DNA of 64,000 bases from positions 43,650 to 107,649 of the forward strand of contig CAUYUJ010000915.1 in the NCBI GenBank assembly GCA_963575745.1, in the 5' to 3' direction. Below, one piece after another: positions 1 to 64,000 of this stretch. A program made the translations under genes and the position numbers. The notes beneath the pieces are model-generated. The model was given only the letters and a program-made list of their open reading frames with translations, was not told the origin of the DNA and did no database searches. How positions within the stretch are numbered: position 1 is the stretch's first letter; every line of letters begins with the position of its first letter. The stretch comes from Prorocentrum cordatum. Lineage: Eukaryota > Sar > Dinophyceae > Prorocentrales > Prorocentraceae.

Positions 1-1246
1 GCCACGGAACGTGTGAGGGCCGTGCCGAATTGGGTGGGTGTGGGCGACGCATGTGAGCGCCGCCACTGGGGCCTCCGGTGGAAGATGGGGCCGCGAAACC
101 TGTGACGGATGTGCCGAAATGGGTGTGCGGGACGCATGCGCATGTGAACGCCGCCACTGGGGCCTTCGGTGGAGCTCCCTATGGGGCCGCGAAACGTGTG
201 AGGGGTGTGCCGAATTGGGTGTGCGTGACGCATGCGGGCGGCAGCACTGGTGCCTTCGGTGGGGCTTCCTATGGGGCCGCGAAACGTGTGAGGGGTGTGC
301 CGAATTGGGTGTGCGGGACGCATGCGGGCGGCAGCACTGGGGCCTTCGGTGGGGCTCCCTTATGGGGCCACGAAACGTGTGAGGGGTGTGCCGAATTGGG
401 TGTGCGGGACGCATGCGGGCGGCAGCACTGGGGCCTTCGGTGGGGCTCCCTATGGGGCCACGAAACGTGTGAGGGGTGTGCCGAATTGGGTGTGCGGGAC
501 GCATGCGGGCGGCAGCACTGGGGCCTTCGGTGGGGCTCCCTATGGGGCCACGAAACGTGTGAGGGGTGTGCCGAATTGGGTGTGCGGGACGCATGCGGGC
601 GGCAGCACTGGGGCCTTCGGTGGCAGCACTGGGGCCTTCCTCCCTATGGGGCCACGAAACGTGTGAGGGGTGTGCCGAATTGGGTGTGCGGGACGCATGC
701 GGGCGGCAGCACTGGGGCCTTCGGTGGGGCTCCCTATGGGGCCACGAAACGTGTGAGGGGTGTGCCGACTTGGGTGTGCGGGACGCATGCGGGCGGCAGC
801 ACTGGGGCCTTCGGTGGGGCTCCCTATGGGGCCACGAAACGTGTGAGGGGTGCGGGCTGCGGTGGGGCCTTCGGTGATGGGGCCACGAAACCCGTGCGGT
901 GGGGCCTTCGGTGGGCTCCCTATGGGGCCACGAAACGTGTGAGGGGTGTGCCGAATTGGGTGTGCGGGACGCATGCGGGCGGCAGCACTGGGGCCTTCGG
1001 TGGGGCTCCCTATGGGGCCACGAAACGTGTGAGGGGTGTGCCGAATTGGGTGTGCGGGACGCATGCGGGCGGCAGCACTGGGGCCTTCGGTGGGGCTCCC
1101 TATGGGGCCACGAAACGTGTGAGGGGTGTGCCGAATTGGGTGTGCGGGACGCATGCGGGCGGCAGCACTGGGGCCTTCGGCGGAGCTCCCTATGGGGCCA
1201 CGAAACGCGCGAGGGGCGCGCCGAAGTGGGCGTGGCCGACGCGGAG
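1..1246. repeat. 90-bp satellite array
   Basis: About 13 head-to-tail copies of a GC-rich 90-bp unit; a recognisable anchor is TATGGGGCCACGAAACGTGT, which recurs at 361, 451 and 541, giving an exact 90-bp period. Copies from about 180 to 1195 are nearly identical, while the outermost copies on both sides are diverged and a short insertion/deletion disturbs the phase near 620-650 and 850-910. The array begins before base 1. Because 90 is a multiple of three, the unit is open in several frames on both strands and gives long repetitive ORFs with a 30-residue period. I treat those as by-products of the satellite, not as genes. Unequal exchange or gene conversion would explain the homogeneity of the central copies. 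Confidence 0.95.
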
Positions 1247-1295
1247 GGGGGGGGAGGAGGGGGAGGAGGAGGAAGAGGAGGAGGAGGAGGAGGAA
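1247..1295. repeat. GGA/GAG purine microsatellite
   Basis: Homopurine tract of GGA, GAGG and GGAAGA units directly abutting the last degenerate satellite copy. Confidence 0.9.
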
Positions 1296-1407
1296 CGCGG
1301 GGCACCGTCTCTTCAAAACGAGGACCCAACACCACAGGATGGTTGGTAATCAAAACAACCAAGTTTGACTGTTTACCGCCGGCTGCCAGTGCAGCTTGCA
1401 AGAGGTA

Positions 1408-1766
1408 GCGCTCGCAGACTTGCGGCTCTTGGTTCGACCAGAGCTACAGAAGTTCGGGAACAGGGTGGAGCTAGTTGGTCGACCGGGGCGAAAAGAAGAA
1501 TGCGATACCCGAGGCCGGATTTTCAAATATTAAGAGATTTGAGACTTTTGTGTAGAGTGAAGATTCTTCGCACCCGTAATAGGTTTTGCCATGTTTGCAA
1601 ATGAAATTCCAGGTCCGTAGCTACAGTGTCACTATCAAATCACTTGGCGGGAACAACTTTGCATTGCACTGAGACAATGCATTTTTGGGGTTGCAAGCTC
1701 GTCCTCCAGGAGCTGTCTACTTGCACTCAGAGCACCATTACGCGTGCAAGGAGCCCCCTACGAGAG
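1408..1766 (-). repeat. Degenerate family A repeat copy
   Basis: This stretch keeps scattered family A landmarks in reverse orientation: GGTGGAGCTAGTTGG near 1460, a TTCTTCGCACC block near 1565, ACTATCAAATCACTTGG near 1635, and a damaged terminal GCCCCCTACGAG near 1753. The spacing of about 359 bp matches the 357-bp length of intact copies elsewhere. A half hairpin (TTTACCGCCGG) lies just left at about 1372. It is much older than the copies at 18-25 and 54-55 kb. Between 1296 and 1407 I see nothing else. Confidence 0.6.
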
Positions 1767-2541
1767 ATGCGCGAATAGTAACCATCCCTCGAAATATTGG
1801 AGTTTGGCACCATCGGGCGTCGCAGCAGCGCCAGATGCTCCGCGCCGCCGGTCGAAGCCGCCCAGTTCGGGCGGCTACCTCTTGCCTGGAGCAGGACGCG
1901 CGCGGCCGGCGTCGGGCGGGCGGCGCCCACTCGGCAGCTTTCCCAGATAGGCCTATTTCAGGAGGAGAAGAAACACACAGACACAATGAATCGTCGATTC
2001 CCCAGAAAATATGGGAAACTATGGGAAGTGGGGGGAAGACAGAAGCCCAGAAAATATGCGGAAATATAAGGCATCCTGTTCTTTGTGTGCATTTATTTGT
2101 GCGTCCCAGGGCCCCTTCACTATTGAGACGGGTTACAAAGTGGAAGCGGCCAGCGCGGGGCATTCATGGAACGCGTTCCGTCGCCGCGCAGGATTCTCGG
2201 CTCCGCCCTGCCGAGCTTGTAGCGCGTCGCGGGCATTGCCAATCCGTTCTCGACCCGCGGGCTGCAAGTCGTTCTGCGCTCAGCTCCTCCGATTTGTGTT
2301 TTGTCGAGTCTGCAATCCAGACCTCTGTTGATTATCCTTGCAATCGTTGCTCGCGATCTTCGCAGGCTTTGGACTGCTCCGCGCGCGTAGTGCCCGCTGT
2401 GGAACAGGCTTGCAGGCCTCTCGCTTCTGCTCACTCCTGATTGGGCCAAAGCTGTCGGCAGCGTGCTGCCAGAAATACTCATGCAGTTGTCGGAAAAGGC
2501 CCACGGCCCTCGTGCGCTTCGCGTCCACCGTGGAGGAAATG

Positions 2542-2581
<40 letters not shown>

Positions 2582-3422
2582 GCGCCTTGAAAGGTCGGTT
2601 CTCCCTAAACACAGACCTGAGAAGCCACCAATACGCCAAATGCGTACGGTAGAGAAAGAGGGAAGCGGGGAGAAGCGGGAGAGAGGCGGGAGAGGAGGGT
2701 GCAGAACAAAGAAGAATCCCAGCCCAAGATTGAAGCCCATGATACTGAACACAATCAAGAATGTAAACCAACTGTCCAATCCTGACAGAAGTCATGGTTG
2801 AAACCAGTGATATTCAAAGAAATCGTGAATGATTAAAACCCGCCTTAAATTGAACCCAGGATACTGAATGAAACCCCCCCACTTTGAATAAAGGTGTGAG
2901 CAATGAGAAACGCAATGCAAGGTGATGGATTATGCTTGATTGGTCAAAATATCTTGAGTGACTTGAGTAGCTCCAATAACTTGAGTAACTCGAATACCTT
3001 GCTTGACTTGAGCAAATCAAGAAGTGGGGTGAAGAGAACTTACATTGAGTCCCTTGAAACCCAAAATACATAAGTGATAACCCATTCGAATAAATGCGGT
3101 GAAAGAAGGCTAGACATTGAACTGAATGTCCCAAGCACGCAATGACCCAGAAGATATGGAGGCATACAAAAATAGAACTGTAAAGTCGCGTGAGCCCAAC
3201 TGTGAGGACCCACTCCAGGTAAACCAAGACATATGAGGTAATTGAATACAAGCAAGTATGACGCGAGATGCAGGGGGTGTTTATGGTTTGTATTTAGCCA
3301 ACTACCGACGTTGAAGAACATGCAAGGGAGATTGAAGGGAGACTAAGAAACCTCCAAAGGCCGCAGGCCCATGCACCGCATACGCCATGAGGTTAAGATT
3401 GAGGGAGTCCCAAGAATGGTAT
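1767..3422. other. No recognisable gene; one microsatellite
   Basis: I see no recognisable protein family or RNA gene here. The region holds a GAT/ATG microsatellite at 2542-2580 and loose ACTTGAGTA-type repeats around 2950-3010 (CTTGAGTGACTTGAGTAGC and similar). Short ORFs on both strands overlap one another and carry no motif I recognise. Confidence 0.5.
2542..2580. repeat. (GAT)n microsatellite
   Basis: Thirteen uninterrupted GAT/ATG triplets. Confidence 0.98.
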
Positions 3423-4385
3423 TCACGGAAACTTCCAACGCCACTTTTCCACAAAGAAGTCTCCATCCCACCAATAGTCCGAAAGGTACCAAATCACTGG
3501 GTAAGGCCAGCCAGATTCGGGGTCGAACCACGTATCATAGTATTCTGTGTACCAGACTTTGGTGTAGACCTTTTCTTCTTCACAGTAGTTCCACATTCCG
3601 CCAGAACCTTGAAACCACTTGAGACGCTTCCTGGATTCCAGCTTGGCTGGAAGGCATCGTTTGACCATCCCCTGACTTGTATATGGATGTTCCCAGCCGT
3701 TTCGTACAAGACTACCGCCAGGGTTTGAGGCGAAACGGCTACTGACCAACAGCCAGTTCTTTCCAAGGAACTCTCCGAGCCCTTTCGTCGGGTCCTCTAA
3801 CGTTTACATACAGTCTATTGAAGCCGCTGTCCCGACACGCTTCGAAGAGCGGAATTTTGCACCAGTCATATGTAAGGTGTGGACCACCAAGGTCCGAAGG
3901 AATAAGGAACCGAGCTGGCAACTTTACCGCCCTTTGGAATAGCAGCGTGGAGCAGTAAGAGAGTGCTTCAAGGTCTTGTTTGGATAAGAAGCAAACCTTG
4001 CGTTTAGACCTGCAAATCTTCCCCTGAAAGTAAACGTGAGGGTCGGACGCCTTGGGAAGTAGCATACCGAAAGCTTGAGCCCGAGACTGCAGGGGCGACA
4101 GGGGCAAGGGACGAGAAAGGGCCCACCAGAGGCAGACAGAGGGAGGCGGGATTGTTGCGAAGCCACGGTGTCCCTACGATCACAGAGATCAGGCGGGTCC
4201 CAGATAGAATCGCATAAGTGACATCTCCTGGTGTCAGCCAATCCCGAAGGCTGGAGACAAAGAAGGAGAGAGAACACAAAGTGGTCTCGAAACAGACCAA
4301 ATGTAAATTCCGTTGGGGTGTCAAAACCCCGCTCCATTAGTATTGGAGCCTGTTCTCTGAGGCTGCCATCAGGTAAGATACCCAA
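3423..4385 (-). CDS. Possible fragmentary host or element ORFs, unrecognised
   Basis: Three overlapping minus-strand ORFs (3423-3749, 3739-4107, 3924-4385) have a more natural amino-acid composition than the low-complexity ORFs around them. The 3423-3749 product ends in an aromatic-rich stretch with several Trp and Tyr, and the 3739-4107 product contains a helix-like segment followed by a stretch with DLGGPH and NVRGPDE. They could be pieces of one frameshifted or intron-split gene read from 4385 down to 3423, but I cannot assign a family, a start or splice sites. Equally they may be chance ORFs. From 4386 to 5140 I see nothing assignable. Confidence 0.2.
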
Positions 4386-5144
4386 ACCTCTGAGGATTTC
4401 GTCACATTAAATTTGTGTACTTGCATTCCGTGGAACATTGCCATTGGAACATTGCCACGGAAATGTGCGCCAACAGGACTTCTTGCGCCGGGGGGCTTGG
4501 GTGAGTTTCCTGGCCCGAAGCGGTCGACGTCTCGGAGGGCTGCCCATTGTCTCCGTTCTTGTTCGCGATTGTCATGTGCGTGCTGATGTAGGATGCAATG
4601 CGCCACTTGGAAGCGCTTGGCCCCCATCGGCGCGATGATCTTCCCCAGCTGACGCGTGGACGACGCCTTTTTGGTGGTTTCCGACGGAGCTTGCGCCTGG
4701 CACTTGGTGGAGTTCGCGCGGGAGGCGGGGGCGCAGTGCCGCCTATCATTGGATGGGAGGGAAGCTGGAGGTTGACTGGTGCGCTTTCGGACGCGCTGGA
4801 GAGGGCCAGATGATCGGGCAATGCTCCTCTCGGAGACCCCGCTTCACCTTGGCCGCGTTTTCAGCGCCAGCGGAAGAAGGGGGCCAGAACTGCGCCGGAG
4901 AGTAGGCATGGCGCGCAGGGGCGTGAAAGCGTTGTACAGCCTGGAAGCGCATGAAGGCACCGATGGAGAACTGGTGCTCCTGATTTCCGACGCACCTTTG
5001 TGTCCAAATTTATATTTCGAATGCGTGCTGTTTGGTGTAGTACGTCGGCATGTAATACAGTACTTGGACCCGAGCGAGATTCCCGCGGCAACTGTCGGGC
5101 ATGCCGCATTCTTGTTGTCGCCATGCCACGAACGCCAGTGTGCT

Positions 5145-6495
5145 TCATATTGGTACGAATTCAAAAATTATGTATGAACTGGCGTGCCGCGGCCAGGCTC
5201 CCAGTCGACGTCGTACTGGGGTGGTTTGTATTCGCGTTTGCGAGTTTTGACTCGGCTGGCCAAGCGGACGCGGCAAACGCGGCAGACCGACGAATCCCTG
5301 GAAACCCAAAGAATTCGAAGCATCCCGAGGCGTAGCTGGTAGTCTGGAGGCCCCGTGCGTCCTGGCGTGCACTGCGCTCCGCATCGGGTGCGCGGCGGCC
5401 GCCGTGGTTGGGGGCAGCTTCGCGCTCCGTGCCGCTGCTGTCAGCAGTGGGCAGTTTCGCCATTGATTGCAGCGTTGTGGCGGACGACCCGCGCGGTTGT
5501 CCACTGCGGTGGATGCCCATGTAGGTAGCAGGCGCGCTTGACGCGACGTGGCTTGGCGCGCCCTGCTGGATGGCGCACCGTTCCTTGTATTTAGTCGCCC
5601 TGGGGGTTGAAGGGTGCCGTTTCTCTTATCGAGCGCCTCCATTGTCGAGCGCTTCCACTGTCGGTCTGCGGCGGCGCAGACACTATGCGCGCGGCTGCTG
5701 TCGGCGCGGATGCAGCGGACACGTTGCGCATCGCTGCAGGCTTGCCGGCGTTCCCAGAGATGCTGGCGGACATTGTGTCCCGTGTCCATCCTTGCAGCGA
5801 CGGTCCGCAATGGCGGTTGTCTCGCGGGGGATCTCGACGCCGCTTGCGGCTGCATGTTCTGGGGTCGCGCTAGTTGTTTCGCCGCCGGGCGGGGCCTGAA
5901 CATTGATGAGATTCGTGGCAAGGCTGCGTCGCGACAGCCGCTGGAGGCTGACAAACGACGCGCGGTCGATAGCGACATCGACCAGCTCGCAGAGCGGCGC
6001 CCCTTCCGAGGCGAGTGGCGTGCCCGCCTGCAGCCGAGCGTTGACAGAGGCATACATTTCCCCGACAAGGTTGGCACGGGCGGGGGCCCGATCTTGCTGA
6101 CGCGGAGTCTTGCCCAACGGCGGGCTGCGGGGCTTTGTTCTCGGGAGCGAGTCGCTGCCTGGGCCAGTACTTTTGTTGAAGACCTGCTGGCCCACAACTG
6201 GGTGTATTACCATCCCGGCGCGGGCTACTGCCAGCTCCAGGCGAGTGGAAATGATGCTTGATGGCAGTGCAAGTGCGATGTCTGCCCCAGGGCCGAAAAG
6301 CCTTTTTTCTCTCTCCCACGTGCGGTGTCTGGGAGGGGCTGCGATTGCATGCTCGCGAATCATATCCATCCGATAGCGCGGGGCAGCTGCTTGGACGCGA
6401 GGCGCCTGGTCGAATGTGACAGTGCGCGAGTTGTGTGCCTCTTCGTCTTCTGCGTTAGGTCGTAGGCCAAAGTGTAAGATTTCAGTTTGGGGCAC
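5145..6495 (-). CDS. Unrecognised overlapping ORFs in a GC-rich block
   Basis: A 270-aa ORF (5683-6495, minus) overlaps a 350-aa ORF in another minus frame (5145-6197) and a 215-aa plus ORF (5614-6261). Such multi-frame openness is expected in GC-rich DNA, so at most one is real. The 270-aa ORF has the least biased composition: a central hydrophobic helix-like segment around residues 75-105 and a segment rich in Leu, Val and Arg around residues 150-185. No catalytic or binding motif is visible, and I name no function. Confidence 0.15.
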
Positions 6496-6750
6496 AAGCG
6501 GCGTCGAGAGGCAGTCCGGCTTCCCATTTCCATTTGTGTATCTTATTTTGTTCTCCCTCTACTTCACATTATTTGCTATTGATTTTCCTAGCTCCTTCTT
6601 TCTCTCAGCCCCCCTTCAACGCAACTCGGTAAGATGGCGACAGCTGTCTCTATGGTGCTGGTGGGCAGTTCATCGCGACAGGCGCGGCTCCAACCCAGGC
6701 GCATGGGCGGCGGTGGCCCGAAAGCGCCAACACCGGGGAGGGAGAGGAGA

Positions 6751-6781
6751 AGGACGACGACGACGACGACGACGACGACGG
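6751..6781. repeat. (GAC)n microsatellite
   Basis: About ten GAC triplets; read on the plus strand in one frame they give a Thr run in a short ORF that I do not otherwise trust. Confidence 0.95.
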
Positions 6782-6845
6782 GGACGAGGCCCTTTGGCGA
6801 ACACGGGCGGGGACATCCACAGCGCTTAGCAGCGCGGGGAGAGCA

Positions 6846-6998
6846 GTAGGAGGAGGAAGAGGTCCAAGAGGAGGAGAAGAGAAGGAGGAGGAGGAGGAGT
6901 AGGAGGGGGAGGAGGGGGAGGAGGATGAGGAGGAGGAGGAAGATGAGGAGGAGGAGAGGGGGGAGGAGGAAGAGGAGGAGGAGGAGGATGGAGAGAGG
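6846..6998. repeat. Homopurine GGA/GAG tract
   Basis: About 150 bp almost free of pyrimidines, built from GGA, GAG and GAA triplets with rare T. Long homopurine/homopyrimidine tracts can adopt triplex structures; that is general knowledge and is not shown here. Confidence 0.9.
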
Positions 6999-7088
6999 AA
7001 CGAACCGGCCCCCAGCCGACCCAGGCAGAGCGTGCGTTAGCGTGTGAAGACAGTGAAGGGATCTGGTACATCACTTCAATCGTTTTTT

Positions 7089-7125
7089 GTCGAGCACGGG
7101 TGTATATGTGTATGTAATATATGTA

Positions 7126-7157
<32 letters not shown>

Positions 7158-7251
7158 GGTCTGTCTGTAGGTAGGTAGGTAGGTATGTATGTAGGTAGGT
7201 AGGTATGCATGCATGTATGTATGTCAGTATGTAAGTATGTATTCATGCACG

Positions 7252-7285
<34 letters not shown>

Positions 7286-7320
7286 CATACATACATGCAT
7301 ACATACATACATATATACCG
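7089..7320. repeat. Compound tetranucleotide/dinucleotide microsatellite
   Basis: GTCT repeats at about 7125-7167, then GTAG and GTAT repeats, a CA run at about 7252-7268, a TA run at about 7269-7284 and CATA repeats to about 7316. Confidence 0.95.
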
Positions 7321-7985
7321 GAGACAACCTCCACTCTTTACCACAGCTGAGCTTTTTGCTTTCGCTGTCTTTGTTGTTGAATTTCAACGATTCTGGACAG
7401 CTGTTCTCGCCATGGTCGGCAACCCTCTAGCTTGGATCTGAGCCCTGACGGAAGAAAGAGGAACGAGGGGATGCATTTCCTGGCAGGTCCTGGTCAGCCG
7501 TCGTTGCGCGGAGGCGATCAGGGCCCCCAGGTGAACGTGGCCGAGTTCGCCTCGAGGATCTCGAGCCCGTCGTGCTTGGAGCCGACTGCTGTCATGCCGA
7601 TGCGCGAGGCTCGCGCTCCGCTGCTGCCTGCAAGGGGCCCGCCTGGCATGGGCCGTTATAATCCACATTTGTCGGCCAATCAGTGCTGCAGTGTGGTGGT
7701 TTTTTTTTTTTTGCAGTTGGTACGGCTGAGAGTCAGCCTAAAAAGATAGGAGGCGGAGGACGAGACAAAGGTGTGATGAGGGATACTGACGGGGAGGCTC
7801 TGGATTGATCTGGATGAAGAGAATGGTAACAAAGTGGAGGAGGATCACGAAGAGGTGGACGACTTGGATGAGAAGCAGGTGGAGAAGGCTTTCTCTCAGG
7901 CAGCAAAAGACGACTAGGACAAATTGACCGGATGGTAACGAGGCGGTTTTTGTTATTTTCATTTTCGGTTGTCAACTTCATGTCG

Positions 7986-8800
7986 GTTCCTCCTCATTTT
8001 CCGATAATCAAACTGACCCTAGAGAGCTGAGCTGCTCTGGAAACAAATTTCATACTCCAATGCTCGGCGTAAAAAATCTGCTTTCTTGAAATGAATGGCC
8101 AAATATCTTTCAATTTTTTGCAAAACCAACCTAAAAGTGCCACATTGTCTCTTTTGATCGCGTCGACCAACTGCGATCCGGCGGTAAACCGTCAACCAGG
8201 TAACCGCCAGGAGCCTCGTAGAGCTCTGTTCTCGCGCAAAGCTGCTCGGAGCACACGAAAAAAGCTTCTCGAGCGTGAAGGGAAAGATTAGAAAATATGG
8301 TTTTTGTATTTTGCGCCTTCGTTTCGTGGATCTAGCTCGAGTGCCAGACTCGAGTTCGGACCTCTCGATGCGAGAAAGGAACGCACCGGATGATACTGCA
8401 TCGGTTTATCTGTAGCTCTTCTAAATCGTCAGTTAAGGGAAACCGACAGGACTCGTCAAAATGACTCGTATAATACGAATAGTTTCCCCAATCTAGTTCG
8501 AGTAGCAGACCGATTCCAGACGAACGCGCCTGATGCTTAAGAATAGGTTTCTGTAAGTATCAGCTCTGTAACTGTCCTCAATCTCGAGTTGCATAGAGAA
8601 AACCTCAACGCGTGTCAATATGACTCGAAACGGCCGACGGTTCCCCCAAGTCTTTTGATAGTAATATTGCAGCTACGAAAATGAGAATTTAACTGGCAGA
8701 CGCGACATAACCCGCTAGAGGTGGAAAAAATACCTGTTCTCAAAACGAACTTTCAAAGTTTACACAAAGATAGAAGTGGGCGCCGGCGGTAAACCGTCAA
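7986..8800 (+). repeat. Family A fragments with nested family B units
   Basis: From 7990 to 8175 lies the right two-thirds of a family A unit (landmarks CAATGCTCGGCGTAAAAA, AAATCTGCTTTCTT, GCCACATTGTCTC). It is followed by an intact hairpin module at 8178-8210 and the start of another A unit (CCTCGTAGAGCTC at about 8213). Within this second unit, about 8330-8640, are two to three family B ~180-bp units, and the A sequence resumes at about 8646 (CTTTTGATAGTAATATTGC) to 8780. A second hairpin begins at 8783 and is broken by the LINE insertion. The same A-B-A arrangement occurs inverted at 27.8-28.5 kb. Confidence 0.75.
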
Positions 8801-8806
8801 CCTTTG

Positions 8807-10210
8807 TTTTTGCGGCTTTGCGAGGCTCCTACTGGCCCTAGGGCCACGAGCAAGCACGAGGTCAGGTGTCTTCAGGAAGCGAAAGCTCTTATTCGAACAT
8901 AAAGTCAAGACAACCCAGAAGCAGCGAAGCTGCGATGAATCATTAATCACAAATATGAGCGAAAGAGCGAAACGCACACAGAAATGAATCAAAATGCAGT
9001 CAACTAATCATGCAAGAGAAATGGAGAACTCTCAGCGAAGCTGAGTATATAATAGTCAGGGAAAGAAACAACGAATTGAGAAACTGCAACTATCAAGTCT
9101 GTGGTAACCATAGAGCTGCCTGTGGGAGCGCAGTCACGATGCACTCCAAAGCACTGAGTTCTGTATCAGTAACAGTTGTAGTTGGACAAATAAGCCAAGC
9201 CCTCTCAAAAACTGACTTCCATATCAGCTGAGCGGGGTCCCGTCGATCCCAAAACCGTGGTTTGAGGCCTATGTCTACCCAGCAACCGCACCCACATCCC
9301 TCAGACGACACGCCGCCATCGAAACCAGCCCGAATAGCAGCAGCAACGTAAAATTCTGTCTCAGAATCATGTGTAAACGGACTACATTCTGAACTAAATA
9401 TCTGGCCCTCTCGGGCCTGGTGTGTAAGGACGTCGGCTCGAGTATTCCACTCCCGAAAATCATGACGAACTAGATCCATCCCCGCCGCTGGAGGTCGTAT
9501 ATTATAGCAGCTACAAAGCCCATCAAGCGTACTGATTATTTTCGATATTCTATCAGCATATGATCTATTATCTGCACGCCACCGTCCCGTAGCCCAGCTG
9601 ACCACGAGGAGCGAGTCACCCACCACCTCCAGAGGGATTCCAGGGGCCTCCAGGTTCCAACGAGTTGCTTTCATATTATGAAGGGCAATGCGCTTTGCAA
9701 GTTTCTCAGCAGCCATCGGACTATCATCCGTGCTCACCTGAATTTCACCATGCACTGAGGGCGCCAAGTAGGCGGGCGAACTCACAGGTCCACACGTCGA
9801 CACCTCCTGGAAACATCGAAGCATGCTCTGTGTACAAAGGTGCGTGACATATTGCATAAATCCAAGCTGGGAACCTGTGAACTGAACCCACCAATCATCC
9901 CCGAAAAACTCAGCTAATGTATATTGCCATGATCTCTGGCCAATGCTTTCCGTCCCTCGACAGCGACGTTTGTAGGAAGAAGCCTCCGACCAGTTGCCAA
10001 AGTGTCTCATCGTCTCACTCATAAGTGTGCGACTGCGATCAGAGTACGGTCCAAAACACAAACACGCCATACGGGAATCGCGCCATGTCCTCTCAGCCGC
10101 CTTCAAGTCGATCACTTTCTCAACAATCATGCTATTTGCGAAACTTGCAATGTCTTTTGCGAAATTCCAGTGCAACATCAGATAACGCTGTACAAGAGAG
10201 GAGTACCCAG
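8807..10210 (-). mobile_element. 5'-truncated LINE (third LINE copy) inside a hairpin module
   Basis: On the minus strand this is the 3' part of a LINE: the post-RT region and RNase H of ORF2, about 280 bp of 3' untranslated region and an A-rich tail (AAAAACAAAGG read on minus, ending at 8801). The insertion splits a copy of the 33-bp hairpin module. The left arm is at 8783-8806 and the right arm resumes at 10211 (CCTTTG followed by ACCGCCGGGG). CCTTTG occurs at both junctions (8801-8806 and 10211-10216) and may be a short target duplication. 5' truncation is typical of target-primed reverse transcription. Its tail ends in the same CAAAGG as LINE A. Confidence 0.85.
9093..10210 (-). pseudogene. 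LINE ORF2 C-terminal remnant with permuted RNase H
   Basis: Open from about 10210 to a stop at 9093. An ORF caller would start it at 10286, but the first ~25 residues are read from flanking repeat sequence. It contains a conserved connection-like segment with FFGDDWW that also occurs in LINE B, followed by the RNase H block in permuted order. GDSLLVVSW is at about 9600-9632. A block of the form RxxFREWNTRADVLTHQAREG is at about 9400-9465. FDGGV with a following GCGCGCW glycine/cysteine stretch is at about 9290-9335. TDTELSALE is at about 9135-9170, just before the stop. EEN and RT are missing, so it cannot encode an autonomous element. The frame is intact throughout, so the insertion may be fairly recent. 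Confidence 0.8.
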
Positions 10211-10252
10211 CCTTTGATACCGCCGGGGGGACTCGTAGAGCTTCCTGACAAA
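10211..10252 (+). repeat. Left copy of ~40-bp duplication flanking LINE A
   Basis: The right arm of the hairpin module plus the start of family B (CCGGGGGGACTCGTAGAGCT and on to GACAAA). It matches 16466-16505 at the other end of LINE A with about three differences, so it behaves as an unusually long target-site duplication. Confidence 0.7.
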
Positions 10253-10316
10253 CCTTTGTTTTTTTTTGGGGAGGCTGACCAGGCACCGAGCGCCCCAGCG
10301 CCCGTTAAGTGCCTAC

Positions 10317-13300
10317 CTAGTCTCTCTGCAGCTGGAGGTCTTGGGCCACCTGGACTGCGGCCCGCAAGAGGCCCTCGAGACCCGAAAGCTCAGCGTCAGT
10401 GATACTGCTATGGGAGGGGAGTGCCTGTGCACAACGCCCTACTATTTCCCATATGATTGGACAAGGAGAGGAGGCTTGGGGGAAGAGGGAGACTACACGA
10501 GCTCTCTTATCTCTATGCTCAGGGTCAGGGTAAGGGTCATGGAATCGAGGAATATATCCAATCTGCAGAAACCAGCCAACGCCCACACCTTGGGCACACA
10601 CTCCGCCGTCGAAGGATCCGCGGAGGCCAATAACTCGAAAGTTGTCTCGGACATCAGAACGAAAGATATGGTGGTGGAACAGCTCTCTGAATATCTGGCC
10701 TTCCCGTGCTAAGTGGGTAAGTTCATCAGCTACTGTGTTACTCTCTCGATATATGTGTCGAATGAAGTCGTTGCCCCATGAGGGGGGTCGTATTCCTTCC
10801 TCCTCCAACTCTTCCAAAAGAGAAATAATATTTGCCACCCGCCTACGATAAGAAGCCCCATCTCCTCCTTCTCCTCCCTCAACCTTCCAGAGACCATTGA
10901 TCCAGTTACAGATAAGAAGCGAATCGCCCGTCAGCTCGAGACCGATCCCATCATCACTCAGATCCCAAGTCGGCTCCTGTTCATTGTTCGAGGCCAATCT
11001 CTGGGCCAGCTTCTCGGACTCCTTCGCCGACAACGGACGAGCCAACATCTCCTCCCCCCTCTCCTTTATGTAGTCTCCTCTCCCTCCAGTTCCTCCACGG
11101 ACAACAAACAAGTCAAACAGAGACCCCAAAGTACAAGCTTCCAGGAACTGCCTGCAATACTGAACGAAGTCAGAGTAAGAGAAAGAGCACGCCCTCCACC
11201 ACCGATCCTCCAGATTCACAAACGAGGGAAATATCGTCTGGAACATGAAACACCAAGGATGTTCACCCGTCGCCTGCCCCTTAGTACTGCCTAATCGTGT
11301 CAGTTTCGAGGCCTCCTTCCACTTCCACTGTGAACGCCAATATTTTGACTCCAGTGTCCTTTTCTCCTCCCACCTCGGGGTACAGCACATCAGAAGCCGG
11401 CGTGCGTCACGATGCGCACGAGGATACACCGTCTGTTGTCCAGGTCCAGGAACAGCCACCCTCCGACGTTTCGGGGGGGGCCTGGGGGAATCCCTAGGCC
11501 CCCCCCGCTCACAGGGAACTTCAACATCTCGAGAAGAAGAGGCCCTATCAGAGGGCATAGCAGAAGAGACCATCCCATGCATATCTGAAGAGACAGCGCC
11601 CATCCCATTCGTATCTGAGGAGACTGCGCCCATCCCATTAGTAACTGCAGAGACAGCACCCATCCCACTGGTAACTGAAGAGACTCCCACCATCCCATTA
11701 GTAACTGAAGAGACCACACCCATCCCACTGGTAACTGGAGAGACCATCCCATGCATATCAGAGACAGCACCCATCCCACTGGTAACTGAAGAGACTCCCA
11801 CCATCCCACCAGTAACTGAAGAGACCACATCCATCCCACTGGTAACTGGAGAGACCATCCCATGCATATCAGAAGAGACCACACCCATCCCATTCATATC
11901 TGAAGAGACTGCACCCATCCCACTAGTAACTGAAGAGACAGCCCCCATCCCATTGGTAACTGAAGAGACCTCCCCCATCCCATTGGTAACTAGAGAGCCC
12001 GCGACCATTCCTGGGCTCAGCTCCGACTCAGGAATCTGATATCCGCTGTCGACATTAGCTCCAAAATATGATGCTATGTCAGCTCCAAGCTGCCACAAGG
12101 AATAAAGAACTCTCTGCACTGCACTCTGGCACTTTGCTTCAAAGAACATCCGTCTAGCAATTCTGAGTCGAGCTGGCTTCCAAACAACCCAACTTTCGGA
12201 GGCTGGCTTTTGGGGTGACGTCATCTGGTAAAGACAATTTCCCTCAAAGACATTCAGGCTCTGCAAGGAGTCCCTGTCCCAACTAATACCTTGACTTCCA
12301 TAAATGAGAATGCTCTGAACCCGAGTGATATAACTCCTACACTTGGCCGAAAACGGGACTGCCTTTGATCTAAAATAAGCTGCATGCGCATGGAAGGCTC
12401 GTCGCGCGGCCCCGATCCGCCGCCGAAGGTCCTGGTGTGCCTCCCTATAGCTACAGTATATGCTGTTCCCCAAGACATTCATCTCATCAACTACTTTGAA
12501 CGGCACCATCTGATCCTGAACCCGAACCAGGATAGGATGTTTTGGCTTCTCCGAGAAACCGATAAACGCGACCTCGAGCGACTCGATCTTCCATTCGAAT
12601 CCCCATCCCCGCAGAGTCTCTGTCATGTCTCCTACCTGTCGCCTAAACTCCTCCTCCGAAGATCCCAAGATAAAGATGTTGTCGGCATATAGCAAGTGGT
12701 GTACAGGAACCGAGGCCGAAACTTCTCCCACCGAGTTTGGATCCAGACAATGAAACCCAATCCCCTGCTCATCCCAAAGCTTAAATAAAGGAGCCCACAT
12801 CGCAACGACTATCAGGTTCCACAAGGAGGGGCTGTCGTTCCCACCTGTCCTGATGTGGGTATCAATTCCCACATCTGGCAGCTGCAAGCCCTGGAAGAGA
12901 AGCGAAGTGACCTCGCACGGCATAGGCACGAGCACACCGTACTGGAGCCAGGGAGGGATAGAGAGGACGTCGAACGCACGTTTGACCGTCGAGATTTTCG
13001 TGTTCTGGAAAGCTTGCTTCACATCCGCTGACCCCAGAACCAGACGTCGATCCTTCCCCCACTGTGAGGCGTGTTGTGCTGCTGCCTTAAGTCCTGCAAA
13101 TATCTCGGTGCATGATCTTTTGGGAACGAAACCGAATAACGATGCATGAGTGCCAGCCTGGAGACAATATGGTTCAAGCATGATCGAGAGACAAGTACTG
13201 TACCACTTCTTAAAGATACTCTCCACAGAAATACGCCTCGTATCAGAAACATCGCATATCGGATAAGATTTGGGAAGTAGTGTCGTCAATGTTTGATGCC

Positions 13301-14837
13301 AAGAAGATGGAGGTACAACAATGCCACGTAAGATATCACAAAATAATCGCTTGATAGTGCGAACGGCTCTCCACGGAAGCGCTTTGATTACTTCTGCCCC
13401 CACCCCGTCTGGTCCCGTGGCTTTTCCAGGGTTGAGTCGAGCTCGGGCCCGAAGGACCACCGCCATCGTGAGCGTCGCCTCCTGGGGTCTGGGGGACCCC
13501 TGGAGCTCCTCCCTGAGGCCCTGGACAATCTTGATCGACCGCCGACGCTCCTCCTCATCCTCGCAGACCTCCTTCAACTTCATCATCTCCTCCATCCACC
13601 TCTCCCTGTCCACGCTCTCCTCCCCCTCAATCTTCACCGCCTTCAAAGCTGCTTTACGTGGACGCTCCGCTTCCCATTCCAGCTTTGCTCGTTTGAATTT
13701 TCTCGCTTCCCGATCTCTTTTTCTGCGTAGAAGTCGATAGGCTAACGTCCCCCTCTCCGCCCTCCTCCGGTAGACCTGCACATCCAAGGACCGCAGCAAC
13801 TCCGATCGTTCAGGGGGTCGAGCTGGGCGCTTCGGGGTACATTCGGTGGCCGACGCACACGAATAGATAACACTCTCTGCCTGACACATAAGTTGGCACG
13901 AAAATAGATTGGCATCCAACAACTGGCGACACGATCGACGAGCAGACAAGTTGAGTGGGTCCCAGCCTTTCAAGGTTCGAGAACGTCGTGAGAGATTCCG
14001 TCTCGCCGACTCCCTGGAAGCCACTCTCAGAGAAGCTCGAACAAGGGCATGATCTGATAATCTCATCACGGCTCCCTGCTGCTGTCCTACGTACAGAAAC
14101 TCAACCGAGCACCCCGACACCTGCGATCCATGAGGAACAAGGATGTAATCCAGCACTTCACGGCGGGACCCCTTCCGATAATCAAACCAAGTCGGCTTCC
14201 TAGCTCCAAAAGAATTCGAAGCACACATACGCTCCTGAACCAACCAATCCTCCACCTCCTGTCGCAAGCTCTCCACCTTCTCCTTCCTCTCCCGCTCCTT
14301 GGTCCCCGTGGCCTGGATCTGCACTACCTCCAAGCCTCCTCCCGAATAAACCTCCTCCTCATGCTGTAAGTGTGGCTGTATCTCAACATTCGCATCCATG
14401 GCAACAACAAGACGACAGAAGCCATAACGACGGCATACGTACTTTCTGAGCAAGCTCACCGACTGGAGTGCACAATGTGATATCTCCAGAAACTCGGGCT
14501 GGCTGGCATCAGGCAAGTACAATGAGACAAAGAGCATCCGTCCAGCAAGGATCGCGCACCACCTCTCTGAGGCCCATTGGCCTCGAACACTATCAGCCCT
14601 CCGATAGAGTATCATAGCACGGCGATCCTCCGAGACGTGGTAGTACAGTCCCATTTTGACAAGCCATTGCGCCATAACGTCGATGTTCTGAGACTCCTGT
14701 ACCCCCAGGAAATCCCAGCCTAGGTGTGCTCCGTAGACTACCCTCGTCAGAACACTATAAGCTTTGTCATCCTTCCTCCCCGCACGTTGAAGGTTGAGCG
14801 TGGCGAAGCGGACTTCCGTCGGCTCCGCCCGTCGGCG
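10317..14837 (-). CDS. LINE A ORF2: APE endonuclease, reverse transcriptase, permuted RNase H
   Basis: Open from the codon after the ORF1 TGA (14837) to 10317. The first in-frame ATG is at 14675, giving 1452 aa. The endonuclease residues ATLNLQ and FLGVQES lie upstream of that ATG, at about 14710-14795, so the functional protein must start upstream or be a readthrough product. Later endonuclease landmarks are DYILVP and SDHALV (about 14040-14135). The RT has a GPDG motif near residue 418, SADVKQAF as motif A and LLYADN near residue 663 as motif C, with Asn where the second Asp of the usual ADD is expected. A 10-residue repeat array follows at 11563-12010. RNase H comes last in permuted order: GDSLLICNW (about 10905-10940), a block ending RESNTVADELTHLAREG (about 10690-10755), GSFDGGV (about 10600-10620) and DAELSGLE (about 10370-10400). 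Confidence 0.9.
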   Translation of the reverse strand, partial: RRRAEPTEVRFATLNLQRAGRKDDKAYSVLTRVVYGAHLGWDFLGVQESQNIDVMAQWLVKMGLYYHVSEDRRAMILYRRADSVRGQWASERWCAILAGRMLFVSLYLPDASQPEFLEISHCALQSVSLLRKYVCRRYGFCRLVVAMDANVEIQPHLQHEEEVYSGGGLEVVQIQATGTKERERKEKVESLRQEVEDWLVQERMCASNSFGARKPTWFDYRKGSRREVLDYILVPHGSQVSGCSVEFLYVGQQQGAVMRLSDHALVRASLRVASRESARRNLSRRSRTLKGWDPLNLSARRSCRQLLDANLFSCQLMCQAESVIYSCASATECTPKRPARPPERSELLRSLDVQVYRRRAERGTLAYRLLRRKRDREARKFKRAKLEWEAERPRKAALKAVKIEGEESVDRERWMEEMMKLKEVCEDEEERRRSIKIVQGLREELQGSPRPQEATLTMAVVLRARARLNPGKATGPDGVGAEVIKALPWRAVRTIKRLFCDILRGIVVPPSSWHQTLTTLLPKSYPICDVSDTRRISVESIFKKWYSTCLSIMLEPYCLQAGTHASLFGFVPKRSCTEIFAGLKAAAQHASQWGKDRRLVLGSADVKQAFQNTKISTVKRAFDVLSIPPWLQYGVLVPMPCEVTSLLFQGLQLPDVGIDTHIRTGGNDSPSLWNLIVVAMWAPLFKLWDEQGIGFHCLDPNSVGEVSASVPVHHLLYADNIFILGSSEEEFRRQVGDMTETLRGWGFEWKIESLEVAFIGFSEKPKHPILVRVQDQMVPFKVVDEMNVLGNSIYCSYREAHQDLRRRIGAARRAFHAHAAYFRSKAVPFSAKCRSYITRVQSILIYGSQGISWDRDSLQSLNVFEGNCLYQMTSPQKPASESWVVWKPARLRIARRMFFEAKCQSAVQRVLYSLWQLGADIASYFGANVDSGYQIPESELSPGMVAGSLVTNGMGEVSSVTNGMGAVSSVTSGMGAVSSDMNGMGVVSSDMHGMVSPVTSGMDVVSSVTGGMVGVSSVTSGMGAVSDMHGMVSPVTSGMGVVSSVTNGMVGVSSVTSGMGAVSAVTNGMGAVSSDTNGMGAVSSDMHGMVSSAMPSDRASSSRDVEVPCERGGPRDSPRPPPKRRRVAVPGPGQQTVYPRAHRDARRLLMCCTPRWEEKRTLESKYWRSQWKWKEASKLTRLGSTKGQATGEHPWCFMFQTIFPSFVNLEDRWWRACSFSYSDFVQYCRQFLEACTLGSLFDLFVVRGGTGGRGDYIKERGEEMLARPLSAKESEKLAQRLASNNEQEPTWDLSDDGIGLELTGDSLLICNWINGLWKVEGGEGGDGASYRRRVANIISLLEELEEEGIRPPSWGNDFIRHIYRESNTVADELTHLAREGQIFRELFHHHIFRSDVRDNFRVIGLRGSFDGGVCAQGVGVGWFLQIGYIPRFHDPYPDPEHRDKRARVVSLFPQASSPCPIIWEIVGRCAQALPSHSSITDAELSGLEGLLRAAVQVAQDLQLQRD
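11563..12010 (-). repeat. In-frame 30-bp minisatellite inside ORF2
   Basis: About 15 copies of a 27-30-bp unit; on the plus strand a typical core is CCCATCCCACTGGTAACTGA. The unit keeps the ORF2 frame and encodes repeats like GMGAVSSVTN. It lies between the RT-side region and the RNase H, so it is likely a flexible linker. Copies vary (Val-Thr, Asp-Met and Val-Ser variants; some shorter), as expected from slippage or unequal exchange. Confidence 0.9.
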
Positions 14838-14840
14838 TCA
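14838..14840 (-). promoter_or_regulatory. Candidate readthrough stop codon (TGA) between ORF1 and ORF2
   Basis: Single in-frame TGA after CAG. The frame is open for 357 codons before and over 1500 codons after it. The endonuclease Asn and Glu motifs lie between the TGA and the first Met. LINE B has the same CAG TGA layout. Confidence 0.6.
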
Positions 14841-15908
14841 CTGAGAAGCAGCCCTGGAGTCCGTGACTAGCTCCTCGAGCTCTGTCGCCGTCATGGTGAT
14901 GCCGTGCCTCTGGGCGAAAGACGTCCAAGCTGCTGGGATAACTCGCCACTGCCCAGATCCCCCGAAGCTGGCCGCCTGATACTCGGCCAGCAAGCTCCGC
15001 TTCCCCTCAACGGGGTCAGAGTACATCGTGGACGGCGACTTTCCGTATCCAGTCGATCCTTTGAGGAAGATGGTGGGGTGCTTCCTGCTCCAGACACCAT
15101 AAAATCGGCCAACTGCTTGATTGTGTGGGATCTTCTCGTCTGGGACCTCTGCACGAACTCTCAAACGAGACACCTTCGACTTCACCTTGGTGTAAAAGGC
15201 GTGGTTAAGCGATTCGTCATCATTTATACGTGTGAGAGCGCGCTGTACAGCATAGACCACTTCACTCCCTGCCCCAACCTTAAATCTAATCTTGATATTC
15301 CCCGTCATCGGTTTCGATCTGGCAAGTTTCTCAGAGCTGACCACATCCACTTGACCGTGTAACTGCTCGTTATCCGCTTTCAATAGACCCAGGGTGTTCT
15401 GGAGTAGTGTGCAGGCATCCGTATCGTCGATCATCGTAAGTTCCCTACTCGTGCGATTCGACCAGTCCTGGACCCATCCGTACAATTCTACATATGTAGG
15501 AGTAAATTTTGCCGTCGATGTTCGTCCTGCAAATCTCGGGGCTGCTATCGTAGAGTTAGAGGATCCAATCGAAGCAGTATCCTGGCTGGCCAGGGTCTCC
15601 AAGTTCTTAAGCCTAATCTCCTGCTCCTGCTGTTTCTTCTCAATGGCCGTGAGTTTCTCTGTCTGGACCCCGAGACGTTGATCCATACTACTAATACGCA
15701 CGTCAGTGGCCACCGAGGCGGCCTTCGACTCATCATGATTCTGAAAGGACATCTGCATGAACAATCGCAAACTCTCATCTTTTTGAAGACTCAGAATTTT
15801 CTCTCTCATGGCCTTTTGATCACGAATGTCACCTCCCGTCTTGTCCACCTTCTCCTCCTCCTCCATATCCGTCTTCATCCTCTTGCTACCCTGACCGTCA
15901 ACCTCCAT
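14838..15908 (-). CDS. LINE A ORF1 protein
   Basis: 356 aa from ATG at 15908 to TGA at 14838-14840. The N-terminal 45 residues are charged. Residues about 45-125 (QKAMREKI through a QEQEIRLKNLE-type stretch) look like a coiled coil, as in ORF1 chaperone proteins that trimerise and coat element RNA. The remainder has a C-terminal region with a pattern shared with LINE B ORF1: an RFxxVxR motif, then Leu/Ala/Glu-Tyr, then a W/Y-rich end. No CCHC zinc knuckle is seen. The stop context is TCT CAG TGA CGC CGA. ORF2 follows in the same frame with no spacer, so ORF1 may also be made as an ORF1-ORF2 fusion. RNA binding and particle formation are inferred from the family. Confidence 0.8.
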   Translation of the reverse strand: MEVDGQGSKRMKTDMEEEEKVDKTGGDIRDQKAMREKILSLQKDESLRLFMQMSFQNHDESKAASVATDVRISSMDQRLGVQTEKLTAIEKKQQEQEIRLKNLETLASQDTASIGSSNSTIAAPRFAGRTSTAKFTPTYVELYGWVQDWSNRTSRELTMIDDTDACTLLQNTLGLLKADNEQLHGQVDVVSSEKLARSKPMTGNIKIRFKVGAGSEVVYAVQRALTRINDDESLNHAFYTKVKSKVSRLRVRAEVPDEKIPHNQAVGRFYGVWSRKHPTIFLKGSTGYGKSPSTMYSDPVEGKRSLLAEYQAASFGGSGQWRVIPAAWTSFAQRHGITMTATELEELVTDSRAASQ

Positions 15909-16465
15909 TTCTTCTGGAAAGAACTGGCGAAACGACCCTTCTTGAACTTACAGAGACACCAAGAACGATGCGAGTAGTGTCGATAAGGTCGGGAACGACG
16001 AAATATGCAACACTCTAGGCGACAGTAATCCTCCCAATAGAAGTCTTCCAGATCTGCAAAGAATCGATCCCAAACACAGCTAGGCTCTCCGAGAGGATAT
16101 AAGACGTTCCACCCTCCTGCTGGCTCTCCGAAGCTGTTCGTGACTGCACAGACGATACAACAATACTCAACTCGCACACGTGGAATGAATAATGGACGAG
16201 AGCAAAAATGGAAGAAGGCACGCTCCCAAGAACAAAAGCAGATGCAGACGTATGCGTGCTCCACTCGTACCAGCAGGGCGTTGCCTCCCAGTAACCAGTT
16301 CAATCAGGAGCCTGATGCCAGCAGAGGGGCCGCAGGCTGTCCAAGATGTGTGCGGAAGAGTGTACAGTATGTGGAACCCAACTCCCTACTGCACAATGCA
16401 GCTCGAGAGAGCCCCCCGGCGGGGCAAGGCCGAGGGAGAGCGGGAGGTAAGCTCCGCGTCCTCAA
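15909..16465 (-). other. LINE A 5' untranslated region
   Basis: Between the 5' boundary and the ORF1 ATG. No spliced-leader match and no recognised promoter. One short ORF in another frame (15875-16303, minus) has no known domain. Confidence 0.5.
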
Positions 16466-16505
16466 CCTTTCTTACCGCCGGGGGACTCGTAGAGCTTCCT
16501 GACAA
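16466..16505 (+). repeat. Right copy of ~40-bp duplication flanking LINE A
   Basis: CCTTTCTTACCGCC... through CTCGTAGAGCTTCCTGACAA; pairs with 10211-10252. It is also the start of the family B array that continues to 18410. Confidence 0.7.
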
Positions 16506-18410
16506 AATATAATGTCGAAAAAAATTGCAGAGAACGAATAGTTTTTCAGCCCAAGCGATTTCAGACCTCTCGATGCAACAGCCGAACGCCCCCGATGCTT
16601 CTAGATTGTCTTCTGTACGAGCTCTGTAGCTGTTCTACAGCCCGAGTTACGTGCGTAAATCGACAGCACCTCTGAAGATGACTCGACGCGCATGATCATT
16701 CTGAGCCGCCTGCTGTGCCTGAGAGCTCTGTAGCTTGCCTACAGCTCGAGTTAAGCTGAAAAACCCGGGAGCACCTACCAACATTCCGACTCATAGTGAA
16801 TAAGTTTTTCAATCGATTCTAGACTTCTAGCTCACTTCGAGAGTTCTGGCGCAATGAGCAGACGCGCATGATGATCTGAGTCGTCTGCTGTGCCTAAGAG
16901 CTCTGTAGCTGCCCTACAGCTCGAGTTAAGTTGAGAAAACCAAATCACACAATCAAGTGTACTACTCATGCAAAGAGGTTTTTCGATCATAACTTCTTAC
17001 ATATCCAGCGCTGAACATTATCCCGCCACATGTAGACGCGCATCATCATTCTGAATGCGAAAGCTGTGCTTGCCATCTCTGCAGCTTGCCTATAGCTCGA
17101 CTTAAGTTGAGAAAATCGACAGCACCTACCAACATAGCACTCGCCAACCGATCCCGCCACAGTGCTTTCCGATAGTAATATTCACCCGATCGAGCTGACA
17201 TCAAGATGGCGAGTCGCACTAAGATCATAGATCACGGGAAAAAATACTAAGGCTCTAACGAATGTTCAAATTTTGAGAACATAATTTTCAACTGAGCAAA
17301 AGGCACCAAAAGTTCCGTCGAGATTTTTTCGAGCCAACTCGTAGAGCTTCCTGAGAACATATAATGTCGAAAAAATTACACAGAAAAATAATTGTTCAGC
17401 CCAAGCAATTTCAGACCTCTCGGATGCAACAGCCGAACGCCCCCGATGCTTCTGGATTGTCTTCTGTACGAGCTCTGTTGCTCTCCTACAGCCCGAGTTA
17501 CGTGCGTAAATCGACAGCACCTCAAGATGACTCGAACAATACAAATAGTTTGGCAAACCTAGCTCGAGTATCAGACCGAGTTCAGACCTCTGCATGCGAC
17601 AGGCGGACGCGTCTGATGTCTCTGAATCGATTCCTGTGATTACCAGCCCTGCAGCCCCCCTACAGCCCGAGTTAAGTGCAGGAAACCGACAGCACAGCAC
17701 CTCTCAGGATGACTCGAACAATACGAATAGTTTCGCGGACCTAGTTCGGGCAGCAGACAGAGTTCGGAGCTCTGGATTCGAAAGGCGGACGCGCCTGATG
17801 TCTCCGATTCGATTCCAGTGACTACCAGCCATGGAGCCCCCCTACAGCCCGAGTTAAGTGCAGAGAACCCACAGCATCTCTCAAGATGACTCGAACAATA
17901 CGAATAGTTTCGCGACTCTAGATCGGGCAGCAGACCAAGTTCAGAGCTCTGAATTCAACAGACAACGGCCACTGATGATTCTGAATCAGATTCTGTACGT
18001 ATCAGCTCTGTAGCAGTCCTGTAGCTCGAGTTCAGTACATAAAAACAAGAGCGTCTGTCACGATTAGCTGTGCTTACCAGCTCTGTAGCTGTCCTAAAGC
18101 TCGAGTTATGTTCAGAAAACCGTCATCGCGTGTCAAGATGACTTGAAACGACCGATCCCGCCTGCCTGCTTTTTGGCAGTAAAAGGTACCCGATCGAGCT
18201 AAGATGAAGGATGCGAGCGGGAATAAGATCGAATATCATGGGAAAAGATACTAGAGCTCTAACGAATGTTCAAATTTCGAGAACAAAATTTTCAACCTAC
18301 CAAAAGTCACCAAAAGGTCCGTCGAGATTTTTCTTGCCAACTAGCTCTCCAGCGCGCCGGAATATCTCTTAAGCTTCCACCAATAACTTGCTAAGGGAAG
18401 CTCTATGAGT
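16485..18410 (+). repeat. Family B repeat array (~180-bp units) with inverted ends
   Basis: Starts with ACTCGTAGAGCTTCC and ends with GGAAGCTCTATGAGT (18396-18410), an imperfect terminal inverted repeat. A second start (AACTCGTAGAGCTTCC at about 17337) shows that two elements are joined. The interior consists of diverged ~180-bp tandem units, each with a CTCGAGTTAAGT-like block, AAGATGACTCGAA(C/T)AATA, CAGACCGAGTTCAGA and a small hairpin built from AGCTCTGTAG and CTACAGCT. The right part is a conserved tail: CCGATCGAGCT, ATGGCGAG, AAATTTTCAACC, CCGTCGAGATTTTT and CTAGCTCTCCAGCGCGCCGG. No coding potential is seen. Equivalent elements lie at 19.8-20.6, 25.1-25.9 (inverted), 53.2-54.1 and 56.1-57.3 kb. 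Confidence 0.85.
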
Positions 18411-18414
18411 TCAT

Positions 18415-18565
18415 TGGTAGCGTCCAAAACCCGGAGAGCAAAACACCGTCGGGGAGAGAAAATCTTTCCTGGAGACCTCTAGGGAGCTCCCCTGCGGGGC
18501 TTCTGAAGCGCTGCCAGGAACGCTTCCGCGTGCCTGCATGAGTGCAGGCAAACTGGGAACCGAGG
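18415..18565 (+). repeat. Family C fragment
   Basis: Begins GGTAGCGTCCAAAACCCGGA and includes GAAGCGCTGCCAGGAACGCT; truncated in the palindromic core, where the hairpin of the next A unit starts. Confidence 0.75.
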
Positions 18566-18949
18566 TAAACCGTCAACTTGGTTACCGCCGGGGCCCTCGT
18601 AGAGCTCTTTTCTCACACGGCGCTCCTCAGTAAGCATGAAAAAAGCGTCTGGAGCAAGATCTGAGAAACTCGAAAAATCAGGTCTTTCTATGTTTATTCA
18701 ACGTCGGTTCCTAGTGTTTTGATAGTAGTACTGCCGCTACGGACCTGAAAATTTTAGTGGCAGACGCGTCTTAACCCACTACAGGTGCGAAAAATCTGCT
18801 TTCTCAAAATGAATTGTCAAATGTATTTCAAATAATCGCAAAACCACCGAAAAGTTATCACTTTGTCCTTTCTGGCCGGGTCGAATAACTAGCTCAACCC
18901 CGCGCCCGAATTCCTCTAGCTCATCGATGACGAAGAGCTTTACGAGGCA
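18560..18949 (+). repeat. Hairpin module plus family A unit (~357 bp)
   Basis: Hairpin at 18560-18593, then a family A unit from CCCTCGTAGAGCTC (18592) to GAGCTTTACGAGG (about 18948). Internal landmarks in order: GTTTTGATAGTAGTACTG, GGCAGACGCGTCTTAACCCA, CAGGTGCGAAAAATCTGCTT, CGCAAAACCACC, GGCCGGGTCG and CTAGCTCATCGATG. Inverted ends and fixed length resemble a MITE. No target duplication is obvious. Confidence 0.85.
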
Positions 18950-18955
18950 CTGGCG

Positions 18956-19283
18956 CCGGCGGTGAACCGTCAACCTGGTCACCGCCGGGAACCTCGTAGA
19001 GCTCCTTCCACAGAAAGAGTACCCAGAATCGAAACAGAGAACTTCGCAGTAGAGGTTCCTGGCCTCGCTCAGAAGAAATTGTCCACAGAATCAGCTAAGA
19101 ATTTGAGAGGCAACTTCTGTGATGCAAAGCTTTGCTCTGTGTGAAACGAATGGTTAGAGCTGCAGAATCGGCTGAGCCAGGCCGCGGATGGCACGATCGC
19201 GTCCCTTTTCGAAATTTCGTAAACTAGCTCCACCCTGTTGCCGAATTCCTCTAGCTCTCGTACCAAGAGAGCTCTACGAGGTA
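18956..19283 (+). repeat. Hairpin plus shortened family A unit
   Basis: Hairpin at 18956-18988 (a clean 8-bp stem, CCGGCGGT/ACCGCCGG). The unit runs from ACCTCGTAGAGCTC (18992) to GAGCTCTACGAGGT (about 19282). It is about 65 bp shorter than intact copies and its centre is diverged, though both inverted ends are kept. Confidence 0.75.
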
Positions 19284-19289
19284 CGTGGA

Positions 19290-19425
19290 AAGCGCCTCTG
19301 AACCCGCTGCCGGGACGGGCGAGCTGCTGCCAGGATCGTGGGACGGCGGAGACGGGCTGCTGGCGGACACCATCATCGTCCTGCTTCTACTCTAAATAAA
19401 TACCTCTAGCAGAGCTCCCCGGGGA
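19290..19425 (+). repeat. Family C fragment (right half)
   Basis: Carries the right-hand landmarks ATCGTGGGACGGCGGAGACG and GGGCTGCTGGCGGACACCA and ends in a damaged AGCAGAGCTCCCCGGGG. Confidence 0.65.
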
Positions 19426-19480
19426 AAACCGACACCAAGTCGTCACATTGTCTCTTAAGGTCGGATCGGCCAACTCGGAA

Positions 19481-19785
19481 CCGGCGGTAGACCGTCAACC
19501 TGGTCACCGCCGGGCACCTCGTAGAGCTTTTTCCTTGCACAGCAATCGTCGGAACACATGAAGAAAGCTTCTAGAGCGAGGAATGAAAAACTTGAACAAT
19601 CACGTTTTTTTTTCTGTTTTTATCCAACGTCGGTTCCTCCAAGTGTTTTGATAATGATACTGCACCTACAGACCTAAAAATTTTACTGGCGAACGCGACA
19701 TGACCCACTACAGGTGCGAAAAATCTCCTTTCTCAAAATGAATTCTCAAATGTCCTTCAACTCTTCGCAAACTCACCCAAAACTG
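19481..19785 (+). repeat. Hairpin plus family A unit truncated by a family B insertion
   Basis: Hairpin 19481-19512; A sequence from 19519 to 19785, ending in ACCCAAAACTGG immediately before the hairpin of the next element. Confidence 0.75.
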
Positions 19786-19789
19786 GGCG

Positions 19790-20640
19790 CCGGCGGTAAA
19801 CCGTCAACCTTTCTTACCGCCGGGGCACTCGCAGAGCTTCCTGACCATATATCATGTCAGAAAAAATTGCAGAGAACGAACATTTTTCAGCCTCAGCGAT
19901 TTCAGACCTCTCGATGCAGCAGGCGAACGCCCCTCGTGCTTCTGGATCGTTTTCTGTGCGCACGAGCTCCGTAGCTTTCCTACAGCCCGAGTTACGTGAG
20001 AAAATTGATAGCACCTCTTAAGATCACTCGAACGGTACAAATAGTTTTGCGAATCTAGCTCGAGTATCAGACCGAGTTCAGACCTCTGCATGCATGCAAC
20101 AGGCGGACGCGTCTGATGTCTCCGAATCGATTCCTGTGATTACCAGCCCTGCAGCGTCCCTTACAGCCCGAGTTCAGTGAAGAAAAAAGACAGCACCTCT
20201 GAAGATGACTCGAATAATACAATAGTTTCGCGGACCTAGCTCGGGCAGCAGGCCGAGTTCAGAGCTCTGAATGCGACAAGCGGACGCGACTGATGCCTCC
20301 GAATCAATTCCAGTGATTACCGGCCCTGCAGCACCTTTGCAGCTCGAGTTAAGTGCAGCAAACAGACAACACCTCTCAAGATGACTTGAAGAATATGAAT
20401 AGTTCTGCGGACTTAGCTCGTATTTACCTGAACGAACAAGAAGGCGAGCGGGAATAGATCGATATGTCAGAAAAGAACTAGATCTCAAACGAATTGTTGA
20501 ATTTGAAAAACAAAATTTTCAATCGAACAAATGTCAGCAAAAGGTCTGTCGAGAATTGTCTTGCGAACTAGCTCTCCAGCGCGCCAGAATTACTCTTAAG
20601 CTTCCAGCAACAAGCTGAGGGAAGCTGCTAGTTAACACTT
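19790..20640 (+). repeat. Hairpin plus family B element
   Basis: Hairpin 19790-19823, start ACTCGCAGAGCTTCCTGAC, about three ~180-bp units, then the conserved B tail ending AAGCTGAGGGAAGCTGCTAG. The right terminus is damaged relative to GGAAGCTCTACGAGT. Confidence 0.75.
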
Positions 20641-20839
20641 TCTGGCCGGGTCGGCCAACTAGCTCCACCCGCTGGGATTCCTCTACTTTATCGATGCCGA
20701 AGAGCTCTACGAGGTACCAGCTCCATGTCGCAATTCTGCTAGGTCATCGATGCTGAAGCGCTCTACAAGGTCTAACGGAAAATGTTTCTCGATAGCTCTC
20801 AGAAGCTCTTGTGCAGCGCCCTTGCAGCGCTGCCACTGC
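20641..20839 (+). repeat. Family A right-end fragments
   Basis: Two right ends: GGCCGGGTCGGCCAACTAGC to GAGCTCTACGAGGTA (20640-20718), and a second, shorter GGTCATCGATG...CTCTACAAGG (about 20742-20770). The rest, to 20839, carries the GAAGCTC...GCAGCGCTGCC block of family C. Confidence 0.6.
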
Positions 20840-21210
20840 CCGGCGGTGAACCGTCAAGTTACCGCCGGGCACCTTCTAGAACTCATTTTTCGCGTAAGAG
20901 TGCTCAGAGTCGAAAGAGAGCTTCTAGAAGCATTTCTCGAGATAAACACATGATTTTTTCGTGTCGAGATGAAGATGATTCCGTCAATGGTTTCAATAGT
21001 GAAAGTGTGACTACAGAGCTGATACTGCGACAGAGAGGCCCTAAAGTCGTTTACAGGTGCGAAAATCTGCTTCCACGACATGAATTCTCAAAAAATTGCA
21101 AAACCATCGAAAAGTTATCACCTTTCCCTTCTGGCCGGGTCGACCAACTAGCTGCACTCCGCGCCGGAATTCCTTTGGATCATCGATGCCACAGAGCTCT
21201 ACGAAGTACT
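20840..21210 (+). repeat. Hairpin (short loop) plus family A unit
   Basis: The hairpin at 20840-20868 has a loop several bases shorter than usual. The A unit runs from ACCTTCTAGAACTC (20871) to GAGCTCTACGAAGT (about 21208), about 340 bp. Confidence 0.75.
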
Positions 21211-21214
21211 GACG

Positions 21215-21450
21215 CCGGCGTTGAACCGTCAACCTGGTCATCGCCGGAAACCTCGTAGAGCTCCTAACACACGCAAGAGTGCTGAGTATCAAAAGAGAGG
21301 GAGTCTGGAAGCATTTCTCGAAAAAAGAGAAATCATAAATGTTTTTGCATATTGAGATTGAGGCATGAGAGTGTTTTAAAAGTGCAAGTTCATTCAGAGA
21401 GCTCATATTGAGACACTGAGACCTCAGAATTGTCTAAAGGTGCGAAAAAT
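21215..21450 (+). repeat. Hairpin plus left half of a family A unit
   Basis: Hairpin 21215-21247 (stem with one mismatch: GCCGGCGTT/ATCGCCGG). The A unit from 21251 stops inside GGTGCGAAAAAT at 21450, exactly where the inverted copy begins. Confidence 0.7.
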
Positions 21451-21841
21451 ACCTCGTAGAGCTCTTCGTCGTCGATGAGCTAGAGGAATTCCGGCGCGGG
21501 GTGGGGCTAGTTGGCCGACCCGGCCAGGACGGACAAAGTGGTAACTTTTGGGTGGTTTTGCGATTTTTTGAAAGGTATTTGACCATTTATTTTGAGAAAG
21601 CAGATTTTTCGCACCTGTAAACGACTATGAGGGCTTCTCTGTCTTAGTATGAGCTCCGTAGGAGCTCTTTTACTATCAAAACACTTGGAGCAACCATCTT
21701 CATGTCGACACGAAAAAAACAATTTTTCCCCTTTTCCAGAAATGCTTCCAGAAGCTGTCTCTTTCGACTCTGAGCACTCTGACGCGTGAAAGGAGCTCCA
21801 CGAGGTTCCCGGCGGTGACCAGGTTGACGGTTCACCGCCGG
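21451..21841 (-). repeat. Intact family A unit (357 bp), inverted, with hairpin
   Basis: ACCTCGTAGAGCTC at 21451 to GAGCTCCACGAGGTT at 21807, exactly 357 bp, followed by hairpin 21809-21841 in inverted orientation. With the half unit on its left it makes a head-to-head pair. Confidence 0.9.
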
Positions 21842-22447
21842 CGCCAGTTGTCTAAAGGTGCGAAAAATCTGCTTTCTAAAATGAACGGTCCAATATCTTT
21901 CAAAAAACCCGGATAGCGAAGCCAAGCGCGGAACGCCGCACGGGGACCTCTGCCAGGCTGCCTGAAACGATGCGCGGGACGCTGGAAACCTCGCAGGAGA
22001 CGCTTGCAGGGGCGCCGTTCACGATGCGTGGGGCCCTGCAAAGCGCGCAAGGAAGATCTGCCTAGGAGCCTGGAAGAACTGCCGAAGCTCTTCCGAAGCT
22101 CTGCCGAAGCGCGTCGCGCACCCTGGAGCCACGCGCATTGGGAAACGCTAGGAAGCCACGCTCCCGGACACGCTGCGAACTCCGGTAGGGCGCTGCGAGA
22201 ATCGTGGACCGGCGGAGGTGGGCGTGTGCTCCACACCACCCACCGCCGGCTTATTATCCAAGGAGCTATCCGGGAATTATCGAAAAGTTGCCACATTGTT
22301 TTTTCTGGCCGGGTGGGCCAACTAGCCGCGCCGGAATTCCTCCAGCTCATCGATAACGAAGAGTTCTACAAGGTACTTGGTAGCGTTCCAACCCGGAAAG
22401 CAAAAAGAGACCGTCAGAAAGAGGAAATCTTCTTGTAGAGCAAAGAG
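21842..22447. repeat. Family A fragment and diverged family C-like copy
   Basis: 21844-21905 is a short A fragment (AGGTGCGAAAAATCTGCTTT, then AATATCTTTCAAAAAA). 21905-22250 is a divergent C-like copy without the palindromic core (ATCGTGGACCGGCGGAGGTG near 22200). 22265-22375 is an A right end (GAAAAGTTGCCACATTGTTT to AGAGTTCTACAAGGTA). No gene is supported. Confidence 0.55.
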
Positions 22448-23230
22448 ACTTGGTAGCGCCTAAAACCGAGAGCGACACCCTCAGAGACAGAAAATATTTC
22501 CTGGAGAGCTCTGGGGGGCCCCCTGCAGCACTGCTGAAGCGCGGCCAGGAACGCTTCCATGCGTGCCTGCAGGCGTTGCAGGCACGCTTGGAAGCGTGCC
22601 GGAAGCTCTCCCGGACTCGTCGCCGGCTCACCGGAGGTTTTGCGGGGCCTGTGGGGCGGCGTGGAAGAGCTCCTGGCGGGCACCATCACTGTGCAGCTTC
22701 TAGTCGTGAACCCTTTAGCTCACAGCGAGCCCCCCGGGAAATATACGCCGCAGAACTGTCCTAGCGAGCTGACCGACGCTCCCATGAAGCGCTTCTGGGC
22801 ATTTCGGGGGCACCCCTGCAGCGTCTCTGAAGCGCTGCCAGAAACACCTCCACCCGTGCCCGCACGCGTGCAGGCACACGTTCGTGTTTGCCGGAAGCTC
22901 CCCCGGACCCGCTGCTACGTTTTACAAGTCGCTGCGAGGATCGTGGAGCGGCAGAGTTAAGCTGCTGGGGGCACCACCACCGCCCAGCTTCGAATCTGAA
23001 ACCCTCTAGCTCTTAGAGAGCTCCCCGGGAAAAAAAAACGCTTCCATGCATGCCTGCACGCGCGCAGGCACGCGTGGACGCTTGCCGGAAGCTCTTCCGG
23101 ACCAGCTGCCGGGCCGGGCGAGCTGCTGCGGGGAAGGTGGAGCGACGGAAAAGAGCTCTTGGCGGGCACAACCACCGTCCGGCTTCTAATCTTAAACCCT
23201 CTAGCTCTCGGCGGGCTCACTGGCGATTCC
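22448..23230 (+). repeat. Three tandem family C units
   Basis: Unit 1 is 22448-22741, unit 2 about 22742-23031 and unit 3 23034-23230 (left-truncated). Landmarks in order: AGAGCTCTGG...CCCTGCAGC, GAAGCGC, the palindromic core (GCGTGCCTGCA...GCAGGCACGC in unit 1), GCCGGAAGCTCTCCCGGAC, GTGGAGCGGC and GGGCACCACCACCG. The end is CTCTCAGAGAGCTCCCCGGGAA. ORFs across these units are open by composition only. Confidence 0.8.
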
Positions 23231-23267
23231 TCTTAAGCTTCCAGCAACTAGCGCAGGGAAGCTCTTC

Positions 23268-23590
23268 GTGGTAGCGTCCAAAACCGGGGGGCAAAGAGAA
23301 CACACACTGGAAAGCTTTCCTGGCAAGCCCACGGAAGCTCTCGTGAAGGTCTTCTGGGGCTCTGGGGGCTCCCCTGCAGCGTCTCTGAAGCTCTGGCAGG
23401 AACGCTTCCACGCGTGCCAGCGCGCGCGCGGGCATGCGTGGACGCTTGCCGGAAGCTCTGCCGGACCAGCTGCCGGGTCAGGCGAGGCGCTGCGAGGATC
23501 GTGGAGCGGCAGAGATGGGCTGCTGGCGGGCACCACCACCGCCCGGCTTCTAATATTAAACCCTCTAGCTCTCAGAGAGCTCTAAGGGAA
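23268..23590 (+). repeat. Family C unit
   Basis: GGTAGCGTCCAAAACCGGGG to GAGAGCTCTAAGGGAA, including the core GCGTGCCAGCGCGCGCGCGG. The gap 23591-23997 holds several inverted end fragments of family B/A: GGAAGCTTTACAAGTT, AACTCGTAGAGCTTCCCTTA at about 23747, again at about 23816, and ACCTTGTAGAGCTC at about 23860. Confidence 0.8.
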
Positions 23591-23997
23591 TTACTCTGAA
23601 GCTTCCAGCAATAACTTGCGCAGGGAAGCTTTACAAGTTACAGACAGGTTCTCGGACTCAACTATGATATCACATCGAAGTCCGCCGTCTAGATACGTTG
23701 AGTTAGCGTGTGTGGCGATTTCCTTCTCATTGCTGTAACTCGTAGAGCTTCCCTTAGCAAGTTATTGCTGGAAGCTTGAGAGAAATTCCGGGGCGCTGGA
23801 TGGACAGCTAGTAACTCGCAGAGCTTCCCTTAGCAAGTTGTTGCTGAAGCTTAAGAGTACCTTGTAGAGCTCTTCGGCATCGATGAGCTAGAGGAATTCC
23901 GGCGCAGGGTGGAGCTAGTAACTCGTAGGGCTTCACTTAGCTAGTTGCTGAAAGCTTACAAATAATTCCGGCGCGCTTGAGAGCTAGTTGGCAAGAA

Positions 23998-24297
23998 TTT
24001 GGTAGCGTCCAAAACCCGGAGAGCGAAGAGACCCTTTGGGGACGGGAAATCTTTCCTGGAGAGCTCTGGGAAGCTCCCCTGCAGCGCTGCGGAAGCGCTG
24101 GCAAAAACGCTTCCATGCATGCCTGCACGCGCGCAGGCACGCGTGGAAGCTTGCCGGAAGCTCTCCCGGACCAGTTGCCGGGCTGCCGGAGCCGCTGCGA
24201 GGCCTGTGGACCGCCGTGGAGGAGCTCCTGGCAGGCACCACCACCGTCCGGCTTCTAATCTGAAACCCTTTAGCTCTCAGCGAGCTCTGCGGGAAAA
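23998..24297 (+). repeat. Family C unit with near-perfect palindromic core
   Basis: GGTAGCGTCCAAAACCCGGA to CAGCGAGCTCTGCGGGAA. The core at about 24108-24152 is a near-perfect palindrome: GCTTCCATGCATGCCTGCAC pairs with its inverted counterpart GTGGAAGC across an alternating GCGCGC centre. Confidence 0.85.
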
Positions 24298-24299
24298 AT

Positions 24300-24690
24300 A
24301 CCTCGTAGAGCTCTTCGGCATCGATGAGCTAGAGGAATTCCGGCGCGGGGTGGAGCTAGTTGGCCGACCCGGCCAGAAAGGACAAAGTGATAACTTTTGG
24401 GTGGTTTTGCTAAAAATTGAAGGATATTTGACAATTCATTTTGAGAAAGCAGATTTTTCGCACCTGTAAACGACTATGAGGGTCTCTGCGTCTTAATGTG
24501 AGCTCTGTAGGCGCACATTTACTATCGAAACACTTGGGGGAACCATCTTCATCTCGACATGAAAAACATCTCTGTTCACTTTCTCGAGAAATGCCTCCAG
24601 GAGCTCTCGCTTTTGACTCTGAGCACTCTCACGCGTGAAAGGAGCTCTACGAGGTTTCCGGCGGTGACCAGGTTGACGGTTCACCGCCGG
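24300..24690 (-). repeat. Intact family A unit (357 bp) with hairpin
   Basis: 24300-24656, exactly 357 bp between ACCTCGTAGAGCTC and GAGCTCTACGAGGTT, plus hairpin 24658-24690. Confidence 0.9.
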
Positions 24691-24736
24691 CGCCAGTCTC
24701 GACGGACCTTTTCCTGACTTTTGGTCGGTTGAAAAT

Positions 24737-25124
24737 GCCTTGTACTGCTCTTCGGCATCGATGAGCTAGAGGAATTCCGGCGCGGGATGGAGCTGGATGG
24801 TCGACCCGGCCAGAAAGGACGAAGTGGTAACTTTTGGATGGTTTTGCAATTGTGTGAAAGATATTTGAGAATTCATTTTGATGAAGCAGATTTTTCGCAC
24901 CTGTAAACGACTATAAGGCCTCTCTGTTTCAGCATGAGCTCTGTAGGCGCACTTTTATTATCAAAACACTTGGAGGAACCATCTTTATGTCGACGAAAAA
25001 AAACATTTTTTCTCCTTTCGAGAAATGCTCCAAGAAGCCCTCTCTTTCGACTCTGAGCACTCTTACGCGTAAACGGAGCTCTGCGAGGTTCCCGGCGGTG
25101 ACCAGATTGACAGTTCACCGCCGG
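24737..25124 (-). repeat. Family A unit with hairpin
   Basis: 24737-25090 (left end damaged to CCTTGTACTGCTC), plus hairpin 25092-25124. A short B-tail fragment (CGACGGACCTTTT, TTGGTCGGTTGAAAAT) lies at 24698-24735. Confidence 0.85.
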
Positions 25125-25133
25125 CGCCAGTTT

Positions 25134-25988
25134 TGTTCTTGAAATTTAACAATTCGTTTGAGCTTTACTATTTTTTTCTGACCATATTCGTTCTTATTCC
25201 CGCTCGCATCCTTGATCTCTGCCCGATCGGGAAAATATTCTTGCACAGAAGCATCGCGGGGGGATCGGCCGTTTCGAGTCATCTTGATACGCGGTGTCGG
25301 TATTTTGTACTTAACTCGAGCTGTAGGGCAGCTACAGAGCTCATTTTCACAGAAATCGATTGCGAATCATCAGGCGCGCTCGTCTGTTTAATCTGGAGGT
25401 CTGAACTCGGTCTGCAGCCCGAGCTGGGTTCGCGAAATTATTCGTGTTGTTCGAGTCACCGTCAGAGGTGCTGTCAGTTTTATGCACTTAACTCGGGCTG
25501 TAGGGGGGCTACAGGGCTTGTACTTACAGGAATCGGTTCGGAGACATCAGGCGCGTCCGCCTGCCGAATGCAGAGCTCAGAAAGGTCCGCGAAACTATTC
25601 GTATTGTTCGAGTCATCCTGCGAGGTGCTGTCGGTTTCCTGCACTTAACTCGGGCTGTAGGGGGGCTGCAGGGCTGGTAATCACAGGAATCGATTCAAAG
25701 ACATTAGGCGCGTCCGCCTGTTGCATTCAGATGTCTGAACTCGGTCTGATACTCGAGCTATATTCGCGAAACTATTTGTATTGTTCGAATGATCTTGAGA
25801 GGTGCTGTCGATTTTCGCACGCAACTCGGGCTGCCGGAGAGCTACGGAGCTCGTGCGCACAGAAAAGGTCTGAAATCGTTTTGGCTGAAAAACTATTCGT
25901 TCTCTGCAATTTTTTAAAAAACATAATAGATAGGCAGGAAGCTCTACGAGTCCCCCGGCGGTAAGGAAGGTTGACGGTTCACCGCCGG
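25134..25988 (-). repeat. Inverted family B element with hairpin
   Basis: Minus-strand copy with four diverged ~180-bp units and the start (GGAAGCTCTACGAGTC at about 25937 on the plus strand) next to hairpin 25955-25988. The conserved tail is only partly present at the left edge (about 25134-25270). Confidence 0.8.
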
Positions 25989-26021
25989 CGCCCAGTTCGC
26001 CGACCCGACTTTAAGAGACAA

Positions 26022-26890
26022 TGTTCCCGGAGTGCTCGCTGAGAGCTAGAGGGTTTACGATCAGAAGCCGGACGGTGGTTGTGCCCGCCAAGAGCTCTTC
26101 CACGGCGGTCCACGTTCCCCGCAGCGCCTCGCCCGGCCTGGCAACGTGTCCGGGAGAGCTTCCGGCAAGCCTCCACGCATGCCTGCACGCGTGCAAGCAC
26201 GCATGGAAGCGATTCTGGCAGCGCTTCAGCAGCGCTGTAGGGGAGCCCCCCAGAGCGCCAGAAAGGCTTTACGAAACGCGAAAGCGTTTGGGGGCCCGCC
26301 GGGGAAGCTGTCTGGCGTGTGCGCCCTTTGCTCTCCGAGTTTTTCCCGGAGAGCTCGCTGAGAGCTAAAGGTTTAAGATTGGAGGCCGGGCGGTGGTGGT
26401 GCCCGCCAGGAGCTCCTCCGCGGCGGTCCAGAATCCCCGCAGCGGTTCGCTCGACCCGGCAGCTGGTCCGGGAGAGTTTCCGGCAAGCTTCCACGCGTGC
26501 CTGCGCGCGTGCAGGCACGCGTGGAAGCGTTTCTGGCAGTGCTTCGGCAGCGCTGCAGGGAAGCTTCCCAGAGCTCTCCAGGAAAGATTTCCCGTTCCCG
26601 AAGGGTGGCTTTGCTCTTCGGGTTTGTGGACGCTACGAAGTGACTGAGCTCGCTGAGAGCTGAAGAGTTTCAGATTGGAAGCCGGACGGTGGTGGTGCCC
26701 GCCAGGAGCTCCTCCACGGCGGTCCACGTTCCCCGCAGCAGCTCCGGTGACCCGGCAACGGGTCCGGGAGAGCTTCCGGCAAGCTTCCAAGCGAGCCTGC
26801 ATGCGTTCAGGCACGCTTGGAAGCGTTCCTGGCAGCGCTTCAGCAGCGCTGCAGGGGAGCTTCCCAGAGCTCTCCAGAAAAGATGTTACC
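26022..26890 (-). repeat. Three inverted family C units
   Basis: Units about 26022-26350, 26350-26660 and 26650-26885. Each carries GCCCGCCA(A/G)GAGCTC, GGTCCGGGAGAG(C/T)TTCC and a palindromic core; in the middle unit CTTCCACGCGTGCCTGCGCG is followed by the mirror GCAGGCACGCGTGGAAG at about 26489-26528. GTTACCGCCGGGGGAATGCC at 26885 is a lone hairpin arm. Confidence 0.8.
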
Positions 26891-27063
26891 GCCGGGGGAA
26901 TGCCTCGTAGAGCTTCCCTAAGCTAGCAGATGGAAGCTTAAAAGTAATTCGGACGCGCTGGAGAGCTAGTACCTCGTAGAGCTCCTCCTCATCGATGAGC
27001 TAGAGAAGTTCCGGCGCGGGGTGGAGCTAGTTGGCCGTCCCGGCCAGAAAGGACAATGTGACA
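26891..27063. repeat. End fragments of families A and B
   Basis: CTCGTAGAGCTTCCCTAAGC at about 26910, an inverted B tail, ACCTCGTAGAGCTCCTCCTC at about 26971, and an A right-end fragment to 27063 (GGTGGAGCTAGTTGG, then AAAGGACAATGTG). Confidence 0.7.
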
Positions 27064-27830
27064 ACTCTTTCCCGGAGAGCTCTCTGAGAGCTAGAGGGTT
27101 TTAGATAAGAAGCCGGGCGGTGGTGGCGCCCGCCAGCAGCACATCTCCGCCGCTTCACGATCCTCGCAGCAACTCGCCCGACACGGCAGCGTGTCCGGGA
27201 GAGCTTCCGGCAAGCTTCCAGGCGTGCCCCCACGCGAGCAGGCACACGTGGAAGCGTTCCTGGCAGCGGTTCAGAGACGCTGCAGGGGAGCCCCCGAGCC
27301 CCAGAAGAGCTTCACGAGAGCTTCTGTGGGCTTGCCAGGAAAGCTTTTCAGTGCGTGTCCTCTTTGCTCTCCGGATTTTGGACGCTACCAAGTACCTCGT
27401 AGGGCTCTCCGGCAAGATGAGCTAAGAGGATTTCGGGCGCAGGTGGAGCAAGTTCCCGGACAGCTCTCTGAGAGCTAGAGGGTTTTAGCTTAGAAGCCGG
27501 ACGGTGGTGGTGCCCGCCAGCAGCCCATCTCCGCCGCTCCACGACCCCCGCAGAAACTCCGGCGACCCGGCAGCGGGTCCGCAGCAATGCAGGATCGCTT
27601 CAGAAAGGGTTGAGAGAGCTCTGCAGGCGCCCCAGGAGGGTTTCACAGAGCCTTGCAGAAAGGCACGCGTCCACGTGTGCCAGCACGCGTTCAGGCACGA
27701 ATGGGGCGTGCCTGGCAGTGCCTTCAAAGCGCTTCAGGAGGGCCCCAGGGGGCTCTCTAGGAAAGATTTCTCGTCCCCAAGGGCCTCCTCACTCTCCGAG
27801 TTTTGGACGCTACCAAGTTGGCCGACCCGA
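27064..27830 (-). repeat. Two inverted family C units
   Basis: About 27064-27395 and 27452-27825. The second unit is diverged in the core (CACGCGTCCACGTGTGCCAG and CACGCGTTCAGGCACG). Between them lies an A left-end fragment (ACCTCGTAGGGCTC at about 27392). Confidence 0.75.
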
Positions 27831-28481
27831 GCTTAAGAGACAATGTGGCGACTTGGGGTCGTTTATTCTATCTTTGTGCAAAATTTAAAAGTTCGTTTTA
27901 CAAACAAGTATTTTTCCACCTGTAGCGGGTTATGCCGCGTCTGCCAGTTGAATTACCAGGTCTGTAGCTGTAATATTACTATCAAAAGACTTGAGGGAAC
28001 CGTCGGCCGTTTCGAGTCATCTTGAGACGCGTTGACAGTTTTCTGTACTTAACTCGAGATTTAGGACAGCTACAGAGCTGATTCTTACAGAAACCGATTC
28101 AGAATCATCAGACGCGATCGTCTGTCCCATGGAGAGGTCTGAACTCGGTCTGCTGCTCGAGCTAGGCCCGTAAAACTATTTGTAATATACAATCGTTTTC
28201 ACAAGTGTTTCCTTTAACTGAAGATTTAGAAGAGCCACAGAGCTGGCACGCATATAAACCGACTCAGTATCACCCGGCGCGATTTTTCTCGCATCGAGAG
28301 GTTCGAACTCGGTCTGGCAGCTAGGTCGACGAAGCGAAGATGCAACATCGAAAAAAAACGTATTTCCGATATTTCTTCTTCACGCTTCAGAAAGCTTCCT
28401 TCGTGTGCTTCGAGCAGCGCCGCGCCAGAATAGAGCTCTACGAGGCTCCGGGCGGTTACCTGGTTGACGGTTTACCGCCGG
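27831..28481 (-). repeat. Inverted family A unit with nested B units, plus hairpin
   Basis: Mirror image of 8178-8780: A right part (27831-27990), two to three B units (about 28000-28340), A left part ending AGAGCTCTACGAGG (28433-28446), hairpin 28448-28481. The shared composite suggests that A with nested B amplified as a unit. Confidence 0.75.
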
Positions 28482-28525
28482 ATCCCAGTGGGTAATGACT
28501 CGTAGCGCTTCCTTTAGCAAGTTAT

Positions 28526-28995
28526 TCCCGGAGAGCTCATGAGAGCTGGGGTTTATGATGCGAAGCCGGACGGTGGTGGTGCCCGCCAGCAGCGCATCTC
28601 CGCCGCTCCACGATCCCTGCAGCAACTCGCCCGAGCCGGGGGCGGGTCCGCAGCAATGCAGGATCGCTTCAGAAGGGTTCGACAGTACGCTGCGGGCGTC
28701 CTAGGAGGGTTCGACAGAGCATTGCCGGAAGACGCGCGTCCACGTGCGCCAGCACGCGTGCAGACACGCATGGGGGCGTGCCTGGCAGCGCCTTCGAAGT
28801 GCTTCAAGGTGCCCCAGGGGGCTAAGAGTAATACCCGGAGAGCTCTCTGAGAGCTAGAGGGTTTAAGATTAGGCCGGACGGTGGTGGTGCCCGCCAGCAG
28901 CCCATCTCTGCCGGTCCAGAATCCTCGCAGCAGTTCGTTCGAGCCGGCAGCTGGTTCGGGAAACTTGTAAGCGTCCAAAACCCGGATAGCAAAGA
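28526..28995 (-). repeat. Inverted family C units
   Basis: About 28526-28815 and 28838-28995 (truncated). Landmarks GACGGTGGTGGTGCCCGCCA and CAGCAGC; the second ends in GCGTCCAAAACCCGGATAGC and leads straight into the CA-rich repeat. Confidence 0.75.
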
Positions 28996-30721
28996 GGCAC
29001 TCACACAAACGAGCACACTCACATAAGCACGCACACACGAACACACATACAAACACATATACATACACAAGAACGCACACATACGCCAGCATGCTCCACA
29101 CACACGCACACATACACACACACACACACGCACACGCACACGCACACGCAACACATCCACACGCAAAGGTCGACACACACGCGCAAACGCGCACACACAA
29201 ACACACAGCACATCTCACACACACACACAGAGGGACGCGCACACGCACACGAATCACACATGCACATACAAACACGGGGGCACACACAAACACTCACACG
29301 CACACACGCACACACACACACACACACACACGCACGTACAACCCACGCACACAGACGCACACGCAAGCATCCAGGGAAACCCACGCACTGACGACCACAC
29401 GATGACGCACGCACCGCAGCCACCTCAGCGCCCCCCCCCCGCGCTCCCCTGCCGCCCCCACGCGCCCCCGCCCTCCCCGCCGGCGCTCCGGAGGGGGGAG
29501 GCACCGCCCCATTTTGGGGCCGGCCCCCCCTCCGCTCCAACCACTCCACCCTCGCGGAGCGCCGGGGGGGGGAGGGGGGAGGGGGGAGGCGCGCGGACGG
29601 CGGCACCACACCCCGCGCGCACGCGCACACGCACATGCGCAGACGAACACAGACGCAGGATAGCAAAGAGGCAATCACACAAGCAAGCACACGCACATAG
29701 GCACGCACACACGGACACACACAGACTAATACACAAGAGCACACACGTACGCCAGCATGCTCCACACATATGCGCACATACACACATACACACACACGCA
29801 CACACACATCCACACGCAAAGGTCCACACACACGCGCAAACGCGCACACACAAACACACATACATACACAAGAACACACATACGCCAGCATGCTCCACAC
29901 ACACACATACACGCACACATACACACACACGCACACACACACACACACATCCACACGCAAAGGTCTACACACACGCGCAAACGCGCACACACACACACAC
30001 ACACGAACACACAACATATCACACACACGGACACGCACACGCACGCGGATCACAAGAGTACATACACACACGGGGGGCACGGAGCGCCCCCACCCTCCCC
30101 GCCGGCGCTCCAGAGGGGGGAGGCACCGCCCCATTCTGTGGCCCGCCCTCCCTCCACTCCAACCACTCCGCCCTCGCGGAGCGCCCGAGGGGGACGAGGG
30201 GGGAGGAGGGGGCGCGCGGACGGCGGCACATGCGCAAACAAACACAGACAAAGGATAGCAAAGAGCCAATCACACACGCATGCACACGCGCATAAGCACG
30301 CACACACGTACACACACGGACAAACTCACATACATACATACACAAGAACACGCACGTACGCCAGCATGCTCTACACACACGCACACATACACACATACAC
30401 ACAAGCGCACACGTCCACACGCAAACGCACACACACTCACACACACACGCATGTGCACCCAGACACACGCAGGGGCACACACACACATACGAGACACACG
30501 CGCCCCCCCCCCACCCACCCACCCACCCACCCCCACACACACACATACACACACACGCACAAGCGCACACACAGACGCAATGGCGAACACCCACGGATAA
30601 CCACGCACAGACGACAACGTGGTGACAGACCCATTCCCCGACTGGTCAGCGCACTCTTCCACCGCGCCCCCAAGCCCCCCCCACGCGCCCCCGCCCTCCC
30701 CGCCGGCGCTCCGGAGGGGGG
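28996..30721. repeat. CA-rich higher-order repeat with foldback module
   Basis: Three ~600-bp blocks. Each begins GGATAGCAAAGAG (28983, 29657, 30251) and continues with CACAC/CGCAC runs, ACGCCAGCATGCTCCACACA (about 29083, 29751, 29884; variant at 30359) and CACACGCAAAGGTC. Each block ends in a GC-rich foldback module bounded by CCGGCGCTCCGGAG and CGGAGCGCC (29480-29590, 30095-30195; a third starts at 30705 and is cut by LINE B). The long Thr/His/Cys-rich ORFs in all frames are by-products of the dinucleotide repeat. Confidence 0.9.
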
Positions 30722-30858
30722 AGGCTTGGCTTGGCTTGGAGTCGACTGAAGCGGGCTCTCAGAGCCCAGTCGCAGTGTCCACACGGCAGCGTCAGCTGTT
30801 ACAATTCCGCCTGTACAGTATAAAGCGCGAAGCGCGTAGATATACACAAGCACAGGCA

Positions 30859-33800
30859 TCAACATGACAAGAGACGGCAAACACGCGCAAGACGAGCTGT
30901 GGCTGCAAGCAGCCGTTCCGCGGCACTCAGTTCAGCTTGAGTAACTGTGCAAGCATCGCTCAAACACCAGGCTTCTCTGTACACCTCCGTCCAAACACAG
31001 TCGTTAGTATTTGTCCGAAACCCGATATCGAGCCAACAGCCACACCCAACCCCTAAGGCCGAGACGCCACCATCCCAGGCACCCCGTATGGCAACGACAT
31101 TCATCGTGTTAGTAAATATAGAATCGTACGACTCTTTGATATAGGTTTGGCCCTCGCGGGCCTCATGTGTCAGTCTGTCAGCTCTTTCATTATTCTCCCT
31201 AAAGATATGCTTCACAATATCACGTCCCTTCATAGGTGGTCTCCCCCCCTCCTGCACACATACATTGTATAACCGATCCTGCAAATTGGCCACTCGTTTG
31301 CGATAGTCCACCTGTTCACATGCCCACACACCGTTGATCCACGACACAATCAGCAGACTATCACCGCAGATCTCCACAGGTAGTCCAGGGGTGGTAAAAT
31401 CCCAGACCGTCTCACGCATGTACGATAATGCAATCCGTTTGCTGAGTCTCAAATTCTCCTCCTCCTCCATCCTTCTTCTCTTGGGTTCCCTTTCTTCCTC
31501 CATACCTCCACTAATACCGAACTCCTCCTCCTTCTCGTAGTTGGTACCACATCCTCTCTTGTGTTCTGGCTGAAAATATTTGTGCATATGCTCGGCCGCC
31601 GTCACGACAGCCCAAGTGAAAAAGTCACTTTGAAGCATGCAGTCCCACCAGTCATCACCAAAGAACTGCTGTAGTGGGTACTGCCATGTACGCTGAGCCG
31701 TCACTTCCCTCCCCATTTTCCTCCTCCTCATATCCCCTTCCTCCCGACGAATACGTGTGGAAGCATGTGCATGGAAAAATGCGGCAGCTCGATCACGCAT
31801 GTTATCCCATTGCTTAGGGAAGGCCATCATACCAAATCTCGCATCATACCAGCAACGATCATGGCAGTTATACACAGGCACAGATTGGATAAAATTTGAC
31901 AAATCCTTGGCAACATTCCAGCATGCTAACAACAAACGCTGTGGCAGTGGCATAAAACCTGCCTCCTGAAACAATGTTCTGCATCTCCTCCTCCGGCGCA
32001 GCTCATAGTCCTGAATAGACTCCTCTGGCAGTCTCCTCGTGGCCACAATTTGAAGCAAGCATTGGCCCTCAAAGCGGTGGATGTCCTCAAGACTGCTGTC
32101 GTCCAACGTGAGATTCTCTCCTCCATACAGTACCTGTGATTGAATCCGTTCCGTATACCTCTGAAACTTAGCGTTGATAGGTACACATCTGGCCCCATAG
32201 TAAGCCTTCTGTGCATAGAAAGCCCTCCTTGCAGCATCCAGTCGATAGGCCAGATCCTCATGAGAATGTGCCCGATAGTCGGTGGTAATGAATACACCCA
32301 GCAGCACCGTAGACGTCACACGAGATAAACGAAAAGTCTGAAATTCATTGGTCGTCGATGAGATCTCAAGATTATGTGCCTGTGAGATCGTACCATCCTG
32401 TTCAGCAATAACATCCTGTCCAAATACAAGGTATTCGCCAAGCACAGGGATGGGAGTGGCATCAGCTTGAATGGGCTTCCATTCCATGCCGTGTCGCACA
32501 AGAGAGTGTGTGAGCTGCGAAAGCATCTCTGTAAGTTGTGATTCGCTTTGAGCCAGTACTACCACGTTATCGGCCCATACCATGTGGTTGACCGTATGTT
32601 GAACCGTCGTACTCCATTTTTCCCCTACAATCTCGCATCTGTAACCGTACCCCAAGACATCCCATGTATGAAACGTCGCACTCCACATGTGGGCAGCAAT
32701 AAGGTTGAAAGCCAGTGGCCCTTCTGGACCTCCAGTTCTAATATTCACATCCCAAGAGAATCCCTCAATACTCAGACCCTCACCTGTGACCTCACAACTC
32801 CCATAGAGTACAGCCTCCAGAAGGGGTATCTGAAACTGCAGAGGTACCTGACTCCATTGAAGGGCCTCACGGAGTTTCCCCACAGTGGCATGGTCGAAGG
32901 CTCTACGGATATCACAGATAGCAACGTGCAGTTGTTGATCACGCCATTTGGACGCATGTTGGCCTATATTTTTGAAGGCCGCAGTGATTTCGAAGGTCTT
33001 GCGATTGCGCTGGAATCCGTAGAGGCCCAAACGGCGTAGTACACCCGAAGACTCCACAGACTCCTCAATCATACACACAAGCGTGCTGACATACCAACGT
33101 GCAATGGCATTGAGCAAGCACAGGAACCTGCAGTCGGACATGTTACTAGTGAGGGTCTTCTTCGGCATAACACAAACAAGGATCTCACGCCAACTTTCAG
33201 GGTATGGGATCACACCCCTAAAGACCTGGTCAAAGATAGTGTGCATCTTATTCAGAGAGGCCCATGGTATTTTCTTCAATATCTCGCACGGCACACCGTC
33301 CCGTCCTGTCGCCCTGGACGATCGGAGCCGACTCCGAGCACGCAAGAACGTGCTGAAAGGCAAATTCGAGGCCGGCATCATGTTGGCCTCCCGTCGCAGC
33401 TCCTGCAACAGGCGACTGTTGGCCGAACGTGCCTCAAGAGATGAGAACTGCTCCTGACAAGTACGATGTATGATCCTCTCCCACTGCTGTCTATCCTCCG
33501 TCCCTCCCAGATTGTGTAGTGTGTTGCGTACACGTCTGCGCACGGGCGGGATCTGCCACTCCAGACGAGCACGGCGGTATTGTCTCCGCAGGGCGTTGAG
33601 CTGACGTGTCAGCTCACGCCTCTCAGGACTCTGTCCAGGCGGCAAAGCACGACGCCGTTCAAGCAACGGCTGGAGTCCTGACGGTCGAACGGGAGGTTTA
33701 CGAGCGGCATCCCTGGTCTGAAAAGCAACTCCCTGGGTAAAACTGTTCACGAGTCCAGAAGCCAAACCACGAAAGTCCCGAGGAGTACCACATCCAGGAC

Positions 33801-34863
33801 CGTCGTCGTCGCAGGTCTTTGTCTCGTAAGGTATACCATTGGGGGTCCCTTTGAGGCCCATGTCATCATCATCACCGTCACCCTGGAAATCCTGAATCCG
33901 TTCCATCATCTCATCACATTGTGTACGTGCGATGTTCTCGTCATACCATGTACTCGGCGTGTAACCTACCAACTGCACCCGTGGTCTATAACATGCGTTC
34001 CAAAATCTGTCAGGACTCCCGTGGTCTCTAGCAGAAAGAAAAAGCATCGCATGGTCAGACAAGCGGCTGGTAGCCAGCTTACCCCCTCTGTGAAACTCGT
34101 ATGATACCGTCATCTCCGCTATGTCCCAGCGAAGCGGTATACACATATAGTCGAGCACAGCGGACCTTGCTGGCACGCGCCCCCTCGCGTAGCCTGTCCA
34201 CGTCACAGACCTATCTTGAAATGTGTTGGCAGCCTTCAAACCGAACTCCATGAGCATACCTATTATCCTCCTCCTCATGTCGTTGTTGATCCTCTCCCTC
34301 TCTCTGATCTTAGTACCCTCCTCCGAATAAACCATCCTCCCATCCACACCACCACCCGTGATAGCATATCTAATACCCTTGAATTCCCCACAAGTGTTCC
34401 CAGGGAGCTCCACATTGAAATCCCCTGAGATAACCACGCTTGGAGTCCTATATTTCCCACTGCATTCTCTAATAATCCGTGTAAGTTCCGCAACCGTTTC
34501 GTCGCAAATAGTCTCAGCATCTTTAACGCTCTCATCAGGAAGATAAACGCTCGCAAAGATAATTGGGTGGTTTTTCTTGCCCAAGACAGCCACGACCAGC
34601 CTAGATTGTGTAGTGATAATGTCCCGAATCTGTCCCTTCCATTGTCCGTTCATCATAATGGCCGCCTTCCCATCCTTTGATGGGAAAACACTAAACCCCA
34701 GGCGTGTGCACTCACTAGATATCAGATGTTGTCCCTCCTGAATAGCAGCAAGGCCAACATGGGCCAGACAGTGCATTACTTCCGCCGCTCTGCAATTCTT
34801 TGCACCAGCCCTTTGACAGTTCCACGTCGCAGCATTTAATTGAAAGAACTGTCGGGCTCTCTT
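30859..34863 (-). CDS. LINE B ORF2: APE endonuclease, reverse transcriptase, permuted RNase H
   Basis: Open from just after the ORF1 TGA (34863) to 30859. The first in-frame ATG is at 34776, giving 1305 aa. The endonuclease Asn motif (NAATWNCQRAG) lies upstream of that ATG at about 34800-34835. IQEG is at about 34735, SGDFNVE at about residue 118, LDYMC near 210 and SDHAML near 240. The RT has a GRDG motif near residue 493, CDIRRAF as motif A near 625 and MVWADN as motif C near 733, with Asn in place of the last catalytic Asp. FFGDDWW lies near residue 1030. RNase H motifs follow in permuted order: GDSLLIVSW (31340-31372), RENNERADRLTHEAREG (about 31150-31205), AWDGGV (about 31060-31085) and TQAELSAAE (about 30915-30945). 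The protein ends about 25 residues later. Confidence 0.92.
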   Translation of the reverse strand, partial: KRARQFFQLNAATWNCQRAGAKNCRAAEVMHCLAHVGLAAIQEGQHLISSECTRLGFSVFPSKDGKAAIMMNGQWKGQIRDIITTQSRLVVAVLGKKNHPIIFASVYLPDESVKDAETICDETVAELTRIIRECSGKYRTPSVVISGDFNVELPGNTCGEFKGIRYAITGGGVDGRMVYSEEGTKIRERERINNDMRRRIIGMLMEFGLKAANTFQDRSVTWTGYARGRVPARSAVLDYMCIPLRWDIAEMTVSYEFHRGGKLATSRLSDHAMLFLSARDHGSPDRFWNACYRPRVQLVGYTPSTWYDENIARTQCDEMMERIQDFQGDGDDDDMGLKGTPNGIPYETKTCDDDGPGCGTPRDFRGLASGLVNSFTQGVAFQTRDAARKPPVRPSGLQPLLERRRALPPGQSPERRELTRQLNALRRQYRRARLEWQIPPVRRRVRNTLHNLGGTEDRQQWERIIHRTCQEQFSSLEARSANSRLLQELRREANMMPASNLPFSTFLRARSRLRSSRATGRDGVPCEILKKIPWASLNKMHTIFDQVFRGVIPYPESWREILVCVMPKKTLTSNMSDCRFLCLLNAIARWYVSTLVCMIEESVESSGVLRRLGLYGFQRNRKTFEITAAFKNIGQHASKWRDQQLHVAICDIRRAFDHATVGKLREALQWSQVPLQFQIPLLEAVLYGSCEVTGEGLSIEGFSWDVNIRTGGPEGPLAFNLIAAHMWSATFHTWDVLGYGYRCEIVGEKWSTTVQHTVNHMVWADNVVVLAQSESQLTEMLSQLTHSLVRHGMEWKPIQADATPIPVLGEYLVFGQDVIAEQDGTISQAHNLEISSTTNEFQTFRLSRVTSTVLLGVFITTDYRAHSHEDLAYRLDAARRAFYAQKAYYGARCVPINAKFQRYTERIQSQVLYGGENLTLDDSSLEDIHRFEGQCLLQIVATRRLPEESIQDYELRRRRRCRTLFQEAGFMPLPQRLLLACWNVAKDLSNFIQSVPVYNCHDRCWYDARFGMMAFPKQWDNMRDRAAAFFHAHASTRIRREEGDMRRRKMGREVTAQRTWQYPLQQFFGDDWWDCMLQSDFFTWAVVTAAEHMHKYFQPEHKRGCGTNYEKEEEFGISGGMEEEREPKRRRMEEEENLRLSKRIALSYMRETVWDFTTPGLPVEICGDSLLIVSWINGVWACEQVDYRKRVANLQDRLYNVCVQEGGRPPMKGRDIVKHIFRENNERADRLTHEAREGQTYIKESYDSIFTNTMNVVAIRGAWDGGVSALGVGCGCWLDIGFRTNTNDCVWTEVYREAWCLSDACTVTQAELSAAERLLAATARLARVCRLLSC

Positions 34864-34866
34864 TCA
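34864..34866 (-). promoter_or_regulatory. Candidate readthrough stop codon (TGA) between ORF1 and ORF2
   Basis: Same layout as in LINE A: CAG TGA, with no other stop in frame. 17 codons separate it from the endonuclease Asn motif and 29 from the first ORF2 Met. Confidence 0.6.
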
Positions 34867-36156
34867 CTGACGATTGTACTCCGTAAGAAATGTATCCTTT
34901 GTGATCTGCACACCGTATGTCGTCACAAGGTTCCTCCATGCATCATCCCAGAGTTGCCAGCCTGTACCTTCACGAAATTCCCCCAGAGCGAAAGGGCGTT
35001 GACCATTTACAGTACAATAGATGGTGCTGACAGGGGGGCCGATCTCAGGACGAAGTGACACCGCAGGAATCTGTGCTCGCATAACTGCCATGAATCGGCT
35101 CGTAGCTTTGACATGTGGTCTCTTCCATGGTGCACAGTCCACCGAGAAACGCAATGAAGTCGGATCTATCTGTTGGGAAAGGCCCTGGATGAGATGTTCA
35201 GGCGATGGCATCTGGATACCTGGGGGGGGAGGTGTACGATTGTGCACAGGAGTCACAACTTGATCGAGGTATTTCTTCCATCTCCAAATGATGTCTGCTT
35301 CTACTCCCCCCTTCACCGCCATCTTCATGTTACCGAACATCACCCGGCCTGAGTTGAGTCGTTCAGTCCTGTCTGAGTCGAGCAACGCCCTGTCGTCCTC
35401 ACTGAGTACGCTGGCAATATTTTTAATAATAGTCATACCATCCTCATATGTCAACATTTGTTGGTTGCGCACAGCAGGGTTACGCCAATCCTTGACCCAC
35501 CCCTTGACCTCCAGGAAAGTCGGGCGCCACATGTTACGTGCCGCCTGTTGTGCAGTCGTACCCCCCGTACCTCCGCCCGATCCTGGACCCGACGCGACCG
35601 AGGGAGCACCTCCCGCTTGAATAGACGCAACCAGGGACTCAAGTTTCGTCTGACGATCTCCTAGGTTGTCAATGGCCTTCTGTTGAACATCCATTCTGGT
35701 CGTATGTTGATCGAGGGTATGTCGAATGGCTGTCTGGTTGTCTTTGCTGGCAAACCCCATTTCAAGCAACAATCGAATACTGTCATTTTTCTCATTGGCA
35801 ATCACATTTTGTCTCCTCACCTCCTCCGCCTGTCTATCATCCTCTGATACCCGTGCACGGACAGAGCGATCATCAGGGAAAGGCACAGTTGCAGATATGT
35901 TATCCTGAGAGGACTTCACTTCTTGCAACATCTTTTTGTCAGCGCTGTACCTACTGAGCCACTGTGTGTCAGTGACTTCCTGAACACCGTACCTGTTGAG
36001 CCACTGTGTGTCGGTGACCTCTGATTGTCTGGACCGTCGCTTATTGAGTTGCCGAAAGTCGTATCCCGCCGTTGTTACAAGAAGAGATAGCAACAATGTG
36101 TCCGTCAGACGAAAGGATGTGCAATGGGCGAACAGTGTGTCCGTCAGACCAGACAA
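34864..36156 (-). CDS. LINE B ORF1 protein
   Basis: 430 aa from ATG at 36156 to TGA at 34864-34866. The first ~90 residues include a duplicated VTDTQWLxRY segment and several LTDTL-type repeats, which come from the tandem repeat around 35950-36260, so the true start could be downstream. Residues about 120-190 (RRQNVIANEKNDSIRLLLE onward) look like a coiled coil and resemble LINE A ORF1 in position and pattern. A Gly/Thr-rich linker follows, then a C-terminal region with RFMAVMR and a Trp-rich end. The stop context is CGT CAG TGA AAG AGA. ORF2 continues in the same frame. RNA chaperone function is inferred from position only. Confidence 0.8.
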   Translation of the reverse strand: MSGLTDTLFAHCTSFRLTDTLLLSLLVTTAGYDFRQLNKRRSRQSEVTDTQWLNRYGVQEVTDTQWLSRYSADKKMLQEVKSSQDNISATVPFPDDRSVRARVSEDDRQAEEVRRQNVIANEKNDSIRLLLEMGFASKDNQTAIRHTLDQHTTRMDVQQKAIDNLGDRQTKLESLVASIQAGGAPSVASGPGSGGGTGGTTAQQAARNMWRPTFLEVKGWVKDWRNPAVRNQQMLTYEDGMTIIKNIASVLSEDDRALLDSDRTERLNSGRVMFGNMKMAVKGGVEADIIWRWKKYLDQVVTPVHNRTPPPPGIQMPSPEHLIQGLSQQIDPTSLRFSVDCAPWKRPHVKATSRFMAVMRAQIPAVSLRPEIGPPVSTIYCTVNGQRPFALGEFREGTGWQLWDDAWRNLVTTYGVQITKDTFLTEYNRQ

Positions 36157-36260
36157 TGTGCAGCGTCAGAACAATGTGTCCGTCAGAACAATGTGTCCGT
36201 CAGATGAGACAAGAAGCAATTGCAACAATGCGTCCGTCAGAAAGTGTGACCGTCAGACCC
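36097..36260 (-). repeat. Short tandem repeat in LINE B 5' region
   Basis: At least six copies of TGTGTCCGTCAGA-like units with variable spacers (ACAATG, GACAAG). They overlap the annotated start of ORF1. Confidence 0.85.
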
Positions 36261-36455
36261 GATAAGATACTAAGCAAAAGCTCCCTGCAATGTCGATGTA
36301 CACAGTGAGGCACAAAAACAAACAAGACAAAGCACCTAGCTGACCTGTGTCGTCGCCGAACTCGTCGGTGCTCTGACGGCAGGCTATGGCCCCGCGCTGG
36401 CGGGCCGCCCGCTGCCTGGACGTCTGTGGGATCCAGCCGTCCTTGAGCCTTGAGC
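36157..36455 (-). other. LINE B 5' untranslated region
   Basis: Between the leader and the ORF1 ATG. It holds the tandem repeat above and otherwise unremarkable sequence, with no additional ORF of note. Confidence 0.6.
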
Positions 36456-36477
36456 CTTGAGCCAAAATGGCTACGGC
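36456..36477 (-). other. Dinoflagellate spliced-leader sequence (SL relic)
   Basis: Read on the minus strand this is the complete 22-nt leader of dinoflagellate mRNAs: G, then CCGTAGCCATTTTGGCTC, then AAG. It is followed by two further copies of its last seven bases (GCTCAAG at 36449-36455 and 36442-36448). It lacks the GT donor that an SL RNA gene would have after the leader, so it is a genomic relic of a trans-spliced transcript and not an SL gene. Confidence 0.93.
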
Positions 36478-37071
36478 CCCATTTTGGGGCCGGCCCTCCC
36501 TCCACTCCAGCCACTCCGCCCTCGCGGAGCGCCGGGGAGAGGGGTGGAGGGGGAGGAGGGGCAGGACGGGGCGGGGGTGCCAGCGCCATGCGCCCACACA
36601 CACACGCACACACACGGGCAGACACACTTTTCCTCAGGGAGCGCGCCGCGTCGCACACGTACGCAAGCATGCTCCACACACACGCACGCATACACACATA
36701 CACACACACGCACACACACATCCACACGCAAAGGTCGACACCCACGCGCAAACGCGCACACACAAACACTCAACACATATCACACAGACCGGACACACAC
36801 AAACACACAAACACACCAGACACACACAAACACACTGACACACACACACACACACACACGCACACACGCTCGAGCACACTCACATCCACACGCGCCCACT
36901 CTTACACACACACACACGAACAGACACGCGCACAAACAGAGATACAAACAGAGGTGCATACAGACACACAGACAGACACACACACATACCCACGGACACA
37001 CAGACAGACACACAGACAGACACACAAACAGAGCCACAAACACACAGACACAAAGACACCCACACACACAC

Positions 37072-37105
<34 letters not shown>

Positions 37106-37195
37106 CAGCAGACACACAGGCAAACACAGACACACGCCAGCGCACACACACTCACGCACTGACAAAATATCCTCATGCACACAGACAAACAAGAG
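36478..37195. repeat. CA-rich higher-order repeat, continuation
   Basis: Resumes with the foldback module (GCCCCATTTTGGGGCCGGCC to CTCGCGGAGCGCC, 36478-36535). ACGCAAGCATGCTCCACACA, CACACGCAAAGGTCGACAC and CA/GACA runs follow to about 37190. It is the same family as 28996-30721, separated by LINE B. Confidence 0.88.
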
Positions 37196-37337
37196 CACAC
37201 ATGCAAGACGGACGCGCCTACAGGGCGCCCGTGCCAACCTCCAGTGGCAGCCCAAGCGCCCGCTGCGCTTGAACGGCAGAGCTCTGTCAACGGCACACCC
37301 AGGGCCGGCGAGCGCCGCTGCACACGAGGCGCAGCTC

Positions 37338-39479
37338 TCAGAGAGCCGCGTCCGACACCGCCACGATCGTTGGCTCGTCATCTCCACCCCCGCGCAGGCG
37401 GCGCAACGTCTGTCGCAGCCTCTCCTCAGGCCACTTGCCAATGCCGACGGGCACGTCCAGCCGACGCACTACGAGAGCTCCAACGACTTCTCCGATCAAG
37501 TCCCGCCGCTGGTTGTGCTCGGCGATGGCCAGGCGCTGCCGCCTCTCTTCAGGATCCTCCTGCCGCGCGCGATCCTCCGCAGCAGCGGCGGCGATATCCC
37601 GCGTGCTCGCGCGGCTGCCACGCTCCCCGCGCTCACCGCCCGACGACAGGGCCGAGGCCGCACTGGGCGCGCCAGCCCCTCCAGCACCGTCGCCGCCCCC
37701 TGTCGGCGCCCTCGCGGCGACGCCATCGCTGGCGGGCACCCTGGCGGATCGCCCCTCCGCGGGCCCCCCCGCGGGCGCGCCACTCGCGCCAGCCTCGGCC
37801 GCGGGCGCCGCGCGCGGGGCCTTGCCTGCATGCCCTCCCTCCGGAGCCGCCTCTACACGCGCCGCACCCCCCCGCCCGCTTCCGCTGGCAGACCCAGAGC
37901 CTGCTCGCGTGACGACCGCGGCCCGCCCCGCGCCCTCGCCAATCGCGCCAGCCTCGGCCGCGGGCGCCGCCGTGCCTGCCTGCTTATTCCTGAACGCCTT
38001 CAACTTTCTCTCCGGGATGGGCCCGTCCACACGCCCATGCCAACCATCTCTGTGTTGCTGCTGGAAATGCTGCCCGCAGAAATCCCCGCATCCCTGCTTT
38101 GGCGCGCTCCGGCATTGTCCGCCAGCTCCGTTCGCCCAGGTACGAGCCATGCACTTAGCGGTGTCAATGTTTTCTGGCGTAAAGCGACGCCATTCGTCCC
38201 CCGCGAGCGACGCCCCCGCGCCTGGCTGGACTCCAGCAGGCACCTGGTCCGCGGACGAAACGCCAGCGGCCCTGCCAGCGTCGTCGTCCTCGTCGCCCGC
38301 GCGGCCCGGAGCTGGCGGCGACAGCCCGCGCTTCTTGCCCCTGCGCGATGGCGGCTGCGGCTGCCCCGAAGCGCCAGGGTCCCCGTCGCCAGCGCCAGGA
38401 TCCCCGCCACCCGCCCGACGCCGCTTGCCCGGTGGCTCGCCCCCCGACGCCAGCTGCCCGGCGGGCGCACTCGGCGGCGCAGACGGCGCGGCAGTGGCGC
38501 TGGAAGCAGCGCCGCCGCAGCTGCTTCCGCTCCCCGCAGACCCCGCCGCGCGCCCGCCTGCATGCCCGAGAGGCGCAGTCGGCGGAGCCGGCGGCGCACC
38601 AGACGGTCCCGCACCAGCGCTGCCGCTGGCGCCCCCCGCAGACCCCGCCGCCGCGCGCCCGCCGCCTCCGCCCCGCGGACCCGCCCTGCGCACATACGCA
38701 AACACATAGGCGCCAATGTGCACCTGGTGGTTTCCGGCGATCTGCGCCCAAGTCTGGAGCTGGACAGTACTGTCGTCGAATTTGGCGTATTCGTTCACGC
38801 CCACGGATGCATACGCATAATAGTGTCCGCTTGTCGCGCGCTCGCCCTGGTGCACCACGACCCCCGAGAAATCGTACTCGCACTCGGCATCCACAGGCCG
38901 CAGAATCTGAGGAAAGCGCACAGGGCGTCTGTCGTACCACTGGCCTATCACCCGCTCCACGATCACGAAGAGCACCGGCGGCGACCGCTCCCAGCGATTG
39001 CCTGTATATACCCTGATGCCTTGACAGACCCCGGCCGCCGCCCTCTGAGCATCATCGAGGTGAGCGTGCGCCGGACATCCTTGCCCTGGCTCACCGACAT
39101 GCCTTAATCCCAGCCGGATCAAGTCCTCCAGATCGCACGGCCCCCGGTGGTCGGGGCCGAGCAATTCGGAAGGCACCACCTTCAGAAACGTCTTAATTTC
39201 CCCCTTATCCGAACTTGCTGTGCACGCGGCGCATCGCCTCCGCTGCCGAAACGCAATGCCGCAGACGTGCTGCTGGAGCACACTGCGCTGCCCGTGAGGC
39301 CCCCTTGCGGTACAAACGGGGTGTTCGGTCTCGGTAACGGCATGCTCTGCGCGAAACGCAATGCCAGACGTGCTGCTGGAGCACACTGCGCTGCCCGTGA
39401 CCCCCTTGCGGTACAAACGGGGTGTTCGGTCTCGGTAACGGCATGGAGGGCGGCCAGGAAGAACTCTGACGCGTCGCAT
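37338..39479 (-). CDS. Ubiquitin-specific-protease-like C-terminal segment plus Cys/His module (Helitron-region 3' ORF)
   Basis: 713-aa open frame. The N-terminal ~75 residues are encoded by a tandem duplication (39249-39440). At about residues 115-260 the pattern matches the C-terminal half of a USP/UCH (C19) domain: a run of beta-strand-like segments, then SGHYYAYASVG (about 38810-38840), then FDDSTV and AYVFAYVRR. The Cys-box half (NxGNTCYxN) is absent, so it is a fragment or uses a Cys from elsewhere. A low-complexity Gly/Ala linker leads to a Cys/His module (CMARTWANG to FCGQH, then HGRVDGPIP) at about 38005-38155. A related Cys/His pattern occurs upstream at about 46665-46780. The end (37338-37500) is a short charged domain. 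Whether this is part of the same gene as the Rep frame is an inference from strand and contiguity. Confidence 0.55.
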   Translation of the reverse strand: MRRVRVLPGRPPCRYRDRTPRLYRKGVTGSAVCSSSTSGIAFRAEHAVTETEHPVCTARGPHGQRSVLQQHVCGIAFRQRRRCAACTASSDKGEIKTFLKVVPSELLGPDHRGPCDLEDLIRLGLRHVGEPGQGCPAHAHLDDAQRAAAGVCQGIRVYTGNRWERSPPVLFVIVERVIGQWYDRRPVRFPQILRPVDAECEYDFSGVVVHQGERATSGHYYAYASVGVNEYAKFDDSTVQLQTWAQIAGNHQVHIGAYVFAYVRRAGPRGGGGGRAAAGSAGGASGSAGAGPSGAPPAPPTAPLGHAGGRAAGSAGSGSSCGGAASSATAAPSAPPSAPAGQLASGGEPPGKRRRAGGGDPGAGDGDPGASGQPQPPSRRGKKRGLSPPAPGRAGDEDDDAGRAAGVSSADQVPAGVQPGAGASLAGDEWRRFTPENIDTAKCMARTWANGAGGQCRSAPKQGCGDFCGQHFQQQHRDGWHGRVDGPIPERKLKAFRNKQAGTAAPAAEAGAIGEGAGRAAVVTRAGSGSASGSGRGGAARVEAAPEGGHAGKAPRAAPAAEAGASGAPAGGPAEGRSARVPASDGVAARAPTGGGDGAGGAGAPSAASALSSGGERGERGSRASTRDIAAAAAEDRARQEDPEERRQRLAIAEHNQRRDLIGEVVGALVVRRLDVPVGIGKWPEERLRQTLRRLRGGGDDEPTIVAVSDAAL

Positions 39480-42400
39480 TGCTTCGGTCTCCCTTGCTGA
39501 TCGAATTCTGTGAATTCTCGCTCACCAAAAAGCCCCGCGCGCGCGGCGACTGCCAGCGGCGCGTCGGTGTCGACCCCCTCGCCCTGGACAGAGAGAGCCG
39601 TGGCCTGAGCTCCAAGCGCGCACGCCGCGCAAGATGCTGCGTTCGCGGCCGACCAGGCGCGAGCACGGCAGGCGCCGAACCCGCGAGGCCGCTCCGCCCG
39701 TCGCCATCCCCAGACAAGACCTCAGCTCCCTTTTTCCTGTATCGGAACGCCTCCTTCTGCTGTGCTTTGCCCACCTCGAACTGAGAGTCGTCCAACTCGA
39801 GACCGCCGAAGCCAGTCTGCCCTCCACTACTCGCGGCAGCAGGCTGCGGCTTATGGTCTTTCGCATAGCCGTCCAGGAAGATATTCTTATAGACCAAGCT
39901 TTGTGAGGACCCACGAATTCCCTCCAACTGGGCCACCGCGGGCACCTCGCTATCCTTCACGAGGTGCGCGGGCCTCTGTCGGTGCGCCGCCCACGCTTCG
40001 TCCGCCTCTGCCTCGTCCACCTCCTGAGCAAAACCATCCAACGCTCCGCCGCCGGCGCCCGCCCCCTCCTCCTCGTCCGCCTCCCCGGCAGGCCGATTCC
40101 CCACTGCCTCCAGCTCAGCAGACTGCTCGAAGTCCTTGGCCTCCGGACGGATCTTGGTTCGCGGCCGCCCTTTCGCCTCCGCCTCCACGTCGAGGTTCGT
40201 CGCGACCTGGACGGTCCAGCGTGCCATGAACTCGGCGGCGCTGGGTTGCTGTGCAAAATGGCCTGGGCCTTCCTCTGAGCCCCGTTTCAGATCGATGTCC
40301 TCGATCGTGAACCACTTTCCGGCTCGCCGCTCGCACTCCTCGCACTGCCCGGACAACGCCACCTGCTTCGCCCACCACTCCTCCCAGGCAGGCTGATGCT
40401 TCCCGGACGCGTCGACACCGGCCCTGTAGGGCGCCCAGGCGGCAGCCCCCTTCTCAGCCGGCTGCAACGGACGGAAAATCACAGACTTGAACAGCGCGTT
40501 GACCTCTGCCTCTTTCTCCTTCGAAGGCATCGTGAAGCCGAAGAACTTGGGCACCCTGAACGGCGCGCCGACGCGGAGCTTCTGCACTCTGGAGGCGGCG
40601 GCCGGGTGCGTGTCCGCGAACGCGTACGTCTCGAAGTCCTGCGGGTCGAAGTGGAGCGGGTTGGCCTGTGCTGTGTACACGTACATGGCGTAATGGTACA
40701 TGCCCATGGACTTCAGGGGCTCCCTGTCGCCGCGATGCAGCCAGTCCATCTTCATGTCATGGTCCAGCCGCGCGCTGTATTCGACAGCCTGCTGCTGCTC
40801 CTGCTCGGGCTGCCCCCCCCCAGCAGCACCGGCAGCCGCGCCCTCCCCGACAACGCCGTCGGCGACACGGGCGTGCAGCGTTGCGCGCCCCTCGTCCAGC
40901 GCATCCATGACACCGCCGCCCCCCTCGCCGTCCTCTTCCCCCGCGGCCGGCTGGTCCACCTCGATGTGGTCTGCGCGCGGGTCGGTCCAGAAGTCGTCCT
41001 TTTTCTGCTGAGCGGCGGAGCTCGCCTGGAGCGCCAGCGCCACGATCCCCTTGCAATACAGAGTCCAGGTGTCATGGGAGCAATAGCACTCGTGGCCATA
41101 CTGCATCTGAAACATCATCTCGGGCAGCTTCTTCAGGAGCGCCCGGTGCGAGCTGGTCGTGAGCTTGATGACAGTTCGCCTGGCAGAGTCGAGCACTCCG
41201 CCCCAGCCGCTGCGACGAGCGGCAGCAGCGGCCCGGGCCCCGTCGACGTCCTCCTCGCCCTCCGCCTCCGCCGCCTCATCCGCCTCCCGCTCCGCCTTCT
41301 GCTGGAGTCGGAGCCACTCCAACCCGGTGCTCTGCGCGTGCAGCACTCCGAGGTCGCCCGCGATCGGCCCCGCCTTGGTCGTGTAGTCCGTCTGGTAGTG
41401 CGCCATATTGATGGCGTCCATGAACACGGCCTCCAGCGAGTGCAACACGTGCTCCCTCAGGCTGCCGGGCGGACCGCTGCCGCTCGCGCCAGCAGCTGCG
41501 GCGGCGCCGGGCGACGGGGGCGCGCTCGATGCAGAGCTGCCAGACGCCGCGCTCGATGCGGCGCGGCCTGGCGCCCGCGACTTCGGCTCTGCCTCGACGG
41601 CTGATTCTGACAGCTCGCGCTCCGCGCGCCGGTCGCTGTAGTAGCTCAGGCCCTGCTTCCCCTTCTTGAACACGAACCCCGGCCGGCTGCCGTCGTAACA
41701 CGAAGCCGCGCTGAACTCTGGTGGCCCGACTGCCTGCTCGACGCCGCGCTGTTCTGGCGTCGGCGGAGGCGGCGGATCCAGGCCATACGCATCGGCCAAA
41801 TCCCACGGCTCGTCATCCTCTTCTCTGAAGCCCCAGATATCCCCCGCGTTGGGATCGTCCATCGTGGTCGGCGCCCCGCCGAGCAAACCTCCTCCCCTGG
41901 GCAGGCCGAGGCGGCGCCCCACGGGCACGCGCCCGCCCCCCGCCGCAGCCGCGCGCGCTGACCCCTCGCCCGCTCCGCCCCCGCCGCGCGTTGCGGCCGA
42001 CACCCCTGAACACGTGAAACCTCCGCTCTGCCCGGTGCCCTCGTCGCAACCGGTGCCGCCAGTCTCGGCGCCAGCCAGCGCCTCCGACGCGTCGCCGACA
42101 GGCTCGGCGAACGCACCGGGCTCCGGAGGCGGCGGCACGACCGGGTCGCCGTCGGCCGCGGGCGCGCTCCCGACGCTGTCGTCGCCGGGCAGGTCGAGCA
42201 CCACGCGGTCCAGACACTGGACGTCCAGGTTGCTCCGCAGACACACCTGGCCCACAGGGTTCGTGCTCCCGTGGTACGGGTGGTACCGCACCACGTCGAC
42301 GCGACCAGCTCTGCCGTACCGGTTGCAGCGGTGCGGCCACGGGCCGTAGCCTTCAGCCGGAACGTCGTCCAGATCCAGGTGCTCGCCAGGCGGGTTCCAC

Positions 42401-45115
42401 TGCCCCTCCTCCAACGGACCGCACGCGTACTGAACCTTCGCATCTTCCGGAAGCACCAAATCCTTCCCCTTGCGCAGGCGCCGCCAGACGAAGGAGGCCG
42501 CCGGACGCGTCCTGGACGGGTGGCTGTACACCGCAGTCTCGTACTCGTGGTAGAAGCCGAGCCGGCACACCTTGCAGTCCTGAGGCACGTCGTCGTTCGT
42601 CTTGTGCTTCCAGCACGTGGGACCGCACCTGTGCAGGTGGCTCCGGATGATACACTTGCGCGCGTCCCGCGCGAAGCAGCGCGCCCAGGTGTGCGCCTCC
42701 TCCCCCGGGCCCTCCGCAAAACGCATGGCCGCGGCGCCGTCCGCTTGCACCACGCGGTACGCAGGCTTGCGGCGGTACTGCGGCTGCAGCGTCACGTGCG
42801 CACCCGTGAGAGGCTCGGCAAATACCGCCGGGCACTGTGCCCCCTGCTCATGGGGATCGGGCTCTGGATCTGCCAGCGGCGCGAAGGGGCGCTGCCGGAG
42901 CGGACCCTCCATTGAGGGCTGCTGCTGCAGCATCGCCCGCTCCTCTGCGAGATCGACGTTCATCATGGCGGCAACCTGATTCCGCAGCTCTTCTGTGGAC
43001 AATTTGTTGTCAGCACGAACGGCGCGGCGCCCCGCGTCGTACGCCTTCTTGCAAAACTTCCCGAGCTGACGACGCGAGGCGCCAGCGATGGCATTGTCCT
43101 TCAATTGGAGGTCGCTCTTCTCTCGCTTCCCGTCCGCGAACGCGCAAGTTCGATCCCGCGGGCCGAGCGGGAGCGGCGGCAGCCGGTCCGATCCGTGCAA
43201 GCCCAGCTGCCGGCCCACCTCCTCCGCCGCGTCGAACTGCACGCTGCCGACCCTGGCGAGCACGGCCTCCCTCCACTTCCTCAGACGCCCCTCGAGGCCT
43301 TCGACGTCCCCCGCGCGCAGCCTCGCGAGGAACGCGCCAGTCATCGGGTGCAGGCGCCACAGGTGGATGTGCGGATGGATGCCGCCGCGCCCCTGCGACT
43401 CCACGGGTCCGAAGAACGCGCGGACGAGCCCGAACGCTCCACACGCCCCCGTGGCGGCCACGCCGTCGGAGACGCCCGTGGCCCCGCGCTGCGGCGTGAC
43501 GCCGACGACATGCTCCAGGAACAGTTCCAGCATGAGGTTCGTGACCATGGCCTGCGACACCGGGTCAGCGGCCACCCGCCGCAGCATGTCCCGCGTCGAG
43601 GGCATCACGGGAGCAGTCTCCTCCAGCAGCCGCCATTGCTGTACGGAGGCGCCCTCGTACATCAGGGACACCATCAGGTTCCGAGTGTCCGCGATGTTCG
43701 GCGTCGTGAACACCAGGGGCGGCCCGAAGAGCCGGGTGTAGCTGGTACTGATGTGCCGCAGCGCGGTCCGGTGCGCGTCGGAGCCGACGACATCGCGGTT
43801 GCTGAGCAGCATGCTGCGCAGCGCGCTCTTGACGTTCCGGGGCACGCCCTCGAGGCCCAGGGCCTGCTTGATGCCCGCCCCCCTGCCGAGCACGGCCACG
43901 ACCTGCGCCAGATCCTCTGGCGTCAGTGCGGCGAGGTCCGCGATGCTTTCCCCCAGGCGCTGCTTGCGCACGAATAACCTGGCCGACTGAATGATAGCAT
44001 TTCTGCGCCAGAGGCAATACTGGGCCGTGAGCAGGTCAGCGTGGCGACGCCAGCGCGGCACGGGCGAATCAGACGCGACAGGCGCCCGTGCAGCGTCGGG
44101 CGCGGGCGCCCGCGCAGCGTCGGGCGCCGAGACGTCGTCGGGGACCTCGTACTCGAGCTCCTCGCGAGCCACGAGGCACCTGCACCACTCGTCGTACGTC
44201 AACTTCGCCTCCCTCTCGAGTCCGAAGACGCCGTCGCCGTACGGAAACGCGACGGGGTCGAAGGCACTCCAGAAACCGGGGGAGAACATGCTGACAGGCT
44301 CGGTTCCAGTGGGCACGACGACCCACACCGCGCGCCTCGCCGGCCCGCCCTCAGCGCCCCCGGCCGGCGCGCCGCCGCCGCCGCCGCCGCCGCTGGCCGC
44401 GCGCTTCCCGGCAACTCCCGGAGGAGGCCGCGTGGCCTGAATCTTCTGCTCCGTCTGCTCCAGCTTCTTCGTGAGTGCCTCCTTCTTGCAGTTGGTGAGC
44501 GCCTTCGCAGCCTTGTGGGCCTCTTTCGCGGCCTCCGCCAAGCGCTGGTCGGAATCTCGGTCCTGGAAATTCTCCATGCCGTCGAACTGCCGCGTCAGTG
44601 CCTCCACACGCCGCTTCTCGCGCGCAATCACCTCCGCCTTCTGGAGGCTGAGGTGCACGTTCTGCCACTGCTTGTCCAGGTTGGCCAGCATGTCGGCGTC
44701 CGCGACGGCGGCGCAGTACTCGCCCTCTTCGACACCCTCGCCGCCCTCTCCCTCACCAGCCTTGCCCTCGTCGCCCTCTGAGTCCTCCCCGCCAGCGCCA
44801 GCAGCGTCCTCACCGGCGGGGTCCCCGCCCCCGCCCCCTGCCTCGCCCCCGCCGTTTGCCGCCGCGTTCGCTTCGCCCTCCGCGCTCGAGCCCGCGCCGG
44901 GCTGCACGGCATCGGCCGGGCCCTCCTGGCGAGCGTCGCCGCCCTTACCCCCCACGGCCACGCACGCCGCGAGACAGCGAGGCAGGCCCAGGAGCGAGGA
45001 GCTGTCGCCATCGCCGTCGCCCTCGGGGTCCGCAAAGTTCTGCGCGGCCTCTTCGTCCCACCGCACCGCGGCGTACTGCTCGTTCGCGTCGCGGAGGTAC
45101 TCGTAAGCGCGTGAA
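39205..45115 (-). CDS. Helitron-like Rep (HUH) protein segment
   Basis: The useful part of a 2118-aa frame, from about 45115 downward. It opens with an acidic low-complexity region, then a long helical section. The Rep core has GGIHPHIHLW (about 43350-43385), the HUH metal motif of rolling-circle nucleases, preceded by FFGPVESQGRG. Downstream is a Cys/His block (RCGPTCWKH, then CKVCRLGFYH, about 42540-42640), HGSTNPVGQVCLRSNLDVQ (about 42230-42270), DYTTKAGPIAG (about 41350-41385), YGHECYCSHDTW and FFGFTMPSKEKEAEVNALF (about 40500-40555). Their order resembles Helitron replication initiators. No Walker A (GxxGxGKS/T) follows, so the Pif1-like helicase normally fused to Rep is missing or lies outside. 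Catalytic tyrosines were not assigned. Frame is entered by a +1 shift near 45110. The last ~110 residues, to 39205, come from the duplication. Confidence 0.75.
39249..39440. repeat. ~107-bp tandem duplication
   Basis: Two copies of a unit starting CGCAATGCC and containing GACGTGCTGCTGGAGCACAC and GGTACAAACGGGGTGTTCGG, with few differences. It sits at the junction between the Rep frame and the USP-like frame and changes the reading frame there. Confidence 0.9.
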
Positions 45116-47215
45116 ATCGGCGAGGGGCACGCCGAGCTCCTCCAATAGCGCCTTCTGCAAGGTGGCGGGCTCGGACCCCGCGAAGACAATCTGCACGAAC
45201 TCGACGAGGTCGCTCTCCCGCGGCGGCAGCGACAGCACCTGCCGACCGCCGTCCGCCTGCGGGAACGCCACGAAGTTCCCCACGTACGCCTTGATCTTCT
45301 CGTCGAGTGGAGCCCACTGGCCAGAATCGGCCTTGCAGTTGAACCGCCGCACGATGCCCCGCGCGATGGGCAGCAGAAGCTTCGCGCCCAGCGTGAGATT
45401 CCGCAGCGGCGGTGGCAGCCGACCGATCCAGAGATCGTTGGCCAGCGCGCAGGTCGGCATCGTGGGCAACCTCTTGGAGAGCGCCGTGTGACACCCTGCG
45501 CAGATGGGCACCTTCTGCTTCGCGTCGGCCACGAGCACCCCGTCTGACTCGCGCCTGTCAATCTTGAAGCACTTCTTGTGCAAGAGCCACAGCTTCCCGT
45601 CTGGGCCAGGGTCGCGCACTGCGGACGCCTCCAGCTCCTCGAGGGGGATGCCGCCCGGGCGCTCGACGCCGTTGGGGCCCTCGCGCACGAAGCGCCACCG
45701 GGCGTGGTACCGTGCCGGGTCCAGCAGCGCGTGGGCGCGCTGCCGCTGCGTCAGGCGCATGGCCTGCGCCTGCGCGCCCGCGGCCTCGGATGCCTCTTCT
45801 CTCGCCGCCTCGAGCTCGGCGCGCGCGGGCCGCTTCGGCACCTCGTCGCAGAGCAGCGAACGCTCCCCGGCGCCGTCCGGCTGATGCCAGAAGTGCACGC
45901 GCTGCAGCTCGTCCGCCCAGTGGAGACGAGCGCAGACGCAGCAGGCGACCCTCGAGCGCACGGCGCGGCGACTCTGCCCGGGCTCGGGCCCCTCGGCGTC
46001 CGACGCCGCCGGAGCAGCGCCCAGCGCGTCCATGTCCACGGGCGGCATGTCCACGCCCCCGGGCGGCACGGCCCCGTCCGTGCCAGGCGGCTTCCACCAG
46101 GCGCGCGGCGCGTCCGGCGCGGCAGCGGCGGCGGGGGCCTCCCCCGAGTCGACGGGCGCTGCGCAGGCCGGCCAGTCGTGAGACCCCGTGACGAAATGCT
46201 CAGAGAAGGCCTCCACGCACTGCCGCCACTCCTGGGGCCTCACGGGCCGCACGTCGTCGTCCTGCTGCGGCCACTGCTCGGCCAGGTAGAACATGCGCTT
46301 CCTGTACTCCGGCCACCCGTGGTGGTCCTTGTGCACGTGCGTCATAAAGCCGGCATGCGTGGCGAAGTTCTTGTCGCAGAGGCGGCACGGGAACGGCGGG
46401 AGAGCCTCCAGCAGGGCCTCTTTGAATGCCCGCAGAGGACGGCGATCGCCAAGAGGCAGATGCACATACTTCGGCTGGAGCCTTGGCACGCGCGCCTTGC
46501 GAGCGGCAGCGACGGCCGGGGTCGGCGCGGGCGGAGCGCCGCCGGCCTGCGTCTCGCGCTTCCGCGCCTCCTTCACGGCCAAGCCATACCGTTCCGGGCA
46601 CTCGCGCGTCAGGGAGCTGTGGCGCTTGTCCGGGTCCCACTCCCCAAAGGGTCGCTGCTCGGGTCTGCCGTGGCTCCCACAGAACTCTCCCTGACCCTTG
46701 CACGGGTTCCTGCTGCACTGCCAGAGAACGCATCCGCCGTTGTACGGGCGCCAGACGCGCGCGACGCACCTGCCAGCGACGCACGGCGCGGGGTCCAGGA
46801 GCCAGGCCAGCAGGGTGCCCTCCTCGCTCACGTGGGGGTCATCCAGAGCCACGTTCACCTCCACGTCCCCCGCTCTCACTGTCTTCCCTGCGAGACGCTC
46901 CTCCTCTTCCTTCCGCAGCCGCTCCTGCTGCAACCGCTCCAGGTCTTTTCTCGCCGCCCCGCGAGTCCGCGGGGCTCGCCCCTCGGGAGCTGGCCTCTTG
47001 GGTCCGCCGCCGAGCAGCCGACCCGCGCCCCCGCCCGCGGCACCGCCCGCGCCCCCGTCGCCGTCGCCGGCCGCGCCACCGTCGCCCGGCCCCTGCGCAC
47101 CAGAGCCGGACCCCGACGCGGGTCCCCCGCCCGCGCCGCCGCCCGAAGAGGACCCGCCGCCGCCGCCGCCACCCGGAAGAGTCGTCGCCGCCGCCCCCTC
47201 CTCCCACCACCTCAT
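45108..47215 (-). CDS. Helitron-associated region (DUF6570-type) with Cys/His modules
   Basis: Supported part of an 822-aa frame. From the 5' side: Gly/Pro-rich linker, coiled/charged segment (about 46880-46960), Cys/His module CVARVWRPYNGGCV to FCGSHG (about 46665-46780), a C2H2-like finger CRLCDKNFATHAGFMTHVH (about 46335-46395), another Cys-rich stretch near 45840-45960 (CCVCARLHWADEL), and CAGCHTALSKR then LPTMPTCALANDLWIG (about 45400-45500). The last is the pattern of the DUF6570 domain commonly found upstream of Helitron Rep. The frame should continue into the Rep ORF after VPLADFT (about 45115), but the following codons lie in the +1 frame (AYEYLRDANEQYAAV). This is either one indel or a recoding site. 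Confidence 0.65.
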
Positions 47216-48265
47216 CCCCGCACCCCGCCAGACGCAGCCATTCGCGGCATGTCCGGTCCAGCCACCAGGGCACGATTTTCTCCGAGTACTTCTTCGCCAC
47301 CTTTGCAACAACACGCGCGAGTCTCGCTTCCTCCTTATCGGGCTGCCCGCGCCGATCGGCGAACGCGTCCGGCCAGACACCGCCGTGACGGGCACGGAAC
47401 TTGTGAAGAGCAATCAGAACGTCCCTGTGCTTGTCTGCAGCCTCGGCATCCTCCTCGAGCGCGGCGAGCAACGCGGGGGTCCTCTCGAGCGCGGCGAGCA
47501 GGCGCTGCTGGTCCAGGTCCCAGCGCCCCGCGGCGAGGTTCCACGTGAAGCCCAAGTCCGCCCGCTCCTTGCGCGCGAAGGTCGCCACCTGCCGCGCCGC
47601 CTGAGGCTTCAGCTTGACGAGCTGCATCCAGACGGGCCACTCGGGGATCGCCTGCGGCTTCAGGTCCGCCAAGTACACGGGCGGGACAGCACAGGAGGCC
47701 TGCCGCGCGCCCTCGGCGGCCTCCACCCTGTACATGATGTCGCGGTCGCCCTCCAGCTTCTGCAAGCGCGCGGCCAGGGCGTCACCCATGCGAGCGACGC
47801 CGCCGCGCGCGCGGCACCAGGCCCGCAACAGCCAGAGCTCCGCGGGCACGTCGCCCGGCTCGCCCGCGTAGTAGCCGCGCCGCCCCTGGGGGAATGTGTC
47901 GGCGGCAAAGCCCGACTCCACGGCCTCGGAGAAAAACGCACCGCCATGGCCCGCCCACGATTTCGGGATACCGAAGACGCGCGGCCACGGCGCCAGCCTG
48001 CTCCCGTCGGGCCCCGCGCGCTGGTACCAGGGCTCCAGAGCGTGTCGCTGGTCGAGGTGCACGCTCGCTTCGCAGCTGTCCTGGTGGAAGCACTCGTCCT
48101 CCAGCAGCAGACCACGGAACTCAGCGAATCCGTTCTCCCCCCTCGCCGCGCACCGGGCCGCCTGCGCGCGCTTCCTGGCGCGGGCGCGCTCCGCCTCCAC
48201 CGCCTCGCGCTGCACCGCCTGGCTAGGCAGCTTCTTCGGCGCGAAATGCAACCTCTTACACAACC
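47200..48265 (-). CDS. Middle frame of the Helitron-region gene, helicase-associated-type repeat
   Basis: Supported part of a 593-aa frame from about 48265 (WLCKRLHFAPKKLP) to about 47205. The product contains a Cys/His-poor segment with DECFHQDSCEASVHLDQRHA, GYYAGEPGDVPAELWLLRAW, a hydrophobic segment with LADLKPQAIPEWPVWM, and a repeat-like module LIALHKFRARHGGVWPDAF to WWLDRTCREWL similar in pattern to the repeats in the upstream frame. It is joined to the upstream frame by a +1 shift at about 48260 and to the downstream one at about 47200-47215 in a Gly-rich GGC run. Confidence 0.5.
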
Positions 48266-51200
48266 ATCGACCTCTCCGTCGGACAGCTCCCGCGCGCTCT
48301 CGAAATCCTGCTGGCACTTGTAGCAGAGGAAATCGGAGGGCAGGCGCAGGAGCACGCTGCCGTGCACCGGGGCGCCAGGAGCGCCGTCCCGCCGCGCCTG
48401 CTCTGCATACCGCGCCTGGCGCGTCGCCTCGCGCACCCCCCCGGGCCTCCAGACCTCTTTCTCGGCGGCGTCCAGCGACGGCAGCAGCGGCGCGCGGACC
48501 GGCCCCGGCTTGCCGTCGTCGCGGAGCGGCGCGCGCCAGCGCAGCGGCTCGCGACGGCAGCAGACCCAGACCTCGCGCTCCACGCCCTCCTGCTCGAGCC
48601 GTTGGAGCAAGCGCTGCCACTGCTCCCAGGGCTCCCGCACGTCCGAATTGGGCACGGGCGTGCGGCGCAGCAGCTCGGGGTCGGCCTGGCGCAGGCGCCG
48701 GATCGCCTGCGACCGCGCCACGTTGTCCTGCGCCGTGGCCGCGTCGAGTCCCAGGGCGACGACCCGCAGCCGCTCCAGCTCCGCCACCTGCCGCTGCAGC
48801 TCCGCGTCCGGGGCCTCCCCCGCGAAGAACCTGGGCAAGACAGGCACCGACGACAGCATGCAGGTCGCCAGCACGTACCGCACGAAATCCTCGTGCTCGT
48901 CGTCGATGCCCGCGGGCAGCTCCTCCTCGTCCGCCATGCCCAGCGGCTCTTCCTCCGCGTCCGCCATCTCTGCGTCTCCCTTCTCCTGCTCCCTCCGCTC
49001 CTCGTCGCCCTGCTCCTGCTCCTGCTTCTCCTGCTCCTGCTCGTCCTCTTCCTGCTCCTCTTCCTCCTGCTCCTCCTCTTCCTCCTCCTCATCCTCCTCC
49101 CCGAGCGCCTCGCGGCGCGGCTCTTCGGCCGCCGGGGCGGCCAAGGCTTCGCGGACCCGCCTGTCTTTGGCCAGGGCAACGAAGACGTCGAGCCCGAGCG
49201 GGGCGCCCTGCAGCGCGTCCACGTGCTCCAGCAGGGCGCCCACGAGCGCGGTCTTCACCCGCCGAGCAAGCGCCCTGTCTGCCCTCTGGAACCTAGCGAA
49301 CATATCCGGCGTGACCTCCGTGCGCCGCTCCTCCGCGAGGCAGTCGGCCGGGTCCTCCTCCTCCTGCTCCTCCTCCTCCCCGCAGGCCTCCTCCTCCTCA
49401 GCCGCGCGCTGCAGCAGCTCCAGCCGATGCGCCTCGAGCGCCCGCGCCTCCGCCGCCCTGCTCTCGGCATCGCGGCGCGCGGCGGCCGCCTGCGCGTACT
49501 TCTGCCGCAGCGCGTCGAAGATCGCGGGCGCGTTGAAGGACGCCGCGCGGCCCTTCCGCTCGTGGTTTGCGATGAAGTTCGCCAGCCTGCGCTCCTCGTC
49601 ATCCTCGGCCTTCTCCACCGGCATCCTCTGGTTCTTCTCGCACCACGCCTCCAGCGCCTGGACCTGGATGAGATCCGCGTCCAGCGCCGCCTCCAGCTGC
49701 GCGCGCCAGCCCTCGTCCAGGCCCTCGACGCCACGCGCTCGGACGTTTTCGATCCATCTTGCAAGAAGACGCTCCCGCGGATCGTCGTCGTTGCCGAAAC
49801 GCTGCGGCCCTCGTCGGTGCCTCTCCACGAAAGCCTTCACATCAAGCACGCGCTCCTGCGCCGTCCGCCGCTGCCACGCACGCCTGTCCACCAACTTATC
49901 GAACCTCTCCTGATTGTCATCATACAGCTCGTTCTGGCCTTTGCTGACATTATTGATCCACATCGCGAGCTCTGCCTCCTCCTCGTCCTCCGCCCCGCGC
50001 CTCGGCAGCTCGTCGAGCACCTCCACGTGCTCCTCGATGCGGCCCAGCATCGCGCGGGCGCGCGCGCGCCTCTCCTCCCGCCGGTCCACGAGCCCGTCGA
50101 ACCGCGCGCGCCGCTCGGGGGTCAGCACGTTCTGGCCTTTGCTGACGTTGTGGACCCATGTCCCCAGCGCGGACTCCTTCTGCGACGGAACGCAATCGTG
50201 CTCAGCCACGTGCCTCGCCAACTCGGCCAGCATCTCCTCGGAATGGTCCCGCGATCGCGCCTCCGCGCCAGCATGCTGCACACCGCTCATGTCGATGCCC
50301 AGGTGCGCCGCGAGCGCGGCCCTGTGCGCATCGGCCTCCAATCGCACCCGCTTCTGCTGATGAACATCCCATTGCCGAGAGGAAGGCGCGTCTTCGTCGC
50401 CCTCCGCCCGCAATCGCGTTGCCAGCTCATGCAACTGATTCCGGGTCATCCGCGCCAACACCCCCGCGTCCACTCCGTCGCGCGCGCCCCCGCGCGCCCC
50501 CGGCGCCCCTGCGGCACCCTGCTCCGCACGGCGCTTCGGCGCTCCGCCCCGCAGCGCGCCACGCCCCGCACCCGCGCGCGGCGACCGCGACGCCGAGCTC
50601 GAACGCCCGTGCGCGACGACGCGACACCACGGCGCGCTCCCGGCTTCCCCCCACTCCACATCACCAGAGCCCGCCGACTCCTCCACCGCGCACACGTGGC
50701 CGCCGTCGAGCCACAGCAGAGCACCAGCGCAGAAACCCGTCGCGTGCCCCAGTGACCACGCCACGCGCCCTCCCTCCTGCGCTCCGAACGCTTCCAAAGA
50801 TTCCGCAGAGAACACGCGCACGTGCAGGAAGCGGGAGCGCAAGTGCTGGACCACGACCTCAAGATTCCAGCGCTCCACCAGCGACCCACAAGCGCCCGAA
50901 CCCTCGTGGTTCTGGCACGCGCGGCCGAAATGCCCCGCGGCGTCGCCCCCCACGAGCTCAGCCACTGCGCTCTGCAGGCACTTCCCACGCCACTCGACGG
51001 GAGAACTGGCGCGCGCGCGGCGGTTCCCCCGCCCGCGTCCGCCGCGCGGCCGTGGGCGCAGCGGGCGCGCGGCACCGAATGCACCCGCAGACATGGGCAC
51101 GGCGCCGTCCTGCGTCGCCCCGCTGAGCCCCGCCGGACACGCTCCGAGAGCGATCATGGCGCAGACAGCGCGCACGGCCATGTCCCCGACGAAGACCTTG

Positions 51201-51940
51201 GACTCCCGCGCAGCCCGGCACTTCGCTCCGCCAATCCCGACGCCCGGCGAGAACCGGCGCGCACAGACGCGGCGGCCGCCGCACGTCCGCGCCGAGAGCC
51301 CGTAGAGCGCGCAGCAGAACCACCTGGCGGTGACGACAGCGGCTGCACGATCGGCCAGCTCGGGCGCGTCCGGGAGCTCCCGCGCGAACACATCCCGCTG
51401 CCGCCACCAGCGCGCCGCCGCGATCTTCCTGGTCATGACCACTCTGCTGTCTTCCTGTGGTGGGCACACGCCGAGAGCGACCAGAACGCAAGCTGCGCGC
51501 AGGGCCGCGTCGCCCACGGTCCACGACGACGCGTCGGGCGCAGGCGCGGCGGCGGCGGCGCGGGGGGCGCGCGCCGGCGGCTCGTCCGGGTCGACGGCAC
51601 GGGCCGCGCGCGCGGTCAGGAACTGCTCCAATCGCCCGTTGTTGCGAGCCGCCCTCCGCGCGCTGCGCCCAGACGAAGCCCGCTCTGGCGACGCATCGCG
51701 CAACAAGGGGCGCGGCACGACGGGGAGCAGCACACGGTGTGCAAGCTGCTCGTTCCGCTCGGCCGCCGCCTCCGTCCGCCGCGCCCACTCCGCCTCCCGC
51801 CGCGCACACCGAACCCGCCGGCACGACGCGCGGCACGCTTTCCAGAGCGATTTCTGCTCGCGCTCCGCCGCCTCCAACGCGGAATCATCGACGACCTCCT
51901 CGTGGATCACGTCGCGCTCTGCGTGCAAACACTCCTCCAC
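48262..51940 (-). CDS. N-terminal part of the Helitron-region gene: papain-like candidate and four helicase-associated-type repeats
   Basis: Useful part of a 1426-aa frame. After a charged N-terminus come two diverged copies of a VGDxAxRAxCxxxALGxCP segment (about 51430-51510 and 51100-51170). Then GKCLQSAVAELVG (about 50950-50990) and, some 90 residues later, WLDGGHVCAVEE (about 50680-50715) give a Cys...His order compatible with a papain-like/OTU-type protease. This is tentative, and no Gln or Asp partner is assigned. Four repeats of ~55 residues follow (about 50245-49500), with motifs VPSQKESALGTWVHNVSKGQ, WINNVSKGQN, LARWIENV and LANFIANHERKG. They resemble the small helicase-associated (HA) repeats seen next to superfamily-2 helicases. 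A long Glu-rich low-complexity tract (about 49000-49130) precedes an LCYKCQQDF zinc-ribbon half at about 48300-48330. Confidence 0.55.
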
Positions 51941-52641
51941 CCGGTCATCCCATGCGCGCGACTCCCGGGCCGGCGCCGGGAGCTCCGCGCACCGCCTCCG
52001 AGAACCGGGACCGCCCCCCGCCGAGGTCCCGTCTCCGACCGCGTCCCGGTCCCGGTCCCGGTCCCGGTCCCGGTCCCGGTCCCGGTCGTCGCTGTCGTCG
52101 TCGTCGTCGTCGTCGTCTCCTCCCCTCCTCCTCCTCCTCCTCCTTCTCCTCCTCCTCCTCCTCCTCCTCCTCCCTCCTCCTCCCTCCCCCTCCTTCTCCT
52201 CCTCCTCCTCCTCCTCCTCCTCCTTCTCCTCCTCCTCCTCCTCCTCCTCCTCTCCTCCTCCTCCTCCTCCTGCTCCATCTCGGCCAAAGCCATGGCTATA
52301 GCGGAAACCCGGACAGGGAAGCGGCAGACGTCGTCGTCGCCTTCGTCGTCGCTAGCAGCGAACGCGGAAATCTCCCCGGCGAGAACACGCTCGTAGAAAT
52401 CATCTCCCCCCAACCGGTTTTCCACGCCTCCGCGGAACCATTTGCACGCCTCCGGAGAGCCGTTTTGGACGCCTCTGTCGCCCATTTTCTCCACGTCGTC
52501 CTCCTCCTCTTCCTCCTGGGCGTCGTCCGCGGGCCGTTTTCGCACGCCTGCGGAACGATTTTTGACGCCCCGGGGACGATTTTTGACGCCTCCGGGCCCG
52601 ATGGTGCCGCCGCCGCCACCGCCGTCGGCCGAATCGTCCAA
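51907..52641 (-). CDS. Possible N-terminus of the Helitron-region gene
   Basis: 244-aa frame starting MDDSADGG at 52641. It has three short KNRxxGV repeats, then an acidic stretch, then a globular-looking segment with DDFYERVLAGEISAFAASDD (about 52320-52420). It runs into Glu/Arg/Gly/Thr homopolymer-like tracts encoded by the CTC and GTC repeats at 52090-52275. Its frame differs from that of the next ORF, with the shift somewhere in the low-complexity tract. It could be the start of the large gene or an independent ORF. Confidence 0.35.
   Translation of the reverse strand: MDDSADGGGGGGTIGPGGVKNRPRGVKNRSAGVRKRPADDAQEEEEEDDVEKMGDRGVQNGSPEACKWFRGGVENRLGGDDFYERVLAGEISAFAASDDEGDDDVCRFPVRVSAIAMALAEMEQEEEEEERRRRRRRRRRRRRRRRRRRRRGREEEGGGGGGGGGEGGGGGGGEETTTTTTTTATTGTGTGTGTGTGTGTRSETGPRRGAVPVLGGGARSSRRRPGSRAHGMTGWRSVCTQSAT
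52030..52275. repeat. (GGTCCC)n, (GTC)n and (CTC)n microsatellites
   Basis: About eight GGTCCC hexamers (52040-52086), a GTC run (52085-52115) and long CTC/TCC tracts (52128-52275). Confidence 0.95.
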
Positions 52642-53180
52642 TAGAAACGCCGGAGCGGGAAACCCGCACGGAAAATCCGCGTTAGTTTCCCCCTCACAAC
52701 TCGGTTTTGCAGAAAACGGCCCGCCAATCCAGGAAACGGGCGCCCGACGAAAATGCTCGCGAAAATTTCACAAGCATTTCCCCCTCCGAGCGCCCGTTTC
52801 CAGAAACCTCCGTGTCACTCGGAAAACCGCGCGCCGGGCAGAATACGCCCGCGAAAAAATCGCGAGCGTTTCCCCTCCCAGCGTGGATTTCCCAAGAAAT
52901 CAACGCCGCCCTCGGAATCACGCGGACAGGAAAACGCCCGCGAAAAATTCGCGAGCGTTTCCCCCTCCCAGCGCGCACCCCCCTGCGTTCTGGGCCCCGC
53001 CCCTGCCCCTGGCCCCGGCCCCTGGTCCCCCGGGCCCGACCCCTGGGTCCCCGGCCCCAGTCCCGCCGCCCCCAACCCCAAAGCCACATTACCTGCCCGA
53101 AGGCTCGAATTGCGCTTAGCGCCCAGGCTGAAATGAGACTGGGGGATACCCAGTCTCACCGGCAGTTCACCAAGTACTGA
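52642..53180. repeat. Upstream region with palindromic ~90-bp repeats
   Basis: Three diverged repeats at about 52745-52800, 52845-52895 and 52938-52975. Each contains CGCGAAAAATTCGCGAGCGT or a variant and then TTTCCCCTCCCAGCG. CGCGAAAAATTCGCG is self-complementary. A Pro-coding CCCCTGG run follows at 52990-53080. It lies just upstream of the large minus-strand gene, so a promoter role is conceivable but unsupported. Confidence 0.7.
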
Positions 53181-53183
53181 GCG

Positions 53184-54065
53184 CCGGCGATAAACCGTCA
53201 ACCTTGGTTACTGCCGAGGAACTCGTAGAGCTTCCAAGCTCGACTTAAGTTGAGAAAACCGACAGCACCTACCAACATTCTGACTCATAGTGAATATTTT
53301 TTGACCTCTGAATGCGACAAGCGGACGCGTCTGATCTCTTCGAATCGACTCCTGTCATTACCAGCCCCGCAGCCCCCCTACAGCCCAAGGTTAGTGCAGA
53401 AAACAGACAGCATCTCTCAGGATGACTCGAACAATACAATAGTTCCGCGAACGTAGTTCAGCAGACTGAGATCCGATATCTAAATTCGACAGGCGGACGC
53501 GCCTGATGTCCCCACATCGATTCCTGTGACCACGAGCACGGTAGCCCCCCCTCAGCGCAAGTTGAGTGAAGAAAACCGAGAGCACTTCTCAAGATGACTC
53601 GACCAATACGAATAATGTCGCGATTCTAGATCGAGCAGAAGACCGAGTTCAGAGCTCTGGATTCGACAGACAAACGCAACTGACGATTCTGAAACATGTT
53701 CTGTAAATATCAGCTCTGTAGATGTCTTAAAGCTCGAATTAAGTACAGAAAACCGGAAGTTTCTGTCAAGATGACTCGAATAATATGAACAGGTTTGCAG
53801 ACCTAGCTCGGCTCACAGACCGAGTTCAGACCTCTGGGTTGAACAGGCGAACGCGCCTGATCATTCTGCATGCTTTAGCTGTGCTTACCAGCTCTGTAGC
53901 TGCCCTGGAGCTCGAGTTATGGTCATAACACCGTCAGCGCATATCAAGATGACTCGAAGGGGCCGATCCCGCCAGAGTGCTTTTTGGCCTTCAAAGTTAC
54001 CCGATCGAGCTGAGATCAAGATGGCGAGCGGGAATAAGATCGAATATCACGGGATAAAAATACTG
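53184..54065 (+). repeat. Hairpin plus family B element, right-truncated
   Basis: Hairpin 53184-53217, start AACTCGTAGAGCTTCC (53220), about four ~180-bp units and the conserved B tail up to CACGGGATAAAAATACT, where the hairpin of the next A unit begins. Confidence 0.8.
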
Positions 54066-54068
54066 GCG

Positions 54069-54460
54069 CCGGCGGTGAACCGTCAATCTGGTCACCGCCG
54101 GGAACCTCGTAGAGCTCCTCTCACTGGTAACGAGTGCAGAGAATCAACACATAATCAGAAAAAATAGATTTTTCGAAAATCTTCAAATTCGATTTTTCAA
54201 AATTCATATTCGCTCAGTTTCTGGAAGTGAACGCATGCAAAAATGCATCGAGAGAGCTGAGCTGCTGTGAGAGAGGAGTTTATATGCCAATGCTCGGCGT
54301 AAAAATCTGCTTTTTAAAAAATAAATGGCCAAATATCTTTCAAATTTTCGCAAAACCACCCAAAAGTCATCACATTGTCCGCCTCGGCCGGCTGTGCCAA
54401 CTAGCTCCACCCCGCGCCGGAATTCCTCTAGCTCATCGATGCCGAAGAGCTCTACGAGGT
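54069..54460 (+). repeat. Hairpin plus intact family A unit (357 bp)
   Basis: Hairpin 54069-54101; ACCTCGTAGAGCTC at 54104 to GAGCTCTACGAGGT at 54460, again exactly 357 bp although the interior differs from the 21-25 kb copies (CCAATGCTCGGCGTAAAAA subtype). Confidence 0.9.
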
Positions 54461-54620
54461 ACTAGAGCACTAACGAATGTTCAAATTTCGAGAACCAAAT
54501 TTTCAACCGACCAAAAGTCACCAAAAGTTCCGTCGAGATTTTTCTTGCCAACTAGCTCTCCAGCGCGCCGGAATTACTCTTAAGCTTCCAGCAACTAGCT
54601 TAGTGAAGCTCTACTGAGAA
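54461..54620 (+). repeat. Family B tail fragment
   Basis: ACTAGAGCACTAACGAATGT to CAACTAGCTTAGTGAAGCTC; only the conserved right part of family B. Confidence 0.8.
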
Positions 54621-55010
54621 CCGGCGGAGAACCGTCAACCAGGTTACCGCCGGGACCCTCGTAGAGCTCGTTTCTCACACTGCGCTCCTCAGAACACAGG
54701 GGGCAAGCGTTGGGAGTGAGAAACGAAAAAATCGAAAAATCACGTTTTTCTCTTTTCCAACGTCGGTTCCTCCAAGTGTTTTGATAGAAATACTGCACCT
54801 ATAGACCTGAAAATTTTACTGGCAGACGCGTCTGAACCCACTACAGGTGCGAAAAATCTGCTTTCTCAAAATAAATTGTCAAATATCTTTCAAATATTCG
54901 CAAAACCACCCAAAAGTTGTCACATTGCCCGCCTCGGCCGGGTCGGCCAACTAGCTCCACCCCGCGCCGGAATTCCTCTAGCTCATCGATGCTGAGGAGC
55001 TCTACGAGGT
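54621..55010 (+). repeat. Hairpin plus family A unit (~356 bp)
   Basis: Hairpin 54621-54653; A unit 54655-55010 with both inverted ends and the GTTTTGATAGAAATACTGC interior subtype. Confidence 0.88.
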
Positions 55011-55702
55011 ACGAGTCACTACCTCATTCCCGTCACACCCCCCGGCCGGCTGGGGGAAAACCCAGCCGTCGGGAGGGAAGTGTGCTCCTAGAGCTTGCGC
55101 CTGGCGCCACCCTGCGGGTGGCAGGGCTGGGACGACGGACTTCCATTGGATTGGGAAGAACCGTCGTCCCCGGGAGGAAAAAGGACGGCCGCCTTGGAGG
55201 CGACCGTCAAATCCGATGAGTACGCGTGCGTGCACGTGTGTGTGTGTGTGTTTGTGCGTCTGTGTGGCGCGCGTGTCTGTGCGCGCCGCGGCCGCCCGAG
55301 CGCCCGCGCCCGTCCGCCCGCCTCCGTGCGCGCGCGCGGGCGTCCCCGGGGCGACCGCGCGGGGCGGGGCGCAGGGCTGGCGAGCCGGCGGCGCGGGCGG
55401 TTCGTCGTCGTCGTCGTCGCCGCCGCCGTCTTCTCCCCCCGCCCCCTGCCCGTGCTCTCTTGCTCTCTCTCTCCCGCTTTTCTCTTCTCCTCCCCCTCCT
55501 CCCGTGTTCTCCTTCCTTCCTTTCTTTCCCTCTCTCGGCTCAGGGCCGCGAACGCGCGCCCGGGGTCTCGCATCCCGGGACGCGCGAGCGCCAACCCCGG
55601 GTCCTCGCCCCGGGGCCAGCGCACGCTCAGGATCTTGCCTTCCGGGCCGCTTGAGCGCGCAGCTTACGCCTGCGGGGGCCGCCCCACGCACGCGGTTTAC
55701 TG
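55011..55702. other. Unique insert with hairpins between two family A copies
   Basis: No recognised gene. It contains a hairpin at 55129-55170: GGGACGACGG pairs with CCGTCGTCCC and CTTCC with GGAAG, about 15 bp in total. A smaller hairpin (CGGCTGGG/CCCAGCCG) lies at about 55048-55069. There is a GT run at about 55235-55252, a GTC run (about 55402-55422), a CT-rich tract and GC-rich sequence. ORFs on both strands are Arg/Pro/Ala-rich and not supported. Confidence 0.5.
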
Positions 55703-55705
55703 GCG

Positions 55706-56073
55706 CCGGCGGTGAACCGTCAACCTGTCACCGCCGGGAACCTCGTAGAGCTCCTCTCACTAGTAAGATTGCAGAGAATCGACACACAGTCAAAAAAATA
55801 AAGATTTTTCGAAAATCTTGAAATTCGATTTTTAAAATGTTCATGTTCGCTCAGTTCCCGGAAGTCAGCTCATGCAAAAATGCATCGAGAGGGCTGAGCT
55901 GCTGTCAGAGTGAAGTTCATATGCCAATGCTCGGCGTAAAAATCTGCTTTTTTAAAATAAATTGTCAAATATCTTCAAATTTTCGCAACTCTACCCAAAA
56001 GTTGCCACATTGTCCTCCCTGGCCGGGTGGGCCAACTAGCTCCACCCCGCGCCGGAATTTCTCTAGCTCATCG
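55706..56073 (+). repeat. Hairpin plus family A unit, right end cut
   Basis: Hairpin 55706-55737; A unit from 55740 to CTAGCTCATCGACT at 56073, where the next hairpin begins; the terminal GAGCTCTACGAGGT is lost. Confidence 0.85.
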
Positions 56074-56081
56074 ACTGGGCG

Positions 56082-57314
56082 CCGGCGGTAAACCGTCAAC
56101 CTTTCTTACCGCCGGGGGACTCGTAGAGCTTCCTGACAATATATACTGAAAAAAACTCCAAAGAACGACTATTTTTTAAGCCCAGGCGATTTCGCAGCTC
56201 TCAAGATAACGCTATCAAAAAACAAACAGTTTCGCAACCCAGTTCGAGTATCAAACCGAGTTCAGACCTCTGAATGCGACGGGCGGGCGCGTCTGATGTC
56301 TGCGAATCCACTCATGTAATTTCCAGCCCTCAAGCCACCCTACAGCCCGAGTTAAGTGCAGAATACTGACAGTATCGACTCGAATAATATAATAGTTTTG
56401 CGAACCTAGTTCGATCAGCCTCTCGAATCGTCCGGAGGACGCGAACCTAGCTCGGGCAGCAGGCCGAGTTCAGAGCTCTTGGTTCAACAGACGAACGCGA
56501 CTGATCATTTTCCATCGATGTCTGTCACAATGAGCCCTGTAGCTGCCCTAGAGCACGAGTTAAGTACATGTAACCGAGAGCGTATATCAGGATGACTCGA
56601 ATAATACGAATAGGTTTGCGGACCTAGCTCGGCTAGCAGACCCATTTCAGTCCTCTCGATTCAACAGACGAACGCGTGTGATAATTCTCAATGCGATAGG
56701 TGTGCTTACCAGCCCTGTAGCGGCCCTACAGCTCCAGTTAAATACAGAAATCGAGAGCGTCTATCAGGATGACTCGGATAATACGAACTGGTTTGCGACC
56801 TAGCTCGGCTAGCAGACCGAGTTCGGACCTCAGAATTCGACAGGCGAACGCGCATGATGATTCTGAACGCGATAGCTGTGCTTATCAACTAAAGCTGCCC
56901 TACAGCTCGAGTTAAGTAGAAAATACCGAGAACGCGGATCGAGTTGACTCGAATAATACGGATAGGTTTGCGAACCTAGCTCGGCTAGCAGACCGAGTTC
57001 AGACCTCTGGATTCGACAGGCGAACGCGCCTGATGATTCTCAGTGCGATAGCTGTGCTTAGCAGCTCTATAGCTGCCCTACAGCTCGAGTTAAGTACAAA
57101 ATACCGACAACACGTATCAAGGTGACTCGAAACGGCCGTTCCCGCCTGCCTGCTTTTGGCCTTCAAAGTTACCCGATCGAGCTGAGATCAAGATGGCGAG
57201 CAGGAATAAGATCGAATATCATGAGAAAAAATACTAGAGCACAAACGAATTGTCAAATTTCGAGAACAAAATTTTCAACCGACCAAAAGTCAGCAAAAGG
57301 TCCGTCGAGATTTT
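56082..57314 (+). repeat. Hairpin plus family B element cut by the recombinase retroelement
   Basis: Hairpin 56082-56115, ACTCGTAGAGCTTCCTGACA, about six ~180-bp units and the B tail to CCGTCGAGATTTTT. The expected continuation (CTTGCCAACTAGC) is replaced by the terminal repeat of the next element. Confidence 0.82.
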
Positions 57315-57470
57315 TTCTCCCGCTCGCGCGCTAGCGAGCTGTTTCCGTGCGCGGCCGCGGCGTGCGCGCGCGGGGCGGCCCAAAATGGGCAGGCCCGTCC
57401 CGCGCGCTCAAGCCGGGGCGCCGCGCGTCAGACGGTGGAGTCCGTCTGGTCGCCGATGTCGGCGAGGCAG
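57315..57470 (-). repeat. Terminal 156-bp direct repeat (outer copy)
   Basis: Starts TTCTCCCGCTCGCGCGCTAG and ends TCGGCGAGGCAG. It differs from 57561-57716 by one base (GTTTCCG versus GTCTCCG). Confidence 0.95.
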
Positions 57471-57560
57471 CGCCCGTCAGCCTTAGAATGGGAGAGGAGG
57501 GAGGGGGGCAGAGAAGCTGCGGAGACAGCAGGAGCTTGCTCACAGAGAATAGAAGAAGCA
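57471..57560 (-). repeat. 90-bp spacer between direct repeats (predicted A2 segment)
   Basis: In split-direct-repeat elements this segment should be repeated at the far 5' end of the element, beyond base 64000. It contains the purine-rich GGGAGAGGAGGGAGGGGGGC. Confidence 0.5.
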
Positions 57561-57716
57561 TTCTCCCGCTCGCGCGCTAGCGAGCTGTCTCCGTGCGCGG
57601 CCGCGGCGTGCGCGCGCGGGGCGGCCCAAAATGGGCAGGCCCGTCCCGCGCGCTCAAGCCGGGGCGCCGCGCGTCAGACGGTGGAGTCCGTCTGGTCGCC
57701 GATGTCGGCGAGGCAG
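57561..57716 (-). repeat. Terminal 156-bp direct repeat (inner copy)
   Basis: 155 of 156 bases match the outer copy. It ends 12 bp from the recombinase stop codon region (57729). Confidence 0.95.
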
Positions 57717-57728
57717 CCATACCCGTGC

Positions 57729-58779
57729 TCAAGGACCTTGCGAACTGACAAGGTTTTGGCGGGCGGCCGCAAGCAGGGCAGGCCAAGCGGCGGGGCCGAC
57801 TTGGAGGAAAGAAGCGACGAGGCGGTCGCTGGCGGTGGCGAAGAACAAGATACGAGCCCGCGCGTGCTCGGGCAGCGCAGCAAGAACTGTCGAGGCGGCG
57901 GCGGCTTGCAGGTAGCGCTCGGCACTGGAAGCCTGACGCCAACGCCCACGCCAGAAGACGCGAGGGACGTCTTCCGTAGCGATATAGAAGTCTGTTGCGC
58001 CAGAGCCCCGCAGACAAGCGGGCGTCAGGTTGAGCCCCTGACCTGCTTTGGCAAGAGGGACGCCCAGAGCCAAAAGCAGATGATTCCACCGAGTACGGAA
58101 GCCGCTCGCACCGAAGGGGGCGAGAGGATCGGTGGAAGCCAACCTTCCAAACACTTGACTCAATATCTTCACCGTGCCCCGATCGGAGCAGCGAGCATGT
58201 TGCGTCGGGTACGTTCTTCTGGTCTTTGGAACAAGAATTGAAAGAAAAGCACCCCCTTCGACTTCGAGACGGTCGCATGGAAGCGACAGGTCACAGCGGC
58301 GTGACGCCAGCAGTTCGCCAGGCCTGAGGAACATCGTGAAGCCCATGAGCAGCAGCGCCGCCATCACAGGCCAGTCCCAGGCGAGACAGAGCCCGACCAT
58401 GGCGCGCAGCTGCGCGCGTGGCAAGGGGGGACGGAGCTTTGGCGGCTCCGCAAGCTTCCATTGTTTCGCTACGTCCCAAGCTTCTGTCAGAAAGGCCTTC
58501 CAATGCGGATGGGCGCTTTGGATTCCCAAGATGGCATGGACCAAAATATAATGAGGGAAACCTGCATCATGAAGCCACACGCCGAAGGTCGCGAGGAAAC
58601 AAGCGAGAAGTATCCCGCTTCGGTAAAGTGTGGCGGGTGGCACGCCAGTGTGTTCTGCCAACCACAGCTCGAAGGCATCAATCGATCTCGAGCGACGGTC
58701 GAGATACGCGGAGGTGAGGTGAGAATCGCGCACAAAGGGAGTGCGCGGAGGGCGAGCGGGCGCGGACGGCGCAGCCCGA
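57729..58779 (-). CDS. Tyrosine recombinase
   Basis: 334 aa from a GTG at 58733; the frame is open back to about 58779 (RTPFVRDSHLTSAYLDRR) and there is no ATG near, so the true start is uncertain. N-terminal helical core-binding-like domain, about residues 1-120. Catalytic domain: MFLRPGELLAS (about 58300-58335) supplies the first Arg. A beta-hairpin PKTRRTYP follows, with a Lys. LTPACLRGSGATDF (about 57990-58035) supplies the HxxR-equivalent with its second Arg. RGRWRQASSAERYLQ (about 57905-57950) supplies the Trp position and the nucleophilic Tyr. The enzyme would integrate a circular cDNA without target duplication. It is likely expressed by frameshift or splicing from the upstream ORF (see findings). 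Confidence 0.85.
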
Positions 58780-58882
58780 CTAAGCCCTTGGCCTGCGGTC
58801 GGCGCCGCGGCTCCCAGAGAGATGCAGAGGCCGCAGACTCACCACAGGATGAGCGCAGGGCGGCCAGGGCTTGGAGAGCTGA

Positions 58883-61800
58883 TCAGCGTGGCGGCCCTCC
58901 TGCGCCTGGACGCGTAGAAGGGCGGAACGAGGGCGTCCCGCCCGTCGGTCTCGAACCCCGACGCCTCCGCCAGCATCGCCCGCGCCGAGCTGAAGGACCC
59001 GCCATGTTACGGTAGGCACGGCGAGCCCCTGCTTCGATCTCGGCTGGCAGAGCGTCCCCTCTCTCGAGGGTCGGCCAGTCAAAAGGCGGGCGCGGCTCGG
59101 CACGCGCAGCTGCGGCTGCTTCGGCAAGCTCGGAACGAGCTGCCGAGGACGTGAGGCCCGAATGATGTGGCACGGGCACCACCTCCGCGAAGGCGTCGAG
59201 GATCTCGGACGGAGGGGAATGGGATCCCCACAGCGCTGCTGGGATGGCGCCGTGACTGTCCTGCACGTGGTACAGAAGGTCGAAAAGGCAGGCCAATTTG
59301 CCCGCGCGCCGCCGCTGCTCGATCTTTGAGCCGAGCCCGATGCCACGGATGGCGCCCGCCCCCATGGCCTGGAGGTCAGCATCCGCGGGGATCGCCTCGG
59401 GCTCGACGATGGCCACGTAAGGATGCAGCCACGAGGCCTCGTCAATCGGCTCGGCGCCGCCTGTCTGAAACAGGCGCTTGTAGGCGTGCAAGGCCCGCAG
59501 GAGGCAGTGCAGGTCATCCTTGCCCTCAGGTTCGGCGGCCCCTGCGGGTGCAAAAGTCCTCAGCCACGACGCCGCGCTCTGGAAAGCACCTTGCCAGGCG
59601 GGTCCCCACCTCACCACTGTGATCTTCTCACCGCCTAGGTTGAGGCGCCACGCTAGGGCGCTGGCGGCCCCTGGAGGCAAGGGCTGCTCAGCGGCCGCCG
59701 AGGCCGTGCGCCGCGCTGCGAAGGCTGCAGCCGCGGCGCTTCCAGCGTCACCGCTGTGAGAGCCGCTGAGAGGCAGCTCGGGCTCAGAAGCTCGACCAAG
59801 CGCGAAGCCGCTCGAAGACCCCCCTTTCTCGGCGGCACGCCCTCCTCCCTGCGGGGCCGCAACAGCATCGCTGGAAGAGCGCATGCCCACCGAAGTCGGA
59901 GGGGCCTGAGCAGCAGAGTCCGCGCGGGAGCTGGCTGGCCGCTGCGAAGTGGCGGGGCTCGGGCGACGCTTCGGAGCGACTCGAGGGGAGCGCACCACGC
60001 GACGCCCAGGCGACGCACGGGAACGCGACGCCGCACGCCCACCAGAGTGGTGACGGGGTGGCGATGGCGGCGGGGGGACGGGCCGCGGCGTCACGGAGCC
60101 AGCACGCGCGCCGCGGCCCCGAGAGCGGCTGCGAGCCGCAGCGTGAGCGGCGGGCGGGGAGGCCTCCGCGCGGCGAGGGAAGGCCGCCTGCAAGCGGCGG
60201 AGGGCCTCAGGGTTAAGGCCCGCCACGACGCGCTCGAGGTCCACCGAGGAGTCAGTGAGGGCACTCAAAACGACGTCCTCGAGCTCCGTCGGTGAGTCTT
60301 CCTCGCACGCGGGCTCCGCTCTCGAGCGGCTGCGGGCGCTCGCTGGAGGAGACCCCTCAGGAGTGTGCGGGCCTTCCGATGCCTCCCCCGCCGGCGGCCC
60401 CGACGGCTCCTCAGGCGCGCTCGAGACGTCGATGGGAGGCGAGGAGCAGCCTCCCGAGGGGGAAGTGTGATCAGTCCCGTACGGGTTCGGAGACCGCGTA
60501 CGGCTGCGGGCAGGGCTGCGGCTCCGCGGCGGAGGGCCCACTCCCGCGGCGGAGCTGGGGCGTGCCGCGCCTGCCCAGCGACGCGCATTAGCAGTGCGAC
60601 GCGCCCTGCGGCCCGGCGTCGTGGCGGCTCCCTCTTCAGGGGCGGGTAGCGCCGCCGTCGAAGCTCGCCGCTGCTTCTTGGCGCGCTTGTTGCGCGCGGC
60701 GCCCGTGCGCGAGGCGGAGTGTGGCGCGTGATCACCGCGATAGGGCTGGTCCTCGACAGCCTCGTCCCGCGGGCCCAGGCGGGCGCGGACCGCGCGCCCC
60801 TCGCGACGGCTGAAGCTGGACGCTGGGTCGTCGGCAGGCCTCGCCAAGGTGCGCGGGTCCTCAGCTTCCACCTCGGCCAGTGAGCGCCCAGTAGACGACG
60901 CGGGGGCGTCCCCAGCACGAGCGGCGCGATCCGCGTTGGCGAGGCCCGTCGAGACCTCAGCGTTGTGCAGGACGGCGCGCAGAGTTTTGCGCCAATCCCG
61001 ACCCAGCTGGACGGGAGCCGTACGCGGCAAGGCCGCGGCCTCACGACTGGCGGCCTCGCGCAAGCGACGGAAGTAGGCGCGGTCGGCCATCCCTTTCGCG
61101 AGCTCAGCACGAGCGACGGCACGCTCGCCTTCGCCGCGTGCTGGAGCCTGCACCGTGCGCCTGGTGGCGTCGGCACGCGCGGTGCGGAGTGCGTCGAGCT
61201 CCACGCGACCGCGCGACACGGCGGAGGCGAGGATGGCATCAGACTCAGCCGCCCGCGTCGCGAGGGCAGACGAAACCCTGCTTGGGAGAGGCGCACCCGA
61301 GGCGGGGAGGGCAGCCCGAGGGGCCAGCTCGGCACTCGCCAGGGCGACCCGCGAAGAGACCGCTTCCTTGAGCGCCTGAAGGGCCATGGCCGACCCAGGA
61401 GCCAGCTTGCCCTTGCGGGCGCCCTTCCCTGCCGCTTTTGCCTGGGCGAAGGCGCGAGCGGCAGGACCGTCACCGCCCGTGCTAGGAGCGGCGGGCGGCG
61501 CGGCGGCCTGCGAGAGGGCCTGGAGCAGCACTGACTTGGCGTCGCAGAGCTGCTTCCACTTGAGCGCGCGGGCTGCTCGCTCGTCGGCCCCCAAGTGTGC
61601 AGGAGTCCTGTCTGGATGGTAGACCAGGGACTGGCGCCTGAAGGCGGCCTCAATGGTGCTGCGCGAGGCCCCCTCCACGACGCCAAGCAGCTGGCGAGAG
61701 GCGCTCACCCTGGCCGCTCGCTGGAAGACGCGGGGGGTAGCAGCCGTGGCCCCCTTTGGCGCTTCCCGCGAGCCGACACGCGACGAGCCCCCCCCGATCG

Positions 61801-62850
61801 CAGGCGGAGGGGCCGCCGCGGCCTTGGAGCGGAGGGCCAGGGGCGGCGCACGCTTGGCGGCGGGGGGAGCCGAACCAGCGCTGGCAGCGACAGGGTCGGG
61901 GCCGTGCGAGCCGCCCGCCGAGGACGCAGACGCTTTGGGCGTGGCGTCTGCTGTGGATGTGAGACGCCGGTCGCAGTCAGCGAAGAGCGCGTTGCGAGGC
62001 CCGCGACGCTCTCCGCTGGCGAGAGCAGCTTCGCTGACGCTCTCGGCGGCGCCCGAGGGGTCGAGGGCTTCGCCCTGGGCGCCGTCGCCGGCGGCGTCGG
62101 CGGCCATGCCCGCACCCACCGGGAGGGGGGGGGCGGCCGCCCAACGGTGGCTGAGCAACCCCTCGGGGCCTCGAGCCACAAGCTGCGCAACAAATCGGCC
62201 CCAGAGACAGGTAGGGAATGGCGAGCGAGAGTCGGCGTACGCGATGCAATCAAAGCGCGTAAATTCTCCTCTCTCGGCTTCCACTAACCAGGCGGGAGGG
62301 TCACGGGACGGGGGCCTCACCGCGCGGTTGCGCGTGGGATCGTCGGCCCTATGCACGTCCGTGGGCACGTACATGCCTCCCATATATAAACCTCCTCCTA
62401 TCACATAGGGCAATGTGGTCGAGAGAACATGAGATAGACCAGGAGAGCTGCTGCGCCCGTGCGCGGTCGCGCCCAAAGCCACTTTTGAATCCAGGAGAAC
62501 GGGGATCCGAGAGTCAGGGAGGCGAACACAGCAGTATTTGCACAGACTCTTATACACTGTTGTCTCAAGGATGTTGATGTGACGAGGCATGCAGAACTCC
62601 CATTTGTACGCGAGCCGAAAGCGCAGCGCCTCTGATAGCTCGGTGACCCAACGCGGCGCGACGGGGGGCTCAATAGAAGGGAGCCCCAGGTCGTGATGCA
62701 GTTGGGTGAGCTCAGGGCCCAAGGGCACGCCGCGGCTGAGCACGGCGAGGAGGCTCCGATTGTGCAGAATCGTGTGCCACCCCCCGTGCTCCGATCTGCG
62801 CCACAGCTCGGCGGAGAGCTGCGGGCTGATAGGAGCGCGGACAACGCCCC
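58883..62850 (-). CDS. Polyprotein: RNase H, J domain, basic Ser/Arg region, C-terminal domain
   Basis: Meaningful part of a 1420-aa frame, entered from the RT frame at a six-G run (62847-62852). RNase H in the usual order: the catalytic TDAS is in the RT frame just before the shift, then ILETTVYKSLC (about 62555-62580), LLDSKVALGATAHG (about 62450-62495) and PTDVHRADDPTRN (about 62320-62370). A J-domain-like segment follows at about 61500-61700: LLGVVEGASRSTIEAAFRRQ, then the invariant HPD in VYHPDRT at 61611-61622. A long Ala/Arg/Ser/Pro-rich region with SRSR-type repeats (about 60100-60550) may bind nucleic acid. The C-terminal ~200 residues (ALAWRLNLGGEKITVVRW onward) look globular and may be gag-like. 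This frame stops at 58883; a more natural continuation (AMLAEASGFETDGRDALVPP) runs in another frame to a TGA at 58839. Confidence 0.75.
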
Positions 62851-64000
62851 CCAGCCGAGAGACGCGTCCGTACCGAACACCTCGGGGCAAGGCTGCGCCC
62901 GAAGGTCGGTTATAGCCGTAAAGGCTAAAAAGGTGCAGGCCAGAAGCTCGTCGCGAACATAAGGGGGCAAGTCGTATTCGATGCCGTCCTCGGTCGCCAG
63001 GCGCGACAAGAAGTTGTAGACGTGCGTAAAGATGGCGAGCATCGGGCGGCGATAGAGGAAGACCTGGACCCAGCAGCCCACAAGAGAGGCTAGCAGGGAG
63101 CGGGGGGTGATCCCGAGGTAGATTTGGATCAGGGTCAGTCTGCACAAGGCCACCGTCCGCACAAGAGGAGCGCAGACGATGCCTATGCGCCCCTCCACCT
63201 CGGCGCCCACCACCACCTTGTGCGTTTCGCCGCGCGCGCGCTTGCCTGGATGCTGTATCAGGCCCACGCGCGGGTAACCCGCATCACAGGCGGCAAAGAC
63301 CTCCCGATCACGGCGACACGGGTCGTCGGGGCGAGGAGCGGAGCCACGCCACGAGAGCTTCTGAAAACCTGTATGGTCATCAATATTCAGCATCTCGACA
63401 AACGGGCCCCGCGGGAAGGGCGAGCGGTGGACAACCTGCTCGTGAGGCCGCAAAGCCCCGAAGCTGTGCAAGACGCCTTCATGCGCAGAGTTGGCAATCT
63501 CCACAGCCATGTTGTCGCCCATCGCCAGAGCATTGAGGCAGGGCGCGACATCCACACCTTCCAGCTCGGGGCGCCAGGCTCGAAAGGCCTTGAAACGCGA
63601 GGATGGCAGGCGAACGCGCAGGGCGTTTCGTCTGGCGCGCGCGGGGGGGACGCGGAAAGTATAGTAAAACTCCCGTAGGTCGTCACAAGAAACTGCCAGC
63701 CACTCCCCAGGTGCCAGCCCCAAACGGCACAGCAGGAAACCTTGGCCAAGGCGCTGGGTGCTGGACGAAATTGAAGCACAGCGGCTGTTCACGACCGTGG
63801 GGTTCAGGATCAGCCTGTCGTAATCGCTGTCCTTCGGTACCCTGAAAGCTCCACAGGCTTCATCCCAGGCGAGGTCCGAAGCAGGAGTCAGGTACAGGGC
63901 GCCACAGGCATCCCACTTCTGGAGTAGGGCCCACAGCTCGGCGCGGTCCATATGGACGCGCGCTCCCTTCTGGCCAGCAGGCACTCTGATGCCGGTAGCC
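62847..64000 (-). CDS. Reverse transcriptase (5' end outside the window)
   Basis: Frame open from the window edge. Sequence upstream of the GTG at 63984 is also open, so the gene is partial. RT motifs: DRLILNPTVVNSR (about 63780-63825), CDDLREFYYTFRVPP as motif A (about 63640-63690), CLNALAMGDNMAVEIANSAH (about 63490-63545), and MLNIDDHTGFQ (about 63365-63395), where IDD is the motif C pair. The RNase H first Asp (FGTDASLGWGA) is at about 62855-62885, after which the natural sequence continues in the -1 frame. The remaining residues of this frame, to 62401, are a shadow. Sequence pattern is DIRS/pararetro-like and quite unlike the two LINE RTs. Confidence 0.8.

Follow-up and report, generated by a model that had tools for sequence, protein, structure and literature searches.

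A naturally circularly permuted and probably active RNase HI domain predicted in a multi-subfamily, amplified LINE clade

Introduction

In canonical RNase HI, the catalytic acids follow one another along the chain in a fixed order: Asp in strand b1, Glu in helix aA, Asp in strand b4 and Asp in helix aE. The RNase H domains of LINEs other than those described here are thought to remove template RNA from the RNA/cDNA hybrid.

The closest described counterparts of the domain reported here are the archaeal-type RNases HI, which give its best profile matches and include LC11-RNase H1 (3u3g) and the enzymes of Sulfolobus tokodaii (3aly/2ehg) and Halobacterium (4e19). Common to both are the GDS strand, the RExNxRADxL helix and the arginine of RExN, and the DGG strand and AEL helix are shared by profile and motif. 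Archaeal-type RNases H are recognized by an arginine that replaces the active-site histidine, and LINEs of plants and oomycetes (Ta11 L1-type) also join a LINE to an archaeal-type RNase H (PMC5348765). A survey of the RNase H-like superfamily places LINE RNases H in one cluster, E.7 (PMC3985635). The main texts of these two papers contain no word beginning ‘permut’. Passages with such words in PMC2628886, PMC5408684, PMC7824862 and PMC4686048 are not about RNase H, and passages of PMC3578095 concern other permuted proteins. The initial annotation of the locus studied here knew of no description of a permuted RNase H in a LINE, and we likewise found no description of a natural permuted RNase H in our searches of open-licence PMC papers.

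Here we describe LINEs of Prorocentrum cordatum in which, unlike in archaeal-type RNase HI, the two halves of the domain are swapped: it begins at b4 and ends after aA. We conclude that RNase HI has very likely undergone a natural circular permutation in this amplified LINE clade, which comprises multiple subfamilies, and that the permuted domain is probably active.

Results

LINE B ORF2 ends with the halves of RNase HI in swapped order

The window analysed is a 64,000-nucleotide stretch of contig CAUYUJ010000915.1 (positions 43,650 to 107,649, forward strand), and coordinates below are positions in it. The element at the centre of this study, LINE B, has the following parts:

34864..36165, minus strand: candidate ORF1, in the ORF2 frame with one TGA between; without a Pfam family at E <= 1
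30859..34863, minus strand: ORF2 of 1334 aa, uninterrupted between stops, with an EEP endonuclease-like region, reverse transcriptase and permuted RNase H
34051..34842, minus strand: EEP-type endonuclease region (approximate), with QEG and SDH motifs; Pfam match below cut-off
32479..33165, minus strand: reverse transcriptase (Pfam RVT_1, residues 567-795, over cut-off; motif C is WADN)
31417..31488, minus strand: additional helix ahead of the GDS strand (residues 32-55 of the model), without an invariant acid
31102..31416, minus strand: second half of the RNase H, running from the GDS strand to the helix of RExNxxAD (residues 1150-1254; our labels b4-aB-aD-b5-aE)
31360..31362, minus strand: catalytic Asp of GDS (residue 1168), invariant and aligned to the canonical profile
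31177..31179, minus strand: catalytic Asp of RExNxxAD (residue 1229), invariant and aligned to the canonical profile
30862..31101, minus strand: first half of the RNase H, with three strands starting at DGG and the helix of AEL after them (residues 1255-1334; our labels b1-b2-b3-aA); the stop codon adjoins
31072..31074, minus strand: catalytic Asp of DGG (residue 1264), invariant and aligned to the canonical profile
30931..30933, minus strand: catalytic Glu of AEL (residue 1311), invariant and aligned to the canonical profile

Re-reading ORF2 bore out the motif order and positions claimed in the initial annotation. GDSLLIVSW, from residue 1167, is followed by HIFRENNERADRLTHEAREG, then IRGAWDGGVSALGVGCGCW, then TQAELSAAERLL and the stop, which gives the order GDS - RExNxxAD - DGG - AEL and puts the second half of RNase HI ahead of the first. 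The stop codon, originally placed about 25 residues after the last motif, lies 23 residues past the Glu of AEL. We take residues 1168, 1229, 1264 and 1311 to be the equivalents of D70, D134, D10 and E48 of E. coli RNase HI. At the curated Pfam cut-offs, the full LINE A and LINE B ORFs are labelled as reverse transcriptase only.

The permuted order recurs in divergent elements and in database proteins

Two further elements of the window are permuted too, a feature that escaped the initial annotation:

10317-14837, minus strand: ORF of LINE A (P0002), 1506 aa, with a permuted RNase H at its end
10320..10979, minus strand: LINE A permuted RNase H (second half 10641-10979, first half 10320-10640)
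9093-10304, minus strand: ORF of the P0005 element, a 5'-truncated copy
9096..9671, minus strand: P0005 permuted RNase H (second half 9351-9671, first half 9096-9350)

Over the domain, LINE A and P0005 are 43% and 44% identical to LINE B, and a fourth subfamily of the genome, L075, has the same permuted order. RVT_1 exceeds the Pfam cut-off in P0001, P0002 and L075, and with their many copies the elements combine the long ORF2 reverse transcriptase and the high copy number of LINEs. A putative EEP endonuclease with QE and SDH motifs precedes the reverse transcriptase, its Pfam matches falling below cut-off (0.026, 0.019 and 1e-4). Within 600 bases past the stop of the three window elements, GDS is absent from all frames; the looser pattern [GAE]D[SN] has one match there, in one frame after P0005.

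We searched the genome (4.13 Gb in 21,875 contigs) for copies. The resulting counts are lower bounds, as the best candidates alone were scored, and some of the identical copies may be assembly duplicates. For LINE B, 150 of 5626 candidates were scored, and 61 were full-length at 89% identity or more, 13 of them with the 1334-aa open frame; of the remaining 89 rows, 61 stood at 46-47% identity, many with the 1244-aa frame of the fourth subfamily (L075). Of the 150 LINE A domains scored among 5184 candidates, 78 reached the top score at 100% identity. The P0005 family, with 103 of 5818 candidates scored, spanned 91-100% identity, and the 1329-aa frame occurred in 40 scored rows, in two of which a stop interrupts the matching region. 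The open frames of the 13 LINE B rows and the 78 identical LINE A rows argue against an assembly slip as the source of the order, and we rejected that explanation.

Two profile searches of 5.8 billion proteins, each scoring the 7996 candidates that shared most words, yielded 6 and 7 matches, which amount to nine different proteins (P0009-P0017), all on short contigs. The whole permuted order is found in eight of the nine (P0009-P0016), while P0017 begins inside the second half. A single-query search of the protein database with residues 1030-1334 of P0001 returned nothing at E <= 0.001, and 13 pattern matches in viral contigs included no relative. Among the genome matches scored, the closest were 53% identical to P0009 and 80% to P0012, and these two proteins are therefore not copies from the window's genome. 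Genome frames of 1319 aa match P0009 end to end over the domain at 53% identity and frames of 1412 aa match P0012 in the same way at 40-41%, and P0012 is also matched at 69-80% by a group whose frames are mostly broken; these 1319-aa, 1412-aa and older, mostly broken groups are likely further subfamilies of the same clade. Sequence comparison thus dates the permuted order as old relative to these subfamilies and makes it very likely that other organisms have it. Because the same order ends divergent elements and database proteins (P0002, P0005, L075 and P0009-P0016), we rejected chance as its origin in LINE B.

Several other features of the window and its elements were observed. The 3' end of LINE A directly adjoins the 5'-truncated P0005-family copy, at about 10215-10317, and both 3' tails contain a run of A with CAAAGG after it. 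ORF1 and ORF2 of each full-length element share a frame and are separated by one TGA after CAG (34864-34866 and 14838-14840), for which read-through or reinitiation is possible. The four subfamilies with permuted RNase H that we inspected (LINE B, 32566-32577; LINE A, residues 717-720; L075, residues 706-709; the L002 frame, residues 298-301) have WADN or YADN in place of ADD as motif C of the reverse transcriptase, and the motif reads YVDD in L031 and L035, elements of canonical order. At 29019-30749, the long frames that overlap on the two strands are TG/CA-rich simple repeats, not genes, and long frames at 39205-45750 and 58883-63283 look Helitron-helicase-like and DIRS-like by eye.

The catalytic acids are conserved in both halves

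All four acidic motif classes were originally claimed to be present, and alignment agrees with this. Alignments A3 (11 rows) and A6 (12 rows) show no variation at the Asp in GDS, the Asn or Asp in NxxAD, the Asp in DGG or the Glu in AEL. The arginine of RExN is likewise invariant in both, and this residue assigns the permuted LINE domain to the archaeal type (aRNH). Every row (11 of 11 and 12 of 12) has the permuted order and none the canonical b1-b2-b3-aA-b4, and for this reason we class the domain as a permuted RNase HI variant and not as an ordinary member. All 11 A3 proteins end 21-27 residues past the catalytic Glu, consistent with aA as the final helix.

In a wider set the four acids are present in 68 of 69 rows (66 of 67 distinct places or proteins), most rows being near-identical copies and hence not independent. 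A pattern scan passed 63 of the 69; among the other six, the acids are present by eye in L004, L053, L061, L063 and L069, the last of which reads CDS for GDS, and L065, which reads GNS, is the sole row without the full tetrad.

Comparison of LINE B with an 89% copy gave a dN/dS of 0.129 over the domain and 0.279 over the first half. Three pairs of the P0005 family gave 0.10-0.17 for the second half and 0.11-0.55 for the first, the latter resting on 1-6 nonsynonymous changes. Together with the invariant acids, these ratios are compatible with a functional domain whose first half is less constrained. Separately, when 9096-10304 was compared with L087 and L088, synonymous divergence fell toward the 3' end of ORF2 (0.25, 0.19 and 0.05 in one pair), a pattern suggestive of constraint on the RNA end or of its conversion.

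The divergence and weaker constraint of the first half would also suit a permuted domain that still folds but no longer catalyses, and that ORF2 retains for its structure or for binding nucleic acid. That explanation shares its fold with an active permuted RNase H and differs on activity alone, yet the alignments never vary at the four acids, which all but one of the 67 distinct places have, and we consider it unlikely.

Both halves match canonical RNase H, in one piece once re-permuted

The DIRS-like element of the window, whose RNase H (P0006) was read by eye, had been proposed as an internal control. A better one is the canonical-order RNase H found elsewhere in the same genome (PF00075 and PF13456; L031, L035 and L086 in retroelement frames), which has the same catalytic motifs in the ordinary D-E-D-D order. 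L086 represents another element, one whose start is EEP-like and whose RNase H is a canonical RVT_3, and most of the reverse transcriptase is apparently deleted in this copy.

With HMMER, the GDS-AD half matched Thermoproteota RNase HI in six of eight members (best 4.9e-6), RVT_3 in four of eight (best 4.6e-7) and PDB 3u3g (E 9.7e-4), and the full L075 ORF exceeded the RVT_3 cut-off (23.8 versus 21.6 bits). The initial annotation had predicted that re-permuting the sequence would markedly raise its Pfam RNase_H score, and this did not happen. PF00075 is matched by none of the three window elements in either order, RVT_3 scores are equal in the two orders because HMMER detects the GDS-AD half only, and re-permutation gains almost nothing in HMMER searches against Pfam, NCBIfam or PDB. 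The DGG-AEL half is too divergent for HMMER, and we think that the prediction failed for lack of sensitivity.

The predicted gain did appear in profile-profile comparisons, from which the near-duplicate rows L002 and P0014 and the partial P0017 had been removed. Against a canonical profile of ten RVT_3 domains from the same genome (L076-L085), the family profile in native order gave two complementary matches, the second half aligning to positions 73-132 (score 61.5) and the first half to 4-56 (27.5). Re-permuted, it aligned as a single piece over 8-132 with a score of 78.5, and DGG, AEL, GDS and NxxAD each fell on their canonical counterparts. A broader canonical template raised the scores to 69.9 native and 85.0 re-permuted, and squeezed and joined half-alignments moved from 59.8 to 77.9 and from 71.1 to 87.6. 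When the first-half columns were shuffled 300 times, the first half alone reached at most 20.3 (observed 28.9) and the joined profile at most 69.5 (observed 77.9) and 82.5 (observed 87.6). A narrow canonical set (20 domains, many near-identical) gave hhalign scores of 42.0 and 46.4, with the second half alone aligned in both orders and only a weak separate match for AEL in native order; after this result a more diverse canonical set was needed.

Predicted structures keep the permuted order, with a helix before GDS

Structure prediction, proposed at the outset as a check, gave the permuted RNase H order in both AlphaFold2 models (pLDDT 83.6 and 82.7; pTM 0.77 and 0.75). The elements run b4-helix-helix-b5-aE-b1-b2-b3-aA in our labels, and those of the RNase H fold are present. 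Against solved RNase HI structures, only complementary halves aligned, with low Z and from rank 27 down in the VIA listing, where a family absent from the list may still match. The predicted element order and the re-permuted profile score together support the original reading of the domain as a permuted RNase H, in which the four acids would converge in three dimensions.

Both models also place a helix before the GDS strand, at lower confidence. An AEL-like helix in this position had been named as the finding that would speak for a canonical RNase H in disguise. In such a domain the helix would be a degenerate aA, b1-b3 would have been lost and the DGG/AEL block would be an unrelated domain. 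The Pfam RVT_3 match of L075 extends upstream over the helix (profile 25-123), which also favours this explanation. The helix, however, has no invariant acid in A3 or A6, and when it is added to the profile the alignment start stays at template 73/75 and does not reach into canonical aA; we rejected it as aA on these grounds. The DGG/AEL block, in turn, matches canonical b1-aA above 300 of 300 shuffles and is predicted in both models as three strands followed by a helix, which makes a disguised canonical domain barely credible.

Our guess is that the upstream helix may be what remains of aA from a first RNase H copy, in keeping with tandem duplication and loss of the outer halves. Permutation usually proceeds through a tandem intermediate, and a remnant of this kind would equally suit a tandem array in decay, where the halves come from different copies and form no single active unit or where two ORF2 molecules complement each other in trans by domain swapping. 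The catalytic residues are nevertheless invariant in both halves across subfamilies, and the pTM values given above are for a single chain, and we regard such an arrangement as very improbable.

Discussion

The C-terminus of ORF2 is, in our assessment, very likely one archaeal-type RNase HI domain, permuted at the aA/b4 loop, whose halves pack together, whose acids gather and whose role is to cut RNA. The chain would enter from the reverse transcriptase side at b4 (GDS), pass through two helices to b5 and aE (RExNxxAD), cross a linker of about 18-19 residues, and continue through b1 (DGG), b2 and b3 to aA (AEL), where it ends. The two halves would pack into the usual RNase H fold, where the four acids would come together and coordinate two metal ions. 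Its most likely role is to cleave the RNA strand of the RNA/cDNA hybrid once target-primed reverse transcription has taken place and, by analogy with other LINEs, the domain is likely to remove the template RNA from that hybrid. The tether would then differ from the canonical one, with the chain from the reverse transcriptase arriving at b4, not b1, and ORF2 terminating in the helix of the catalytic Glu.

The permuted domain may have originated through tandem duplication of an RNase H, after which the outer halves were lost. We think it likely that the permutation was fixed once, in the ancestor of the LINE clade, that it passed from there to at least four subfamilies of one genome and to relatives in others, and that the domain stayed active enough for recent mass amplification.

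If this is true, the RNase H fold tolerates natural re-wiring at aA/b4, and the tether between reverse transcriptase and RNase H has moved to a different face of the enzyme. RNase H is among the best studied folds, and profile libraries of fixed order miss or truncate the permuted version. In big protist genomes, LINEs annotated without an RNase H may carry a permuted one. A permuted RNase H in amplified LINEs would offer a natural test both of how far the fold can be permuted and of the coupling between reverse transcriptase and RNase H in target-primed reverse transcription.
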